From Capitulum mitella (taxonomy: Eukaryota > Arthropoda > Thecostraca > Pollicipedomorpha > Pollicipedidae): 64,000 bases of DNA. Of this stretch, positions 1 to 64,000 are shown piece after piece. Positions within the stretch are counted from its first letter, which is position 1. Each line of letters begins with the position of its first letter. Under the pieces are notes generated by a model. That model was not told where the DNA came from, ran no database searches, and saw only the letters and a list, made by a program, of their open reading frames with translations. The DNA lies in NCBI GenBank assembly GCA_030062745.1, contig CP099845.1, positions 18,516,903 to 18,580,902 on the forward strand, in the 5' to 3' direction. A program made the position numbers and the translations under genes.

Positions 1-514
1 TCTCTTTTGCAGTTACAAAGTGTTCTGACACCGTCACCTGTCTTGAAATATCTATTGCGATCAGGTCTGAAACCTTCAGTTTCGAACCGGCATGCTGATC
101 ACCCTCAAACGCACAAGTCTACACTCTCACACTCATGTTTAGATCTGTTGTGCAAAACTGTTTGGTACCAGGATGTGCCAACCACCGAAGTCAAACTCAA
201 GTCATTCGTTAAAAAAAATCTTGAGGCAGATATGATTCACGGCCAAAATTTACTGCACCTGCCTTTCATAATGCACCAAAAGCAGCCGGCTTTTATGTTT
301 TTATAAATTTGATCCGATTGGTCACTGAGGTGATGTCAGGGATCGGAGCCCGTGCTAAGCAGAGCTTGTTGCATAAACTCTAACCCATAAACTCGGCCGA
401 GCAGTTCCAGGTAAAGGCTGATTTTGTGGCGAAAATTTGACATGCCGTCAAGGGCACGGCACGACAATGTGGCAATAACTTTGGCCATATATTGGCTAGT
501 TATCAGTTGATCCA
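1..514. other. intergenic, no gene seen
   Basis: There is an acceptor-like pyrimidine tract ending in AG at positions 3-12, but the open frame after it shows no domain or compositional sign of coding. I see nothing else here. Confidence 0.4.
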
Positions 515-594
515 CGGACCAAATGTCGAGCCTCGAAGTCGTCTTGTCACGACGGGGCGACCATCCCTTTAACGAACTGAGCTACCAATCGCGC
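515..594 (-). repeat. tRNA-derived SINE head or decayed tRNA
   Basis: Read on the minus strand from 594, the sequence starts GCGCGATTGG and has an A-box-like TAGCTCAGTTCG (573-584). About 50 nt further on is a B-box-like GGCTCGACAT (523-533). The order and spacing match the internal RNA polymerase III promoter of tRNA genes. The acceptor stem cannot pair with the 3' side and the anticodon arm is distorted, so this is not a working tRNA. A tRNA-derived SINE head is the better reading. Only one copy was noticed in the window. Confidence 0.45.
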
Positions 595-1619
595 ACATTT
601 TAAATGATACATTTTAATGAATTCAAAACATTAATGTTTCATTATCGTTCAAGGGTTTCTATCGCATTACTTTGCGTTTAAGACTGCTTGTAATATAAAA
701 TATGGGGCATAAATCGACTAAAAGATGGGTAGTTTGTGTTTGCTCTATGACCCTGAGATCTTGAATTGCCTATTGCACGTGGCGTCGGCCCAATAACCAG
801 ATTAGAATGAGTCATTAAACCCTGAATTCTTCATCTATTTCGCGCATCGTTTGCCGCCGCAGGCATCATCCTATGCAAAACTACTTGTTGCAAGTCAGTG
901 CAGTCCTGTGTCAGTTCATTATTACCTCGTTCTAACGAATAATTCACTCATCTGTCTTGCCTTCCGATGGGACAGAAATGCGTCTTCATTTACAAAATTT
1001 GATGGCCAAAAAAATGGCGGCCGAACGAATTGCGTTCCTTGTATCTTCGTTGTCTGGTACCAGTGGACGTAAAAAGAAAAAAAAACAGGAAAGTGACGTG
1101 AACTTCAAAAACACTCTTTCGGGAGTATGGATTACAAACTGTCACATTACGCGCTGTTACCTTTATTGGGGCAGCCAAAGAGGGGCCCAGTGCCTCCCCC
1201 CTTTAGGCCTGCATTTTTTTGTTAAAACCATTGCACAATGTTCCCACAGGCGGTTTTCCTACGACTTCAGTTCACACTGAGCTCCAGCCCCTCCCCCTTA
1301 AGAAAATCCTGGCTGCCCCCTGGTTACTTTATATGGTGGGTTAAACGCTGATTGCAGCTCCTATGGCTGACTCGATACCTGTTCAACAGCCTGGGAACGT
1401 GGGGAAATGCTTCAAGTCTATTCAATGCCTAGACTATGTTTAAAGCCTCCAACATTATTTGAAACTGGTGAAAAATGCATAACAGTCAACAGCCCTTGAA
1501 ATGAGAGTGAACAAATAAACAATGTGCATTTAACCTTCGATTGGTAGGGGTATTCATGAGAATCTTTCCGGTTTTCTGAGTATAGCCAAGAACGAAGATG
1601 CGCAGAGCCATGAAACTTG
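595..1619. other. intergenic, no gene seen
   Basis: AT-rich sequence with short overlapping open frames (851-1280) that show no coding character. No repeat family of the window was recognised here. Confidence 0.4.
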
Positions 1620-2416
1620 GAGTACCTTTTCATACATCATCCTTATACTTTTTGCCTATTTCTGAATCAGGGTGACCTGAGCCCACTGATCTAGGTCAGC
1701 TTATGTAGAGTCGTGCTCCAAAAAATCCAGTGTCATGAAATTTTTTTTCCGTAATGTACCATTTGACATGGAACTTGTCATACTTGTACAACATGACATG
1801 TGGAATAATTGTGCATTTCGCAGTTGTCGTAAATGCTCAGATCAATGACCTTAGGTCAGCTAAACTTTCGATTTTTTTTACGTTTGCTATTGAGATTGTG
1901 GGTCTAGCGCGGCGGTCCTTGAGGCTTGAATGTACACTCTAGTACTTCTCACGTCTTTTGCAAACGTAATTGTACATTTTGACCCGTGACCGGGGTCAGG
2001 TCACGCTTTACACCGAATCTGTGTCGTCACAACCGAATATGATTTATTGGTTCATGGCGTTGGAGTTTTTATTGGTAATCATGTGTGCTTAGCAGCCACT
2101 ACATGGCAAAAGTCACTTGCCGAGGGTAACCAAGTCCCATTTGACCCAGGCTGACCTGATCTGACCTTTTAGAATATTATGATTGTTTGAAAAACAAACG
2201 TACTTTGTATGGCCAGAAGAGTTAAGAACCAAAGCCATGCCTTCTTTCTATACAGCTTGTACTGCCCCAGACGTACCATTCTTGGTCGTGAAAACAAAAA
2301 CCCTTGCAAATAAAACCCTTGAAAATAAAACCCATCGCAAAAACAGCTTCCCCGCAAATATTCCCTTTTTGCATTGCGGGCGTGCCCGTCGCACAGCATC
2401 TGTGTACTCGTAACAC
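1620..2416 (+). repeat. interspersed repeat family C, copy 1
   Basis: Shares an ordered series of similar blocks with 32955-33722, on the same strand. The shared blocks are a TCATACATCAT start, a GGTCACCT/GATCTAGGTCAGCT block, a 'CCAAAAAATC...GTCATGAAA' block and a conserved end with 'AAAATAAAACCC...GCATTGC...GCCCG..GC..AGCATCTG'. It contains AGGTCA-type half-sites. No coding potential was seen. It is followed after ~25 bp by a family B element. Confidence 0.55.
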
Positions 2417-2441
2417 GTGAAAACTGTTTTGTGGAGCTGAT

Positions 2442-3658
2442 TTAACCCGCGCACGACCGTCGGTCGGCGGGAATCACGTCCGACTGGGGGAGGGGGGCGG
2501 TTGACCGCCCCCCTCTAACTCACGAACGATTGGTCGCACGATAAAAAGAAGCTCGCCGTTGGAAAGCTTGTGACAAGTAGAGCTCGAAACTGGTCTTATG
2601 TTTAGTTTTGGATAATATAAAAGCCGTTTACTTCCTTTATATGTTTTTTAATAGCCCACTGCACGAGACCGAGAAACGGCCTGAATCTCAAGGGCTGTGA
2701 CTAGTAAAGCATAGGTAAAGGTACAAACGCACAGGTAAAGGTCCGCAGATGCCGATACACGTCTAATTTCTCTGATTTATTCAATATATACGCCGAAACG
2801 TTGAATTAAGAACATGGCAATTTTCACGCCAGTTATCGGCGGGCGTCGCAGCCGTACGCAGTAAGAAATAAGCGGGAACTAATTTTAGCGATCCCTTGTT
2901 TTCGCGGCGTAAACCTATCCATGTCAATTTTATTGATCTTAGTGGTTCTTGTGATGGTTTCTCATGCTTACATTTTGCGAAAATTCATTAGTTACCAATG
3001 TACACCATTGGCTGAGGTTTATTCGCGAGAGTATGTTTGTTTCCAAAACATGCAATTTTTTAAATTTTTTGAGGTTTTTGGTATTAATTGCGTTTGTGCA
3101 AGCCAGTTCTGCCATTTTCTATCCATTCTGAGTACTTCATCGCTGATTTTTGACGGTGGTACATTTTGGCTCACAACAGTTATTAGTGACCTGACATCAG
3201 GTCAATGGCTGGAAGTCATGAATGCTTTGCCCATTGACGGTAACTAAATGTCTGCATCACTCCACACTAAAAATATTATGAAAAATACCGTCAATATCCG
3301 AAAAAACGACATGTCTTAGGCATGGGTTTGACCTTAGGTCAATGACCCGTAAAATTTTGAAAAAATCTGAGATAGCAGATTTGTTGCATCTATCAAGATC
3401 TCTAGTCCCTGAAAGTAGCATTGTGATATCTTGTTTTCCGAAAAAGTGACAGGGCGCTAAATTTTTTTGGACATAGGTTCTCTTGACCTGGCCCAGGTCG
3501 GACACCTGACTTAACCTGAGCTCAGCACTTTGACACAAGGTGTAAAAATAATCAAGCAAAAGATGCACGAAGTTTCGTGGCACTGCATTTGTTCGTTCTC
3601 TCGCAATGCTAAGAAAAACCCCAGGGGGTCGGTCAATCCCCAGCTGGGGACGGGTCAA
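2442..3658 (+). mobile_element. family B piggyBac-type MITE, copy B1
   Basis: Begins TTAACCCGCGCACGACCG (TTAA at 2442-2445) and ends GGGTCAA (TCAA at 3655-3658, one change from TTAA). The interior aligns with B2, B3 and B4. It includes G-rich subterminal blocks near both ends, the 'CACGAACG.TTGGTCGCACGAT' block and several AGGTCA half-sites. It encodes no transposase, so it would need enzyme from elsewhere. The assignment to piggyBac type rests on the TTAA flanks and the CCC start of the inverted ends. Confidence 0.75.
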
Positions 3659-5939
3659 TGATGTGTATAGATGAGATATTACATGAACCGATGTTATACG
3701 ATTTTATGCCGCATCGTGTCTGAATAATGGTAATGCGGCAAATCATACGTTAAACACCAGAAACAACCGACGTATAGGCGTCAATACCTTGACCTGGGTT
3801 GACCTTATGGGACTTTAATATGATAACTGCCAGCTTTATATGCGTGCCAGACACATTTCCGGGGTATTGAAATCAAAATACATGGTATAGATTCAGAAAA
3901 ACGCGGCTGTTGCCTTGACGAAAAGACGATTTTTCCCTTCGTTTTCGGTTTTGTTTTTAATGGTGAATTTAAACCTTAAATGCCTTTTTCCACTACACGT
4001 AGATAAATCAGACATTTTTACTGGTAACCCTATTCTGTGCTCCTGTCCGATATCCAAGATTCCGTGGCTGGGGGAGCAGATTCCGTCCTCCCGAAGTGTT
4101 GATCCAATTTCCTAGCAGAAAACGGCGTCCGCAGCCTGTAGGAAGATCTACATTTCTAAAAAAGCATTGAGATTCTTGAAAAGGAGGATGGGGATCAAAA
4201 CGCTGATATCAATAGGGTTTTACTTAAACAAGTTTTCTGACCACATTTTACGACCGATTGTATTCTTCTTTCCGTCGTTCTACCGACAATTAATAGGTCT
4301 ATCGTACATGTTTAGAAGAGGTCGATTTTCGGAAATCTATAGCGCAGCCAGTGCACGTAAAAAGAGGTGTACGTTTTTGGGAAATGTTAATTCATTCTGC
4401 AAAATACTTTCAGTCTGCCGAACTTATCTGTGTTTGGAAAGCATTTCCCTGTGTGTTACGTTTCATGTCATATACTGCAATTGCCCATAGGCGAATCTAG
4501 TTACCACAAAAAGTAGGATAACTTTCCACACGATGAACATGATGGTTATTGGCTACCATATTCAAGCATGTTGTTAATATCATTTTGTGTTGTACTTGAA
4601 GCTCGCATTTTAATAACATTTTCGCATCACATTTTGAAATAATGGCATTAATAACGTAACCAGAACATAATAAAGGAGACATTTTCTCGGAAATGTGAAT
4701 TTTTTGTCGTATATTCTGAATTTGGTGAGCTTATGTGCGCCAGGAAAACATTTCCATGTGTGTCACATGCCGTATTATGCAGCACTGTAAGTGCCCATAG
4801 GCGGATGCAGGTATTAGAAAAAGAGGGACCAATATCCACGTGGGGACTGCCGTTTTATTCAGTAAATCAAGTCATAATTTTCATGAATAAAAACAAATGA
4901 AATACCCCATTTAACATTACACTAGAGTTGCCTCTGATTGTCGTGTTCACGGGAATATTTGGCATTTGATCGTAATATATATTGCACTAACAAAACCAGT
5001 CACACAGATCCCGATGTCTGTTAGGCCAACTGAACATGCTACTGGATGAAATATGCATCCCAAAACCGATGCCTGAAGACGCCCCTGGCAGTACGTCTAG
5101 GCGTATTACATGGTAAGATATCATAAATGTATCTATATCATACGTCAGCTTTGCACTATTCATATCATGGATCATGGATTCCTAGGAATATGAAAATATA
5201 AATGTCCACTTTTACATGCCCCTGGGTCCGCCATTGATCAACATGTTCTCTGAAAAATAACTTTAAATGTGAAGATTACGAGTATTTTGATCATTATCAT
5301 TATTCTGATTGTCCTTAGATGATATGCAAATATTTTAATGTATGATGATCACATACTGATAATCGCAGTATCCGTGACACTGTAAAGGGCATCGAAATAA
5401 CACATGGCCGCGTCGAACTACGCGATCTCCACAACGCACGATATTCCTAAAATATTCCCCCAAAACGTGTCCTGGAGCCATCTCTAAAAGAGGCAGTTTT
5501 CCAAAATTTTGTCACATGTGGAGAAAACTAGGAAAAACCACCATGTTTCTTCAAGTATCCCCCCAAAAAACGGGAATAGCGAGAGAAAAACCGGAGGAGG
5601 ATAGAATCTGCATTCCCCATGACGAAACTGGGTTAAATCCTTTGAGGCCACGTACAAACTTTGATTTTTACCGTTTTTTTCACAAAATGCAGAAATGGTA
5701 ATTTCACATCAGATGGCGCCTGGTGATATAACATTGATCCCATTGAAAGAAAAACCATCTTTGCTTTCTTCTAGTTGGTCTCAGGGCTTTCCAGTGATGC
5801 ATTTACTTTTTCTTTGGGACTTGTAGTTCTCGAGATCTTTAGTGGATCTCTCATAACCCCTTCCCGGCCGACTTAATTGAATCCGGAGGCCGGCCGGGCG
5901 AGGGTTGAGCTATGAAGACAAACATTGAAAAAATAGCAC
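3659..5939. other. intergenic, repeat-derived, no gene seen
   Basis: AT-rich sequence with a few AGGTCA-like sites at 3780-3830. A diverged tandem duplication at 4370-4830 is listed separately. The stretch ends with CGGGCGAGGGTTGA (to about 5918), which resembles the right terminus expected for family F (TTAACCCTCGCC...). No coding region was recognised. Confidence 0.45.
4370..4830. repeat. diverged direct duplication, period ~305 bp
   Basis: The segment around 4440-4510 (CATTTCCCTGTGTGTTACG ... TTGCCCATAGGCGAATC) recurs around 4747-4815 (CATTTCCATGTGTGTCACA ... GTGCCCATAGGCGGATG). The upstream blocks are also similar (GGGAAATGTTAATT versus CGGAAATGTGAATT). This is an old local duplication of non-coding sequence. 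Confidence 0.6.
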
Positions 5940-6742
5940 TTAACCCTATCCCCGGCAGGGGGGGCTGAATCCGCCCCACCTCGGGTTTTTTGCTTGCCAA
6001 GTCCAGGCTTTTTAGCGCAGCTTTACGAAACCTGATTACTTTTCCTAGCTATTTCTTCTACGTGCCGTGACGAAATTTCAAAATTCTATTTTGCTCAGGG
6101 GCGAAGCCAGGCAACGTTTTTGGGAGGAACCTCACGCCATTTTTGGCCATGTTGAAGGTAAAAAGAAAATAAATGCCAAAAACAGAGTTTTAAGATAGAA
6201 CTTAACACTTTATATGGATGTATAGCTAAATAGTTGGGCAATGTGCAGATATAATTTGGTTTATCTGAGGTCACTTTACAAGGTCAGGTCAACGCCAGAA
6301 ATCAAAATGTTTTTTGCAATAATTTCAGTACCATTTTTTCAAATGCCAAACCCGGAACATATATGACGTAAAAAGATGCCCTCTACTTGTGTATCAAGTT
6401 TCAGCTTGATATCAGGTCGGGTCACAGAGCTTTGACCTAAAATGTCAGTGCGCGTACCCTATATCGCAATAGCCATAAAATGAAATTTTTGAAATAAAGT
6501 AAGTTCAAATGGTCGAAAACGTTTACAGACTAATTTTAAATGCACACGAGATCATTCCAGGTGACCCCAAGGTCACTGGAGGTCATTTAAAGTCAAAGGT
6601 CACAAGTTGATCTGAAGAACATATGACCAGGACAGTTTCCCCTTTTTCATGTCCCTGGCACCGCCTATGCTAATATTATACAAACATTGTGATGCAATTT
6701 GTACTTTTTTAGCATAACATGAGTAGCAGAACCCAAAAAATA
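5940..6742 (+). mobile_element. family A MITE, 3'-truncated copy A1
   Basis: Starts TTAACCCTATCCCCGGCAGG and follows the family A sequence through the 'GCTCAGGGGCG.AGCCAGGCAACG' block and the AGGTCA-rich centre. It continues to the 'CATGAGTAGCAGAA' block, then stops matching at about 6742. The right third and right inverted end are missing. The following sequence (6780-7140) instead resembles family B. Confidence 0.75.
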
Positions 6743-6779
6743 ATATATAAAGAAATACTCGGCTCATAGATATAAAGTT

Positions 6780-7140
6780 AAAACCATTTTCGAGATAAGT
6801 CTTGGTTTTTTCGGAAACTGATGGAATTTTTTCCACAGTTTGGGTATGGGGTCGTGAAGACTTCTAATGATCGACATTTGGCAAAGAGCAGAAATACATC
6901 ACCCTCAAAATCGGCGACGAGTGACTTTGAACACACAGAAAATGGCAGAACTGGTTATCAAAGCTGCTAATAATACCAGTGAGATCCGAACAATAAAAAA
7001 TTGCATAGTTTGTAAATCAACGGGGTCACGTAAATAAAGTCAAGGTGACTGGGTATACTGGCAACTAATTTTTTTGTTCATGGAAGTTGGAAAACCATAA
7101 CGAGAGCCCCAGTATGAAGAACGTATAGAGCGTAGGTGGC
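6780..7140. repeat. family B-related fragment
   Basis: Diverged similarity to the central part of B2. The TTTTTTCGGAAACTGATGGA block matches TTTTTTCGGAAATTGGCGGA. The block 'CCCTCAAAATCGGCGACGAGTGA...AGAAAATGGCAGAA' matches the corresponding B2 block near 8868-8910. There are no recognisable ends. It lies between truncated A1 and complete A2. Confidence 0.5.
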
Positions 7141-8355
7141 TTAACCCTATTCCCGGAGGGCTAGACGGTATGGTCGATTCCCGGCAGGGGGGGCGGATTC
7201 GGCCCCCCTCCCTGAGATCTCAAGAACTACTTGTCCGATTTCATCGCAACAAACGGCAATGGATTCGCCGTGACGCGAACTACATTTTCATAAAAAGAAA
7301 TTTTCAAAATTTTGAAATGTGTGGATACAGGGGGCAAAAAGGTCAAAATGGGGGCTACTTTTGGACTTCTTATAACTCCGTTGTTTATGGATCGATTTCG
7401 ATGAAACTGGCATGAATCGAGAGATTATGGATAGAGCTTTTACTATGGGTCCGCAAATGTCAAATTTTGAGAAAATTCATGGGCGTTCACAGGGTTTCAA
7501 AAATAGCAGCATTAGTTTTCTAACAACTGAATGGAAAAAGAGGCAAACACCCTTTTTTGGCTTCTGCTAGTCATGTTATACTAAAGAAGTACAAATCGCA
7601 TTACAATGTTTGTATAATGTTAGCATAGGCGGTGCCAGGGGCATGAAAAGGGGGAACTGTCACGGTCACACGTTTCTCAGATCAACTTGTGACCTCTGAC
7701 CTTAAATGACCTCCAGTGACCTTGGGGTCACTTGGAATGATCTCGTGTACATTTAGTATTATCTGTAAACGTTTTCAGTCATTTGAATTCACTCTATTTC
7801 ACAAATTTCATTTTATGGCTATTGCGATATAGGATACGCGCACTGACATATTAGGTCATATCTCCGTGACCCGACCAGATATCAAGCTGAAACTTGATAC
7901 ACAAGTAGAGGGCATCCTTCTACGTGATATATATTCTGGATTTGGCAGTTGAAGAAATGGCGCCGAAATTATATCGAAAAAACAAATTTTGACTTTTGGC
8001 CTTGACCTGACCTTGTAAAATGACCTCAGATAAACAAAATTATATCTGCACATTGCACAAGTGTTTAGCTATACATCCATACAAAGTTTTAAGTTCTAGC
8101 TTTAAAACTCTGTTTTTGGCAGACATTTTCCTTTTACCCTGAACATGGCCAAAAATAGCATGAGGTGCCTTCCAAAAACGTTGCCTGGCTCCGCCCCTGA
8201 GCAAAATAGAATTTTGAAATTTTGTCACAGCACGTAGAAAAGATAGCTAGGAAAGTTATCAAGTTTCGTGAAGCTGCGTTAAAAAGCCTGGAATTGGCAA
8301 GCAAAAAACCGGAGGGGGGGGCGGATTCCGCCCCCCCTGCCGGGAATAGGGTTAA
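7141..8355 (-). mobile_element. family A piggyBac-type MITE, copy A2
   Basis: Complete. TTAACCCTATTCCCGG at 7141 and CCGGGAATAGGGTTAA ending at 8355 form a perfect inverted pair including TTAA on both sides. It carries the subterminal GC palindrome (GGGCGGATTCCGCCC) near 8315-8335. It has a DR1 site with a G spacer on the minus strand at 7690-7702. Its right TTAA is shared with B2. Confidence 0.88.
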
Positions 8356-9567
8356 CCCGCCCTCGACTGGGGGGGCCGATGACCGACTCCCTGAGGTTTT
8401 TCTGCGATTGTGAGCGAACGAACAAACAGAGCGCCACGAAAATTCGTGTATCTTTTGCTTGATTATTTTTACATCTTGTGTCAAAGTTTTGACCTCAGGT
8501 GAAGTCAAGTGTCTGACCTAGGTCAGGCCAAACGGACCTCTATGCAAAACGTTTAGCGCTGTGTAACCTTTTTGGAAAACAAGATATCACAATAATACTT
8601 TCAGGGATTAGTAATCTTGGTATATGCAATAAATCTGCTATCTCAGATTTTTTTCGGAATTTTATGGGTCACTGAGCTTAGGATAAACCTATTTTTAAGA
8701 CATGTCGTCGTTTTTTCGGAAATTGGCGGAATTTTTCATACCATTTTTAGTGTGGAGCGAAGCAGCCATCTAGTTACCGTCAATGGGTAAAGTATCGATG
8801 ACTTCCAGCGATTGACCTGAGGTCAGGTCACGAATAAATTTGCTAGTCAAAATGTACCGCCGTCAAAATCAGCGATGAATTACTCAGAATGGGTAGAAAA
8901 TGGCAGAAATGGCTTGCACAGGCGCAAGTTATACCAAGAACCTCAAAAAGTTAGAAAAAATAGCATATTCTGGAAATAAACAGGCTCTGGCAATTAAAGC
9001 TCCGTCAGTTGTGCAGATTGGTAAGTAATTAATTTCTCCAGAATTTAAGCATGAAGAGCCATCACAAGAATCACTAACATCAATAAAATTAACATGGATA
9101 GGCTTGCGTCGCGAAAACAGAGGAACGCTAAAATTAGTCTCCGCTAATTTCTTACTGCGTACGGCTGCGGCACCCACCGACAACCGGCGTGAAAATTGCC
9201 GCGTCTTTAACTCAACATTTCGGCGTATATGCTGAACAAATCTGAGAAATTAGACGTATATGGGCATGTGCGGACCTTCACTAGTACGTCGGTGACTCTA
9301 ACTATGCTTTATTATCCACAGTCCTTGAGATTCAGGCCGTTTCTCGGTCTCATCCAACCGGCTATGAGAAAACATATATAGGGCGTAAGTTGCTTAGGTA
9401 TTATTAAAACTAAAAATGAGACCAGTTTCGATCTCTAATCCTCACAAGCTTTCCAACGGTGTGCTTATTTTTATCGTGCGACCAACCGTTCGTGACTTAG
9501 CGGGGGCGGTCATCCGACCCCCCAGTCGAGCGTGATCGTCGCCGACCGACGGTCGTGCGTGGGTTAA
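8352..9567 (-). mobile_element. family B piggyBac-type MITE, copy B2, abutting A2
   Basis: Runs from the TTAA at 8352-8355, which is also the right flank of A2, to GGGTTAA ending at 9567. It reads TTAACCCGCCC...CGACCGACGGTCGTGCGTGGGTTAA, so it is inverted relative to B1, B3 and B4. The interior aligns with B1 throughout, and TGACCTGAGGTCA-type repeats are near 8812-8830. No coding sequence. Confidence 0.82.
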
Positions 9568-11595
9568 GCAGGTACTGAAAGTTTGGTTGGGCCGACTCTA
9601 ACGGTTCAGAAGTTATTTACGAAAAACCGAGGGAGACGTCCTATTTGATACCTCCCATGCGGTGTCGGGGTAACTGTGTCAAGTACGGAACTGAAATAAT
9701 ATACTGTGTTAATTTAATCTGCTCCGTCTGCTCTTTATTGGGTAATGGTCAAGCCAGATCAAGACAGACAGTCATTTTTCTTTTTCCGACAAAGAACAAT
9801 AATTGTTCTCTGCTGCTAGTGAAAGATCTTCCACAGATAATATTGTATTTCATTAAGTTTTTTCATCTACCTGTGAGGTTATCTGACATGACCTAACGAT
9901 GCTTTTGGTGAACCTTGCTAAGAGGCACATATAGATTTGCTCGTCCGGTTTAATCGATGGGGAATGCCAGCGGCTACTTCTACTACTTCTATCAACCGCA
10001 ATGCCAATCAGCCCAATTGTCATCATGTATATGACATAACACAACCTCTAATGTTGACGTGACACGGTTGTATATCATTTTGATGACCATGTCTTATGTA
10101 AATCCAAATTGTCCATGCATTATATTCGCGAATATCACAAAAAGCAAGCATGTTCGCGCCACCAGCCAAACAGATGGAAACATGCATGAATGGGTTCACT
10201 TATGACGTCATATCTCCATGACTTGACCTAGCATGGAAATGTTTCTCATGCCAGAATATGTGACATTGATAGATAGAATAGGCAGGTAGTGAAAATTCGG
10301 TTGGGCTGACCCTAACTTACTCTTGACATCTGTTTCACGCCATGCATGCCGTGACTAGTAAAAGGAAAATTCTTCAATAAGTGCACAGATGGGAGCAAAA
10401 AATGCCCATCCCTCCAGAGTTTTTTTTATTTTTTTAATTTTTTTGGTCAGTAGCTTTCGCAAAAATCACACCAGAGTGCTGACTTTAAAAGGCTGCAATC
10501 GAACTATAACTTTTTCCACTACGACTCGGCGAAGTATGGAGGCAGACTGCACGGTTGATTCATCGTTGGCGGCGGACGGCTGCAGCTGCGTCGGGCCGCA
10601 GGACGGACACCATGTTGCTTATGTTTACTACGTGCTGCTTATGGTACACTAAGTTTTGGCTGCCAGCTTCAAACCTTTGAGGGGAGTTACCCTGTTCGGT
10701 AAGTTAAAGTCTGGGGCACGGGTACATTAGGCCAGGTCGATTGAGGTCAACCATTATCAAACGATAAGCAAAAAGCGTTCCGTGAGTTTGGAATGTCATT
10801 TGCTTCAGTTGTTGATCGATTAATTTTTTCTCGGAGCACCCTTGAGTATGAATGTCATGCTATAAAACGCTTTTCCGGTATGACCCGATGAGTCTTTGTC
10901 AGTGAGATCAGTGGGATCATTGGTACCACTGACGAAGGCAAATCATACTGTGCTGAAATATTTGAACTGTTTATGGAATTTAACCCGCTTTACCCAGCTA
11001 TACTTCGAGAACTTAACCAGCAACATTGGATCTCAACAGAACGTAATGCGGAATGGGTCTACGGAACCAATTTACTTTCCCCAAGCACAAATGACCTACG
11101 ACTTTGTCAAGTCATTCGGGGTCAACCGAAATAAAGACATTAAAAATGCAGCGTATTGGAGATGAGGTTTGGGAAGCTTTGTCGGCAATTTCCACGGCAT
11201 GAATGAACGCAGATGCCTGAAGGCCCAACAATACAGGACAGGTAAAGGAGGTGACGGAAGTTTAATAATTAAATATGCGACATAATGACTTTTTCAGATT
11301 TACCCAAATTATTTCAGCTATATTTTGTATGAGCGCATTAAGCCGACCTCGGTTCGCCTCGTGTAGCCTCAAATGAACTGAGCAGTATTCTTGACTTGCG
11401 GATAACCAAGTTTTCCCTACCTACTCACAACAGTCCAGCTCCATATGCTCCATTTTCATGTAAGGCGACATTTTTAAATATCGACCAGGGTTCACCTCCG
11501 AGTACAAATTAGGTCAAAATTGATTTGCGCTACGTATTTTGTTGCGATCGGCTGTGTAGATCTAGAGAAAGGCAACGATGGTAGACGTTCCACCT
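9568..11595. other. intergenic, no gene seen
   Basis: Mixed AT-rich sequence. Open frames at 10389-10652 and 10896-11165 have no domain, signal or splice support. A 'GGCAGGTAGTGAAAATTCGGTTGGGC' block near 10282 resembles 'GCAGGTACTGAAAGTTTGGTTGGGC' at 9569, a short diverged direct repeat about 715 bp apart. Confidence 0.45.
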
Positions 11596-12846
11596 TTAAC
11601 CCTATTCCCGGCAGGGGGGGGCGGAATCCGCCTCCCCCTCGGGTTTTTTGCTTGCCAATTCCAGGCTTTTTGACGCAGCTTCACGAAACTTGGTGACTTT
11701 TCCTAGCTATTCCTTCTACGCGCCGTGACAAAATTTCGAAATTCTATTTTGCTCAGGGGCGGAGCCAGGCAACGTTTTTGGGAGATCAGGAGATCTCCCA
11801 AAAAGAGAAAATTTCGAGATCAGGTCATTTTTGGCCATGTTGAGGGTAAAAGGAAAATGTCTGCCAAAAACAGAGTTTTTAAGATACAACTTAAAACTTT
11901 ATATGAATATATAGCTAAATAGTTGGGCAATGTGCATATATAATTTTGTTTATCTGAGACCACTTTACAAGGTCAGGTCAAGGTCAAAAGTCGAAATTTG
12001 TTTTTTCGCAATAATTTCGGCGCCGTTTTTTCAAATGCCAAACCCGGAATATATATGACGTAGAAAGATGCCCTCTACTTGTGTACCAAGTTTCAGCGTG
12101 ATATCAGGCCAGGTCACGGAGCTATGACCTAAAATGTCAGTGCACGTACCCTATATCGCAAAGCCAAAAAATGAATTTTTTGGAATAGGGTGAATTTAAT
12201 CGATTAAAAACGTTTACAGATAATATTGAATGCACACGACATCATTCCAGGTGACCCCAAGGACACTGGAGGTCATTTAAGGTCAAAGGTCACAAGTTGA
12301 CCCGAGAAACGTGTGACCATGACAGTTCCCCCTTTTTTATGTCCCTGGCACCGCCTATGCTAACATTATACAAACATTGTAATGCAATTTGTACTTCTTT
12401 AGCATAACATGACTAGCAGAAGCTAAAAAAGTGTTTTGGCCTCTTTTGTTCATTCCGTTATTGGAAAACTAATCCCCCTATTTTTGAAACCCTGTAAACG
12501 CCCATGAATTTTCTCAAAATTTCAAATTTGCATACCCATGGTAAAAGCCCTATCCATAATCTCTCGATTGATGCCAGTTTCATCGAAATCGGTTCATAAA
12601 CAACGGAGTTATAAGAAGTCAAAAAGTACCCCCCCCATTTTGACATTTTTGCCCCCCTGTATCCACAAATTTCAAAATTTTGAAAATTTCTTTTTATAAA
12701 AATGTAGTTCACGTCACGGCAAATCGATTGCCGTTTGTTGCGATGAAATCGGATAAGTAGTTCTCGAGATCTCAGGGGGGGACCGAATCCGCCCCCCCCC
12801 TGCCGGGAATCGGCCATACCGTCTAGCCCTCCGGGAATAGGGTTAA
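11596..12846 (+). mobile_element. family A piggyBac-type MITE, copy A3
   Basis: Complete and well preserved. It begins TTAACCCTATTCCCGGCAGG and ends CCGGGAATAGGGTTAA, with TTAA on both sides. It carries a TCAAGGTCA site (11978-11986) and a perfect DR1 (12280-12292). At ~11785-11825 it has a private insertion containing a short inverted repeat around GGGAGATC...GATCTCCC and a duplicated GAGATCAGG. No protein is encoded. Confidence 0.9.
12280..12292 (+). promoter_or_regulatory. perfect DR1 nuclear-receptor-type site in A3
   Basis: AGGTCA-A-AGGTCA. The DR1 arrangement is the known binding form for RXR/USP-type and HNF4-type receptors. Sequence match only; no occupancy is implied. Confidence 0.5.
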
Positions 12847-14637
12847 CCTCTTTCGATCGCAACTGACTCGGTCAACGTCAGTGAGATTTTCAGAGGTTGT
12901 AAGTTCACCAAGCAAAAACTTCTCTGTAACATCTTGTTATTATCACGCGAATTGATCAGAAGACAGAATGGGGCAAGGTATGCCCTCCCCCCGCCAATGC
13001 AGGCGATTTTCAGAGAGCCACCGAAGCTCCTGTTCAGATGTGCTTTGAACTGAAAAACCTATGTTATGGTTTTCAGCGCCCGATTTTTATATATTATATG
13101 TCTAAGGAGTTTCCAGGCGCTTCGTGCAAGTTTTCCCTATTTTTTTTTTCATCTGCGTTCCACTATCAGTTGTTGCGTGACGATCAGCAGTCCAATGGAC
13201 TTTAACAGAGGACCCTGATGCCATTAATTAAACGTCTAGATGCTTGCCAGATAGGCGCCTTATGAATCAGTTTACAAGCAAAATACTCGAATAAAAGACG
13301 AAAACAACATTTGAGTGACAGGCCTAACAGAATGCCTCCCTCCGAGGACGCGGACAAACTTACCTTCACTTTGGACAAGACGAAGTGCTGCATCGGCACC
13401 CGCTCATTTGCAAATGTGATATATATATAACCAGTAAGACGCCTCATGGGACGGGAGGCAAACGAGTCTCAGTGCGTTTTCCTTGGTCATAGCTGTCTTT
13501 TTGTTTCAGTTTAATTATTTTTTAATTAGATCGTTTTTTAGATAATAAAAAATAATGATAATGGAAAAAATAGTTAATAAACTGCTTTGCTGAAAGCTAC
13601 TGGAAGCTCAGTAGAAAATGTCGGATTTTCGCTAGAGCAGCTCGCAAACACAGCGCTGCGCTGTCAGGGAAACATCCTCCGTTCCAGGGCCGCTACTCAG
13701 CGCCGTTCTGGTCCCTCCTGACACCGGCACAGTCGTGACTGCGCCCCGTGAGCGGCGGCAACCTCAGCAGTCCAGGCATCGGCGTACACGGCCAATGTGA
13801 AGCGTGGGCCGCGACCGCGGCAGATGTTGTGTACGATGGATGGCCGCTACCGCACTGCACGCTCCATTAGGGCATAGCTACTGTGCAGTATGGCCGTAAC
13901 AAAGTGCTACGCACGCTCAGCTGAAACGAAGCGATTCGTTCGGTGCCTGCCGTAGGCGCAAGAAGGAGGCGACAGGAGAGGCCACGTCTTCAGCACATCC
14001 CGATGTTTTGTGATGCTCCGCGAAAAGTCTATTCGAATGCATTTTTATCATTTTTTATTTGTCTTGTGCTCTCTTCATCGTTATTTGCTTCCATTGCTCG
14101 CCATGTTTTTAGTGTGTCTTCTGTTTTATCGTGCTTGTGACTGGACTAACAAGATTGAATGGACTATGACGTGAAAACTCACCCTGTGAGTGGCTTTAAA
14201 TAAACGAAAACACGCGCACAAACACGCGAACATGCTCGTTGTCGGAGTTCTAACACCTTTATGACAGCTGGCCCCAGCTTTCAGCCTCGATGCTATACTT
14301 CGGAAAAACTAGTCCTGGACGACAGAAGAATATCTTACATGCTTGATCCCTTTCTCTTGGCAAAAACCGGTCACAGAAGTGCTGAGCGTGAGAACTGGTG
14401 TTTGCAACCGTAGAACGTATCTGCGCCGAAGCCGATCTGCAAGGTAACTGCCACCTGTTGGCTCAAATGGAACTACTAGTTCTGCAATATTTCGTACGTT
14501 AGCCCGCGAAAATACATGGCATTATAGGACTGAGACGAAAGCGCTACCTCCGGACCTACAATGTGAGAACTCTTCCAAGAGAACATTGTCCATTATTTTT
14601 AAAAAACACCTGTAAGTCAGCAAGGACTTGATTCACT
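12847..14637. other. intergenic, no gene seen
   Basis: Moderately GC-rich at 13640-13990 but without a convincing exon. An open frame at 13943-14140 lacks splice or homology support. No repeat family was recognised. Confidence 0.4.
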
Positions 14638-14659
14638 ATAATATATATGTATGTATATA

Positions 14660-14702
<43 letters not shown>
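14638..14702. repeat. (TA)n microsatellite
   Basis: Almost pure alternating TA with three TG/GT interruptions. The minus-strand open frame across it (Tyr-Ile repeats) is an artefact. Confidence 0.95.
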
Positions 14703-14704
<2 letters not shown>

Positions 14705-15178
14705 TACACATAATATAATATAGTACATATACATTAAAAAAGTAACCTTTAATAACAGCTTTATTCCCGGGATTATTTCCAGTGGGCTTTTCATGGGTGA
14801 CACCCCGATAGAAAGCTAAATATACTTCAGACTCAGACTTGTTTACAAAAGACTCTGATTTTGGCATTCCAGGTCTTCCGGCCACGCAGAAGGTTGCCTT
14901 GCGGAACGCGTGTCATAAACGTTTCTCCCATCGATCGAATTCTGCATCGGGTCTTTAGCCTTTCATCGTCCTTTGACCTGTCGTGGGCCTGAAGCTGCAG
15001 CGTTCTGACACAGCCCTGACGTTCCCGAAATTGTGGCGTAAGCCCGGCAGCGGCGCCGGCCCACCTGCGTTGACCTTTGCCGGGACCCGGACGACGCCTC
15101 TCGGCCGGCTTCACGCACCGGAATCAGTGACGGCCGCGCTGCCCCGCGTCACGTAGCGGCGCGTCGCGCTTGGTCGGC
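14703..15178. other. GC-rich upstream region of the 15179 gene
   Basis: GC and CpG content rise sharply from about 14990 towards the start codon at 15179, as at the other coding islands of this window. No clear TATA box was seen. Open frames on the minus strand here are GC-rich shadows. Confidence 0.4.
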
Positions 15179-16303
15179 ATGGCGGCCGCGCTGCCGCTGG
15201 TGCGTCTTCTGGTGCGTTTGCTGGTGCCGCTGGTGTGTCTGCTGGTGTCGCTGACGGCTGCGCCGGCGCCGGCGGTGATGGCCAGGGTCGGTCAGGAAAA
15301 GGTGCCCGCATCGCCGGGGGGCATGGTCTCTGGCTCTGTGAGTTCCCAGGCGGCCGGCAGTGCGGCTGTGACGACCTCCATGGAGGCTGGCGTTACGCAA
15401 AGTCGTGCGGTCAATGTAGGCCAGAGTGGAGGGCGCGCCGACCCCGTGAAGATAGGCGGGGAAGACAAGACCGAGTATCGGTCGCCAGCGCAGCGGAAGC
15501 GATCCACAGACAAGGGGCAGACAGCAGTGCCGGCCAAAGCTGCCAACCATTGGCAATCAGTCAAGAAATCCAAGTGGTCAACGCGGAAGAGTACAGAGGA
15601 AAGCGGGCGGGTGTTCACGAAAAGAGCTGTTCAGAAAGGATTTAAAATGTCCCGGGATATTCCAGGTTTTGTTTCGCAGATGCCCAAGATTACTTTCAAA
15701 AGTCCGTTAGAGGTTCCGAACGGTACTCTTGTTCTTCCGAATAGCGAGGCTCTTGGCATTATATCTACCAAATTAGAAACAGATCGAAGTATCAGCAGAG
15801 TTTTACATGAGGCAAATGTCATTGCAGCAAAAACAAGACAGCTGCTAGAAGGCTTGAGGGCCTCCAAAGCGACCAAGCATGATCACGAAAAACACTTCAA
15901 CGGAATAAGAATGAGACCATCTACTGCCAGGCAAGCCACATCTACTTATGTGCTGAAGACGGACTTTGGCACAGGACATATTGCAGTACCTTTCCTAAAA
16001 AATGCACTTAAGAAAAGGGAAGAGAATGCCAGCCAAAACTCTAGCAAAAAGAGTGTGCAAGTCTCAGACCACTTCATCCTAAACATCGGAAGTCAAACAA
16101 AGGGACGCGGAGAGCATCCAAACCGAAAGAAAACAGTAAAAACCATGTTAAGGAAAGCTATTATTGCTGACACTGGTAAACACAAACGTATTAATGGCGT
16201 CAAGGAGCAAGCATTCTCCGTAAAGACAATGTATGCCTTCAGCAAACTTCTTAGAGGCGAATTGTCGACGAAGACGTTGCATGAGAAATTTGGAAAGTCG
16301 TGA
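15179..16303 (+). CDS. secreted Cys-free, Lys-rich hypothetical protein (374 aa)
   Basis: An uninterrupted reading frame from ATG at 15179 to TGA at 16303. The frame opens slightly upstream only with a TTG, so the ATG in GGCATGG, a good Kozak context, is the likely start. Residues 1-31 form a strong signal peptide (Arg-spaced Leu/Val core, then Ala-Pro), so the product should be secreted. Residues 36-90 are rich in Ser, Ala, Gly, Val and Thr. A basic RKR lies at 106-108. The remainder is Lys-rich and strongly basic. The only cysteine (C20) is in the signal peptide, so the mature chain has none. N-glycosylation sequons are at N181, N283 and N287. Base composition shifts from GC-rich to AT-richer near codon 155. 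I recognise no family. A structural, matrix or adhesive role would fit the composition but is speculation. No AATAAA was found soon after the stop, and further exons cannot be excluded. Confidence 0.72.
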   Translation: MAAALPLVRLLVRLLVPLVCLLVSLTAAPAPAVMARVGQEKVPASPGGMVSGSVSSQAAGSAAVTTSMEAGVTQSRAVNVGQSGGRADPVKIGGEDKTEYRSPAQRKRSTDKGQTAVPAKAANHWQSVKKSKWSTRKSTEESGRVFTKRAVQKGFKMSRDIPGFVSQMPKITFKSPLEVPNGTLVLPNSEALGIISTKLETDRSISRVLHEANVIAAKTRQLLEGLRASKATKHDHEKHFNGIRMRPSTARQATSTYVLKTDFGTGHIAVPFLKNALKKREENASQNSSKKSVQVSDHFILNIGSQTKGRGEHPNRKKTVKTMLRKAIIADTGKHKRINGVKEQAFSVKTMYAFSKLLRGELSTKTLHEKFGKS

Positions 16304-18499
16304 TTTATGTCATTGTGAGGTGCATAGCTGACGCCACATTACGACACATTTACGTTCCGCGTGACGGTTCTCGTCAGAATGAATGAATGTAACAACAACA
16401 TGGATATAACACTGCAACAAGAATATTATGTTCGGGTTTGTCTTAAACATCACACATCTTACCAAAACCTGCAGCAACTCCAGCATGCTGTGATGGTATC
16501 AAACATCTTACCAAACTCTGCAGCGACTTCGGCATGCTTTGATTGTAATCTAGGATGAACAGAATGAACAAATGACAACATTTTGACCGTGAACTTTGAA
16601 AACTGAGAATCGTGAAATCAGTCATGATTGGGGAATCAACTGGGAATCGAAGAAATGATACGGACACCTAAACTGTACGGCAACATCCAAACCAACGATG
16701 GTGACTTGAGTCCGTCCAGTTGTCATTTAGCCATTATTACATTTACCAACCATTTAATCCCTCGGTTTTTTATGAGCGCATATTCACACAACAGGGCGTC
16801 TTCACAAGGGGTCACTGCGGCAGGCAAGGGCTGTTAACCCTTTTGCATACATTTTTTACATTGACAGTTACATTGATCACCTGCCCAGACGCCAGTTTGA
16901 TTTCAGCCTGCTTACGTTGAGAAGAAGGAAGCTCTGCTCTAGCCGCTGTCTCCTCCTGGAGCACAAGCTTCTCTGTTGTTGGCGACGCGCGCCTCCAAGT
17001 GAAGGAGCCCGTACTGAGGTCCTTAACGCGGCGGCCAAGCAGTGGCCCTGGCGGATCATCCCGTCCAGCAGGGGAACAGGCATCAGCTGCTGGCTATCTG
17101 AAGCATGGGCCCACCGCTGTCTAGGCTTACCGTGCGGGCAATGACGCAGCAGGCCTTCTTGAAGGCTCTGAAGTTGGCGAAGAAACGATTATTTCCCCAC
17201 TGTTTCAATTATGTATCGTCTCGGCTTGCGTGGATGTTTTTTTGCATTCGAAAAGCAGCGACAGCAGTTCTCGGAAAGTCTTGGCGCGGATTTCGAAAAC
17301 GTGAACACTTTGATCTCTGCTGAAATTGTAAAAACCTTTGCCAGGGTTGCGTCCCATCGGCGCCCTCTGAACGCGCTGTAATCGCTCTGCGAGGATCATT
17401 CCTTGTACTCTTTGTAACGCTCCAGGCCGGCCATGCAGCGAATCAGCCGGAACAGAACGTACGTCATGCAGACGCGCTGCTACATCACTAATCTGGATCA
17501 GTTTTTTTAACCGGATCTCCTGTCCATCTCGTGTTGCCTCTCCCCATCCCTTCGGTATTTCAGTTGATGAGTTTGTTTGTTTTATGGCTTCTTTTTCGAC
17601 GCATCAATCAGTCTTGATCATTAGCGTCGTTGCTGTTCTGCTGACTGGCGTCGAAGATTTTTTTTGGCTGAAAGAGACTAGGATCCAACAATTACACAGT
17701 CAGGGGGTCCTGCGCAGGGATCGTCTTGTTAGTCTTCTATTTCAAATTATGAGAGGAGGTATGGTCGGAAAAACTAGATCACAACCGCGGCGCTCCCACC
17801 GAAGCAGTGCGGCACAGCCTAACTACACCTGCGATACTGCGAGGTCAGCCGTTTTGTCCGCAGACTACTATTGCGCTCGACCAGGGATGCGGCACTAAGC
17901 CTTCTTGTTCAGGCTTCAACACTGCATGCCGAGTTTGCTTTAACAGCAGTGTGCACATGCTGACGTGACAAGAATGTACATCCATGCGTTCCCGAAAAAG
18001 TTCATGGCCTGACACATGGACAGATGGAAGAAGGATTTTATCTACCTGAATAACCATTTCTGGAACGCATGTCTGACATTATTGTCATTGGCATTTTTGT
18101 CCTGCTGATCAGCAGGTGTCAAGTGGTCCGTTTTTGTCATCATTTGTTCGTTCAAACACTCTACCTGCGGTCAGCATTTCAGCAAACAACGATTTATACT
18201 TAGGCTGCCCATTTGATTAGGGGAATGGTAAACCGAGCAAAACATCTTTTCACACACTTCTGGCCTCTGCCTCAAGACATCATTAGTCTTCAGGCAGACC
18301 TTCGGCCTGACCCAGAAACTCCTGCCCTTCTAAAATATGTTTTTATTGGTGATATCAGTGAGAACAACTTGACTTTTAATTCGCAATAATTTTTGCCGTT
18401 TTAAACAACGTTTTGATCGTCTTCACCATGTAACTTCTATTGCCCACCTTGTTTCACATAAGCTCAGCGGTTAGTTCCTACTTTGAAATTTTCCCACGT
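16304..18499. other. intergenic, no gene seen
   Basis: Includes a 49-bp tandem duplication (listed) and a slightly GC-rich patch at 16880-17140. Short open frames at 16720-17323 and 17584-17898 have no supporting features. Confidence 0.4.
16455..16551 (+). repeat. 49-bp tandem duplication
   Basis: CATCTTACCAAAACCTGCAG... at 16455 repeats as CATCTTACCAAACTCTGCAG... at 16504, with CAGCATGCTGTGATGG matching CGGCATGCTTTGATTG. It lies ~150 bp downstream of the stop codon of the secreted-protein gene, possibly in its 3' UTR. Confidence 0.8.
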
Positions 18500-19570
18500 T
18501 TAACCCTCGCCGGGCGTAGGCATTTTTACTACTGTTTCAAGCGACGGGGGAGCGGACCCCCCCCCCCCTTCGTTTCATTCCTAATTGAGCTAGAGCTGCG
18601 AAACAAATCGAACGTGTTGTCTGCCATTAGAGCAAGCAACAGCTATCCAGGTTTAAGATTTGGGCCAACCGTTGGCTTCCCAGGTTAGGCAATGACACGA
18701 AATTGGCGACAATGGCAAAACTTTTTGTCTGAAAGGACACACAACGCAAAATTTTACAATTAGAAACACCGCATAAGAAATATAGGACTCCGTGAATTCT
18801 TGCGGATCTAATAATACCCTTTATCGTTACTTGTGATCAATGAAATAAGTCAGCTCAGATCAAATCCCTTTACCGGCTGGGACGGTATGGAGTATAGACC
18901 CATATGGCTGCCATAAAATGAACCTAGATAACTGAAAATGGTGCAAAATGTATACCAAATTCGACAACAGTGTTAAAAAATACCATAATGTCCACCCGAG
19001 GTCAAAAAGGTCACTCATCCAGAGGTCAGTGATCTCTGCTCACCTCAGATGATCTTTGTTAACTGCGAGTCAAATCAGGTATTTGGGGGCGCTGATATGG
19101 AATTTGGCATCCATTTCGTATCATTCAGTTTATTTCATCCCAGGTTTTAGGTCATCCGAGGTCAGCCGAGTTCAGTGACCTCGGCGGACCTCAAGAGTCT
19201 TGAACTTAGTGGAGCTCATCATTGTGGTCCATTTACAACTAATTCGACGCCAAGCTGCCTCTTCAGTACGATTAAACTCTGCAAACCTTGGAATAAACGG
19301 TAAAATATAATAAATGTTAATAAAAATATAAATAAATGGAAAAAAGACGAAATAAAGTCGGGGTCTACCACGGCCAATAAAGGTCTCTTACCTGCCTTGA
19401 CCTCCAAATGTGACTAGATCATGCTACGCTGTGTGATTGTGGTGTTAGCTTTTCAAACCGAGGAAACATCAAATGTGCCGACAGCATCGGGTTACCTCGG
19501 AAATGCTAACATTTTTCCGCAAAACTGGTCTTTGGACCCCTGAGAATGGCGTCATATCTTCGCAACCTGA
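18500..19570 (+). mobile_element. family F fragment (TTAACCCTCGCC end)
   Basis: Starts TTAACCCTCGCCGGGCG, again a TTAA-CCC terminus like families A and B, followed by a G/C run and 'ATTGAGCTAGAGCTGCGAAACAAA'. That block is similar to one in 26455-26480. From 18980 to about 19200 it is dense in AGGTCA half-sites. A matching right terminus was not found, so the right boundary is approximate. Confidence 0.45.
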
Positions 19571-21462
19571 TCTAACCTTAACAAACTAGTTTTCGAAAGC
19601 TCCATAATGAATGAAAACATAGATGCCTGCTGTTTCAGCGTCCTAGCCGTTATACATTTTACGTAATCATAAGAAAAACTGACTGGGCAAGGGAACAGCC
19701 ACGACATTCTCGCTGGACGACCGTTAAGTTAGATAAGCTTTTCTACTCGTTTTCATATCCTTCATTTATCGCACTTATGGAATTATCCAAACGATTCGGA
19801 TCTGTTCGTTATACAGTGTAATGTTCTCAAGATTTTTGTTGGTTTCCCGCATGTGGCTCCGAGACGTCCGACATCAGCTTCGACGAGGTATTCGATGTTG
19901 ATATATGACAGCAATGTTGGTAAAGGTCCCAGCGAACTCAATTATTACATCGTAATTACATTTTCTTGAATCTAACACGTTCGCTTTTCACCAAGGACCA
20001 TGGTTTGTAACATGAAAAGAACAAGAAAGAGATGCAACAAAAATCAGAAACATACTGCATGCAGAATCAACACCAGATAGCCAAATATAAGCAAAATGCA
20101 TAAGCGGCTGCTATATCAATAAGAGGAAAATGAATGGTCCTGCCATCAGACACAGCCGCCCCAGATGAACATCGGCGCCACCTGGCGGCGGCGGTGGCGC
20201 CACTGTACGACCGCCCAGCAGTCATGCCGAACTGAACATGTTCGGCATGCAGGGAATGACTGCGCGGTAAACCGCTCGTTGCATAAAGACATATATCACC
20301 AAAATGCGCTAATACTCGTGCTGAATTCATACAGACGTAAGCGAGCCGGTCATGAGCTAAATGCAAAAGACGAGTGCGTCAGCTAGTGGGAATAGCTACA
20401 ATCTTAAGGGAAGACAGACACGGCAAGGCAAACGGAGGATTTACGTGATATAGCAGATTTGGACCATGAAGACCGAGGAACGATGCTGCACTTATGACAA
20501 ACGTCAATGAAGAGAAACGAATCGAAATTGGTTCTACCAGGAAGGAAAAGGATTAACAAATGAAAGAAATCCATATCGAGGGATGCATCCAACAAGCCTT
20601 CGGAACACTATGGGGCCATTGCTGCGGTGGTCACCAACGCTGTTGAAAACACACCGAGAGGATAGCCAACCGCCACCGATCCGCTAAGAGAGTACCTCGA
20701 CCCCGAGGCTAGGACGGCTAGTGTCCCGTGACCTGCCGCAGCTGACGGATCGGACAGTGACGTCACCAGTTCGGTAAACCCTGGCTGAAGCGCCGCCGGA
20801 GCAGCGCCATCCAGTTACCCAGCCGAGGCCATTTCCAGAGTGGGTCGTGACGGTAAAAACCACTCTCTAGCGCATTCTAACTTGGAGCCCTTCGCTTGCC
20901 GCTCACGGTATTTTTTAAGTGGATCAGCAACGTGCTCCAGGTATTCATAAAATCAAGATGTTTTCTTCAGTTATTAGCAAGTCCGCTTGGTTGGCAGCCA
21001 GATTTCCCTGTTTGAGCCTGTGGTGATGCGGTACAACGCCTGACGTCATCTAAAACCTTGAAGTCTTGTTTGCTTACTTATTACTGCTCGGGCCCATCCC
21101 TGCCGTACATAGTTTTTTGAGGTATCCCGTCTGTAACTAATATTTCGAGGACTGAAACGCAACAGACTTCCTTCTTGTTTCTTTCTGATGCGACGCTAGT
21201 TATTCTGCTTATGCAACTAATATTATGTGTGTTTCTAACTGACTGTGTGATCGCATGCAAGTAACAAGAAAAGCCTCGTTGGGGCACAAAAAAAATCGAA
21301 AAGTATATATTTACATTCTATTTTTATATCTTCCGCTGGTATTTTTTCTATATTTTCACACGTAATAAACAACACAAATAAAGTGAACCCCAATCCCACA
21401 GGCTGGCCGGTCCGTGGCTGCATCTCTCAAATTAGTCGCAACCCTGTACCCCATACCAGGTA
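19571..21462. other. intergenic, no gene seen
   Basis: No gene or repeat family recognised. A small hairpin, CATGCCGAAC/GTTCGGCATG with a 7-nt loop, lies at 20223-20249. A GC-rich stretch at 20640-20880 lacks exon signals. Confidence 0.4.
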
Positions 21463-22424
21463 TTAACCCGCGCACGACCGTCGGTCCGTTTCGAACGTGG
21501 GCGACTGGGGGGGGGGGGGGCAGTTGGTTGTCCCCGCTCTAATTCACGAACGGTTGGTCGCACGATAACAATAAGCACGCCGTTGGAAAGCTTGTAACAA
21601 GTAGAGCTCGAAACTGGTCTCATTTTTAGTTTTGGATAATATGTAAGCCAATTTACGCCCTATATATGTTTTCTCATAGCCGACGCCATGAGACTGAGAA
21701 ATGGCCTGAATCTCAAGGGCTGTGACTAATAACGCATAGGCAAAGGCACCAGCGCATAAGTAAAGGTCCGCGGATGCCGATACACGTCTAATTTCCCCAG
21801 ATTTGTCCAATATATACGCCGAAACGTTCAGTTTAAGACACGGTAATTCTCCCGCCAGCTGTCGGTGTGCGCCGCTGCCGTATGCGGTAACAAATTGACG
21901 GGAACTAATTTTAGCCTTCCTTTATTTTCGCGAAAAGGACGATCTATGTCATTTTTATTGGTCTTTGTGGTTTTTGTAATGGTTTCTCATACTTAAAAAC
22001 TTATTTCCAAAATGTGCTAACTTTTCAAACTTTTTGAGGTTCCTGGTATTATTTACGTCTGTGCAAGCTGGTTCTGTCATTTTCTACCCATTCTGAGTAA
22101 TTCATCGTCGATTTTGACGGCGGTACATTTTGGCCCACTACAAATATTCATGACCTGACCTCAGGTCAATAGCTGGAAGTCACTGATACTTTGCCCAATG
22201 ACGGTAATTAGATGTCTACTTGATTGATGTTATGTTATGGAATATCCCGTCAATTTCCGAAAAAAACGTCGACATGTCTTAAAAAGGCTTGACCTTAGGT
22301 CAATGAGCCGGGAAATTCCGAAAAATATGAGATCGCAGATTTGTTGCATCTATCACGGTTGCTAATCCCTCAAGGTATTATTCAGATATCTTGTTTTGCG
22401 AAAAAGTTACAGGGCGCTAAACTT

Positions 22425-22463
22425 TTTTTGACATAAGTCTGTTTGACAGACTTATGTCAAAAA
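22425..22463. repeat. perfect hairpin 1 inside B3
   Basis: TTTTTGACATAAGTCTG pairs with CAGACTTATGTCAAAAA around a 5-nt loop (TTTGA), giving a 17-bp stem. B1, B2 and B4 show a linear AGGTC-containing sequence at this point, so the inversion is specific to B3. Confidence 0.9.
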
Positions 22464-22495
22464 GCCTGACCGAGGACTTATGTCCTCGGTCAGGC
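22464..22495. repeat. perfect hairpin 2 inside B3
   Basis: GCCTGACCGAGGAC pairs with GTCCTCGGTCAGGC around a 4-nt loop (TTAT). It abuts hairpin 1 directly and repeats the GACTTATGTC word of that hairpin. Confidence 0.9.
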
Positions 22496-22653
22496 GCCTG
22501 ACGTGACCTGAGGTCAAAATTTTGACACAAGATGTAAAATTGATGGAGCAAAAGGTACACAAAGTTTCGTGACTCTGTGTTTGTTTGTTCTCTCGCAATC
22601 CTAGAAAAACCTCAGGGGGGGGCAGTCAACTGTCCCTCCTGGGGACCGGTTAA

Positions 22654-23519
22654 TTGGCCGTTCTGAATACTGAAACCACATTGCGATTTTTCCAAGTCCA
22701 GTAGCTCGTCCTCGAAAATGTGTAGACTTTGCCACTGATGTATACGTCTAAGCGATTAGCGATTTGGAAATGCGGCCTCTATTGCAGCACCCGGACCTGC
22801 TACTGTATCCTTATCTCACGAGAGCAGTACATGGTCAACAGTTTCATTGGTTTCGTTGAAATGATGCATATACAAAGGTATGTATATCATTAACCACTAG
22901 GAATCTGCGCGAACAGTTCAATAAACAGAAGTTACAGTTGTGTAAAGCCATACAATGGAAGACATCGTTGACATAAGTGTATCCGTGCTACTGGTATCAA
23001 AAGTTATGTTCCGTCTGGGCTCATCGGACCGGGAATGGACAGCTGACCTACCACTTGCTCTTTTCTCTTCATATTATCATTGACGCCACTGGAAAATGTT
23101 TGATATGGGTGGACATAAATATCTATGTTTTCCAACATTCACAGTGCTAATGCATACACTTCTTTAATCCTAGCCGGATGCAGGGGCCTTTCAAAGAAAT
23201 CGCCGTGGAACAGTGGTCAGCGCGGGGCCCCCTCCCGATCAGCCCCCATTTCTTGTTCTTCAAGTATGAAAAACGTTGATCTGCTCGAGTCCAGGGGGGA
23301 ATTCTTTGATGCAGCTCTGCGTTTTTTACCATATAAAATAACCAAAGAACCCGGGCGTATCAACTTATTTGAGAAAATTTTGCGTTTTTCCTGTACAAAG
23401 TGGCCAAAATACAACAGCCGCGGGATTTTAGGCAGCTGCGCCCCTCCCTCCATTTCAAATGTTCTATCTGTATCTGATCTAGGAGCCCCTTTTGCCTCCT
23501 CGTAGTTTCTAGAGACTTT
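22654..23519. other. intergenic, no gene seen
   Basis: No repeat family recognised. An open frame of 126 codons (23125-23505) has no start or splice context that would support it, and no domain. Confidence 0.4.
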
Positions 23520-25000
23520 TTGCTAGGGTCTCAGGTTCCTTTTACATTTTCACATGTTCCTCGGGACGTCTCAGTCACTCCCTTATCAGTTTCAGGAACA
23601 CCTCTGGCAGTTTCATGGACCCATCTGGCAGTTTCAGGGGCACTTAAGCCATCTCGGGTCCGTTCCTGTCGTCCCTGAGACATTTTTACCGCCTCAGGGG
23701 GTCCTCAGGCGGTAACAAAGGCCCTCTTTAAGTCTCTCATCCTCTCTCCCGTGACAAAGACGCCTCTGGAAATCCTCTGGCTGTTTCAGGAGTTTCTGGA
23801 CGTCTCAAGATTAAATAGTTTCAGGGGCTCCTGTTGTCCTAGGTGACCCGCTTGTCGTTTTTGGGGCACAGTCTTGCCGTCTCATGGACCCTGTGGTAGT
23901 TAAAAAAGACTTTTTTAGCTTTCGTACATTTTAGCGATCTCAAGGCCCCTGTGCGGTATCATGAGCCCTCTGAACCTCTCCGGTGGCCTCCATGGCTGTA
24001 TCAGGGGTCTTCCTCTGTTACATGGGGTATGTCTGGCAGTCTTAGAGCACCTCTAGCCGTATCAGGGACCCTTGTTGGTGCGCCTCGCGGCAGTCTCAGA
24101 GGGACCTTTTTTGTGCCAGGAGCCCACCTAACACCCTCGGGGGCCCTCTAGACATCCAGGACCCCCATACCGCCTCAGAGGTCCTCTTATCGTCTTTGCC
24201 TCGCAGGCGGTCCCCAAACCTTTTTGACGGTCTCAGCAGCCATCTGATGTGTAGAGGCCCATCTTGCAAGCATCCAGGTTTTCAAAAAGACCAGTGCAGC
24301 CCATTCGGAGCCCCTCTCGAGGTTGAGAAGGTCACTAATGAATCTTTGTTCAAGGGGCCCCTGTGGCTGGCCAGGATCTCTTTATGCCGCTATAGGCACC
24401 CTCTTAAGTGTCTCAGGGGCCTCTCTGCCACTTTTAGCGGTCTCGTGGAACCTTTGCCGTGTTGGGGCTCCTCTTGCGGTCCCAGGGCTCTTTGGAGAGT
24501 TTCAGAGGCCCTTATATCCATTTAGATTCCATTCCATGCATTTAGCAGCAGAAACTTTCATCTTTTCACACAGGTCCGTGGAACCCATTCGTGGCCTCTA
24601 TGACATTGTTGGGGCCACTATGCCATCCTGGGAGCTCAGTCCTCATCTTGGTCATCTCAGGGGTCCTTTTGGGGTCTCAGGGACAATCTGCCGTGTTGGG
24701 ACCCTGTTGTGGTCTCAGGAGCTCTTTGGGAGCTTCAGGGGCAGTTTTATGAGTCTTAGGGATCATCAAATTCTCCCAGAGACCCCCTGTCTGCATCAAG
24801 AACCCGTCACGTTTTCACAGTGAACCCCGTTCACGTTTACACGTTTTCACGTTTTCACGTGAAACCCATTGGGGCCTCCATCATGACATTCCAGATGCCC
24901 CTATGCTGTTCTAGGGACTCAGTCCTCGTCTTGATCGTCTCAGAGACTCTTCTGGAGGTCTCAGGGGCAAACTGTTGTGGTCTTGGAGCCCTTTGTGAGC
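23520..25000 (+). repeat. degenerate ~20-21 bp minisatellite, left part
   Basis: A long array of loosely conserved units such as GTTTCAGGAACACCTCTGGCA and GTTTCATGGACCCATCTGGCA, with a core 'TCTCAGGGGCCCCT'. The units drift to longer periods in the middle. Long open frames inside (24196-24823) arise from the repeat and are not treated as genes. The array continues after an A element at 26177. Confidence 0.7.
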
Positions 25001-26176
25001 TTAAGCGGAGGGTTAGACAGTATGGCCAATTTCCGGCAGGGGACGGATTCGGCCCCCCCCCTCCCTCGAGATCTCGAGAACTACACATCCGATTTTGTCG
25101 CAACAAATTGGAATCAATTTGCCATGACGTAAACTGCACTTAAAAAAATTAAAATGGAGTAAAAATATCAAAATGGGGGGTACTTTTGGACTTCTTATAA
25201 AACCGTTTTTTATGGACCGATTCCGATGAAATTGGCCTGAATCGAAAGATTAAAGATGAGACTTTCAAAATCGCTACACACATTTGAAATTTCGAGAAAA
25301 TTCATAGGCATTCACAGGGTTTCAAAAATAGGGGACTAGTTTTTTTAACAGCTGAATGAACAAAAAAGGCAAAAACATTTTTTTGGTTTCTGCTAGTCGT
25401 GGTATGCTAAAGAAGTACAAATCGTATTACAATGTTTGTATAATGTTAGCATAGGCAGTGCCAGGGGCATGAAAAAGGGGGAACTGCCATGGTCATATGC
25501 ACTTCAGATCAGCTTGTGATCTTTGACCTTATATGACCTCCAGTGACCTTGGAGTCACTTGAGATGATCTCGTGTGCATTTAGTATGATCTGTAAACGTT
25601 TTCAATCATTTGAATTCACTCTATTTCAAAGATTCCATTTTACTTTTTTGTGATATAGGGTACGCGCGCTGCCATTTTAGGTCATAGCTCCGAGACCCGA
25701 CCTGATGTTAAGCTGAAACTTGATACACAAGTAGAGGACACCCTTCTATGTCATATATATTCTGGGCTTAGAATTAAAAAATAGCGCCGAAATTATTACT
25801 ATAAAACCAAATGTTGTCTTTTGACCTTGATCTGAACTTGTAGTGACCTAAGATGAACAAAATTGTTTTTGAACGTCGCGCAACTATTTTGCTATATATC
25901 CATATAAAGTTTTAAGTTCTGTCTTAATAACACCATTTTTGGCAGTCATTTTCTTTGACCCTTAACAGGGCCAAAAATGGCCTGAGATGCTTCCTAAAAA
26001 CGTTGCCTGGCTCCGCCCTTGAGCAGAATAAAAGTTCGAAATTTTGTGACAGTACGTAAAACAATAGCTAGGAAACGTGACCAAGTTTCGTGAAGCTGCC
26101 TCCAAAAGCCTGGAATTGGCAAGCAGAAAACCCGAGGGGGGCGGATTCAGCCTCCCCCTGCCAGGGATAGGGTTAA
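25001..26176 (-). mobile_element. family A MITE, copy A8, inserted in the minisatellite
   Basis: Right end GGGATAGGGTTAA (TTAA 26173-26176) is intact apart from substitutions. The left end keeps TTAA (25001-25004) but lacks about nine bases of the inverted repeat, then continues GGAGGGTTAGACAGTATGGCC. It contains a minus-strand TCAAGGTCA (25822-25830). The DR1 position is mutated. The flanking minisatellite is the same on both sides. Confidence 0.8.
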
Positions 26177-26319
26177 GGGGTCTTTCTGTACGTCAAAGGG
26201 GTCACCTAACACTGCCAGAGACCCTCCTGACGACATCAAGAACCCGTTACATTTAACGACCTTGTGAAGCTCCTACGGGCCCCTTCGAGGCCTTTTTTGA
26301 GCCTGAGATAGACCCCGTC
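26177..26319 (+). repeat. ~20-bp minisatellite, right part
   Basis: Continues the array that A8 interrupts. GCCAGAGACCCTCCTGACG and ATCAAGAACCCGTTAC match 'CCCAGAGACCCCCTGTCTGCATCAAGAACCCGTCAC' at 24776-24810. Confidence 0.65.
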
Positions 26320-27020
26320 TCAGGCCTCGGGGAGGGCGATCGCCGCTATCATCCCCACCTCCCTCGCGCCTGGTCGGAAGGGAGGGATTTTCACTCGCAC
26401 CGATGACGGGGAGAGAGAAAGCACTTCCCTCGCCATTTGGCCCCGAATTGAGCTAGCGCTTCGAGACAAACAGAAATCGATATCCGTGTGCCAAAGGAAT
26501 TCAACGGTACCCATGTTGATCCTGTCAGGTCAGCCATTGATCGCCTAGGTCAGGTCAAACTTGACACTTGACGACTATAAATCGATTTTGCTCTGTTAAA
26601 ACGACACATTTGTGGCCAAATAAGACTAAAATCTTCTAGTCAAAAATTAGTTAAGGAACGTCCTAAGGTTAAAAAGGTAATCTTAGGTCACTGACCTTGT
26701 CTGGCCTTGCAAAGGTCATTGGCCTATCTAAAGTGACCTGTTCGCATGTGGACTATCGTTCTGAACCGATTTCATGACCGTCACCGCCCTCAAACAGTGA
26801 AAAAAACGGCATTTGGCGCACAGTTCGCTCTGCAAGCTCTCAGTTATGACGTCATCGCTCGGTGCCCTGAGACAGGATGGGGCCACGCTTTTTCAAAACA
26901 TGCGCAACGAATGTGTCTTCAACTATGTCATATTTCATGGTGTTGACTTGCGCCGTTTCGCCGTAATCCAGGAAACACTGCTTGCGGGTGCATCCAACAC
27001 CGTCGTGCAACGAGGGTTAA
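26320..27020 (+). mobile_element. family F-related fragment
   Basis: Shares 'GAATTGAGCTAGCGCTTCGAGACAAA' with 18583-18606 and has AGGTCA-rich sequence at 26520-26740. It ends CGAGGGTTAA (TTAA 27017-27020), the reverse complement of the TTAACCCTCG start of F at 18500. The left inverted end was not found. Confidence 0.45.
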
Positions 27021-27920
27021 GTTATCATTGCGACTTGGTAGAGTACTGGGGGCCAAGCTCCAAATTATGAGGGGGCCCAGCCCACCACTGGGATGGGGGC
27101 AGCTCAGCATTGGGGGGTCAGCTGAAAACTAGGGGCATGCCACCACAAAGAGATCCAAAGTTCCGTCCCTGGTAATGTTGTACATGTATGCCAGAATATA
27201 TCTGGGCGAGTTAAGTGCTCCCATGCAAATAAGCTCAGTATTTGTCGATTTAACCTTGTGTCGTTGCCATTATTCTGCATTGCAATGGTATTCCCTATAT
27301 AATTACCAAAAAAGGCTCTTCTGTGCACAGAATGAATCGTTTATTCGTGTGTGACTCATTTCCAGCGCTATTGCTCAGAAATCAACCAAGCGTCTTTGCT
27401 TGGGTCGAATGTTCACATCAAATCAAATGAAAACGACCTGTTTGGAAGGGACTGCAGGTCGGATACGGTCTGGTCAGTCTCCTCGACGCCCTTACAGCCC
27501 TCCGGCAGAAGATGTCACGTGATCATTACGCGCTCTTTTCTCACAACCTCTACCCAGTACCCCATTCACAACACAACTGAACTTATCAGTTTGAAGGCAG
27601 AGAGGGTTAGTGCAGTGGTGGAACTAAGAATCCTGCCCAAAGGCCCTGCCTACCAAGCGCAAATATAGTTTTACGTGTCTTAGGCATGAAATTATGAAAT
27701 GAAACACAAGTTTAAAATTCTTACGGGTACTGTTACGTCGCGCCAGCTAGTTGCTCAAATCACATTACCTTAGCACCATAAATACCGGAACTGTGGCCAG
27801 CTTACCGCAAAGACTCTGATACCTACCATTACCTTTGTGGAGACCTGAACGTATGACCGTCTTTAAAATTGGTACAGTCAGAGCCATTTTGCGGTTATTT
27901 TTCCAAAGAGAAACTTAAGG
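27021..27920. other. intergenic, no gene seen
   Basis: A G-rich stretch at 27050-27120 and unremarkable sequence after it. No gene or repeat family recognised. Confidence 0.4.
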
Positions 27921-29033
27921 TTAACCCGCTCCCGACTGCCAGTCGGCGCCGATCACGCCCGACTGGGGGCATTGATCGCCCCTCTCTAACTCACGAACGG
28001 TTGTTCGCACGATAAAAATAAGCACCCAGTTGGAAAGCTCGTTACAAGTAGAACTCAAAACTGGTCTCATTTTCAGTTTTGCGTAACATATAAGCCATTT
28101 ACGCCCTATATATGTTTTCTCACAGCAGATTGTATGATACCGAGAAGCAGCCTGGATCTCAAGGGCTCTGATTAATACAGTCTAGGTAAAGGCACCAGCG
28201 AAGAGATAAAAGTCCACAGGCCTATATGCCTAATTTCTCCGATTTATCCAACATATACGCCGAAACAATGAATTAAAGACGCTGCAATTTTCGCGTGGAC
28301 TGCCGGCAGGCGCCGTACCCAAGCGCGGTATGCAATTAAAAGGAATTAATTTTAGTGTTTCTTTGGTTTTGCAGCATAAGCCTTTCCATGCAATATTTAT
28401 TGACCCTAGTGGTTTTTGTGACGGTTCCTCATGCCTAAATTCGGGAAAAATTCACTGGTTACCCATCCACTCAATTGGCGGAGGTTTATTCGCAAGAGCC
28501 TGTTTATTTTCAAAACATGCAATTTTTTAGACTTTTTGAGCTTTGTGGTAATATTTGTAACTGTGCGAGCCAGTTCTGCCATTTTCCACCCGCTCTGAGC
28601 AATTCATCGCCAATTTTGACGGCGATGCATCTTGGCTCATAACAATTATTTGTGACCTGACCTCAGATCAAAAGCTGAAAGTCACGAATACTTTGCCCGT
28701 TGACGGTAACTAGATGTCCGCATCACCCTACACTAAAAATGTTGCGAAAAAGCCCGTCAATGTCCGAAAAAAGACGACATGTCTCGAAAAAGGACTTGAT
28801 TGCGATGTCATGTTTTCCGAAAAAGTTACAAGTCGCTAAACTTTTTTGGACATAGGTCCGCTTTACCTGATCTAGGTCAGACACCTGACTTTACCTGAGG
28901 TCAAAACTTTGACACAAGGTGTAAAAATGATCAAGTAAAAAGTTTACGAAGTTTCGTGCCGCGCGTTTGTTTGTTCTTGCGCAATCTTGGAAAAACCTCT
29001 GGGGGTCAAACGCCTCCCCCAGTCGGGGAGAGC
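27921..29033 (+). mobile_element. family B MITE, copy B4, right end decayed
   Basis: Starts TTAACCCGCTCCCGACTG (27921) and follows B through the CACGAACGGTTG block, the 'TATACGCCGAAAC' block and the 'GACATAGGTCCGCTTTACCTGATCTAGGTCAG' region. The final inverted repeat and right TTAA are not recognisable. It has an internal deletion relative to B1 near 28800. Confidence 0.75.
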
Positions 29034-30129
29034 CGTGGATTTTCATAGCTATATTCCGCGTTGAAATCAACGTCTCATGTGTTCAGGTTTGCAGGTACGC
29101 AAGACGCTCGTCCATCATACAACATCTATATCAAAGAGACCAAACAACGGCTGAAAAGTTCAAAGTCGACTTCCGACATTCTGAAAAGAAATTTGTCCTC
29201 CTGCATCCATACGTATCTCATGTTGCAAGCAGTGCCAATGTAAAACGAGATTTAAAAATGGGAAGAACCTCCACCCGCCCCGGAGGGTTCTTTCTTCACA
29301 GGGGCCCATGGCACAAAATCCCCCCTCCCGTCCTTGGTGAAGTTCTGGATACGCCCCATGCTACTGGCTCTTTCGGAGCTCCAGAATGTATGCTTCGATG
29401 ACTTCAAACAAACTCGAAAAAATGGCGAAGTTATAAATCATTATCATTACTATAACGTCATTCTGGTATGATCCCGGATGATCTTGACAACCGTTGCTTC
29501 ACCGAAATGTGCAAAATTATCTTTCCAAAGTGTTCCGAACATTTGGCGACGCTACTTCGTTTGATTGCAGAGTATATGGAGGAGAAAAATTTGCGGCGTC
29601 TAACCACCATCCTTAGCGAGAAGTGGGTAAACTATCACTTTCCATGTATTTCATGCTGGGATATGATTTGATTATATGGCATAATGACAATCGATCAAGG
29701 CCCTTATGTTTCAGAAGCTTGAATTTGTAGAGTAAAACCACGTTGTCTACAATCATGAACGTCTGCTTGCACGTATACGTGAAAACATTCCTATTTCCTG
29801 GCAATTCTTTCTCTGTTTCCTCCCTCGCAACACCAGTAGTTCTTCAACGACCAGATCTAACAACCGGAGTTGCGTGGGCTTGACCCGCGGCCGATAATGT
29901 CGGCGGGGTCGTCTGCCACCGCCGCCGACATGACGGCCGATTTAGCTGTCAGCCAGCACACGTGGCGCGGCGGCACCAGATGCGCGAGACCACTTCAGAA
30001 GAGGGCACTGCCCCGCGGGGGCGGCCGGCCTGTCGACCAGGCAGGCCGACGCCGACCTCGCCAGGCAGGCGACCGACACCGGCCGGCCAGGTCACACGCA
30101 CGCCTCCTCCGCCACAGACGCTGGCCAAG
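29034..30129. other. intergenic and 5' flank of the 30130 gene
   Basis: From 29840 GC and CpG rise towards the first exon at 30130. The 29468-29670 frame encodes a short helical-looking peptide with an ATG start and a GTAAAC donor-like site near 29624. It may be an isolated exon, but there is no partner exon or homology to support a call. Confidence 0.35.
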
Positions 30130-30198
30130 ATGAAGCGCCTGCTGCTGCTGCTGCTGGCGGCAGCTGGGAACTCCGTGTCAGCCACTCCGACGCTCAAA
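30130..30198 (+). CDS. exon 1 (signal peptide) of Cys-rich secreted protein gene
   Basis: ATG at 30130 has A at -3 and opens a 23-codon exon encoding a classic signal peptide (Lys-Arg, six Leu, Ala-rich, cleavage likely after Ser-Ala at 17-18). It is followed directly by a GTGAGA donor at 30199, in phase 0. Reading through the donor instead gives a long Arg-rich frame to 30564 without domain character, which I regard as intron. The exon lies in a CpG-rich island. It is joined by prediction to 35248-35808, where a strong acceptor opens a phase-0 frame. The ~5 kb intron contains MITE A4 and repeat C2. The joining of these two exons is inferred and needs transcript evidence. Confidence 0.6.
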
Positions 30199-30705
30199 GT
30201 GAGAGACGCCGCAGAGCGACGGCCCGTGCGGACGGTCGCGGCCGCCGGCGTCGGGCGAAGCCGTGTTCGGCACGAGTTCTCGAGGTCTCTGACGCAGACG
30301 CGTCTGACGCCACTTCAGACGCCGTGCGGCCGCCGACGTCGCAACTGGGAACATTTGAAAGATCTGGCCTCCTTGCGAGAGAGGATAATCGGCATCCTTC
30401 CCGGAATGCCGGGGCTACGAATATCGGCGATATTAGCAACGGGCATGACTAGTTGTTCAGAAATGTGCACAAGACGCCATTCTTTTCCGAGAGGCACGCT
30501 CAAGAAGAATGATGCACGTGTTATACTCGGCGCGTCATATCATCACGTCTTTAACAGAAACTAATGCTACACCTTGTTCTGGTCGTCCGAATAAAGCAGC
30601 CGACAGGACAGGTAGGGTAGTGGGCCCACCAAGTTCCAGCAAATAAAACGCAGGTCCTGTCAGCGTTGCATAGAAAGATATAGTCTTTGAATGTCTCTGG
30701 CCTTA

Positions 30706-31923
30706 CTAACCCTATTCCCGGCAGGGGGGGGGGCGGAATCCGCCCCCCCCTCGGGTTTTTTGCTTGCCAATTCCAGGCTTTTTGACGCAGATTCACGAAA
30801 CTTGGTGACTTTTCCTAGCTATTCCTTCTACGCGCCGCGACAAAATTTCGAAATTCTATTTTGCTCAGAGGCGGAGCCAGGCAACGTTTTTGGGAGGCAC
30901 CTCAGGTCATTTTCGGCCATGTTGAGGGTAAAAGGAAAATGTCTGCCAAAAACAGAGTTTTTAAGATACAACTTAAAACTTTATATGAATGTTTAGCTAA
31001 ATAGTTGGGCAATGTGCATATGTAATTTTGTTTATCTGAGGTCACTTTAGAATGTCAGGTCAAGGTCAAAAGCAAAAATTTGTTTTTTCGCAATAATTTC
31101 GGCGCCGTTTTTCAAATGCCAAACCCGGAATATATATGACGTAGAATGGTTCCCTCTACTTGTGTAGCAAGTTTCAGCTTGATATCAGGTCGGGTCACGG
31201 AGCTATCACCTAAAATGTCAGTGCGCGTACCCTATATCGCAAAAGCCAAAAAATGAATTTTTTGGAACAGAGTGAATTCAATCGATTAAAAACGTTTACA
31301 GATAATATTGAATGCACACGACATCATTCCAGGTGACCCCAAGGTCACTGGAGGTCATTTAAGGTCAAAGGTCACAAGTTGATCTGAAGAACGTGTGACC
31401 ATGACAGTTCCCCCTTTTTTATGTCTCTGGCACCGCCTATGCTAACATTATACAAACATTGTAATGCGATTTGTACTTCTTTAGCATAACATGACTAGCA
31501 GAAGCTAAAAAAGTGTTTTGGCCTCTTTTGTTCATTCAGTTATTAGAAAACTAATCCTCCTATTTTTAAACCCTGTGAACGCCCATGAATTTTCTCAAAA
31601 TTTCAAATTTGCATACCCATGGTAAAAGCCCTATCCATAATCTCTCGACTGATGCCAGTTTCATCGAAATCGGTCTGTAAACAACGGAGTTATAAGAAGT
31701 CAAAAAGTACCCCCATTTTGATATTTTTGCCCCCTGTATCCACAAATTTCAAAATTTTGAAAATTTCTTTTTATAAAAATGTAGTTCACGTCACGGCAAA
31801 TCGATTGCCGTTTGTTGCGATGAAATCGGATAAGTAGTTCTCGAGATCTCAGGGGGAGGGCCGAATCCGCCCCCCCCTACCGGGAATCGGCCATACCGTC
31901 TAGCCCTCCGGGAATACGGCTAA
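30706..31923 (+). mobile_element. family A MITE, copy A4, flanked by CTAA
   Basis: Aligns with A3 end to end. Left flank is CTAA (30706-30709) before CCCTATTCCCGG. Right end reads CCGGGAATACGGCTAA with CTAA at 31920-31923. All other near-complete copies have TTAA or single-base variants. It carries TCAAGGTCA (31060-31068) and a perfect DR1 (31362-31374). It lies in the predicted intron of the Cys-rich secreted protein gene. Confidence 0.88.
31362..31374 (+). promoter_or_regulatory. perfect DR1 site in A4
   Basis: AGGTCA-A-AGGTCA, at the same internal position as in A3 and A5. Confidence 0.5.
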
Positions 31924-32954
31924 ATTTGGAAACGCTCGGTCGCCCATATGGAGGGAAACCGTCTTAAACTAAAAATGTCACTTTCCGGACGTCGTTCCGA
32001 ATAACGTCATGCAAAATTTTCGGCTGGCTATTTCTTTAAGGCTATTAATAAGCTCTGTTAAAGCTGTTTCAATTAATCCAGATCATGTCAGAACCATTGG
32101 CCCAGTTCCACGAAGGTTAACTGGCTCTTCGGGTCGGAATGACTCTACCTCTTCTGAGTGTTTTCATAGACAACGAAAATTAGAAAGGATTGGGTATTCT
32201 TAAGAACAACTAACCTTGACGTAACAGCCTAATGATTCTGGGTCAGCCACCATTGTGCAACAGAGGTCAATACCTACATTGCTGTATGACCTCTGTACTT
32301 CGTTTAGGACAAAACTAAGTTTAAAAACGCACAAATTATACACGATCCCGCGATTGGTCACAACGAAGTTAAAAAAGCAGTTGAATGAACTTCGTGTCCG
32401 AAGTGAAATGCAATAATTCACCGACATGTGCATGGATATCTGGGGTGGGCTAGATAATGCAGTTGTCCGAAGTTCAAAAGAGCTGTATAGTTTTGTTCTT
32501 TACCAGCTTAGTTTTGAGCGTTTGAAGCTTAAAAATAAATCAAGAAACACAAAAAATGTTCATACCACTGCGTTCATACCCTGCATGAGCTTATTACGCA
32601 AGCAGTGAATGGAAATTAATATCTATTAAGAAACGTTTCTCTCGTCAGGCCGGAGGAGACGTTGTTGGAAGTGCGGAACAAGCCAAGGTCGGTACAGGAG
32701 GATCATCCGTAGTCGTCGGTACAGGAGGATCATCTGGAGCCGGGAGAAAGGTAACCCTGCTGCCATTTCTGGGGCTCAGATGCGCCTGAGAGCGAGCTTC
32801 TGTTCTGTGGCTTGCTGAGTACTACTGACAAAGCCAACGGCTTGAAGTTCCGTGTGGATTTACTTCCACCATGCCGGGGTTCACGAGAACCCCCTCCAGC
32901 TTTCTGAGGTTAGCCAAAAAGGGGAAAGGATCGGAAATACCAAGCATGGGGCAC
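31924..32954. other. intronic or intergenic, no exon seen
   Basis: AT-rich. A short direct duplication, 'GTCGGTACAGGAGGATCATC', occurs at about 32689 and 32715. No other structure was recognised. Confidence 0.4.
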
Positions 32955-33722
32955 CTTTCATACATCATTTTTCCTCCTTGCATAAATTTTTAAACTTTGG
33001 GTCACCTCAGATTATTGACCTAGGACAGCTCAAGTTTGACCAGGTTCCAAAAAATCGAAAGTGGCATAACATTTAGTGAAATTTGTGGATCGACATGAAA
33101 CTTGGCATGTTGATAAGACATAACAAAGGAATTAATTCTGCTATCTCGAATTGTTGGACATTGCCATGTCATTGACATTACATTCGATGAACTTTCGCCT
33201 TTTTGTGTTTTCTGTTGAGATTGCAAGATTGCTTCGGCGGTTTTAAAGCTTGGGCATACACTCAAGTGCTTCTCACGCCATTTCTCTACGTAACTGTACC
33301 CCTTGACCCGTGATCTGGAGATGGGTCATTTTTCAAACCGAATTTTCAAACGCTCAGCCGGGTACGGTTCTTTAGTTTACAGTGTTTGGTTACACTGCGA
33401 GTGCATATTGGTACTCATATGCTTCGGAAGCACTAATATATCATAAAAACTTGTTTACCAGGGGTGAACCAATCCAATCTGACCAAGGCTGGCCTCATTT
33501 AACGCTTAGAAATATTTTGTTTGTTTCCAATGCGAACACATTTTGTAGGTCTCAAAAATTAAGAACTATGTCCATAATGTCCTACAGATTATATTGCCCA
33601 GTACTATTATTTTTGTTCGCTAAAATAAAAACCCTTCACGCCGCCAAAGTCCCTTCCCGTCAAATAATACCCTTTTGGATTGCTACCATGCCCGCCGCCT
33701 AGCATCTGAGGGACTTACGTGA
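32955..33722 (+). repeat. interspersed repeat family C, copy 2
   Basis: Collinear with 1620-2416, with shared start (TCATACATCAT), shared TGACCTAGG/AGCTCAAG block and shared end (AAAATAAAAACCC, TTTTGGATTGCTACCATGCCCGC, AGCATCTGAG). No coding frame. Confidence 0.55.
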
Positions 33723-35247
33723 AAGATGCTTTGGGCACGTTCCACACCGTATTTTCTGGACTCAGGGCTATTGACTGGTGGTGGATTGGTTCAGATACGA
33801 CGATCATATCCCGAAATAACAGAGGCTGCCGTTTTTGACACCTTCCAGGCGGTGGAGGGTATAAAAACACGCCAGCGGTGCCGGGTTAAGTGAAACAGCA
33901 TTTAATCCGCTCGTGATGGAGCGTTTTTCACCACACCTGTGGTTTTTCTTACATGCATGGAAAAGGCAGTAAGTCTGGGGAAAATCTTCCATAGTATCTT
34001 TTCCCCAAGTAAACGTGCGTAGAACGGCGAAAGATCACTGCAATCGGACGATAAGAATGGACACTACGGCAAAATGAGTCTTGTTCCGAGGGGGCCGACA
34101 CGCCGGCCGGCCAGCTCATCGGCAGGCCGAACCGCAGAAAATGGCCGGACAAATCGGCGCACCGCCCGCCTGATTCCGCCATGTGTCGCCAGTGACGGAT
34201 CCACGGGAGGGTGGGGGGTGCATGCACTTTTCCCCTTTCCAGGTCAGTGCACGTGGTAAATTGTCAGTTGAGTACTTACGGTCAGTTCCTGCACTGTCCG
34301 TGCACCACGTCCCCATTTTCAGAATCGTGGGTCCGCCTTTGGTGGAAACGGAAGTGGGCAGATAACTGAGCATTTTTCCGCCCTAAAATGACGGGAAAAA
34401 CAAGACAGCAGGAGCGAGCAACTCGCTAGCAATGTATGATTGACACACGTTGACTTAAAAATTAACTTAAATAGGTCACGCTCATTGTTTTTACACATTA
34501 TCACTGTAACAATACGGCCAGGATGACGCCTGCGAAATTCCATGCAAATGTGTCGGTAAACAGCCAAGATATGGACCTTAAACTCCAGTGACCTGTGTTG
34601 ACCCTAACATTGATCCCAGTCGGTTACATACATATTTCGTGTTTCTTTTTGATGTCATAATGTTTCAAGCTTTCTGCGTGCAAAATTTTACGCCAATATG
34701 TCAATAAAAGGTCATAAGGTCATAAGGTCGATAAAAATAAAAATCAAGTCGATAAAAAGTGGTAGCCCCCTAGCTGATTAGTTCGGGTAGGATTTGGAAG
34801 CCCATCAGTGAGCAGGTCAAATATGACTTCTTTTCGAAAACACAGGTGCGCCATAATGTAAACAAAATTGCGCTAATTTTGGGTTGCATAGCTCAGCACC
34901 CCACATTATATCCGAATACTTCCAACAACTAAATGTATTAATATATATAACAAATGCATTCGCCTACAGAAAATATGACTATTCGAAGTTCTTGTGATTC
35001 ACTAAAACAATTCATGCAGTTTTAAATGTGCATGACGATGTCGCGTGTTTTTTTTAGGACATGAGGGATACTAAACAAATAATGGTACATCAAGGCATAT
35101 AAATCATTTAAATATGAAGGTGTATGAATATCAAAGTAAAGGTATATAAATCAGCTCCTAGTTTCTCGTCGATTGCAGGTACCGAGGAACTAACGGCATC
35201 CTGACAGAAACGGTGGGTTTTACGGCATTTGTTGCCTTTCATTTCAG
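33723..35247. other. intronic or intergenic, no exon seen
   Basis: Holds a TATAAAA-containing motif at ~33860 without a nearby start. A GGATCCACGGGAGGGTGGGG block at ~34197 resembles transposon termini but has no partner. AT-rich sequence fills 34600-35160. A second acceptor-like AG at ~35179 precedes a frame that stops at once in phase 0. Confidence 0.4.
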
Positions 35248-35808
35248 GTGATCACGGTCACGTGCTATGCCAACACGACTGGTCCGTGCGTGAAGGAATC
35301 GGACCCGGCCGGTCCCGCCCACGGTCGGAAAATCATTTACGAATATCCCGCCAACGCTGCCACTGGGACCACACTGAGCGTCGCTGCCGTCGGGACCAAA
35401 GTGGCCCACGCCGCCGCCGGGACCAAAGTCGCCGGCACCGCCGGCCAGCACGCCGGGACCTCGGTCGTGTCCATTGGCAGCGGCGTCGGCCTGGTGGGGG
35501 CGAAGGCGGCGGCGGCAGGGGCCGTGCCGCGGCTGAACGGTCATGGGATCGTCACCCTCACCGGCAGCCCGACCACGGCGGTGTTTTGGCCGGTCGAGTG
35601 CCGCGGCCGCCAGCGCTGCTGTCGGCCGCGGCGGCTGGCAAGGCGCGCCTGCTCCTGCCTGCGAGTCGGCAAAGTCTGCTTCGAGATCCGGCGCCCGCGC
35701 TTCACCACCTTCACCACCCCAAAGACGTTCAACGTCGTCCGGCCGCCGTGCCCCTACTGCTGGGGCATCTGCGGCTACAACATCTGCTGCAACCTGGAGA
35801 GCTGCTGA
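35248..35808 (+). CDS. exon 2 of Cys-rich, Ala/Gly/Val/Thr-rich secreted protein
   Basis: A pyrimidine-rich acceptor (TTTCATTTCAG) precedes 35248 and opens a phase-0 frame of 186 codons to TGA at 35808. It matches the phase of the signal-peptide exon at 30130-30198. The joined product would be 209 aa. Residues 55-135 are rich in Ala, Gly, Thr, Val and Ser and contain GTKVA twice (72-76, 81-85). Residues 141-209 are basic and hold 12 of the 14 cysteines (141, 147, 148, 158, 160, 167, 191, 194, 198, 203, 204, 209). The earlier ones are at 29 and 37. The even number suits a disulfide-bonded extracellular protein. The only start-like codon at the left edge is GTG, which fits an internal exon. I recognise no family. 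The biased block recalls barnacle cement proteins in composition only. Confidence 0.68.
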   Translation: MITVTCYANTTGPCVKESDPAGPAHGRKIIYEYPANAATGTTLSVAAVGTKVAHAAAGTKVAGTAGQHAGTSVVSIGSGVGLVGAKAAAAGAVPRLNGHGIVTLTGSPTTAVFWPVECRGRQRCCRPRRLARRACSCLRVGKVCFEIRRPRFTTFTTPKTFNVVRPPCPYCWGICGYNICCNLESC

Positions 35809-37547
35809 GCTGCTGCGACGTCACGGACGGAGCTGCGCGGCTCCGAGACAGAGATGCGCGACTGTCGCGGCACCTCAGGACTCAACGAGAAAATGGCGTG
35901 GCAAAACGGGTTTGCGCCGCGGAACGGCCTCAAGGGACGACTTCGTACGGCCCGCGGATTGCTGATTTATACAGCACGTGTTGCAAATTATTTTAATTCT
36001 GCAGTGAAATTAGCCGGATAAAAAGGGGTTTCAGACTGTTTCGTGATGAGGGGCAGGCTACTCGCGAAAAACGAACAGTTCTCATGATGAACCATTTAAA
36101 TGTGACGTCAAAGTTGAAAAATGCTTTCAAAGAATATTTTACATCTGAAGCATTCGTCATGCCGACATTGTCTTCATGTTCTGTTGCTAATACATGAAAT
36201 CGATGGGAGTACTTTTGTATTGATTAAAACCTTCATTCGTTATCGGAAAACGTTTTCAGTAAGAAAGCATCTTCTGAAGTCACCCACCGACATGACGCGA
36301 CGCGAGCCCGTGCAGGCCGCTGAAGGCAAACGTTTAGCCGCTGCAGCAGGTTGCGCCCACTCGTGACGCAAGTAACAGCTGTAAACACGTCACAGCCAGT
36401 TAGTGCACACGGGAAAACCATGGGTGATTCCTTTGAGGATCCATAATTGTAAAGTTGTCAGACATAATGTATGTCACAGACTGGCTTCCAAGACTACCAG
36501 TTACAACTAGGAAATCTCAGTCCAAAACTCCTGATACCTGTTACAAGAATTATATAGTGAAACACTCCCTTCAGCAGCTCAGCAGGCGTATGTGCAGTAG
36601 CCATTGATCAGGTAGAGCGACGGCCTTGACGTCGCCCACGCGAATTTTGGATAATGCTAACAGTAGTTTTGTAGTGGAGAATGGCACAAAAGTGCCTAAA
36701 AATGTTTCTGGCCGTACCCACTTTGAAAACTCTTCTACGCTGATCACTGCGAGGTCAAGGTCACGTCGGGCCGGTCTCGCCGCAGAGGTCACGTTGGTTG
36801 GCCTCTGAGGTACGTCGCATTTGTGACAGGCACATTGTGTGATCACGACGTGCGAACATGTGTGATGTGTATGTAGCTGTGCGCGAGGATATTTGTAAGC
36901 AAAAAACAAACGCATTTTACCGTGAAAAAAGTCATTTCAGGCTAGCGCTTTGCCGAAGCCACGTCAATATTGACCACAAATCGCAAACTGATTTTGATGA
37001 CAACCCGAGTAACAATAAAAAAATTAATTGAACTCAGAGGGCGGGGTGGCCTGTAACTGCGATTAGCATCGATCTCTGATGAGAACGAGTCTTCTGCAAC
37101 AGTAGTTGTTGGTCTGCAATATGGGGCTTGATAACGATGGTACGGACATCAGTGGGCCTTCGTGTTGAATACACCGAGCCGACCCTGTGGCTTTCTCGCA
37201 ACCAGCACTTCGTCAAGACAAACATAGCGACACTTCACGACAAACATAGCACCACGCAGAGTCTGCGTGGAAAGGGCACGCCTTCAAATGCCGCCCGAAT
37301 CCCGCCATTTCTGACAGCCTACGCGTCCGCAGCATGAAGGTGTCCTTTCGCTCGTCGTTCGCATCCATTGCAGAATGTCACGTCCGGTTCGAAAGGTCGC
37401 CGCCGCGCTGTCGGGCAAGCCGTCCCTGAATGTCGGGTGGCGCCGCTCGGTGACAGCTTCGGCCTGAGGCTCTGACGGCGGAGACGCCAGATCGCTGCAC
37501 GGGTCAGCGCCACTGTCGACCGCGCGGAGGTCGACCTGGCCGGCAGC
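35809..37547. other. intergenic, no gene seen
   Basis: Probably includes the 3' UTR of the Cys-rich protein gene, since GC content stays high to about 35960. No AATAAA was seen close by. Sequence at 36300-36370 and 37290-37547 is GC-rich, the latter flanking the next first exon. Confidence 0.4.
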
Positions 37548-37628
37548 ATGGTTTCTGGGCTGATGCCGCTGGTGGTGGCCGCCCTGTGCTGCAGCCGGGC
37601 CGCCTGTGTCCCCGTGGACCTGACAGAC
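37548..37628 (+). CDS. exon 1 (signal peptide) of tandem-repeat secreted protein gene
   Basis: ATG at 37548 (A at -3, G at +4) opens 27 codons that form a signal peptide: a hydrophobic core of Leu, Val and Ala with Cys-Cys, ending Ala-Cys-Val-Pro. A GTGAGT donor follows at 37629 in phase 0. The next good phase-0 acceptor with an open frame is at 40379/40380. The intron is about 2.75 kb and is largely occupied by transposon D and MITE A5. Confidence 0.6.
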
Positions 37629-38463
37629 GTGAGTAGGTCGGTAACCGGGAGAGTTCATGGATTTGTCACAGGCGGCGCTAGTGCAGGCAACACTTCACCG
37701 CCTTAGAGCTGTATTCCTTTGTGTACTGTCAGGGCTTAGGACAGAGTGTTAAAATGCTCACATTTGTGAAGTTCCCTGTCAAGCGTGGAGGTTGTGTAAA
37801 CATTTCCAGCGTAAGTTCACAATCTAGCGGTCCTAGGATGACGTCACTGAAACCTCCTCCAAACTTTCGGTGTTGTTTCCTTGACGTCACCGAACGTTTG
37901 GTAATGAACTGTTTGCTGTAGCACCTCATATGCCAGGATGAAGTCATGAGCTGTGAATTAAAGATGAGCTTTACCGTGGCGTGTTTCGTTTAAGGTAAAT
38001 ACCACCTCCCTTTCCAAAACGTCGTGGATAACGTTTGTTTTGGCGAGTCTAATACGCCATACTTACGCACGGTCAACTGATGTTATGTGTGTCATCAAGG
38101 ATTGCAAGCCAAAATTTTAGTATCATTCCATGGAATCCTGAATGGAGATATCATGCAGCAGGCAACCCTTGATTGCAAGCGCGAGGATTTGGTTGTTGGA
38201 ATGAGCAAAACTTGTCCATAAATGTTTCCCAAAAAGGAAGGGAAGACCTTCCCTCCTCCCCAGCCATTAATCCATCACTGGAATGCCTTCCACAGTAGTC
38301 ACCGGCCACTACACCAGCTAATACCAAGCGCATCCAGCTCCTTTTAGCAGCATTTATCGTTTAGCGACATCTGTCTGGTCAGACACTTGGCGCGTTCATA
38401 CGGGCATTTGAAAAGCTGCCAGATTCCCGGCCAGATTGGCCAGGGTGCACCTTTCTGGCCAGT

Positions 38464-39684
38464 TTAACCCTATTCCCGGCAGGGGAGCTGAATCCGCCCC
38501 CCCCTCGGGTATTTTGCTTGCCAATTCCAGGCTTTTTAACGCAGCTTCACAAAACTTGCTCACTTTTCCTAGCTAATTTTTCTACGTGCCTTGACAAAAT
38601 TTCAAAATCCTATTTTGCTCAGGGGTGGAGCCAGGCAACGTTTTTGGGAGGCACCTCACGCCATTTTTGGCCATGTTGAGAGTAAAAGAAAAATGTCTGC
38701 CAAAAACAGAGTTTTAAAGATAAAACTTCAGACTTTATATGGATGTATAGCTAAATAGTCGGGCAATGTATAGATGTCATTTTATTTATCTGAGGTCACT
38801 TTACAAGGTCAGGTCAAGGCCAAAAGTTGAAATCTATTTTTTTGCAATAATTTCGGCGACGTTTTTTCAAATGCCAAACCCGGAATATATATGACGTAGA
38901 ATGGTGCCCTCTACTTGTGTAGCAAGTTTCAGCTTGATATCAGGTCGGGTCACGGAGCTATCACCTAAAATGTCAGTGCGCGTACCCTATATCACAATAG
39001 CCTTAAAATGAAATTTTTGAAATAGAATGAATTAAAATAATTGAAAACGTTTACAGATAATATTAAATGTACACGAGATAATTTCAAATGATCCCAAGGT
39101 CACTGGAGGTCATTTAAGGTCAAAGGTCACAAGTTGATCTGAAGAACGTGTGACCATGACAGTTTCCCTTTTTTCATGTCCCTGCCACCGCCTATGCTAA
39201 CATTATACAAACATTGTAATGTAATTTGTACTTCTTTAGCAAAGCATGACTAGCAGAAGCCAAAAAAGTGTTTTGGCCTCTTTTGTTCATTCAGTTGTTA
39301 TAAAACTAATCCTCCTATTTTTGAAACCTTGTGAACGCCGATGAATTTTCTCAAAATTTCAGATTTGTGTACCTATGGTAAAAGCCCTATCCATCAGTCC
39401 TCGATTCATGCCAGTTTCATTGAAATCGGTCCATAAACAACGGAGTTATAAGAAGTCCAAAAATACCCCCCATTTTGACATTTGTTGCCCCCTCTGTATC
39501 CACACCTTTCAAAATTTTGAAGATTTTTTTTTTGTAAAAATGTAGTTTACGTCACGGCAAATCGATTGTCGTTTGTTGCGATGAAATCGGACGAGTAGTT
39601 CTCGAGATCTCGGGGGGGGGGGGCCGAATCCGCCCCCCTGCCGGGAATCCACCATACCGTGTAGCGCTCCGGGAATAGGGTTAA
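38464..39684 (+). mobile_element. family A piggyBac-type MITE, copy A5, nested in D
   Basis: TTAACCCTATTCCCGGCAGG at 38464, GGGAATAGGGTTAA ending at 39684, TTAA on both sides. Carries a perfect DR1 (39117-39129). The TCAAGGTCA position has one change (TCAAGGCCA). Nested insertion shows A was active after D inserted. Confidence 0.9.
39117..39129 (+). promoter_or_regulatory. perfect DR1 site in A5
   Basis: AGGTCA-A-AGGTCA, at the same internal position as in A3 and A4. Confidence 0.5.
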
Positions 39685-39817
39685 GCATCCGCGTGGTTCT
39701 GGGTTTCCTTCACGTCCCCTTCACTTGTTGTTAGACATGGCAGTTAAAACACCACTGCGACCTCTGCTGGTTTGCATGAAATTACAGCTAACTAAATGCG
39801 TATACCAACCCACTTAC

Positions 39818-40070
39818 TTTCTTTAGGTTTCGAATATCAGAAATCGCTTCAAACACAGACGCTATGATCTTAAACAAGGACCACGTGCACAACGAGGGAA
39901 GGAATTTTCCGCTCCCTCGCCACTCTCCCTGCGCTTCCAGCTTATCAGTCTTCGACCAATTAGCGCCTTCGTTGTAAAACCTTTCAGCCTTGTCAAGGTA
40001 CATAGCCTTTGTGAACCACTGCATTTGGCCAACGGCCGCACTGGCGAGACGCGGCCAGGCTGGCCAGATG
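39818..40070 (-). CDS. possible exon inside element D
   Basis: On the minus strand an acceptor (GGTTTATTCAGTAG) before 40070 and a GTAAGT donor after 39818 bound a 253-nt segment. It is open in one frame, with a Trp/Phe/Lys-containing, non-repetitive translation of about 84 residues. This looks more like a true exon than the usual open frames here. It could be remnant transposase of D or captured host sequence. I do not recognise the protein, and no partner exon was found. Confidence 0.3.
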
Positions 40071-40379
40071 CTACTGAATAAACCGCAGAACATGCGAGGA
40101 AATCAGTACGTTTGGCATATAGTACAGGAAGTCAAGGTTTCCCCTCCTTTTATTTCAAACTTGTTTGCATTGCAATCCATTCACTCTGTCCCATGATGTT
40201 AAAACACGTCTTTCCAGAACCAGCTGTAGTTTAAATCGGCATTTATTTTAAAGCTGGTCAATCCGGTCAACCTGGCCGGGAATCTGGTAGCTTTTCAAAT
40301 GCCCGTATAAACGCGCCCACTGCGATCGTTGTCAGCGGTGTGAGTGTGCCGAAGGCCCGCTGTCACCGGTCGCCGGCAG

Positions 40380-40961
40380 GTCCCGGAGCCGGTCACCACC
40401 GTGCAGGTGCGCAACGTGAAGCAGGTGCAGACCAGCGTGTCGGAGAGTCGCGTCACCCGGCGCGTGCTGCAAAACGGCACCGAGCGCGTCTCCGACTTCG
40501 CGCGCCGCGCGGCCGCCGTCGGCGCCGGCGAGCTGCTCGACGAGGCGGCGTCGGGCCCGACGGGCTTCAACCGGAGCGTGGCCGTGCGCGTGGCGCACGC
40601 CTCGGACGCCAACAGCTCGAGTCCGGCCGGCGGCGAGCGCGTGCAGACGGTGCGCGCCGGCGAGGGGCGCAGCGTCACCCAGGCGGACTCGAGCGGCGCC
40701 GAGCGGGTCTCTGACGTCCGCGCCGGCCAGGTGCGGACCGTGACCAAGACCGGACCGGAGGGGCCGCCGCGGACGACGACCACCGTCGAGACGGGCGCCG
40801 TCCGGACCGTCACCGAGACCGGGCCGCACGGGGCGGGGAACACGACGACGCTCAGAACGGGCGAGGCCCGGACTGTCGACGACACCGGACGGGAAGCACT
40901 TCCAGAACGGAATGCAACGGTCTATTTGGGATGGGCTCTGAGAGTACCAGACGACCCCAAG
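40380..40961 (+). CDS. exon 2 of tandem-repeat secreted protein
   Basis: Acceptor CGCCGGCAG before 40380 and donor GTAAGA after 40961 bound 194 open codons, phase 0 at both sides, fitting the signal-peptide exon at 37548. There are no cysteines. Exon residues 69-170 are built from ~22-residue repeats: units start at 69, 91, 113, 136 and 158, with consensus V-R-x-G-x-V-R-T-V-T-x-T-G-P. The best units are followed by runs of Thr. An E-R-V-S-D motif occurs at 35-39 and 109-112. N-glycosylation sequons are at 32, 64, 78, 154 and 178. The composition is rich in Val, Thr, Arg, Gly and Ala. The product is probably an extracellular fibrous or matrix-type protein, but no family was recognised. Without splicing at 40961 the frame runs to a stop at 41177, an alternative 3' end. 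The minus strand also has a long open frame here, which I treat as a GC-rich shadow. Confidence 0.65.
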
Positions 40962-41450
40962 GTAAGAACTTACTATGGCGTGATTTCTCCAATTTCTCCA
41001 ATAGGATCAGTTTGCGTAATCGTGCTTGGAATCTTCGAAGGCGAGTCAGGGTCCGACAACAAACTCAGCTGCATGCACCTTTGTCTCAGCCCTACCAATT
41101 TCAGCACGTTCGGGACAAATCTGTATAAAAAAATGTTCGTTTTGCAATTTCTAAAATGTCATAAAGGACATTCCTAAGCAAAATACCATCATTCATATGG
41201 CCGGAGACGTAAGGCTGAGAGTCCCTTGACGCCTACATTTCGGATATTCTAACATTATTTCTCAGGCAACAACTGGAAAGAAACAGTCTAAAATCCTACT
41301 CAGGACCCTTTCATAGCTGTCAGGAATGTTCAGCCATGGTCCTTCATACATCATCTGATTAACGGAATCTTTGCAAGAGACAGAGTAATGGTTACGTAGC
41401 TGTAAAAGGACGGCTTGAGCACTTATCCACGTTCGATGTCTTTAACATCT
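40962..41450. other. intronic or 3' flank of the repeat-protein gene
   Basis: AT-rich. The reading frame of the preceding exon could extend to 41177 if the donor is not used. No other signal. Confidence 0.4.
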
Positions 41451-42665
41451 TTAACCCTATTCCCGGAGGGCTAGACGGTATGGTCGATTCCCGGCAAGGG
41501 GGGCAGATTCGGCCCCCCCTGAGATTTAGAGAACTACTCGTCTGATTTCATCGCAACAAACAACAATCGATTGGCCATGACGTGAACTACATTTTTACAA
41601 AAAAGAAATTTTCAAAATTTTGAAAGGTGTAGATACAGGGGCAAAAATTTCAAAATGGGGGTATTTTTGGACTTCTTATAACTCCCTTGTTTATGAACCG
41701 ATTACAATAAAACTGGCATGAATCGAGTGATTATAGAAAGGACTTTTACCATGGATACACTAATCTGAAAATTTGAGAAAATTCATGGGCGCTCACAGGG
41801 TGTCAAAAATAGGAGGATTGGTTTTCCAACAACTGAATCAACAAAAGAGGCAAAAACACTTTTTGGCTTCTGCTAGTCATGTTATGCTAAATAAGTATAA
41901 ATCGCATCACAATGTTTGTATAATGTTAGCATAGGCGGTGCCAGGGACATGAAAATGGGAAAACTGTCATGGTCACACGTTCTTCAGATCAACTTGTGAT
42001 CTTTGACCTTAAATAATCTTCAGTGACCTTGGGGTCACTTGAAATGATCTGGTGTGCATTTAATATTATCTGTAAATGTTTTCAATCATTTGAAACTCTA
42101 TTCACTCTATTCCAAAAATTTCATTTTACGGCTATTGTGATGTAGGGTACGCGCACTGACATTTCAGGTCATAGCTCCGTGACTCGACCTGATATCAAGC
42201 TGAAACCTGATGCACAAGTAGAGGGCACCGTTCTACGCCATATATATTTGGCATTTGAAAAAAACGGCCGAAATTATTGCAGAAAAAAACAAATTTTGAC
42301 TTTTGACCTTGACCTGACCTTGTAAAGTAACCTCAGATGAACACAGTTACATCTGCACATTGCCCAACTATTTAGCTATACATCCATATAAAGTTTTAAG
42401 TTCTATCTTAGAAATGCTGTTTTTGGCAGTCATTTTTCTTTTACCCTGAACAGGGCCAAAAATGACCTGAGGTTCCTCCCAAAAACGTTGCCTGGCTCCA
42501 CCCCTGAGCAAAATAGAGTTTCGGAATTTCGTCACGGCGCGTAGAAAAAATAGCTAAGAAAAGTGACCAAGTTTTGTGAAGCTGCGTCAAAAAGCCTGGA
42601 ATTGGCAAGCAAAAAACCCGAGTGGGTGTGGATTCAGCCCCCCCCCCTGCCGGGAATAGGGTTAA
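41451..42665 (-). mobile_element. family A piggyBac-type MITE, copy A6
   Basis: TTAACCCTATTCCCGG at 41451, CCGGGAATAGGGTTAA ending 42665, TTAA both sides. Carries TCAAGGTCA on the minus strand (42304-42312). The DR1 position reads TGATCTTTGACCT, one base off. Confidence 0.9.
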
Positions 42666-44289
42666 GCAAGGGCGGTGAAATTTTTGAGGCGATGGAGCAT
42701 TGTACCCACAACGGGGAGTAAAATTTAACATTTTCCATTTGGCGTTGACTATAAAGACGTCAAAAAACGGTCCGCCCCCCTTCTCCTGAATCCGGATGCA
42801 CCATCGCTAATGTTTTTAACTTCGCATTTTCAAAACCCTGTTCATTTTGTTGTGCTTCTATATCGTTTCTCTGCATCTATGCGTCTTTGTCAATAGGCCG
42901 CATTGCGGAAGCTCGTTATTGGCCGACCCAAAGCAGCATCACTATTTAGATATCACTACACGGGTGTATCGGCCTACGAGTGCCTCACCCGCCGACCCGC
43001 CAGCAGTGCAGTCCTCTCTAAGCCAGCCGGACCCCTGCAACATCACCACTGAACTAGCGGCTCGCCGTTCTCGCCGACAGAAGCTGCTCGACCGCCGGGT
43101 GACTTCGCCTCCCCCTCTACGACTGGTGTCCTCCGTGCTGGGCGCGCTGTAGACACGGGCGGTGCTGTAGGCTGGCGAACTGTCCGCCGAAACGTGCGAA
43201 GCAGGCGCCTGCCTCAGCCCCTTCAGAAGCCGCGGACCCCTGAGCAACAGCCGCGGCCCCTGCTCCCGTCCCAGCCTCGGAGGCCCTGAGCAGGCCGCCA
43301 GCGCGTGCTGAGCGAGATGGAGGAACGGACCATGTGAAAAGTGATGGGAACTTGACAGCTGGCAATGAAGTCGCTGTTCAGCTTAGCTGACTTTTCATTT
43401 AAAGTAAGTTAGCCGCCTACTCCTGCGCAGCTGTAGGCGCTTGAACGTTTTATCGTCACGCATTTATATGCATGCCACAGTTTTTCTTTTTCGGCATCCA
43501 ATATCGCCGGTATTTTAGATTACACAACCGGTTGCGAATGCTGTAATGACTAAGATGTAGGCAAAACCAGAAATAAAGCAAAATATGTTTTAATTAGTCC
43601 ATTTTTTTCTTTTTCTAACCGACACCCAAGATCAGCCAAACAGGAGTGCCCCACTCAGCCGAGCGCCGCAAAGAACCATACGTTAACATCAAAGAAAATA
43701 AAAAGCAAGCCGCCGCACTCCCTACCAGGAAATTTAAACAAACGTAAACAAGCGTGTAAAGCAGAGCAGTGTTGTTAGGCACAAAGAACGCTGAAAGTGA
43801 TCCTGGCATGAGCCAGCTCATGACTGCCGGCTACACCGTCCCAGACATGACCACTCTTAGTCGGTGTAAGTAAAGAAATCAATCACACGAGTCGGAGGGG
43901 CTTTACCTGGTGGTTGACATGCGGAGTCGAGCTGGATCTACAGGGAGTCCAACCAGCTAAGCGTAGTTTGTTGTTGGATGGCTTACAGGACCAAGCGGCG
44001 TTGATTGGTGTGCGGCTGGTCGAAAATGGCTCTGTGATTTACATGACATCTTGATGACATCATGACATCTTGTCATCTTGTCATTTGCTGAAGTGGCCTT
44101 GAAAAAGAGAATTCATAGGCATAGGCACGCGGGGATTCCATTTCAGACTGATACCGGTGGGCTAGCAGGCATGAAAGGTATTGACAACTGAAGCTGCCAA
44201 TGAATTGTTGTGCGCCATCCCCTTGTTATCCCACATACGCACCAGGTTGGATGTAATTTTCCCGTCGGAAGTGTCAGCTGCACACCTGC
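42666..44289. other. GC-rich island 42880-43330 with a possible terminal exon
   Basis: An acceptor (TCTTTGTCAATAG) precedes 42897. In phase 0, as would be needed after the exon ending at 40961, a 51-codon frame runs from 42897 to a TGA at 43052. In another phase a frame runs to 43152. Either could be the last exon of the repeat-protein gene, but neither has independent support. The remainder (43340-44289) shows no gene. Confidence 0.3.
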
Positions 44290-44760
44290 ATGTGCTTAGA
44301 TGCCTCTGGCGCATCTAAAGACGAACGTGCCATACGAGCGCCCTGTACGCTAGAGTGTAGGGGGCACCTACCTTGTCAGACGTGCTCTGTGTGGGGCGCC
44401 AATTCCTATATGGACTCCTGTTCTGTAGAGGAGCGCCAAGTACATGAGGGGTTCCTAATCTGTACGCGGCGCCTCGCTCTCCAAGGGCGCCGAGCCCCCG
44501 AGAAGCGCTTGACATATTCGGGGGTATGTGATGTGGAAGGAGCGCCTGCATCGTAGATGTGTCAGGTCTGTGAGGGAAGCCAAATTCTTTACAGGTGTCT
44601 CATCAGTGCACGAAGAGGCCGCTGGGCCTGCATGGGGCGCCGAGCATGTGAGGATTACCTGACTTGTACGAGAGCGCTTACCTGTAAGGGACACCGTATC
44701 CCCTAGGAGTGGTTGATGAGTATATGGGAAGGGGCACCTGGAGTCTGTTGGATGATAAGG
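44290..44760 (+). repeat. degenerate minisatellite, ~35 bp, GCGCC core
   Basis: Irregular units each opening with a G-run and GCGCC or similar (GGGGCGCCAATTCC, GAGCGCCAAGTACATG, GAGCGCCTGCATCG, GGGCGCCGAGCATGTG), spaced about 30-60 bp. Open frames inside come from the repeat. Confidence 0.6.
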
Positions 44761-44784
44761 AGACCGAAAGACCCTCCCCAAGCA

Positions 44785-45610
44785 AAAAAAAGAGCAGCCG
44801 ATTCGAGACATTCGACACATGCGATATATTCGGTTGTATAGTTGACAGTCGATTCAAGGCATTCGGCACTTTCGACACATTCCCCATGTATAATTTGCAG
44901 CCGATTCGAGACAACTGGCACCTTCGACAAAGCTACCGTGCATTGTTTGCAGCCGATCTGAGACATTCGATACATTCGATACATTCACTGTGTTTAGTTT
45001 GCAGCCGATTCCAGACGTTCAGCACATTCCATACAATCACTGTGTATAACTTGCAACCGATTCAAGACTTCGTCACATTCAATACATTCACCGTTGGCAG
45101 CCGATTCGAGACGTTCGACACATTTGACGCATTCACTGTGTGTTGTTTGCAAGAGATTGGAGACATTCGACACATTCGATACGTCCACTTTGTAGAGCTT
45201 CCAGTCGATTCGAGACATTCGACACATCCGACACATTCACCACTCGGCCGATTCGAGATATTCGACACATTCGATGCATTCATCGCGTGTAGTTTGCAGC
45301 CGATTCAAGACAGTCGCGGTGTAGATCGCAAGACGCATTCGCAAACCATGCACGGTGAACGTATCGAATGTGTCAAACGTCTCAAGTCGACTGGAAACGG
45401 TACTCGGCGAACGTACTGAATGTGATGAATGTCTCACATTAGCTGTAAGCCACACACGCTAAATATATTGAATGTGTCGAATGTATCATATCGGCTGAAA
45501 ACTATACACGGTGAATCTATCGCATGCGATGAATGTCTCGAATCGGCTGACAACTTTACCATTTTGATGACTGTATCGAATGTGTCGAATATCTCGCATC
45601 GACTGCTAGC
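44785..45610. repeat. minisatellite with orientation switch (large inverted repeat)
   Basis: From about 44795 to 45315 units of ~50-58 bp read GCCGATTCGAGACATTCG, ACACATTCGATACATTCAC, TGTGTATAGTTTGCA. From about 45345 to 45605 the same units appear as reverse complement (GAATGTGTCGAATGTATCAT, ATCGGCTGAAAACTATACAC, GGTGAATCTATCG). The switch lies in 45315-45350. At least ten forward and four reversed units can be seen. Open frames in both directions are artefacts of the repeat. Confidence 0.85.
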
Positions 45611-46261
45611 TTTACTCGTGCAAAAAAGGAAAGAACGGTGAAGAACGGATTTCGGTGTTTCTTTGCGATCGGATTTAAGGGATATTTTTCATTTTCCTTC
45701 AAAGGCCGCTTTTAAGCTTTGTTTGTTGCTGTGGCATAGAGAAGCGCCCCAAAACGAGCAAAAGATGGGGGACATGTCCCCCGGCCCCCCTCCCAGTAAT
45801 TACACCAATGGAACAAGCGCAGGAAATGCGTACGATACCTTCGGAGACGGAATGAACATGTGTTGACCTGTTTGCATTGTCTTGCCTGACGCTGGTGAAA
45901 AGGCTCCTAGATACCTGAATATAATAACGACCGAGGTCGAAGGCCGAGTGAGTCTTACAACTAGCAGAAAAAATCAAGCTGAGCGGCCCGGTCCGGCCTG
46001 GCGAGGGCGTTTTCTGGAGGCTAATAATTTCGCCACCAGTGAACACCGAATCATTAATTTTCCACCGGAAGATAGCTCAAGCCCTTCGATTCCATGGATT
46101 TACATTTTAATGCGTTTGCTTGCAAGCTCTTCTTCCAACATAATTATTCCTTTAATAATGTCTCCGCTCCTAGCTTTTTTGCCACGGGTGTCTTTGAACC
46201 TGTCTTTGAACCGCTCAGTCATGGCAGCTTTCAATATCATGGCTGCGTATGGCGTTTAAAC
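45611..46261. other. intergenic, no gene seen
   Basis: Unremarkable sequence. The 125-codon frame at 45882-46259 has no domain or splice support. Confidence 0.4.
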
Positions 46262-46351
46262 TTGTGATTCTTCGGATGCAGAAAACTGAAGGAGACCGAT
46301 ATCTATATCTATATATATATATGATTCTTCGGGTGTAGAAAGCTGAAAGAG

Positions 46352-46396
<45 letters not shown>

Positions 46397-46400
46397 GATA

Positions 46401-46456
<56 letters not shown>

Positions 46457-46500
46457 GGTGTATATATAATGCTGTAATGGCGTAATATATATATATATAA
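46262..46500. repeat. duplicated unit plus (TA)n microsatellite
   Basis: A ~58-bp unit (GTGATTCTTCGGATGCAG ... GAGACCGATATCTATATC) repeats once at 46320 (ATGATTCTTCGGGTGTAG...). It then runs into a long TA tract (46357-46453) with TG interruptions. The Tyr-Ile open frames on the minus strand are artefacts. Confidence 0.9.
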
Positions 46501-47113
46501 CGAAATGCATAAAGGGAAAGCGATAATGCAGAAAGGAACAAAGCAGGCCTCTTGCGTCGTCCCAATCGCAAGGAGTCCTTTTGGTAAATATGATGCGCTG
46601 GAATGGTGTATGAAATACAGTATAATGCTATTCGCTCCTGAGATACAATTGATTCATTAATTATATTTCGGTGGCACATCACAACTTTAGTTGTGCCATC
46701 ATAACCGCATTGTTGGTTGGTCACCCTTAGGCTAACTTGTGCATTTCGCTGCCACGGAGCATAAACATCTGAAGGCCATTTTGTGAGCTCTTACCTAGAG
46801 ATTTATTCAAACCTAATTTTTCCACTATGCTACGCTGTTCTAAACGCACCCCTCACCTCACTTAATCGACACTGAGATAAAAAGAGTGCATATATTTCTT
46901 GTCCCACAATGTTGTCTTCAGATAATGGCATCCGTCGAACAGTGCTCCAACAGTTCTTCAAAATACCTATCCTGAGAGAAATGGTGCAAAGTATATCTGA
47001 CTGCAGTAATAAACACCCTCATGCTGCATGCTGAAACCGTTCCATCTTTCGCGAAGGCCTTCATTCTGCTTGCTGCGCCAGTGCAAGCGAAAGCACGTCA
47101 GAAAGACGAACGG
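46501..47113. other. intergenic, possible 3' flank of the lectin gene
   Basis: No gene recognised. The lectin transcript would run into this region on the minus strand. Confidence 0.4.
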
Positions 47114-47244
47114 CCAGTCAGCTATGTGGGCACGTCCTAACGCCAGGAGGCGCCCGCTCCAGCAGCGCCCAGCCTAGGGCCAGTCAGCTATGTGGGCACG
47201 TCCTCACGCCAGGAGGCGCCGCTCCAGCAGCGCCCAGCCTAGGG
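47114..47244. repeat. 65/66-bp tandem duplication across the lectin stop codon
   Basis: CCAGTCAGCTATGTGGGCAC ... CAGCCTAGGG at 47114-47179 is followed directly by a copy at 47180-47244 with one substitution and one indel. The right copy contains the lectin's TAG stop (47239-47241); the left copy lies in the 3' UTR. Confidence 0.92.
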
Positions 47245-47721
47245 CATGGCGGCCATCTTGCAGACGAAGTTGCGCTCGGTGTCGCAGACCTCGTCGTCCC
47301 ACTGGCCAGTGGCCGGGTCGACGCCGTCCGGCATGTGCACGCAGTCCTGGTCGTGGTAGTTGTCCGGCTGGTCGACGGCCCAGTAGGTGAAGTCCACTGA
47401 CGAGCCGTCCGCCCACACGAACTGGCCCTCCTCCTGCGTGTCGCTCAGGCCCAGCCACATGTCCATCTGCGAGAAGGTCTGCACGATCCAGGCGTTCTCC
47501 AGCAGGCTGTGCACCGACACCAGCGACGAGTTCGGCTCGATCGCCGCGCAGGCCGGCGACGCCTGAGCCCACGACGTCTTGAACGTCGAGTACCAGTAGC
47601 AGAAGCCGTTGTTCTCCTGCCAGTCGTGCGTGGTTGGGCAGGCGCCGAGGGCCACGTGCAGTGACAGCGAGGCGACCAGCAGCGGCGCCAGCAGCCGCAC
47701 GCAGGAGTGCGCCACCTTCAT
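47239..47721 (-). CDS. secreted single-domain C-type lectin (160 aa)
   Basis: Minus-strand frame, ATG at 47721, TAG at 47239. Residues 1-26 are a signal peptide. The rest is one complete long-form C-type lectin domain with six cysteines (28, 41, 58, 127, 146, 154), expected to pair 28-41, 58-154 and 127-146. Hallmarks are WLGLSD (89-94), QPD (118-120) and WDD (141-143, in the place of the usual WND). In this family QPD favours galactose-type ligands and EPN favours mannose; the calcium-binding set looks largely retained. One N-glycosylation sequon is at N64. Such proteins act outside the cell in carbohydrate recognition, often in innate immunity of arthropods. The coding part is one exon. A TTTCAG acceptor-like site at ~47748 suggests an intron in the 5' UTR. 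Family assignment is firm; ligand is inference. Confidence 0.93.
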   Translation of the reverse strand: MKVAHSCVRLLAPLLVASLSLHVALGACPTTHDWQENNGFCYWYSTFKTSWAQASPACAAIEPNSSLVSVHSLLENAWIVQTFSQMDMWLGLSDTQEEGQFVWADGSSVDFTYWAVDQPDNYHDQDCVHMPDGVDPATGQWDDEVCDTERNFVCKMAAMP

Positions 47722-48034
47722 GATCTGGTCTCGGCCCTTTGAAATGCCTGAAAGTGGTCATGGTCTTGTGCTCAGTATCTGTCACAATTCATGGTCTTCA
47801 CAGTTTGGGTTACGTATTTATTTGGTCGGGCAACGTTTGTTGCACGAAGTTTTTGGACTGTGAAATGCAGATTTCGCAAAAAATCGGACGTAAATGAGTT
47901 TCTTTACTAAGGTAAATAAGTTCGTTTTTTAATCCTAAGAATTCGCATTGGCAAAGTAGAAACATACAACAAAGGATCTGTATGTGAAATGACATATATT
48001 GAGAAACATTAAAATGAAAGCATTAAAAGAAAGA
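47722..48034. other. 5' flank of the lectin gene
   Basis: On the minus strand contains the CCACTTTCAG acceptor-like site just upstream of the start codon. No TATA box was confidently located. Confidence 0.35.
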
Positions 48035-49251
48035 TCAACCCTATTCCCGGAGGGCTAGACGGTATGGTCCATTCCCGGAGGGGGGGGGGGGCGGATTCGG
48101 CCCCTCCCTGAGATCTCGAGAACTAAAGATCCGATTTCATCGCAACAAACGGCAATCGATTGGCCATGACGTGAACTACATTTTTATAAAAAGAAATTTC
48201 CAAAATTTTGAAAGGTGTGGATACAGGGAACAAAAACGCCAAAATCATGGGTATTTTTTAACTTCTTATAACTCCGTTGTTTATAGACCGATTTCGATGA
48301 AACTGGTGTGAATCGAGAGATTATCGATAGGACTTTTACCATTGGTACACATATCTAAAATTTTGAGAAAATTCATGGGCGTTCACAGGGTTTTAAAAAT
48401 ACGAGGGCTAGTTTTCCAACAACTGAATGAACAAAAAACGCAAAAACACTTTTTTGGCTTCTGCTAGTCAAGTTGTGCCAAAGAAGTACAGATCGCATTA
48501 CAATGCTTGTATAATATTAGCATAGGCGGTGCCAGGGACATAAAAAAGAGGACTGCCATGGTCACACGTTCTCCAAATCAGTTGTGACCTTTGACCTTAA
48601 ATGACTACCAGTGACCTTGGAGTCACTTGGAATGATCTCGTGTGCATTTAATATTATCTGTAAACGTTTTCAATCATTTGAATTCACTCTGTTTCAAAAA
48701 TTCCATTTTACGGCTATTGTGATATAGGGTGCCCGCACTGACATTTCAGGTCATAGCTCCGTGACCCGACCTGATATCAAGCTGAAACTTGGAGCACGGG
48801 TGAAGGGCTCCTTTTAGGTTATATATATTCCGGACTTGGCATTTAAAAAAATAGCGCCGAAATTATTACTAAAAAAACAAATTTTGACTTTTGACCTTGA
48901 CCTGACCTTATAGAGCGACCTCAGATAAACAAAATTGTATTTTCACGTTGCTTAACTATTTATCCATACAATCCTACAAAGTTATGGATTCTACCTTAAA
49001 AACACTATTTTTGGCAGCCATTTCCCTTTTACCTTCAACAGGACCAAAAATGGACTGAGGCGCCTCCCAAAACCGTTGCCTGGCTCCGCCCCTGAGCATA
49101 ATAGAGTTTCGGAATTTTGTCACACTACGTAGAAGGAATAGCTAGGATAAGTTACCAAGTTTCGTGAAGCTGCGTCAAAAACCCTGGAATTAGCAAGCAG
49201 AAAACCTGAGGGGGGGACAGATTCAGCCCCCCCTGCCGGGAATAGGGTTGA
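48035..49251 (-). mobile_element. family A MITE, copy A7
   Basis: TCAACCCTATTCCCGG at 48035 and CCGGGAATAGGGTTGA ending 49251, so TCAA on the left and TTGA on the right. Carries TCAAGGTCA (48892-48900) and a perfect DR1 (48585-48597), both on the minus strand. Confidence 0.88.
48585..48597 (-). promoter_or_regulatory. perfect DR1 site in A7
   Basis: Plus strand TGACCT-T-TGACCT, i.e. AGGTCA-A-AGGTCA on the minus strand, at the family's conserved position. It lies about 870 bp upstream of the lectin start codon. Confidence 0.5.
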
Positions 49252-51679
49252 AGGGATCAGCACCAAGGGGTGTCCTGGTGTGCACCCCGTGTTATCTCCA
49301 AGTCTTCCGTTTGTTATTTACTCATGAAATTTACTAAAGACGTGATTTCGTAAATCCCCATATCATTCACTCAGTAACACATAATTCTGATGAAAGAGGG
49401 TGCAAGAGTGCGCGCTTTTCTGCATATTTATCCGTGTTGGATTTGTGAGCTCCAGAGTAACCCAGATCCGCGGCCCGTCCACCCTGCCGGAGGTCCTCAC
49501 CTCTCCTCCTGCCTCCGCTGGACTGTCTGTGGTCTCCATGCGCTGCCTGCACCTCTTAGTTCCCCACACGCAGAGTCGTTGGCAAGTGCCTTCAGAGTCG
49601 TTGGCAGGTGCGTGCTCTCCCAGAAGCTCAGCTGATAGCGGCGACAACCACGTAGCGCGTGAATTCGCGTGAGAAACGGCGCCGAACCGCCGCCGGTGGC
49701 AAGCCAAGCTCTGGTATCAAAGCCCGCGTACGTGTCAACGCGCCGTTTCGTGCGAAAAGACCACGTGGCATATGTCCCGCGTCGCGCTGGCGCTTGTAAA
49801 GCGTCGAACTGGCGTACCACACCGCATGCCTGTTGCATCCTGTGCATGCAGCAATCTTCAGTTTTGCAGTAGTTATCTATGTGTACAATTCATAAAACAA
49901 GCATATGAAACAAAAGTCAGTGCGTTCTCTGATTATTATTTTTTTTACTAGCGATCTCGCTAACTGCAAATTGTCCAGCATCACGTGAAATCGTGCAGAT
50001 ACTACTGTGGTTATTGCAGTATTTCTAAAAAATCATATCCACCACGCGGCCGACAAAAAGTCCTCGCCAGCATTTCACCCGAATGATTTTCGAGAATTCT
50101 GCCCTAGACATTGTTTTTTCCTAAAATTGTGCGATTGTATTTAGTCAGACATAAATAAGGGAATGCTGCAGATTTGTAGACTGAGGAATTGGTACTCGTG
50201 AACAAAATTTCTGAACCACTTCGCAGATCCAAAGCATGCTTAACATTTGCTTTTTGGGGAATTCTGCGGCACATTGCTACAGCCAGCAACATTATTGTAT
50301 ATGTTTGCATTCTCCTGGACTACAGCGAAATTGTTACTTTCGGCATGTCTTCGGAAGGCATTGCATGGACAATAAGGTAGCATCCCTTTGACTTCAGCTG
50401 CGGAAGTAAGAGAGCTCTCGAAGCCAAAACCGAAAGTCATCGCTGACAAATCACACTAGATAACTTGATCGCCACTGTTTCGTTGACAGTTTTGGGGTCC
50501 GTTGGTAACGATCGAATGACTGAGGATTGACCCAAAACTGGTTGTTGGACCAACTAATGCAAAGAGGAATGTCGAATGGAAAATGTCGTAAGCAGAATAT
50601 CGAGGCGAAATCTTCAACAACATAGAAATCGATGAGCATGAAGATGGAACGTGAAAATATCACCAGCAGAATGTCAGATATCTGTAACTACGAACTGCCG
50701 CCGTCTGTAAGATTGCGCTCAGTCCTCGCTACACGTGCTCCCTCATTTCGTGTGAAAATATGGGCAAAGACTTTACCGAAATGGAAAAACCTTGCTGGAA
50801 AGAAACATCAACTAGAATAAGGGAATCAAAACATCGAACAGAAAAGATGTCGACTAGGATAAATATCATAAGGGTAAAATACCGAATGGCAAAAGAAAAC
50901 CGACAAGGGACAAATAGGTATTGTTTGGGAATAGGTATGAAAATGGCCAATTTTTACATAACAAAATATGAAGTGTGAGGATTTGTAGCAGCCAAATATG
51001 TCACAGAATAAATGTTTCATAATAATGGGAACCTCATGGTAGCGTGATCAAATCCCTGAGGTCTGTAATGTCTCGGATGATCAGTAGAGGTTCATGTTTC
51101 GGTTCTTCAGAGTTTTCCCTTCCTTCTTCTTTGGTGGTGGGAGCTCCAGTAGCAGATGCGATCATGACCGCGGTTCAAATCAACGGCATGGTCGATTAGA
51201 CCCGTTTCCGAGACGAAACGAAAAAAAAATTACGCTTTGTGGCCCGCTTTCACGCGTTGTTAGCAAAAGGAATAATACCAAAGGACCACTGGGGAATAAG
51301 GAAGAGAACATTTGAACACCAGGTACTTGAATCCTGCATTCCGCGGCATAAAATGCTGGTACATTGGCTGATATACTATCATGTTCAGTAGTGGAGCCTA
51401 TAATAACCTATTTAGAAAATGACAAAGAAGCCGATATCAGACATATTCAAAGCGACGCCAGTATTCTCAAGGGCGTCATAGCATATTGGCTTCATTCAGT
51501 GTTTGCGAAAAAAGGCCGTATGAATCAGCCATCTACCCACGTGTCAAACCTCTAAGGTTCTTCTGGTCTAACCGGGGTATTTCTTCTCATTCCTGTTACT
51601 GGGAGGAACATACTTCGCGCCATCATATCTAGAAAACCAATCGTCCAGGTTCGATTATTAAAACAGCAATGGATAGCTT
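49252..51679. other. intergenic, no gene seen
   Basis: A GC-rich patch at 49450-49700 has open frames both ways and a short duplication (CAGAGTCGTTGGCA at 49570 and 49591) but no convincing exon. 50560-50960 holds a loose AT-rich repetition of 'AATGTCG/AATATCG' words. No gene recognised. Confidence 0.4.
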
Positions 51680-51724
51680 TTTATAGTATAGACCCCATAT
51701 ACAATATGGGGTCTATACTATAAA
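51680..51724. repeat. 45-nt near-perfect palindrome
   Basis: A 21-bp stem (TTTATAGTATAGACCCCATAT pairing with ATATGGGGTCTATACTATAAA, each written here as a 21-nt arm) around a 3-nt ACA loop. Parts recur just downstream (CTATACTATAAAG, AATAGACCCCATGTACA at 51727-51770). Confidence 0.93.
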
Positions 51725-52935
51725 GAGACTATACTATACTATAAAGACTAGCAATAGACCCCATGTACAACATATAACCCTCAGCTTTTGTCCCGTCAGG
51801 CCACTGATGACGTCACAGATCAGACTGGAACCCTGTACTTGATGATTGTTTGCCGATCAATCAAAACGCAAAGTTAGAGGAAAAGAATGGTCGAGACTGG
51901 TTGCATGGAGCATAAAATGGGCTCATTTTACACGACAAACAACAATTTTAAGAAACGTGACCATAGCAAAGGTGGGCCACCCCGGGTGACCCCTAAGGTC
52001 AAAGGTCGTGAAAGATCACCAGTTTTCGCAGATATTGCATGATTCAAATGCTCATAACTCTGTGATAGGTCGCCACGGAAAGGTGCAGTTAACGCGATTT
52101 GATGCCGAAATGTTCCAGTTTTCACAAAAACGTCAGTTTTGTCGTTGACCTAACGATGACCCTTACCTCAACTATGTGGAATAAGTATTTTGGTATGACC
52201 ACATTTGATCCCCTGATCTTCGCAAAAATGTGACACAATAGGTACCCTAGTGTCTGAGATAAGCATGGCAAAAACCATTTCTGAGGAAATCCCAATTTTT
52301 CAGACATCTCAACTTACGTGATGGCGCTGCAGAAATATGTGCTGAGGCTGTCTGGCGAATGTTGGCTGATTTCGTGCCTATTCTTTGTCCGATTTTGCTA
52401 TAATCTGGTGTGCACAATACCCTGCGTGTGTGCTACACACCAGGTTAACCTTAGACTGCTGAACTTTAAGGCCAAAGGTCAAAGGTCATGACACCTCGTC
52501 ACCAGTCGACCCTTTGTCATCCACACCTGACATAAACCAGTTTTCCACTGTTCAACACAGTGAGTCTCTCCATGTTCTTAGGCCAGCACAGATGCACGTT
52601 GCGCAAGTGCGTGCTATTTTGTGCGCCAATCAGTCGTCTGCGTTGTCTGCGTTGTCTGCATCGTCCGCAGCATCCCCAGTGTGGCCCTGAAGTTGATCTA
52701 CAGTTCCACATTGCCCTGCTCGCCAGCGTTGCGGGGCACCGACCGATGACAGGCAGCTGAGTTCGTGAGGGTCCGAAGCCACGACCGAGCAGCGGAAAAG
52801 ACTGATACCGTACTGCGACCCACCGCGGCTACATCGGCGCAGAACTGTGAAAAAATGCTGCCTCCGCGTGTTTCATAAGTGAAAAGGTTTACCTTCGAAC
52901 GTCGGACTGGACTGCACAAAATATCTGTACGATGA
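51725..52935. other. intergenic, AGGTCA-rich, no gene seen
   Basis: Several AGGTCA half-sites (51990-52010, 52470-52490) as in the MITEs but without the A or B ends. A tandem of 'GTCTGCGTT' lies at 52635-52660. Probably old repeat sequence. Confidence 0.4.
52476..52488 (+). promoter_or_regulatory. perfect DR1 site outside the MITE copies
   Basis: AGGTCA-A-AGGTCA, followed by TGA. Not inside a recognisable A or B element. Confidence 0.45.
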
Positions 52936-54530
52936 TTGCATGAAGGCAATCTGCAAAAGGCCTTCCTCGCGGCCCGGTTCGTCGGGGCTGCAGCAGCCGC
53001 AACATCCTTCGCAGCCCAGCCCGTCCAGGCTGCAGCGGCCGCAGCCTCCTTCACAGCCCGGCCCATCCAGGCTGCGGCAGCTGCAGCCTCCCTCGCAACC
53101 CAGGCCGTCACGGCTACAGTCTTCGGACAACAATTCCGACAGCTCCGGCGACGATGTGACCCACCACCAGGAGTTTGAACTTCATGCGATGTGTGAATCA
53201 GCGCCCTCTGGGTATTACGCCCATAAAAATGGAGGAAATACGTCCCCCGAAAACGTACAGACGTCGGAAAGCTGCGAAAAAATCTCGGATTTAATTTCCA
53301 GCATTTGTGATGCGACTGATGGCCGCGATGAGAAAGAAGACCATTTTGGAGAAATTAAGCAATAGCTGTGAGAGACGTTTGCAGCCAGCGACAAGCCAAG
53401 TGCCAAAATCAGGATGCGAGCAGTAACGCCAGAATCTTAGACAATCCAAAAACTAGCGGAAGAATTTGGGGCTTCGTTCCAGTAAGCTGGATGCGCTAAA
53501 GACATCTGAGCCGCCTCAGGGTTTTGTCGGAAACGAGCCCAAAACATGAAAAACTTCTAAAGCCAAAGACAGAGCCCTGTTTCTCAGTTTTTGCTGGGGT
53601 GATCAGGTCAGTCGAAGAATGCCGGGCTGGGAAGACTTCGTTCCTGAGTGGAACAAAACAACCGAAAAGAGCGAGCAAGTTCAAAGACGCCTGCTCCTAT
53701 GCCAAGTAAAGGACGTGTATCGCACTTTCAAAGACCGCCATCCGGCGCAAAAGCTGGGACTTTCCAGTTTGCCGAACTGCGCTCTCGGGAGTGCGTGCTG
53801 GCCGGCACCAGCAGAACCCACTCAGTTTGTGCGTGTAGGTTGCACGAGAGCACTAAGCTATTAACGGAATATGAATGGTGTAGTCATTGATGTTGTGCAA
53901 ATGTCAACTTATAGGCAATGCTTGTCTCAAATTCAGTGTAACCCACCATCCTTACGGTGTATAGAACGGCTATGTGAAGAGTATCCAAAACAGGTAGAAT
54001 TTAATGAGAAATTGGCAATTGGCACAAATTGTCGCCATACATTCTGTATGACGACGTACACGTAAACACGGCTGAGTACAGGGTGTCTTGACAAGACGTC
54101 TGCAGGCCAGCAATCATAGGTCAACACTCGAGACTGTGAAATCGAATTCCGATGAGTTCCCTGTTCCCTTTGGCGAGCAGCTCGAGCTCCTCGTCCAGCA
54201 TAATTTTGTGACGCGTCCGCAAAGTTTTTACGTCACGAAGATAAAGGGAAAACTTAGACCAGAGGAAGTCATCGTTATCGGGGGCTTTGCCGAAAATTAT
54301 TCGATGGCCACACAAGACAAGATCCAATCACACCTCTGTTACAAAATGCAGGTGACCATTCACCCGTTTGTAGAGTACCGGTCTCAGGGCACCATGTCCA
54401 CCATTTTTCATACGCAGCCATATCAGACTGCCTGACGCACGACACTGTACGCACGACACTCAACCCGGCACTCCCATGTGTCCGAATCGCCCTTTGCTTA
54501 CGGGGGGAGGCTCTTAAGAACCCCCATGAC
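52936..54530 (+). pseudogene. decayed protein-coding transposable element
   Basis: Conceptual translation across several frames gives ordered blocks resembling an uncharacterised multi-copy protein family that I recall from cnidarian, aphid and other invertebrate genomes. The blocks are a Ser/Asp-rich leader (53120-53160), V-S-R-x-M-P-G (~53610), a helical block with F-K-D-R-H-P-A-Q-K (~53730), F-A-E-L-R-S-R-E-C-V-L-A-G-T-S (~53780), F-A-E-N-Y (~54285) and I-S-D-C-L-T-H-D-T-V (~54425). At least three frameshifts and several stops separate them. The aspartate I would expect before F-A-E-N-Y in a DDE-like core is replaced by glycine. A 45-bp, threefold in-frame repeat (52985-53115) encodes Pro-Ser-Gln-Pro-rich units. 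Family assignment is from memory and the transposon class is not known to me. Confidence 0.5.
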
Positions 54531-55850
54531 TTCCAGAATTAAGGGAGCTACGGAAATGAGAGTGACACCGATCGACATCTCGCCGAAATTGATGAAGAAT
54601 AAGACATGTTTATTCACCCTGAGTTGTTATTTTAGGGTAACGAGGTCAAATAAGGTCGTGCCATGGCGTCCAAAATTTGTGGGCAGTAAAAGCAAATATG
54701 ATGGTCCTTAAACTAATCTTGAGTAGTGAACAGCCTAAAAAGGACCGGAAAGTTCTTCCATTGTCAAAAAATGGTTTGTTTCTCCTCAGGTCATGCCAGG
54801 TCAGGTCCATTGGGCATTGGGACGCAACGCTATTTATTTCAAAACTGACACTAAAGCAAACTTACTTTAAGTATGCTTTTTGGGACCACCATTGCGAAGT
54901 TTAGCTCAAATATGACAATTTACAACAGAAAAATATCTATATCTGTCGTCTAAGGCCATATCAGGCCAACTTAAGTCGGATCTTACAACATTCTTACCTC
55001 ATGATTAAGTAAAAGCAATAATCTCATGTAAACGCCATTTGATCGCTGTAATCGTGCTAATACGTTCTTGAATGACATGGAAGTGAGGGACAGATCAGGT
55101 CAGGTCGGGTCAAGGACAATGACAGGCAAAATGTGCCTGTCTCGTTCGTAACGTCACGGTGCCACAGGACGAAACGAAGCATTGAAACACGTCTGAGATC
55201 ATAAACACGTCCTGAAGGCAATAAAACAAGAGCTCTTACGTTCATTACTCATGCAAGGTCAACTTAGGTCAAATCGTTTGAATCTCGGAAACTAATGGAC
55301 ACAGACATGTGAAACCAAAGCTACACGTTGTTTTAAAATATTTCATGGAATTCTACGGCTTCCCAAGTGACAAGTGGCCTTCGAAATGGTATCAGGTCGT
55401 CACAGGTCATGTAAGTTCATGGCATTTAAAAGTCTTCACGAGTCCAAACTGAAATGTGCACCTACCATGCCTCTCCAAAAGTGAATGGCAATTGCATTTC
55501 ATATCTATTTTGCCGTACACCCGATTTCTAACCAATTACTTGACCTCAGGTCACTGGCCGTGTACAAAAGGCATTTGCATCGTACAAAAAGTGTATCAGA
55601 CGGTTTGTATCCCTTTTATTATCCGTAATTCTCCTGTAAAAGATAATTTCGGGCAGAAAGACCAAAAACAGCATTTCAGTACATTTCATCTGAGTTCAGG
55701 TGGAACAGTTTCCCCAAAAAATTGAAAACATGCAGCTTTTGGGGAATGCATTGATATGAAAATAGCATTTTCCTTTCGTGGTTATCTCTTTTTGAGAATG
55801 ATTGGCACACGCTTGGGGTTTTTTTAGCACGCCTTCCTTAAAGTTCAAGT
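54531..55850. other. intergenic, AGGTCA-rich, no gene seen
   Basis: Half-sites cluster at 54785-54810, 55085-55110, 55250-55270 and 55540-55555; the last is TGACCTCAGGTCA. No transposon ends located. No gene. Confidence 0.4.
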
Positions 55851-56331
55851 CAGTGGCGGCTCGTCATTGGACGCAACAGAGGAAGCGACTCATCAGAAAT
55901 ATCGCGAAATGTGAAATTAAATATAAATATGAAATACGTAATCCGTACGCAATAACATCGTGCATAAAAATGAGCCTGTAAACACGCCCCGCGCCGCGTC
56001 GCGTCTTCAACCCCGTTACCCCCGCAAGCATTCGGCGCAAGGCGGCGGTAGAGGCACCCGCCTCAGCCAACACTAGAATCCAATGTAATACAGCGTCTCT
56101 GGTGAACGTCCGCGAAACTGCACGTCGGCCGCTGCTAGCGCAGCTGAAAGACCCCCTGTGAGACGGAACGTGCCTCTGGCCGCCGCCGTCGGGGCGCCAC
56201 TGTCGGGCTCACCGATGGAGATTGTCCGAATCCACGATTTTTTGGCACTATACTGACGCAAAAAAGCAACAGTTTTGACGCTTTACTGGCACTGTGCCTC
56301 AGGTGTCTGTGAGACTACGAACCGCCGCTAG
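55851..56331. mobile_element. small TIR element E
   Basis: Left end CAGTGGCGGCTCGTC, right end ACGAACCGCCGCTAG, an imperfect inverted pair (AGTGGCGGCTCGT versus AGCGGCGGTTCGT). The element is 481 bp and non-coding. Flanks read TTCAAGT and CTCAAAT, possibly a decayed target duplication. The CAGTGGCGG start is common among cut-and-paste elements, but I do not assign a superfamily. Confidence 0.55.
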
Positions 56332-58249
56332 CTCAAATGGGCCAGTGATGTGATATAACCGGACTTTGAAATTTTGACACATAATGTTGAAACGACGTAT
56401 TTACAGCTAATGAAAGTTTCATGTTTCTAGTTCTCTTCGCTTTTGTGCCACGATTAGAACACAAATGTAGGTTCTCGAGAACTCCCTCCGTCCCCCCCCC
56501 CTCCCCTGGTAAGCGAAGGCTAATACTTTGGTCGCTAGAGCTAGATTTGTCTCAAAATATGGCCTCAAATTGGCACTCTGAAAAGCCCGGAACTGACCAA
56601 GTTTTACCTCACTTAAAGTAACCTATGGCTTGCATGAATAGGTCCTCGTGCCATTCCCGATAACATTCTTGTGAGCCTTGTCAAGAGGAAAAACATATCC
56701 CGTCCATCTAGGCATTACAGCATCTAAAAACCGTGTCTATTAATCAGCATCGTCGTGATTCACGACGTAGATCACCTGGCCTATGGTGACCTGGTCAGGC
56801 CTGGTGGTGGTCAGAAATGGTTGTGTTGTTCGGGTATAGTGGTACCAAAAATTTGAGGTTGCTTGCTCTCGTCGTCTGGATGCTGGATTCGGTATATGCC
56901 CGAAAAAGCAAAGGTGGCAAAAATGTCTTCGCTAACTCTAGGATAGCGCCCCTGGGCATCCCTTCCTGGTCTCGGGCCGTCCCTCCCCCATCCCATGCAC
57001 TGAGGTGTCGTTCAGGGATTCGGAGGCGTCTTTCCAGGTCTCGGAATTGTCATTTTTAGTCCCGGGCACTCTTCTCGGAATACCAGTTTCCCGGGTGCTC
57101 GAGGCGAATAAGTGAGAAGACTTGTCTTTGAAGACTGCGTCTCCATAATCAGGAAAGCTTGGCAATGTTCCTGCAGGGATCCCCCTTCAGACGATTTACG
57201 GGGTGAGCCAGTTCCTCCTTACCTAATATTCTGCGCTGTGATTCGTCTTTCCGCATTTTCCGTTTGATAATCGCCCGGTGCGTTGTTAATCCCTTCACAA
57301 AGTTGTGCTGTCTGTTTTACCCATTTCGGATATACCCTGCCGACATTTAGCCTGCTCGATATTTTGCGCCCGATATTTTGTGCTCGATATTTCAGTCCTA
57401 GATACCTCAAACCACGATACTTTCTACATTTTGATTATTGTTTCTTTGCAATATGCGTTCCTTATTACAGTATTGGCATTTAATATTTTTCTCCTTGCTA
57501 GATTAAAATCTCTTTGGCAACTGTCATTTTTTCGTTGTTTTGCCTTGGTTTTCTTTGGTTGGATATTTTCCACATTCGATATCCCGTCATACAGTCACGT
57601 AATCCAACTGTTTTAACATTTTGCGTGACTGGTCTCTGAGCTAATATGATGGGCTACAAGGTGGTTCGATAAACAAGATGGCCTCCGTTGCAGAACAGAC
57701 GACGAGCATTCTGGGTAAAAGGCGAATATACACCGACATCTATTAATTGATGTTTGCATGAAAGCGAGATGTCTAGCAGCAAATAGCAACAACAAGCAAG
57801 CGTAATGTAAGTAACAATATCACATCACACATACCAAGACCATGCAGCATTCCGCAACGGAACGGCTTCAGTTGCAGTTCTCACGATGCATGTCAGACAT
57901 TTTGAATTGATAAAAAAAGATCTATCATTGGCCGTGTAGTCCACCACATTAAAGCGTGTTAACAACATTACTGTGACGTAATCTTGGTCCAGGAAACACG
58001 ACGTTCGCCTTTGCAAACAACCATCTTCCGCACGGAAGTGCCGTGACCGATGCAAGACGGCATCCTCGTGTACGATAAAATGGGGCAAAATGTGAGGCTG
58101 CGCACCACCAATACTCAATCTCTAGATATAAGCTGCATCATACTGTTCGTTCCATTCCACACGAGAAACACAGCACAATAAAATGCGATTGCGGAACAGG
58201 AAGTGACATGTTCTTCTTCGCAAATACACATGCGATAAAACTAGTGCCA
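56332..58249. other. intergenic, no gene seen
   Basis: Contains a family F-like snippet (56485-56600), a short GC-rich run resembling the 23.5 kb minisatellite (56940-57110), and a small CGATATTTTG repeat run at 57350-57400. No gene. Confidence 0.4.
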
Positions 58250-58391
58250 CTACGATTCGCGTTCCAGGTCGGTAAATGGAATGTCTAAAACAACCACCTT
58301 AATTCCTTTCGAGTTCGGTTTGCCTTCCTTGAATATATCTGGATACTTCTTCTGGATGGCCCTGAGGAGCATCTCGAGGCCTGCCACATCG
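58250..58391 (-). CDS. exon 2 (terminal) of small secreted protein
   Basis: On the minus strand a TTTCATGTTGCAG acceptor precedes 58391. The exon supplies one base to complete a codon, then 46 codons to TAG at 58250-58252. The translation is a clean mixed helix/strand segment starting D-V-A-G-L-E, containing Q-K-K-Y-P-D-I-F and V-V-V-L-D-I, with charged residues well distributed. It is unlike the random frames of the region. The required split phase matches exactly the donor of the upstream signal-peptide exon (54 codons plus 2 nt), joining as a Ser codon. The combined protein is about 101 aa. No family recognised. An extra exon between the two cannot be ruled out. Confidence 0.6.
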
Positions 58392-58942
58392 CTGCAACAT
58401 GAAACATCGCCGTAGAATCACGCAACGTGGACATGCTACGGTCATCGTCTTTGGCTATACACTTGGCTCTGTACTTTGCTGCATCATTTCGGGAGCTGAT
58501 TTGGAGATTTCGAGCTTTACAAGCTATCCAGCTTATGCACTGGAAAGTTAGAGAGGGCAATCCGACTCTCCCAAAATTTCAGGTACCACTGACGTTGAGG
58601 CATGGAGAGCAAAAGGCACGGCAAAATTCGCAGTCAGTCCCGTGATTGGAGGTTCTGCTGAATCCTGCGACGCGTCAACGCACGGACCGTGATCACATCA
58701 CAGAAGACCATTTGACATGGTCTCTGTAACCCAGTGGTCCTGTCAGCCTCCGGCGCACAAGTCGGTCCGCATCCCACCATTTCGGTGTGAACTACGATAT
58801 CTTGGCCTTTTTTAGCCGAGGGCTACCTCCACCGAGCCGGGCAACCGCGGCAGACTCTCCAAACCGACCGCACATCCAGGGGCAACTTCAGCGAGCACGC
58901 TAACAGGAGGGTGGCCGGCCGACGCCGCGGCTCGGCGCTCAC

Positions 58943-59106
58943 CTTTCGCTGGGAACGACGGCACCGTCCGTGGCGGGGACCTCGGTACCGCCCGGCGGCG
59001 GCGGCGACGGCGGCGGCGACGGCAGCGGGCCCGCCTGGACGGGCCGGGCCGCCAGCTGCAGCAGCAGGGGCAGGCTGAGTGCGCTCAGACAGGTCGGCAG
59101 CCGCAT
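58943..59106 (-). CDS. exon 1 (signal peptide, Pro-rich) of small secreted protein
   Basis: Minus-strand ATG at 59106 opens a signal peptide of about 25 residues (Leu-rich core ending Val-Gln-Ala). It is followed by a Pro/Ser-rich stretch (residues 26-40) and a short acidic segment, then a GTGAGC donor after 58943, leaving two bases of a split codon. Without splicing the frame stops immediately. A consensus TATA box lies only 31 bp upstream of the ATG. The intron to exon 2 is 551 bp. The whole gene, promoter to stop, spans under 900 bp. Confidence 0.65.
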
Positions 59107-59136
59107 GGTGAACGATGGTCCCCACGCGGCCGCCGG

Positions 59137-59144
59137 CTCTTATA
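59137..59144 (-). promoter_or_regulatory. TATA box of the small secreted protein gene
   Basis: TATAAGAG on the minus strand, inside a GC-rich region. With usual spacing (25-30 bp) transcription would start at about 59112-59119, leaving a 5' leader of only about 6-12 nt before the ATG at 59106. Confidence 0.6.
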
Positions 59145-62100
59145 CGGCCCTCGGGCGGCTGCCGCCGTGAGTCACCGTGCCGCTGGTGGGGGCGCCAGGG
59201 GTACGAAAGCGCGCGACCCCCGGCCCGGCCGCGTGACGTACGCCACCGGCTGTCCGAACGCAGTGCTGTTTCCGCGAAATGCTTGCAGCTTGTGCGGCGC
59301 TTCTTTGTAGATACAAGCACTGGTTCTCCTGACGCTCTTTCAGCACCTTTGGATTTATGATACGGCTGTGTATGACCGAAGAATCCACCCCTTCCGGTTC
59401 TTTTCGAAATTCCTTGCGGAGCCGGCTGCCGCGCCCTTTTGTAAAGGTTGCGATCAAGGCCCCCTGGATCCGGGTTAGAAGACCAAACGTCCATTATCAC
59501 ACTGACCGCGCTACCTTGATTTACACCGACCCCCGATCCTGACTCAGTCGAATCTGGCTTCAGCCGATCGTGACCGTTCAACCATCGTGACTCACTGTTG
59601 ACAGTTTGAGTCACGCCGGTGACACTTTGTGGAGGAAGGCACCGGTATCACTTTCGTTCCACGACTTTCGACGGCGAATGTTTTTTTTTTTTAATCGTTG
59701 CATTCGTGCCTACGCCGAGTGGCCAGTTGCGTTGATTTCTTGGCCAGGATGCGACGGGCGTTGCGAGCTCGACACCCGCCAAATAACCCGTCTTCATTTT
59801 ACTGAGGACCAAACAACCGCTGCCGACGAGGTGTTCCGTGTCACAGACAGTGGACTCAAGATGCTGCGTTCGACAGCAATGTATCCCCTGTTCGCTGGCA
59901 TGCGTTTTCCTTCTCCAATCAGTCGGAATACGAAAGATGATCTGTTCGCAACTTTTTATTCACCAACCAAGGCGTGCCACCGTGCAACCAGGCAAACAGA
60001 AACATTTCGCGAGGCACGGAATAACTGAAATGCAACGTTCGCTGAGCGGTATTACAACGACAAGATGGTTTAACCACAACAGAACGACCTGAGGATGGCA
60101 CCCATCAATGCCAGGGGACATCACGAATGTTTCGTCACAGACACTGCACTCAGTGTACCCTGTGAGTGACAATCGATCAACGTACAGCCATGTGCGCCAT
60201 CGTGAAAACTGCGTGCGGCACGCGTGCCTGCACTGAAAAAGGCAGGAGTAATGTTTGAGCATCACACATTATGACGTAAAATGCCCCTATACTGTGCACT
60301 GCGTGATACCCAGCACTGGTCCACTCTCTCACTGGGAGGAGGGCAACACCCCACCAGCAGACTCGCGGCGTGCTCAGCCTAGCCGTACGTCACATCACGC
60401 AGAAGTCGGTAACTCTGGAACAGCTTTGGAGGGAAAATGTTACTTCTGACCGTGTAGAGGCATCACGTGTGCATAGTTCAATGCATCAGTACCGATATCC
60501 CCAAAACTGGATCGCCCACCAAGCCATGAAACCGTGATTCTGTTCAATTACACAAACGCTATTCACGATTTGCACAGCCATGAAACCGTGAACAGAGCAT
60601 AGCAGGCTCCTTAGCATAGCAGCATGCATAAAACTGCGAGTCAATACTTAAATCCCATGCTATCCTTTAACAAACACCGCCTTTCGAATACAGATGCTGG
60701 GTTCCAGTGCCAGCGAGAAAACACATGCTGCCATGTCACAAGTGTTGCCTCTGGAGTAAACCATAATCCACGCTGCCTTCGGAACAACACACGCTGCCTT
60801 TACAACTGCACGTGCTGACCCTGGACTAGCAAACGCTGCCTTTGGGCACAGGAGTGCGAACAAGCACGGGCAAGCACTCACACACCCATTTCAACGGGCC
60901 ACCACCAGATCGGATGCGCGCGGCTCACGGCACTGGCCCGCTGTCAGCGATTCTCAGACGTGGACGGCAGCAAACAGGTGGTGTAACACCAGCTACGGCG
61001 CCGGCGAACGAAAGAGGCGCCACTCGTCAAGCTAAGCTCAGTCACGAACGGCGTCAAGTGACAAACGAAAGACGCATCGCCGGCGCCGGCGACGGCACGC
61101 CCCCCCCCCCCAAATGAGCCCGGCCCTTGTAGCACCAGAGAAGCTCTGAGGGTCTCCGTGATCTCGAGTGGGTCGGCGTCCCGCACGTGACTGGGATTAT
61201 CGAAAGCAGACGGAAGCCGAGCACGACGCAACCGAAGGCACCAGAATATGGACAAATCGTTTATCATGACCGACAGATTTAACGGATGGACTAGTGAAAA
61301 CCGACGAGGGTAATACCAGCAGCCTCTGGGGAGAGCAAGGGCAGGAAAGGGAATTATTAACGAAAACCAAACGTAACAGCACCTAAAATAAGCTTTCGGA
61401 CCATCCGGCTTAAGGCCTGAAAACAGACAGCAAACCCTCCTTATACTACGCAAGGCTTGTTTTGAAGACCAAACGAAGTACATCCAGGACTTCGGCACCA
61501 GTGCTTACAGCTAAAGCACTCCTGACTAGTACACCGTCCTGCAACCGTAAGACCCTTGAAATGCCTTGTTTCCGTCTCTAAAATAGGCCTTTCGAAGCAT
61601 AATGATGGCTTCACCGCGTTTCTGCCTCGTAGAAGACTAATGAACATAAGACTGGAAGTGACCGCGCCCTGAGGAACAGACCATCTTTGGGTCAGCGATA
61701 AAAAATAAAGGACTGGCCGTCCCAGTTAACGCCCAAGACAAACAACGGACTAGACAAGTGCGCAATCTCAAACAAGAGAATCTCTACAGCACCCCAACAA
61801 AGGAAGTCGCCATGGCACGAGCCTAGCATTCGTAACGAGAAGCACAGCTTGCGTATCCGCCCGCTAGATGGGGCGACGACCGCGACCGCCGGACGACGCG
61901 GTCCGGCCCGCCCCGCCCGGAATTAAAGCACCTGCACGGGCCGAGTCACTCCTCCTGGATCACCGTTCCATCTCGCCGGCCAGACCAGGCCTCGAGACGC
62001 CAACAGACCGGTCTGCGAGCAGCCGCCGCCGCGGCCTCTCGCACGGCTTGCGCAGACTGTCCCGGTGACCGACTCGACTCTCCCGGACCGCGCCAGTCAT

Positions 62101-62357
62101 CAGGCGTCTGCAACGGGTGCCAAACGAGCGCCACGCAGCCCTGCCCACTCGGCAGCGAAAGACCGTCTCTACAGGTACTCAAACGGCAGCGGGGGTTCTC
62201 GCCCGCCATGCGCCGGCGACCGATGCCCACGGATCCCGGCGACGGAACACCATCACGGGTTCTGTCACGGCGAAGACGGTTCCCATCACGGTTCTGTCCT
62301 GAGTGCCAGACCGCTCCGGAAGATCCCCGCTAGTCCTCTTCCCACAGCAGCAGGTTC
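59145..62357. other. intergenic, no gene seen
   Basis: 59145-59330 is GC-rich promoter flank. A loose repetition of 'ACGCTGCCTT' (60690-60845; about five units of 20-30 bp) is a degenerate minisatellite. 61868-62357 is GC-rich and would be 3' flank or 3' UTR of the transporter gene. Several long frames on both strands here look like GC-rich shadows. Confidence 0.4.
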
Positions 62358-62867
62358 TCACTCTTCCTCCACGAGCGGCTGCGCCGCCTCCACGTCTCGC
62401 GGCGCGGCGGCCGGCGCGTCCGGAGCGGCCGGCTTCACCATCGGGTTCCGCACCGGCTGCTGCGAGTACAGGAAGATGGCCGCCGACACCACGGCGATCG
62501 CCACCGCCGTGTTGGCGTACACTGGGATGCCGAAGATGAGCCACGACAGCACGGCCGTGAACATCAGCTCCAGCGCGCTGGCGAACGTTTTCAGGATCGA
62601 GTCGAGCGAGCGCAGGAAGAAGCTGGTCACGATGCCGATGCAGGCGTTGTTCACGGCGATCGCCAGCACGGCCGGCCGCAGCACGACGCTGCGCAGCGAC
62701 TCGGCGGTCAGGGAGCTGGCCAGCTCCCCGCGCGCGCCCATCACCAGCAGCGCGCACGCAATGGAGTCCACGTACATGTAGACGTTCTGCATCATGATGT
62801 CGACGTGGGCGGCCTTGTGCTTCAGCAGGTACTCGTTGTAGACGCCGGCGAAGCAGGAGCAGAACAC
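62358..62867 (-). CDS. SLC35A-type nucleotide-sugar transporter, last exon
   Basis: Minus-strand exon after a CCACTTCAG acceptor, 169 codons plus TGA (62358-62360), starting in phase 0. The translation has the C-terminal half of a nucleotide-sugar transporter. It starts V-F-C-S-C-F-A-G-V-Y-N-E-Y-L-L-K, then has M-Q-N-V-Y-M-Y and membrane segments around V-L-A-I-A-V-N-N-A-C-I-G-I-V. The family signature S-I-L-K-T-F-A-S-A-L-E-L follows, with a final helix ending I-F-L-Y-S-Q-Q-P-V. An Ala/Pro-rich tail ends in acidic residues. It resembles the invertebrate SLC35A group that includes Drosophila CG14971, from memory. These proteins exchange nucleotide sugars for nucleoside monophosphate across Golgi or ER membranes. 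The upstream exons lie beyond the window edge or were not found. The frame continues upstream of the acceptor into intron and should not be used. Confidence 0.88.
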   Translation of the reverse strand: MFCSCFAGVYNEYLLKHKAAHVDIMMQNVYMYVDSIACALLVMGARGELASSLTAESLRSVVLRPAVLAIAVNNACIGIVTSFFLRSLDSILKTFASALELMFTAVLSWLIFGIPVYANTAVAIAVVSAAIFLYSQQPVRNPMVKPAAPDAPAAAPRDVEAAQPLVEEE

Positions 62868-64000
62868 CTGAAGTGGAAGCGAAGCTTTAAAAACATCCCT
62901 TAAAGCAAAGCAGACCGTGCGTTTTTTTTTTAGCGTCTGACTGGAGAATATGTGGATGATTTTCAACTGAGCACAATTACGCAGCATCCTCAGCTGCCTC
63001 TTTTAATGTCAATGAATCAATCATTTGGCTGGTTTACTCCATTTTCGCTATGATGCTATCCGGTGCATACGTCTATAATCCCGTCTAATAACGGGATATC
63101 TGTTGTGATGTGACGGAGACAAACCGATCGAAAAATAAGTCTCATGTATTTACATCAATAATAATTCTGATGTATTTATATCAGTAGTAATTTCAATACA
63201 ATTCTGGAGTGCGTGGCCGGCGCCGATTTTCTTGAAAATCGTAATGACGGTGAAAATGTTCGAAAATACTATCCGCACTAGCAGCACGGTGGCCGGCTAC
63301 GTGTTTTGGACATCACATTGGTGGCAGGCCCAACCTTCTACCGGAGATTAGTTAAGCTTGCCGCGTGTCAAATTCGCAGCATACGTCAGGTTCCAGCCAT
63401 TCTAGCAATACTTGTCGAACAGCTTCCTGGTTTCACAGACTAAAGGATTTTCAACCAAAAATGCATGATTCAAATTCCGGTGGATTCCTTCCTAAAATAA
63501 CTTAAGATAGTCACGGACACCGTTTACATAGGTTATTCTAATATTAGAGGTTCTTCATACAATGTCACACCACCACAAATCTGAGGTGTGTTAACGTTTA
63601 TGTCGCCTCAACGACAAATCAGATCCATCTTAGGGCATGAGACTTTGATGCACGATGACTCTGCAACGAACTTTCAAATTTTAGTGCACTTGGTTTAATG
63701 CATTTAATGGCTGCCATGCTGTTTTTAACTGGCACAATGTATTCCCATGCATGACGCACAGACGTGCGTCCCCAGGTGCCTGTATGCCCGCTCCGGCCGA
63801 CCGTCTGGCGGTGTTGTATCAGCTGCAGACGGCCCCGTAGGAGGGTAGGGCCGGTGGTCTGAACAGAGCGCCGGCGTCACCGCGTCGGCGGCGGCCGGCC
63901 GGACGGACCGACACAGCGGTGCCGTCGTTACCAGCCGGTCGGTCGCCGCCAAGGTTGGAAAAACCTTGTTTTTTGGTGTTGCAGGATGCCAGAAAATATA
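62868..64000. other. intron of the transporter gene, no exon seen
   Basis: AT-rich to about 63700, then GC-rich. I looked for the preceding transporter exon (membrane helices before V-F-C-S) and did not find it. The open frame at 63725-63952 begins with TTG and does not resemble the family. Confidence 0.4.

Follow-up and report, generated by a model that had tools for sequence, protein, structure and literature searches.

Phased arrays of putative nuclear-receptor half-sites in several TTAA transposon families of an arthropod genome

Transposable elements (TEs) that disperse receptor sites are already known, the primate Alus among them. The human genome holds 108,582 consensus DR2 elements, 90% of which reside in Alus, and several of these retinoic acid response elements are described as recruiting receptors in vivo (Laperriere 2007, PMC1785376). 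Like the elements described here, Alus are non-autonomous and have spread many thousands of perfect half-site repeats. The Alu is, however, a retroelement with one dominant arrangement, described as having arisen largely by CpG decay (PMC1785376), whereas the present arrays are multi-site, advance in ~150-bp steps and belong to several families of TTAA DNA transposons, as read from sequence alone. HNF4alpha sites occur in Alu and Tigger repeats (Bolotin 2011, PMC3252374), and as in our case the TEs that contain the receptor-type sites include DNA transposons (the Tiggers); binding was measured in that system and its abstract describes no phased array, whereas our data consist of sequence only. 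At zygotic genome activation in mouse embryos, the half-site-type pioneer receptor NR5A2 engages TE motifs and nucleosomes: it is described as binding nucleosomal motifs and targeting SINE B1 (PMC11102866). As SINE B1 is a mouse SINE this is a mechanistic analogy only, and it serves as the precedent and model for the mechanism proposed below. The Acropora CMITEs likewise show TTAA target duplication, piggyBac-type ends and division into several families, and are described as having different ends around a common interior with an unexplained origin (PMC2872659). They measure ~100 bp with a conserved 75-bp interior, whereas the present elements measure 0.9-1.25 kb and have a spaced word in common, not a sequence block. 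Finally, the non-autonomous Cg_HINE Helentrons of oyster contain internal repeats of 140-180 bp; these are genuine tandem repeats of a satellite-like kind, their carriers are rolling-circle elements, and 'nuclear receptor' is unmentioned in the available part of that source (PMC7492417). What appears to be new in our case is the combination of several TTAA families, arrays of multiple geometries and nucleosome-length steps, at this scale in an arthropod. Among the titles and abstract openings listed for open-licence papers on receptor sites and TEs, none describes such an array, which is weak evidence.

The stretch of DNA that was analysed (the window, 64,000 nucleotides) contains eight copies of family A, an element of ~1.2 kb with the structure TTAA / CCCTATTCCCGG ... 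CCGGGAATAGGG / TTAA. This full structure is seen in A3 (11596-12846, +). Of the six copies with both ends, four are flanked by TTAA on both sides, namely A2 (7141-8355, -), A3, A5 (38464-39684, +) and A6 (41451-42665, -), while A4 (30706-31923, +) lies between two copies of CTAA, a variant target that was duplicated, and A7 (48035-49251, -) has the ends TCAA ... TTGA. A1 (5940-6744, +) is without its right part and A8 (25006-26176, -) has TTAA at the 26173 end and a degraded opposite end. Elsewhere in the genome, the A ends stood beside TTAA at seven of eight loci that had been selected by their DR1, in one of these seven with a substitution. The terminal inverted repeat, CCCTATTCCCGG / CCGGGAATAGGG, measures 12 bp and carries single substitutions in some copies. 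A terminal inverted repeat of 12-19 bp with a CC[C/T]T end is given as characteristic of piggyBac-type elements (PMC2872659). Family A combines such an inverted repeat with a TTAA target site duplication, and we classify its copies as piggyBac-type non-autonomous elements. The longest of the stop-to-stop frames listed for A3 comprises 137 aa and has no Pfam match, and no Pfam family was matched by ten window ORFs either, several of which lie inside A or B copies; family A thus has no transposase of its own. A genome search with A3 gave 5,820 candidates at first look, and scoring was carried out on the best 40 of these. By eye, A-like sequence was also recognised in two of four contig-end stretches, the terminal 1.2 kb of C9 and of C16, and no telomere repeat was found in the three contig ends that were readable.

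The half-sites of family A are arranged as DR4-DR4-DR1 plus an overlapping run. In A3 the first cluster is AGGTCAGGTCAAGGTCA (11970-11986, +), which includes TCAAGGTCA at 11978; the second has the form AGGTCA ... TGACCT (12111-12130, +); and the third exact cluster (12270-12292, +) consists of AGGTCA followed by AGGTCAAAGGTCA at 12280, a DR4 and then a DR1. An earlier note on this DNA had reported perfect DR1s in A3, A4, A5 and A7, a G-spacer version in A2, and perfect TCAAGGTCA sites in A3, A4, A6, A7 and A8. All of these were recovered exactly where reported: AGGTCAAAGGTCA at 12280, 31362 and 39117 (+) and 48585 (-), the G-spacer DR1 at 7690 (-), and TCAAGGTCA at 11978 and 31060 (+) and at 25822, 42304 and 48892 (-). 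Both lists could be extended by one site, a DR1 with the sequence AGGTCAnAGGTCA at 52476 and a TCAAGGTCA at 36755. A count against shuffled sequence gave six DR1s versus 0.01 expected (100 dinucleotide shuffles) and six TCAAGGTCA sites versus 0.61 expected. The half-site AGGTCA itself occurs 146 times versus 26.8 expected, a number that none of the 100 dinucleotide shuffles reached. Nevertheless, these shuffle tests overstate independence, because the A copies are relatives that lie 5-18% apart; all eight align over ~1.2 kb. The DR1 occupies a single column block in this alignment, perfect in A3, A4, A5 and A7, with a G spacer in A2 and with one half-site broken in each of A1, A6 and A8; it therefore reflects common descent and counts once. 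Independent support for the site excess comes from its recurrence in other families and genome-wide.

Family B is represented by B1 (2442-3659, +), which starts with TTAACCCG and has its half-site clusters toward the right end, B2 (8352-9567, -), B3 (21463-22653, +) and B4 (27921-29032, +). All four carry TTAACCCG or TTAACCCA at one end; the other end is TTAA in B2 and B3, TCAA in B1 and degraded in B4. The majority sequence of ten B fragments contains three perfect TGACCTnAGGTCA palindromes with the spacers C, T and G, all of which are retained in B3. Family C consists of C1 (1530-2431, +; right limit approximate), with clusters near 1683, 1849, 1998 and 2157 and thus gaps of 166, 148 and 159 bp, and C2 (32841-33744, +), which is 36% diverged from C1 and has one exact half-site remaining. 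Element D (18500-19403, +; right limit approximate) starts with TTAACCCTCG, and element F (26360-27020, +; limits approximate) has distant similarity to D and holds the only IR1 arrangement of the window, at 26685. Three further stretches with approximate limits are G (34241-34819, +), an AGGTCA cluster with uneven spacing, H (51996-52488, +), which holds the sixth DR1 at 52476, and I (54502-55553, +), the longest ladder of the window, with clusters near 54643, 54793, 55097, 55261, 55404 and 55545. At one end each, D starts with TTAACCC and C1 with TTAACC, and F ends in a reversed TTAACCC; several families have a palindrome of a G-run and a C-run near one end. In profile searches, A proved linked to B by the terminal ~150 bp (E about 1e-6), and a longer match of ~300 bp linked B to C (E between about 1e-17 and 1e-21). 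Different families were seen to abut end to end at TTAA sites: A2 and B2 are joined at one common TTAA (8350-8356), and B1 starts just past C1 (2431-2445).

The families that were defined by self-similarity hold 60 (A), 22 (B) and 8 (C) half-sites versus 3.7, 1.8 and 0.8 expected. Outside the ladder intervals, of which D, F, G, H and I were themselves picked by AGGTCA clustering, the window contains 21 half-sites versus 18.3 expected.

Genome-wide, with the reversed pattern as control, we counted 7,332 DR1s (AGGTCAAAGGTCA) versus 55, of which 5,116 stood in an exact family-A context, 14,445 everted ER1 palindromes (TGACCTnAGGTCA) versus 41, 32,896 DR4s versus 499, 3,219 IR1s (AGGTCAnTGACCT, e.g. 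C1:163148) versus 46 and 2,230 DR8s versus 176. The AGGTCAnTGACCT motif is what we take to be an ecdysone-type response element, putative here. Among 100 DR4 matches listed there were 44 different spacers, and 36 rows were of the A type; the same matches included a (GGTCA)n-like tandem stretch of overlapping AGGTCAGGTCA runs at G000:C1:111538-111683. The commonest close arrangements in a genome sample of 200 kb (twenty 10-kb stretches whose coordinates were fixed, blind to the motif) were overlapping half-sites (12), DR4 (12) and ER1 (7), whereas DR1 was present twice. The constant is the half-site and not a single dimer geometry, with DR4 and ER1 well above DR8. These counts corroborate the earlier view of transposons dispersing nuclear-receptor sites, in that the elements are of mobile type, abundant and carriers of perfect sites of this type. 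Regarding the receptors that it had put forward, both DR1 and TCAAGGTCA are indeed enriched, but neither the USP/HNF4 nor the Ftz-F1/ERR type is singled out, given that the DR1 is mostly confined to family A and that the bases preceding the half-sites of the family representatives showed no Ftz-F1/ERR-type consensus. The DR1 as common theme and the flanking extension of monomer receptors as general rule were accordingly rejected; in the sample, TCA precedes 17 of the 204 half-sites and is the second commonest triplet there. Given the mixed geometry, no particular receptor is indicated.

The feature that does recur between families that barely align is a ladder in which half-site clusters follow one another at intervals of ~150-165 bp. 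In eight representatives (the A and B majority sequences, C1, D, F, G, H and I; C2 and a three-site stretch near 36752 being omitted) the periodicity peaked at 155 bp, which was equalled by none of 400 random placements. AGGTCA ranked first among the 48 hexamers that were sufficiently frequent, the next three overlapping it, and is the only one with at least four copies in all eight representatives (runner-up, four of eight). The 200-kb sample gave a z of 8.8 at 155 bp when pairs were taken as independent; masking of A, B and C reduced the signal to about zero at 150 bp and left a peak at 160-170 bp (mean cosine 0.26-0.37). Fifteen groups of at least four half-sites hold 90 of the 204 half-sites in the sample, where random placement puts 20.6 on average and 41 at most in such groups (500 trials); six of the groups lie in A, B or C and nine elsewhere, the latter with cluster gaps of 109-212 bp. 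Similarly, the first 81 ER1 places listed (contig 1) gave 32 adjacent distances below 700 bp, of which 24 measured 131-183 bp, seven 320-346 bp and one 221 bp, so that 31 of the 32 fell within 130-190 or 300-350 bp; many of these places resemble family B. Stretch G is irregular, with spacings of 101-124 and 232 bp.

Whether the clusters also occupy corresponding positions in different families is less clear. A CAYGAAACTT box lies near one end, and the first exact cluster follows ~77-80 bp inward in B and C1 and ~262 bp inward in A; clusters are found at 262/416/566 bp from the box in A, 80/244/387 in B and 77/244/392/551 in C1. With boxes chosen by eye the distances are 416/567/804 in D, 85/249 in F and 97/247/551/715/858/998 in I, while G gave no fit. 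A box-anchored register between families is suggestive only; in D, F, G and I the box itself was selected by eye, and outside A, B and C the sample is too thin for the box test. When half-sites were masked as N before aligning, the A-C1 and B-C1 registers looked convincing, but after overwriting the half-sites by random letters p < 0.05 was reached in 0 of 15 (A-B), 1 of 15 (A-C1) and 5 of 15 (B-C1) trials. This control removed A-B and A-C1 and weakened B-C1, and a strict register of A with B or C was rejected; cluster register between families is at best weakly supported.

Half-site columns change at 0.58 (A) and 0.66 (B) times the base-matched expectation, a reduction of 34-42%. For A, 56 changes were observed in 970 cells versus 96.3 expected (circular-shift p 0.008) in a set of 22 copies or fragments, comprising the eight window copies, eight rows from seven of the eight DR1-selected loci, whose DR1 columns were excluded from the count, and six from the sample; when the set was halved by age, younger and older copies alike showed the reduction (shift p 0.015 and 0.033). 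The ten B fragments showed 35 changes in 478 versus 53.4 expected (shift p 0.027). These p-values are optimistic, since changes common to a subfamily are counted repeatedly. The earlier note had counted decay at the neutral rate in older copies among the outcomes that would speak against a role of the sites; the half-sites do change more slowly than their background, albeit modestly, and in the window copies alone the difference is not significant (A, eight copies, shift p 0.094; B, four copies, 0.092).

The genome contains at least 118 matches to the piggyBac transposase domain (DDE_Tnp_1_7). Ten of these loci were read, of which eight have TTAACC ends, CCCATTAACGCCC or CC[CT]-A/T-TTAGTGCCC, and two showed no ends; CCCTATTCCCGG ends were found in none of the ten. 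The same ten loci hold 27 half-sites in 40.9 kb, or 0.66 per kb, versus 1.02 in the sample. Within the window, an A-like element at 4026-5637 (-) gave profile matches to both A ends and contains no exact AGGTCA; as judged from these matches, it shows that A-type ends can occur without the ladder, and it provides a natural negative control. Together with the half-site-poor piggyBac loci it indicates that neither A-type ends nor the piggyBac transposase requires the ladder. All 64 candidates for zf-C4 receptor-domain exons were scored, giving 49 matches, none of which pointed to a transposon-amplified receptor domain; a transposon-borne receptor DNA-binding domain was rejected, as comparison by eye placed every zf-C4 match more than ~60 kb away from the piggyBac matches listed. 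The cuticle domain Chitin_bind_4 gave 150 matches, equal to the number scored of 627 candidates, and identifies the host as an arthropod, and therefore as moulting. Scans of viral and prokaryotic contigs returned 5, 0, 0, 1 and 7 matches, and no element was seen around L001, the one match inspected. RNA families gave no match at the gathering threshold.

As for neighbouring genes, a C-type lectin frame at 47239-47757 (-) is unbroken (Lectin_C, E 2e-20). The DR1 of A7 lies 864 bp upstream of the lectin ATG (47721), in agreement with the ~0.9 kb given earlier for A7; this distance holds for the site and not for the element, whose edge at 48035 is separated from the ATG by just ~0.3 kb. An enhancer function of A7 near the lectin is speculation. 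The window further contains a 52-bp tandem repeat (44794-45316, ~10 copies, 69% matches) outside the AGGTCA ladders and a partial nucleotide-sugar transporter gene at 62358-63002 (-; Nuc_sug_transp, E 1.5e-15).

The reading that we prefer, and to which we give an even chance, is that several piggyBac-type families are present whose lineages kept phased half-site arrays, with host nuclear receptors as the putative readers. The array would be retained in source elements through its binding by host nuclear receptors during element movement, in the germline or early embryo, and this binding would open chromatin for the transposase. With nucleosome-length spacing, a nucleosome positioned over the array would cover a cluster, and the bound factors could cooperate against nucleosomes. 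Considering that a 147-bp nucleosome is too long to fit between bound clusters that lie ~150 bp apart, centre to centre, cooperative opening would be favoured. The dispersal of receptor sites near genes would be a by-product, its use by the host optional. A bolder version, which we regard as rather unlikely, holds that a superfamily of TTAA transposons parasitises host nuclear receptors: arrays with one cluster per nucleosome length would raise transposition as openers of germline or embryonic chromatin, and would in this way have seeded tens of thousands of receptor dimer sites in several geometries throughout the genome, including some three thousand perfect ecdysone-type palindromes.

Two other explanations deserve consideration. 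The ladder could be a neutral relic of one ancestor with ~150-bp AGGTCA tandem units that was dispersed by hitch-hiking and is functionless, an explanation we consider improbable. Tandem units of 140-180 bp are described for other non-autonomous elements, the oyster Helentrons (PMC7492417). Moreover, the regions between clusters score 25.7 on average across families versus 19.0 for mononucleotide shuffles, a similarity that suggests remote common ancestry. It is nevertheless AGGTCA alone that is kept at four or more copies in every representative, in families that otherwise barely align, and the slower change of the half-site columns also argues against a relic. Next in rank, and doubtful too, is the possibility that the clusters serve to bind the transposition machinery itself, a cognate transposase or accessory protein, much as repeats in internal or subterminal position do in other DNA transposons, the likeness to receptor sites being coincidental. 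The confinement of the excess to repeat elements would fit such a role, bearing in mind that AGGTCA clustering had guided the choice of five intervals, as would the threefold TGACCTnAGGTCA palindrome in the B majority sequence and the position of the array nearer one element end. On the other hand, direct, everted and inverted orientations are all found among the half-sites, combined with many different spacings, which is also true of receptor sites; the A-like element at 4026-5637 has none, and the ten of 118 piggyBac loci are poor in them, the latter being a weak point as their ends differ from those of A. Chance or base composition as the source of the motif excess has practically no probability left and is refuted by the shuffles and by the reversed-pattern controls, which DR1, ER1, DR4 and IR1 exceed 66-352 fold.

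Several gene-free elements, present in thousands of copies, may have spread ready-made putative receptor sites. If host nuclear receptors do not read the arrays, the counts caution against calling AGGTCA repeats in genomes of this kind hormone response elements. If, as in our preferred reading, they do, a flood of sites borne by transposons would have reached the hormone and receptor networks of the host, and the ~150-bp steps would offer a natural setting in which to test whether receptor clusters cooperate through nucleosomes.
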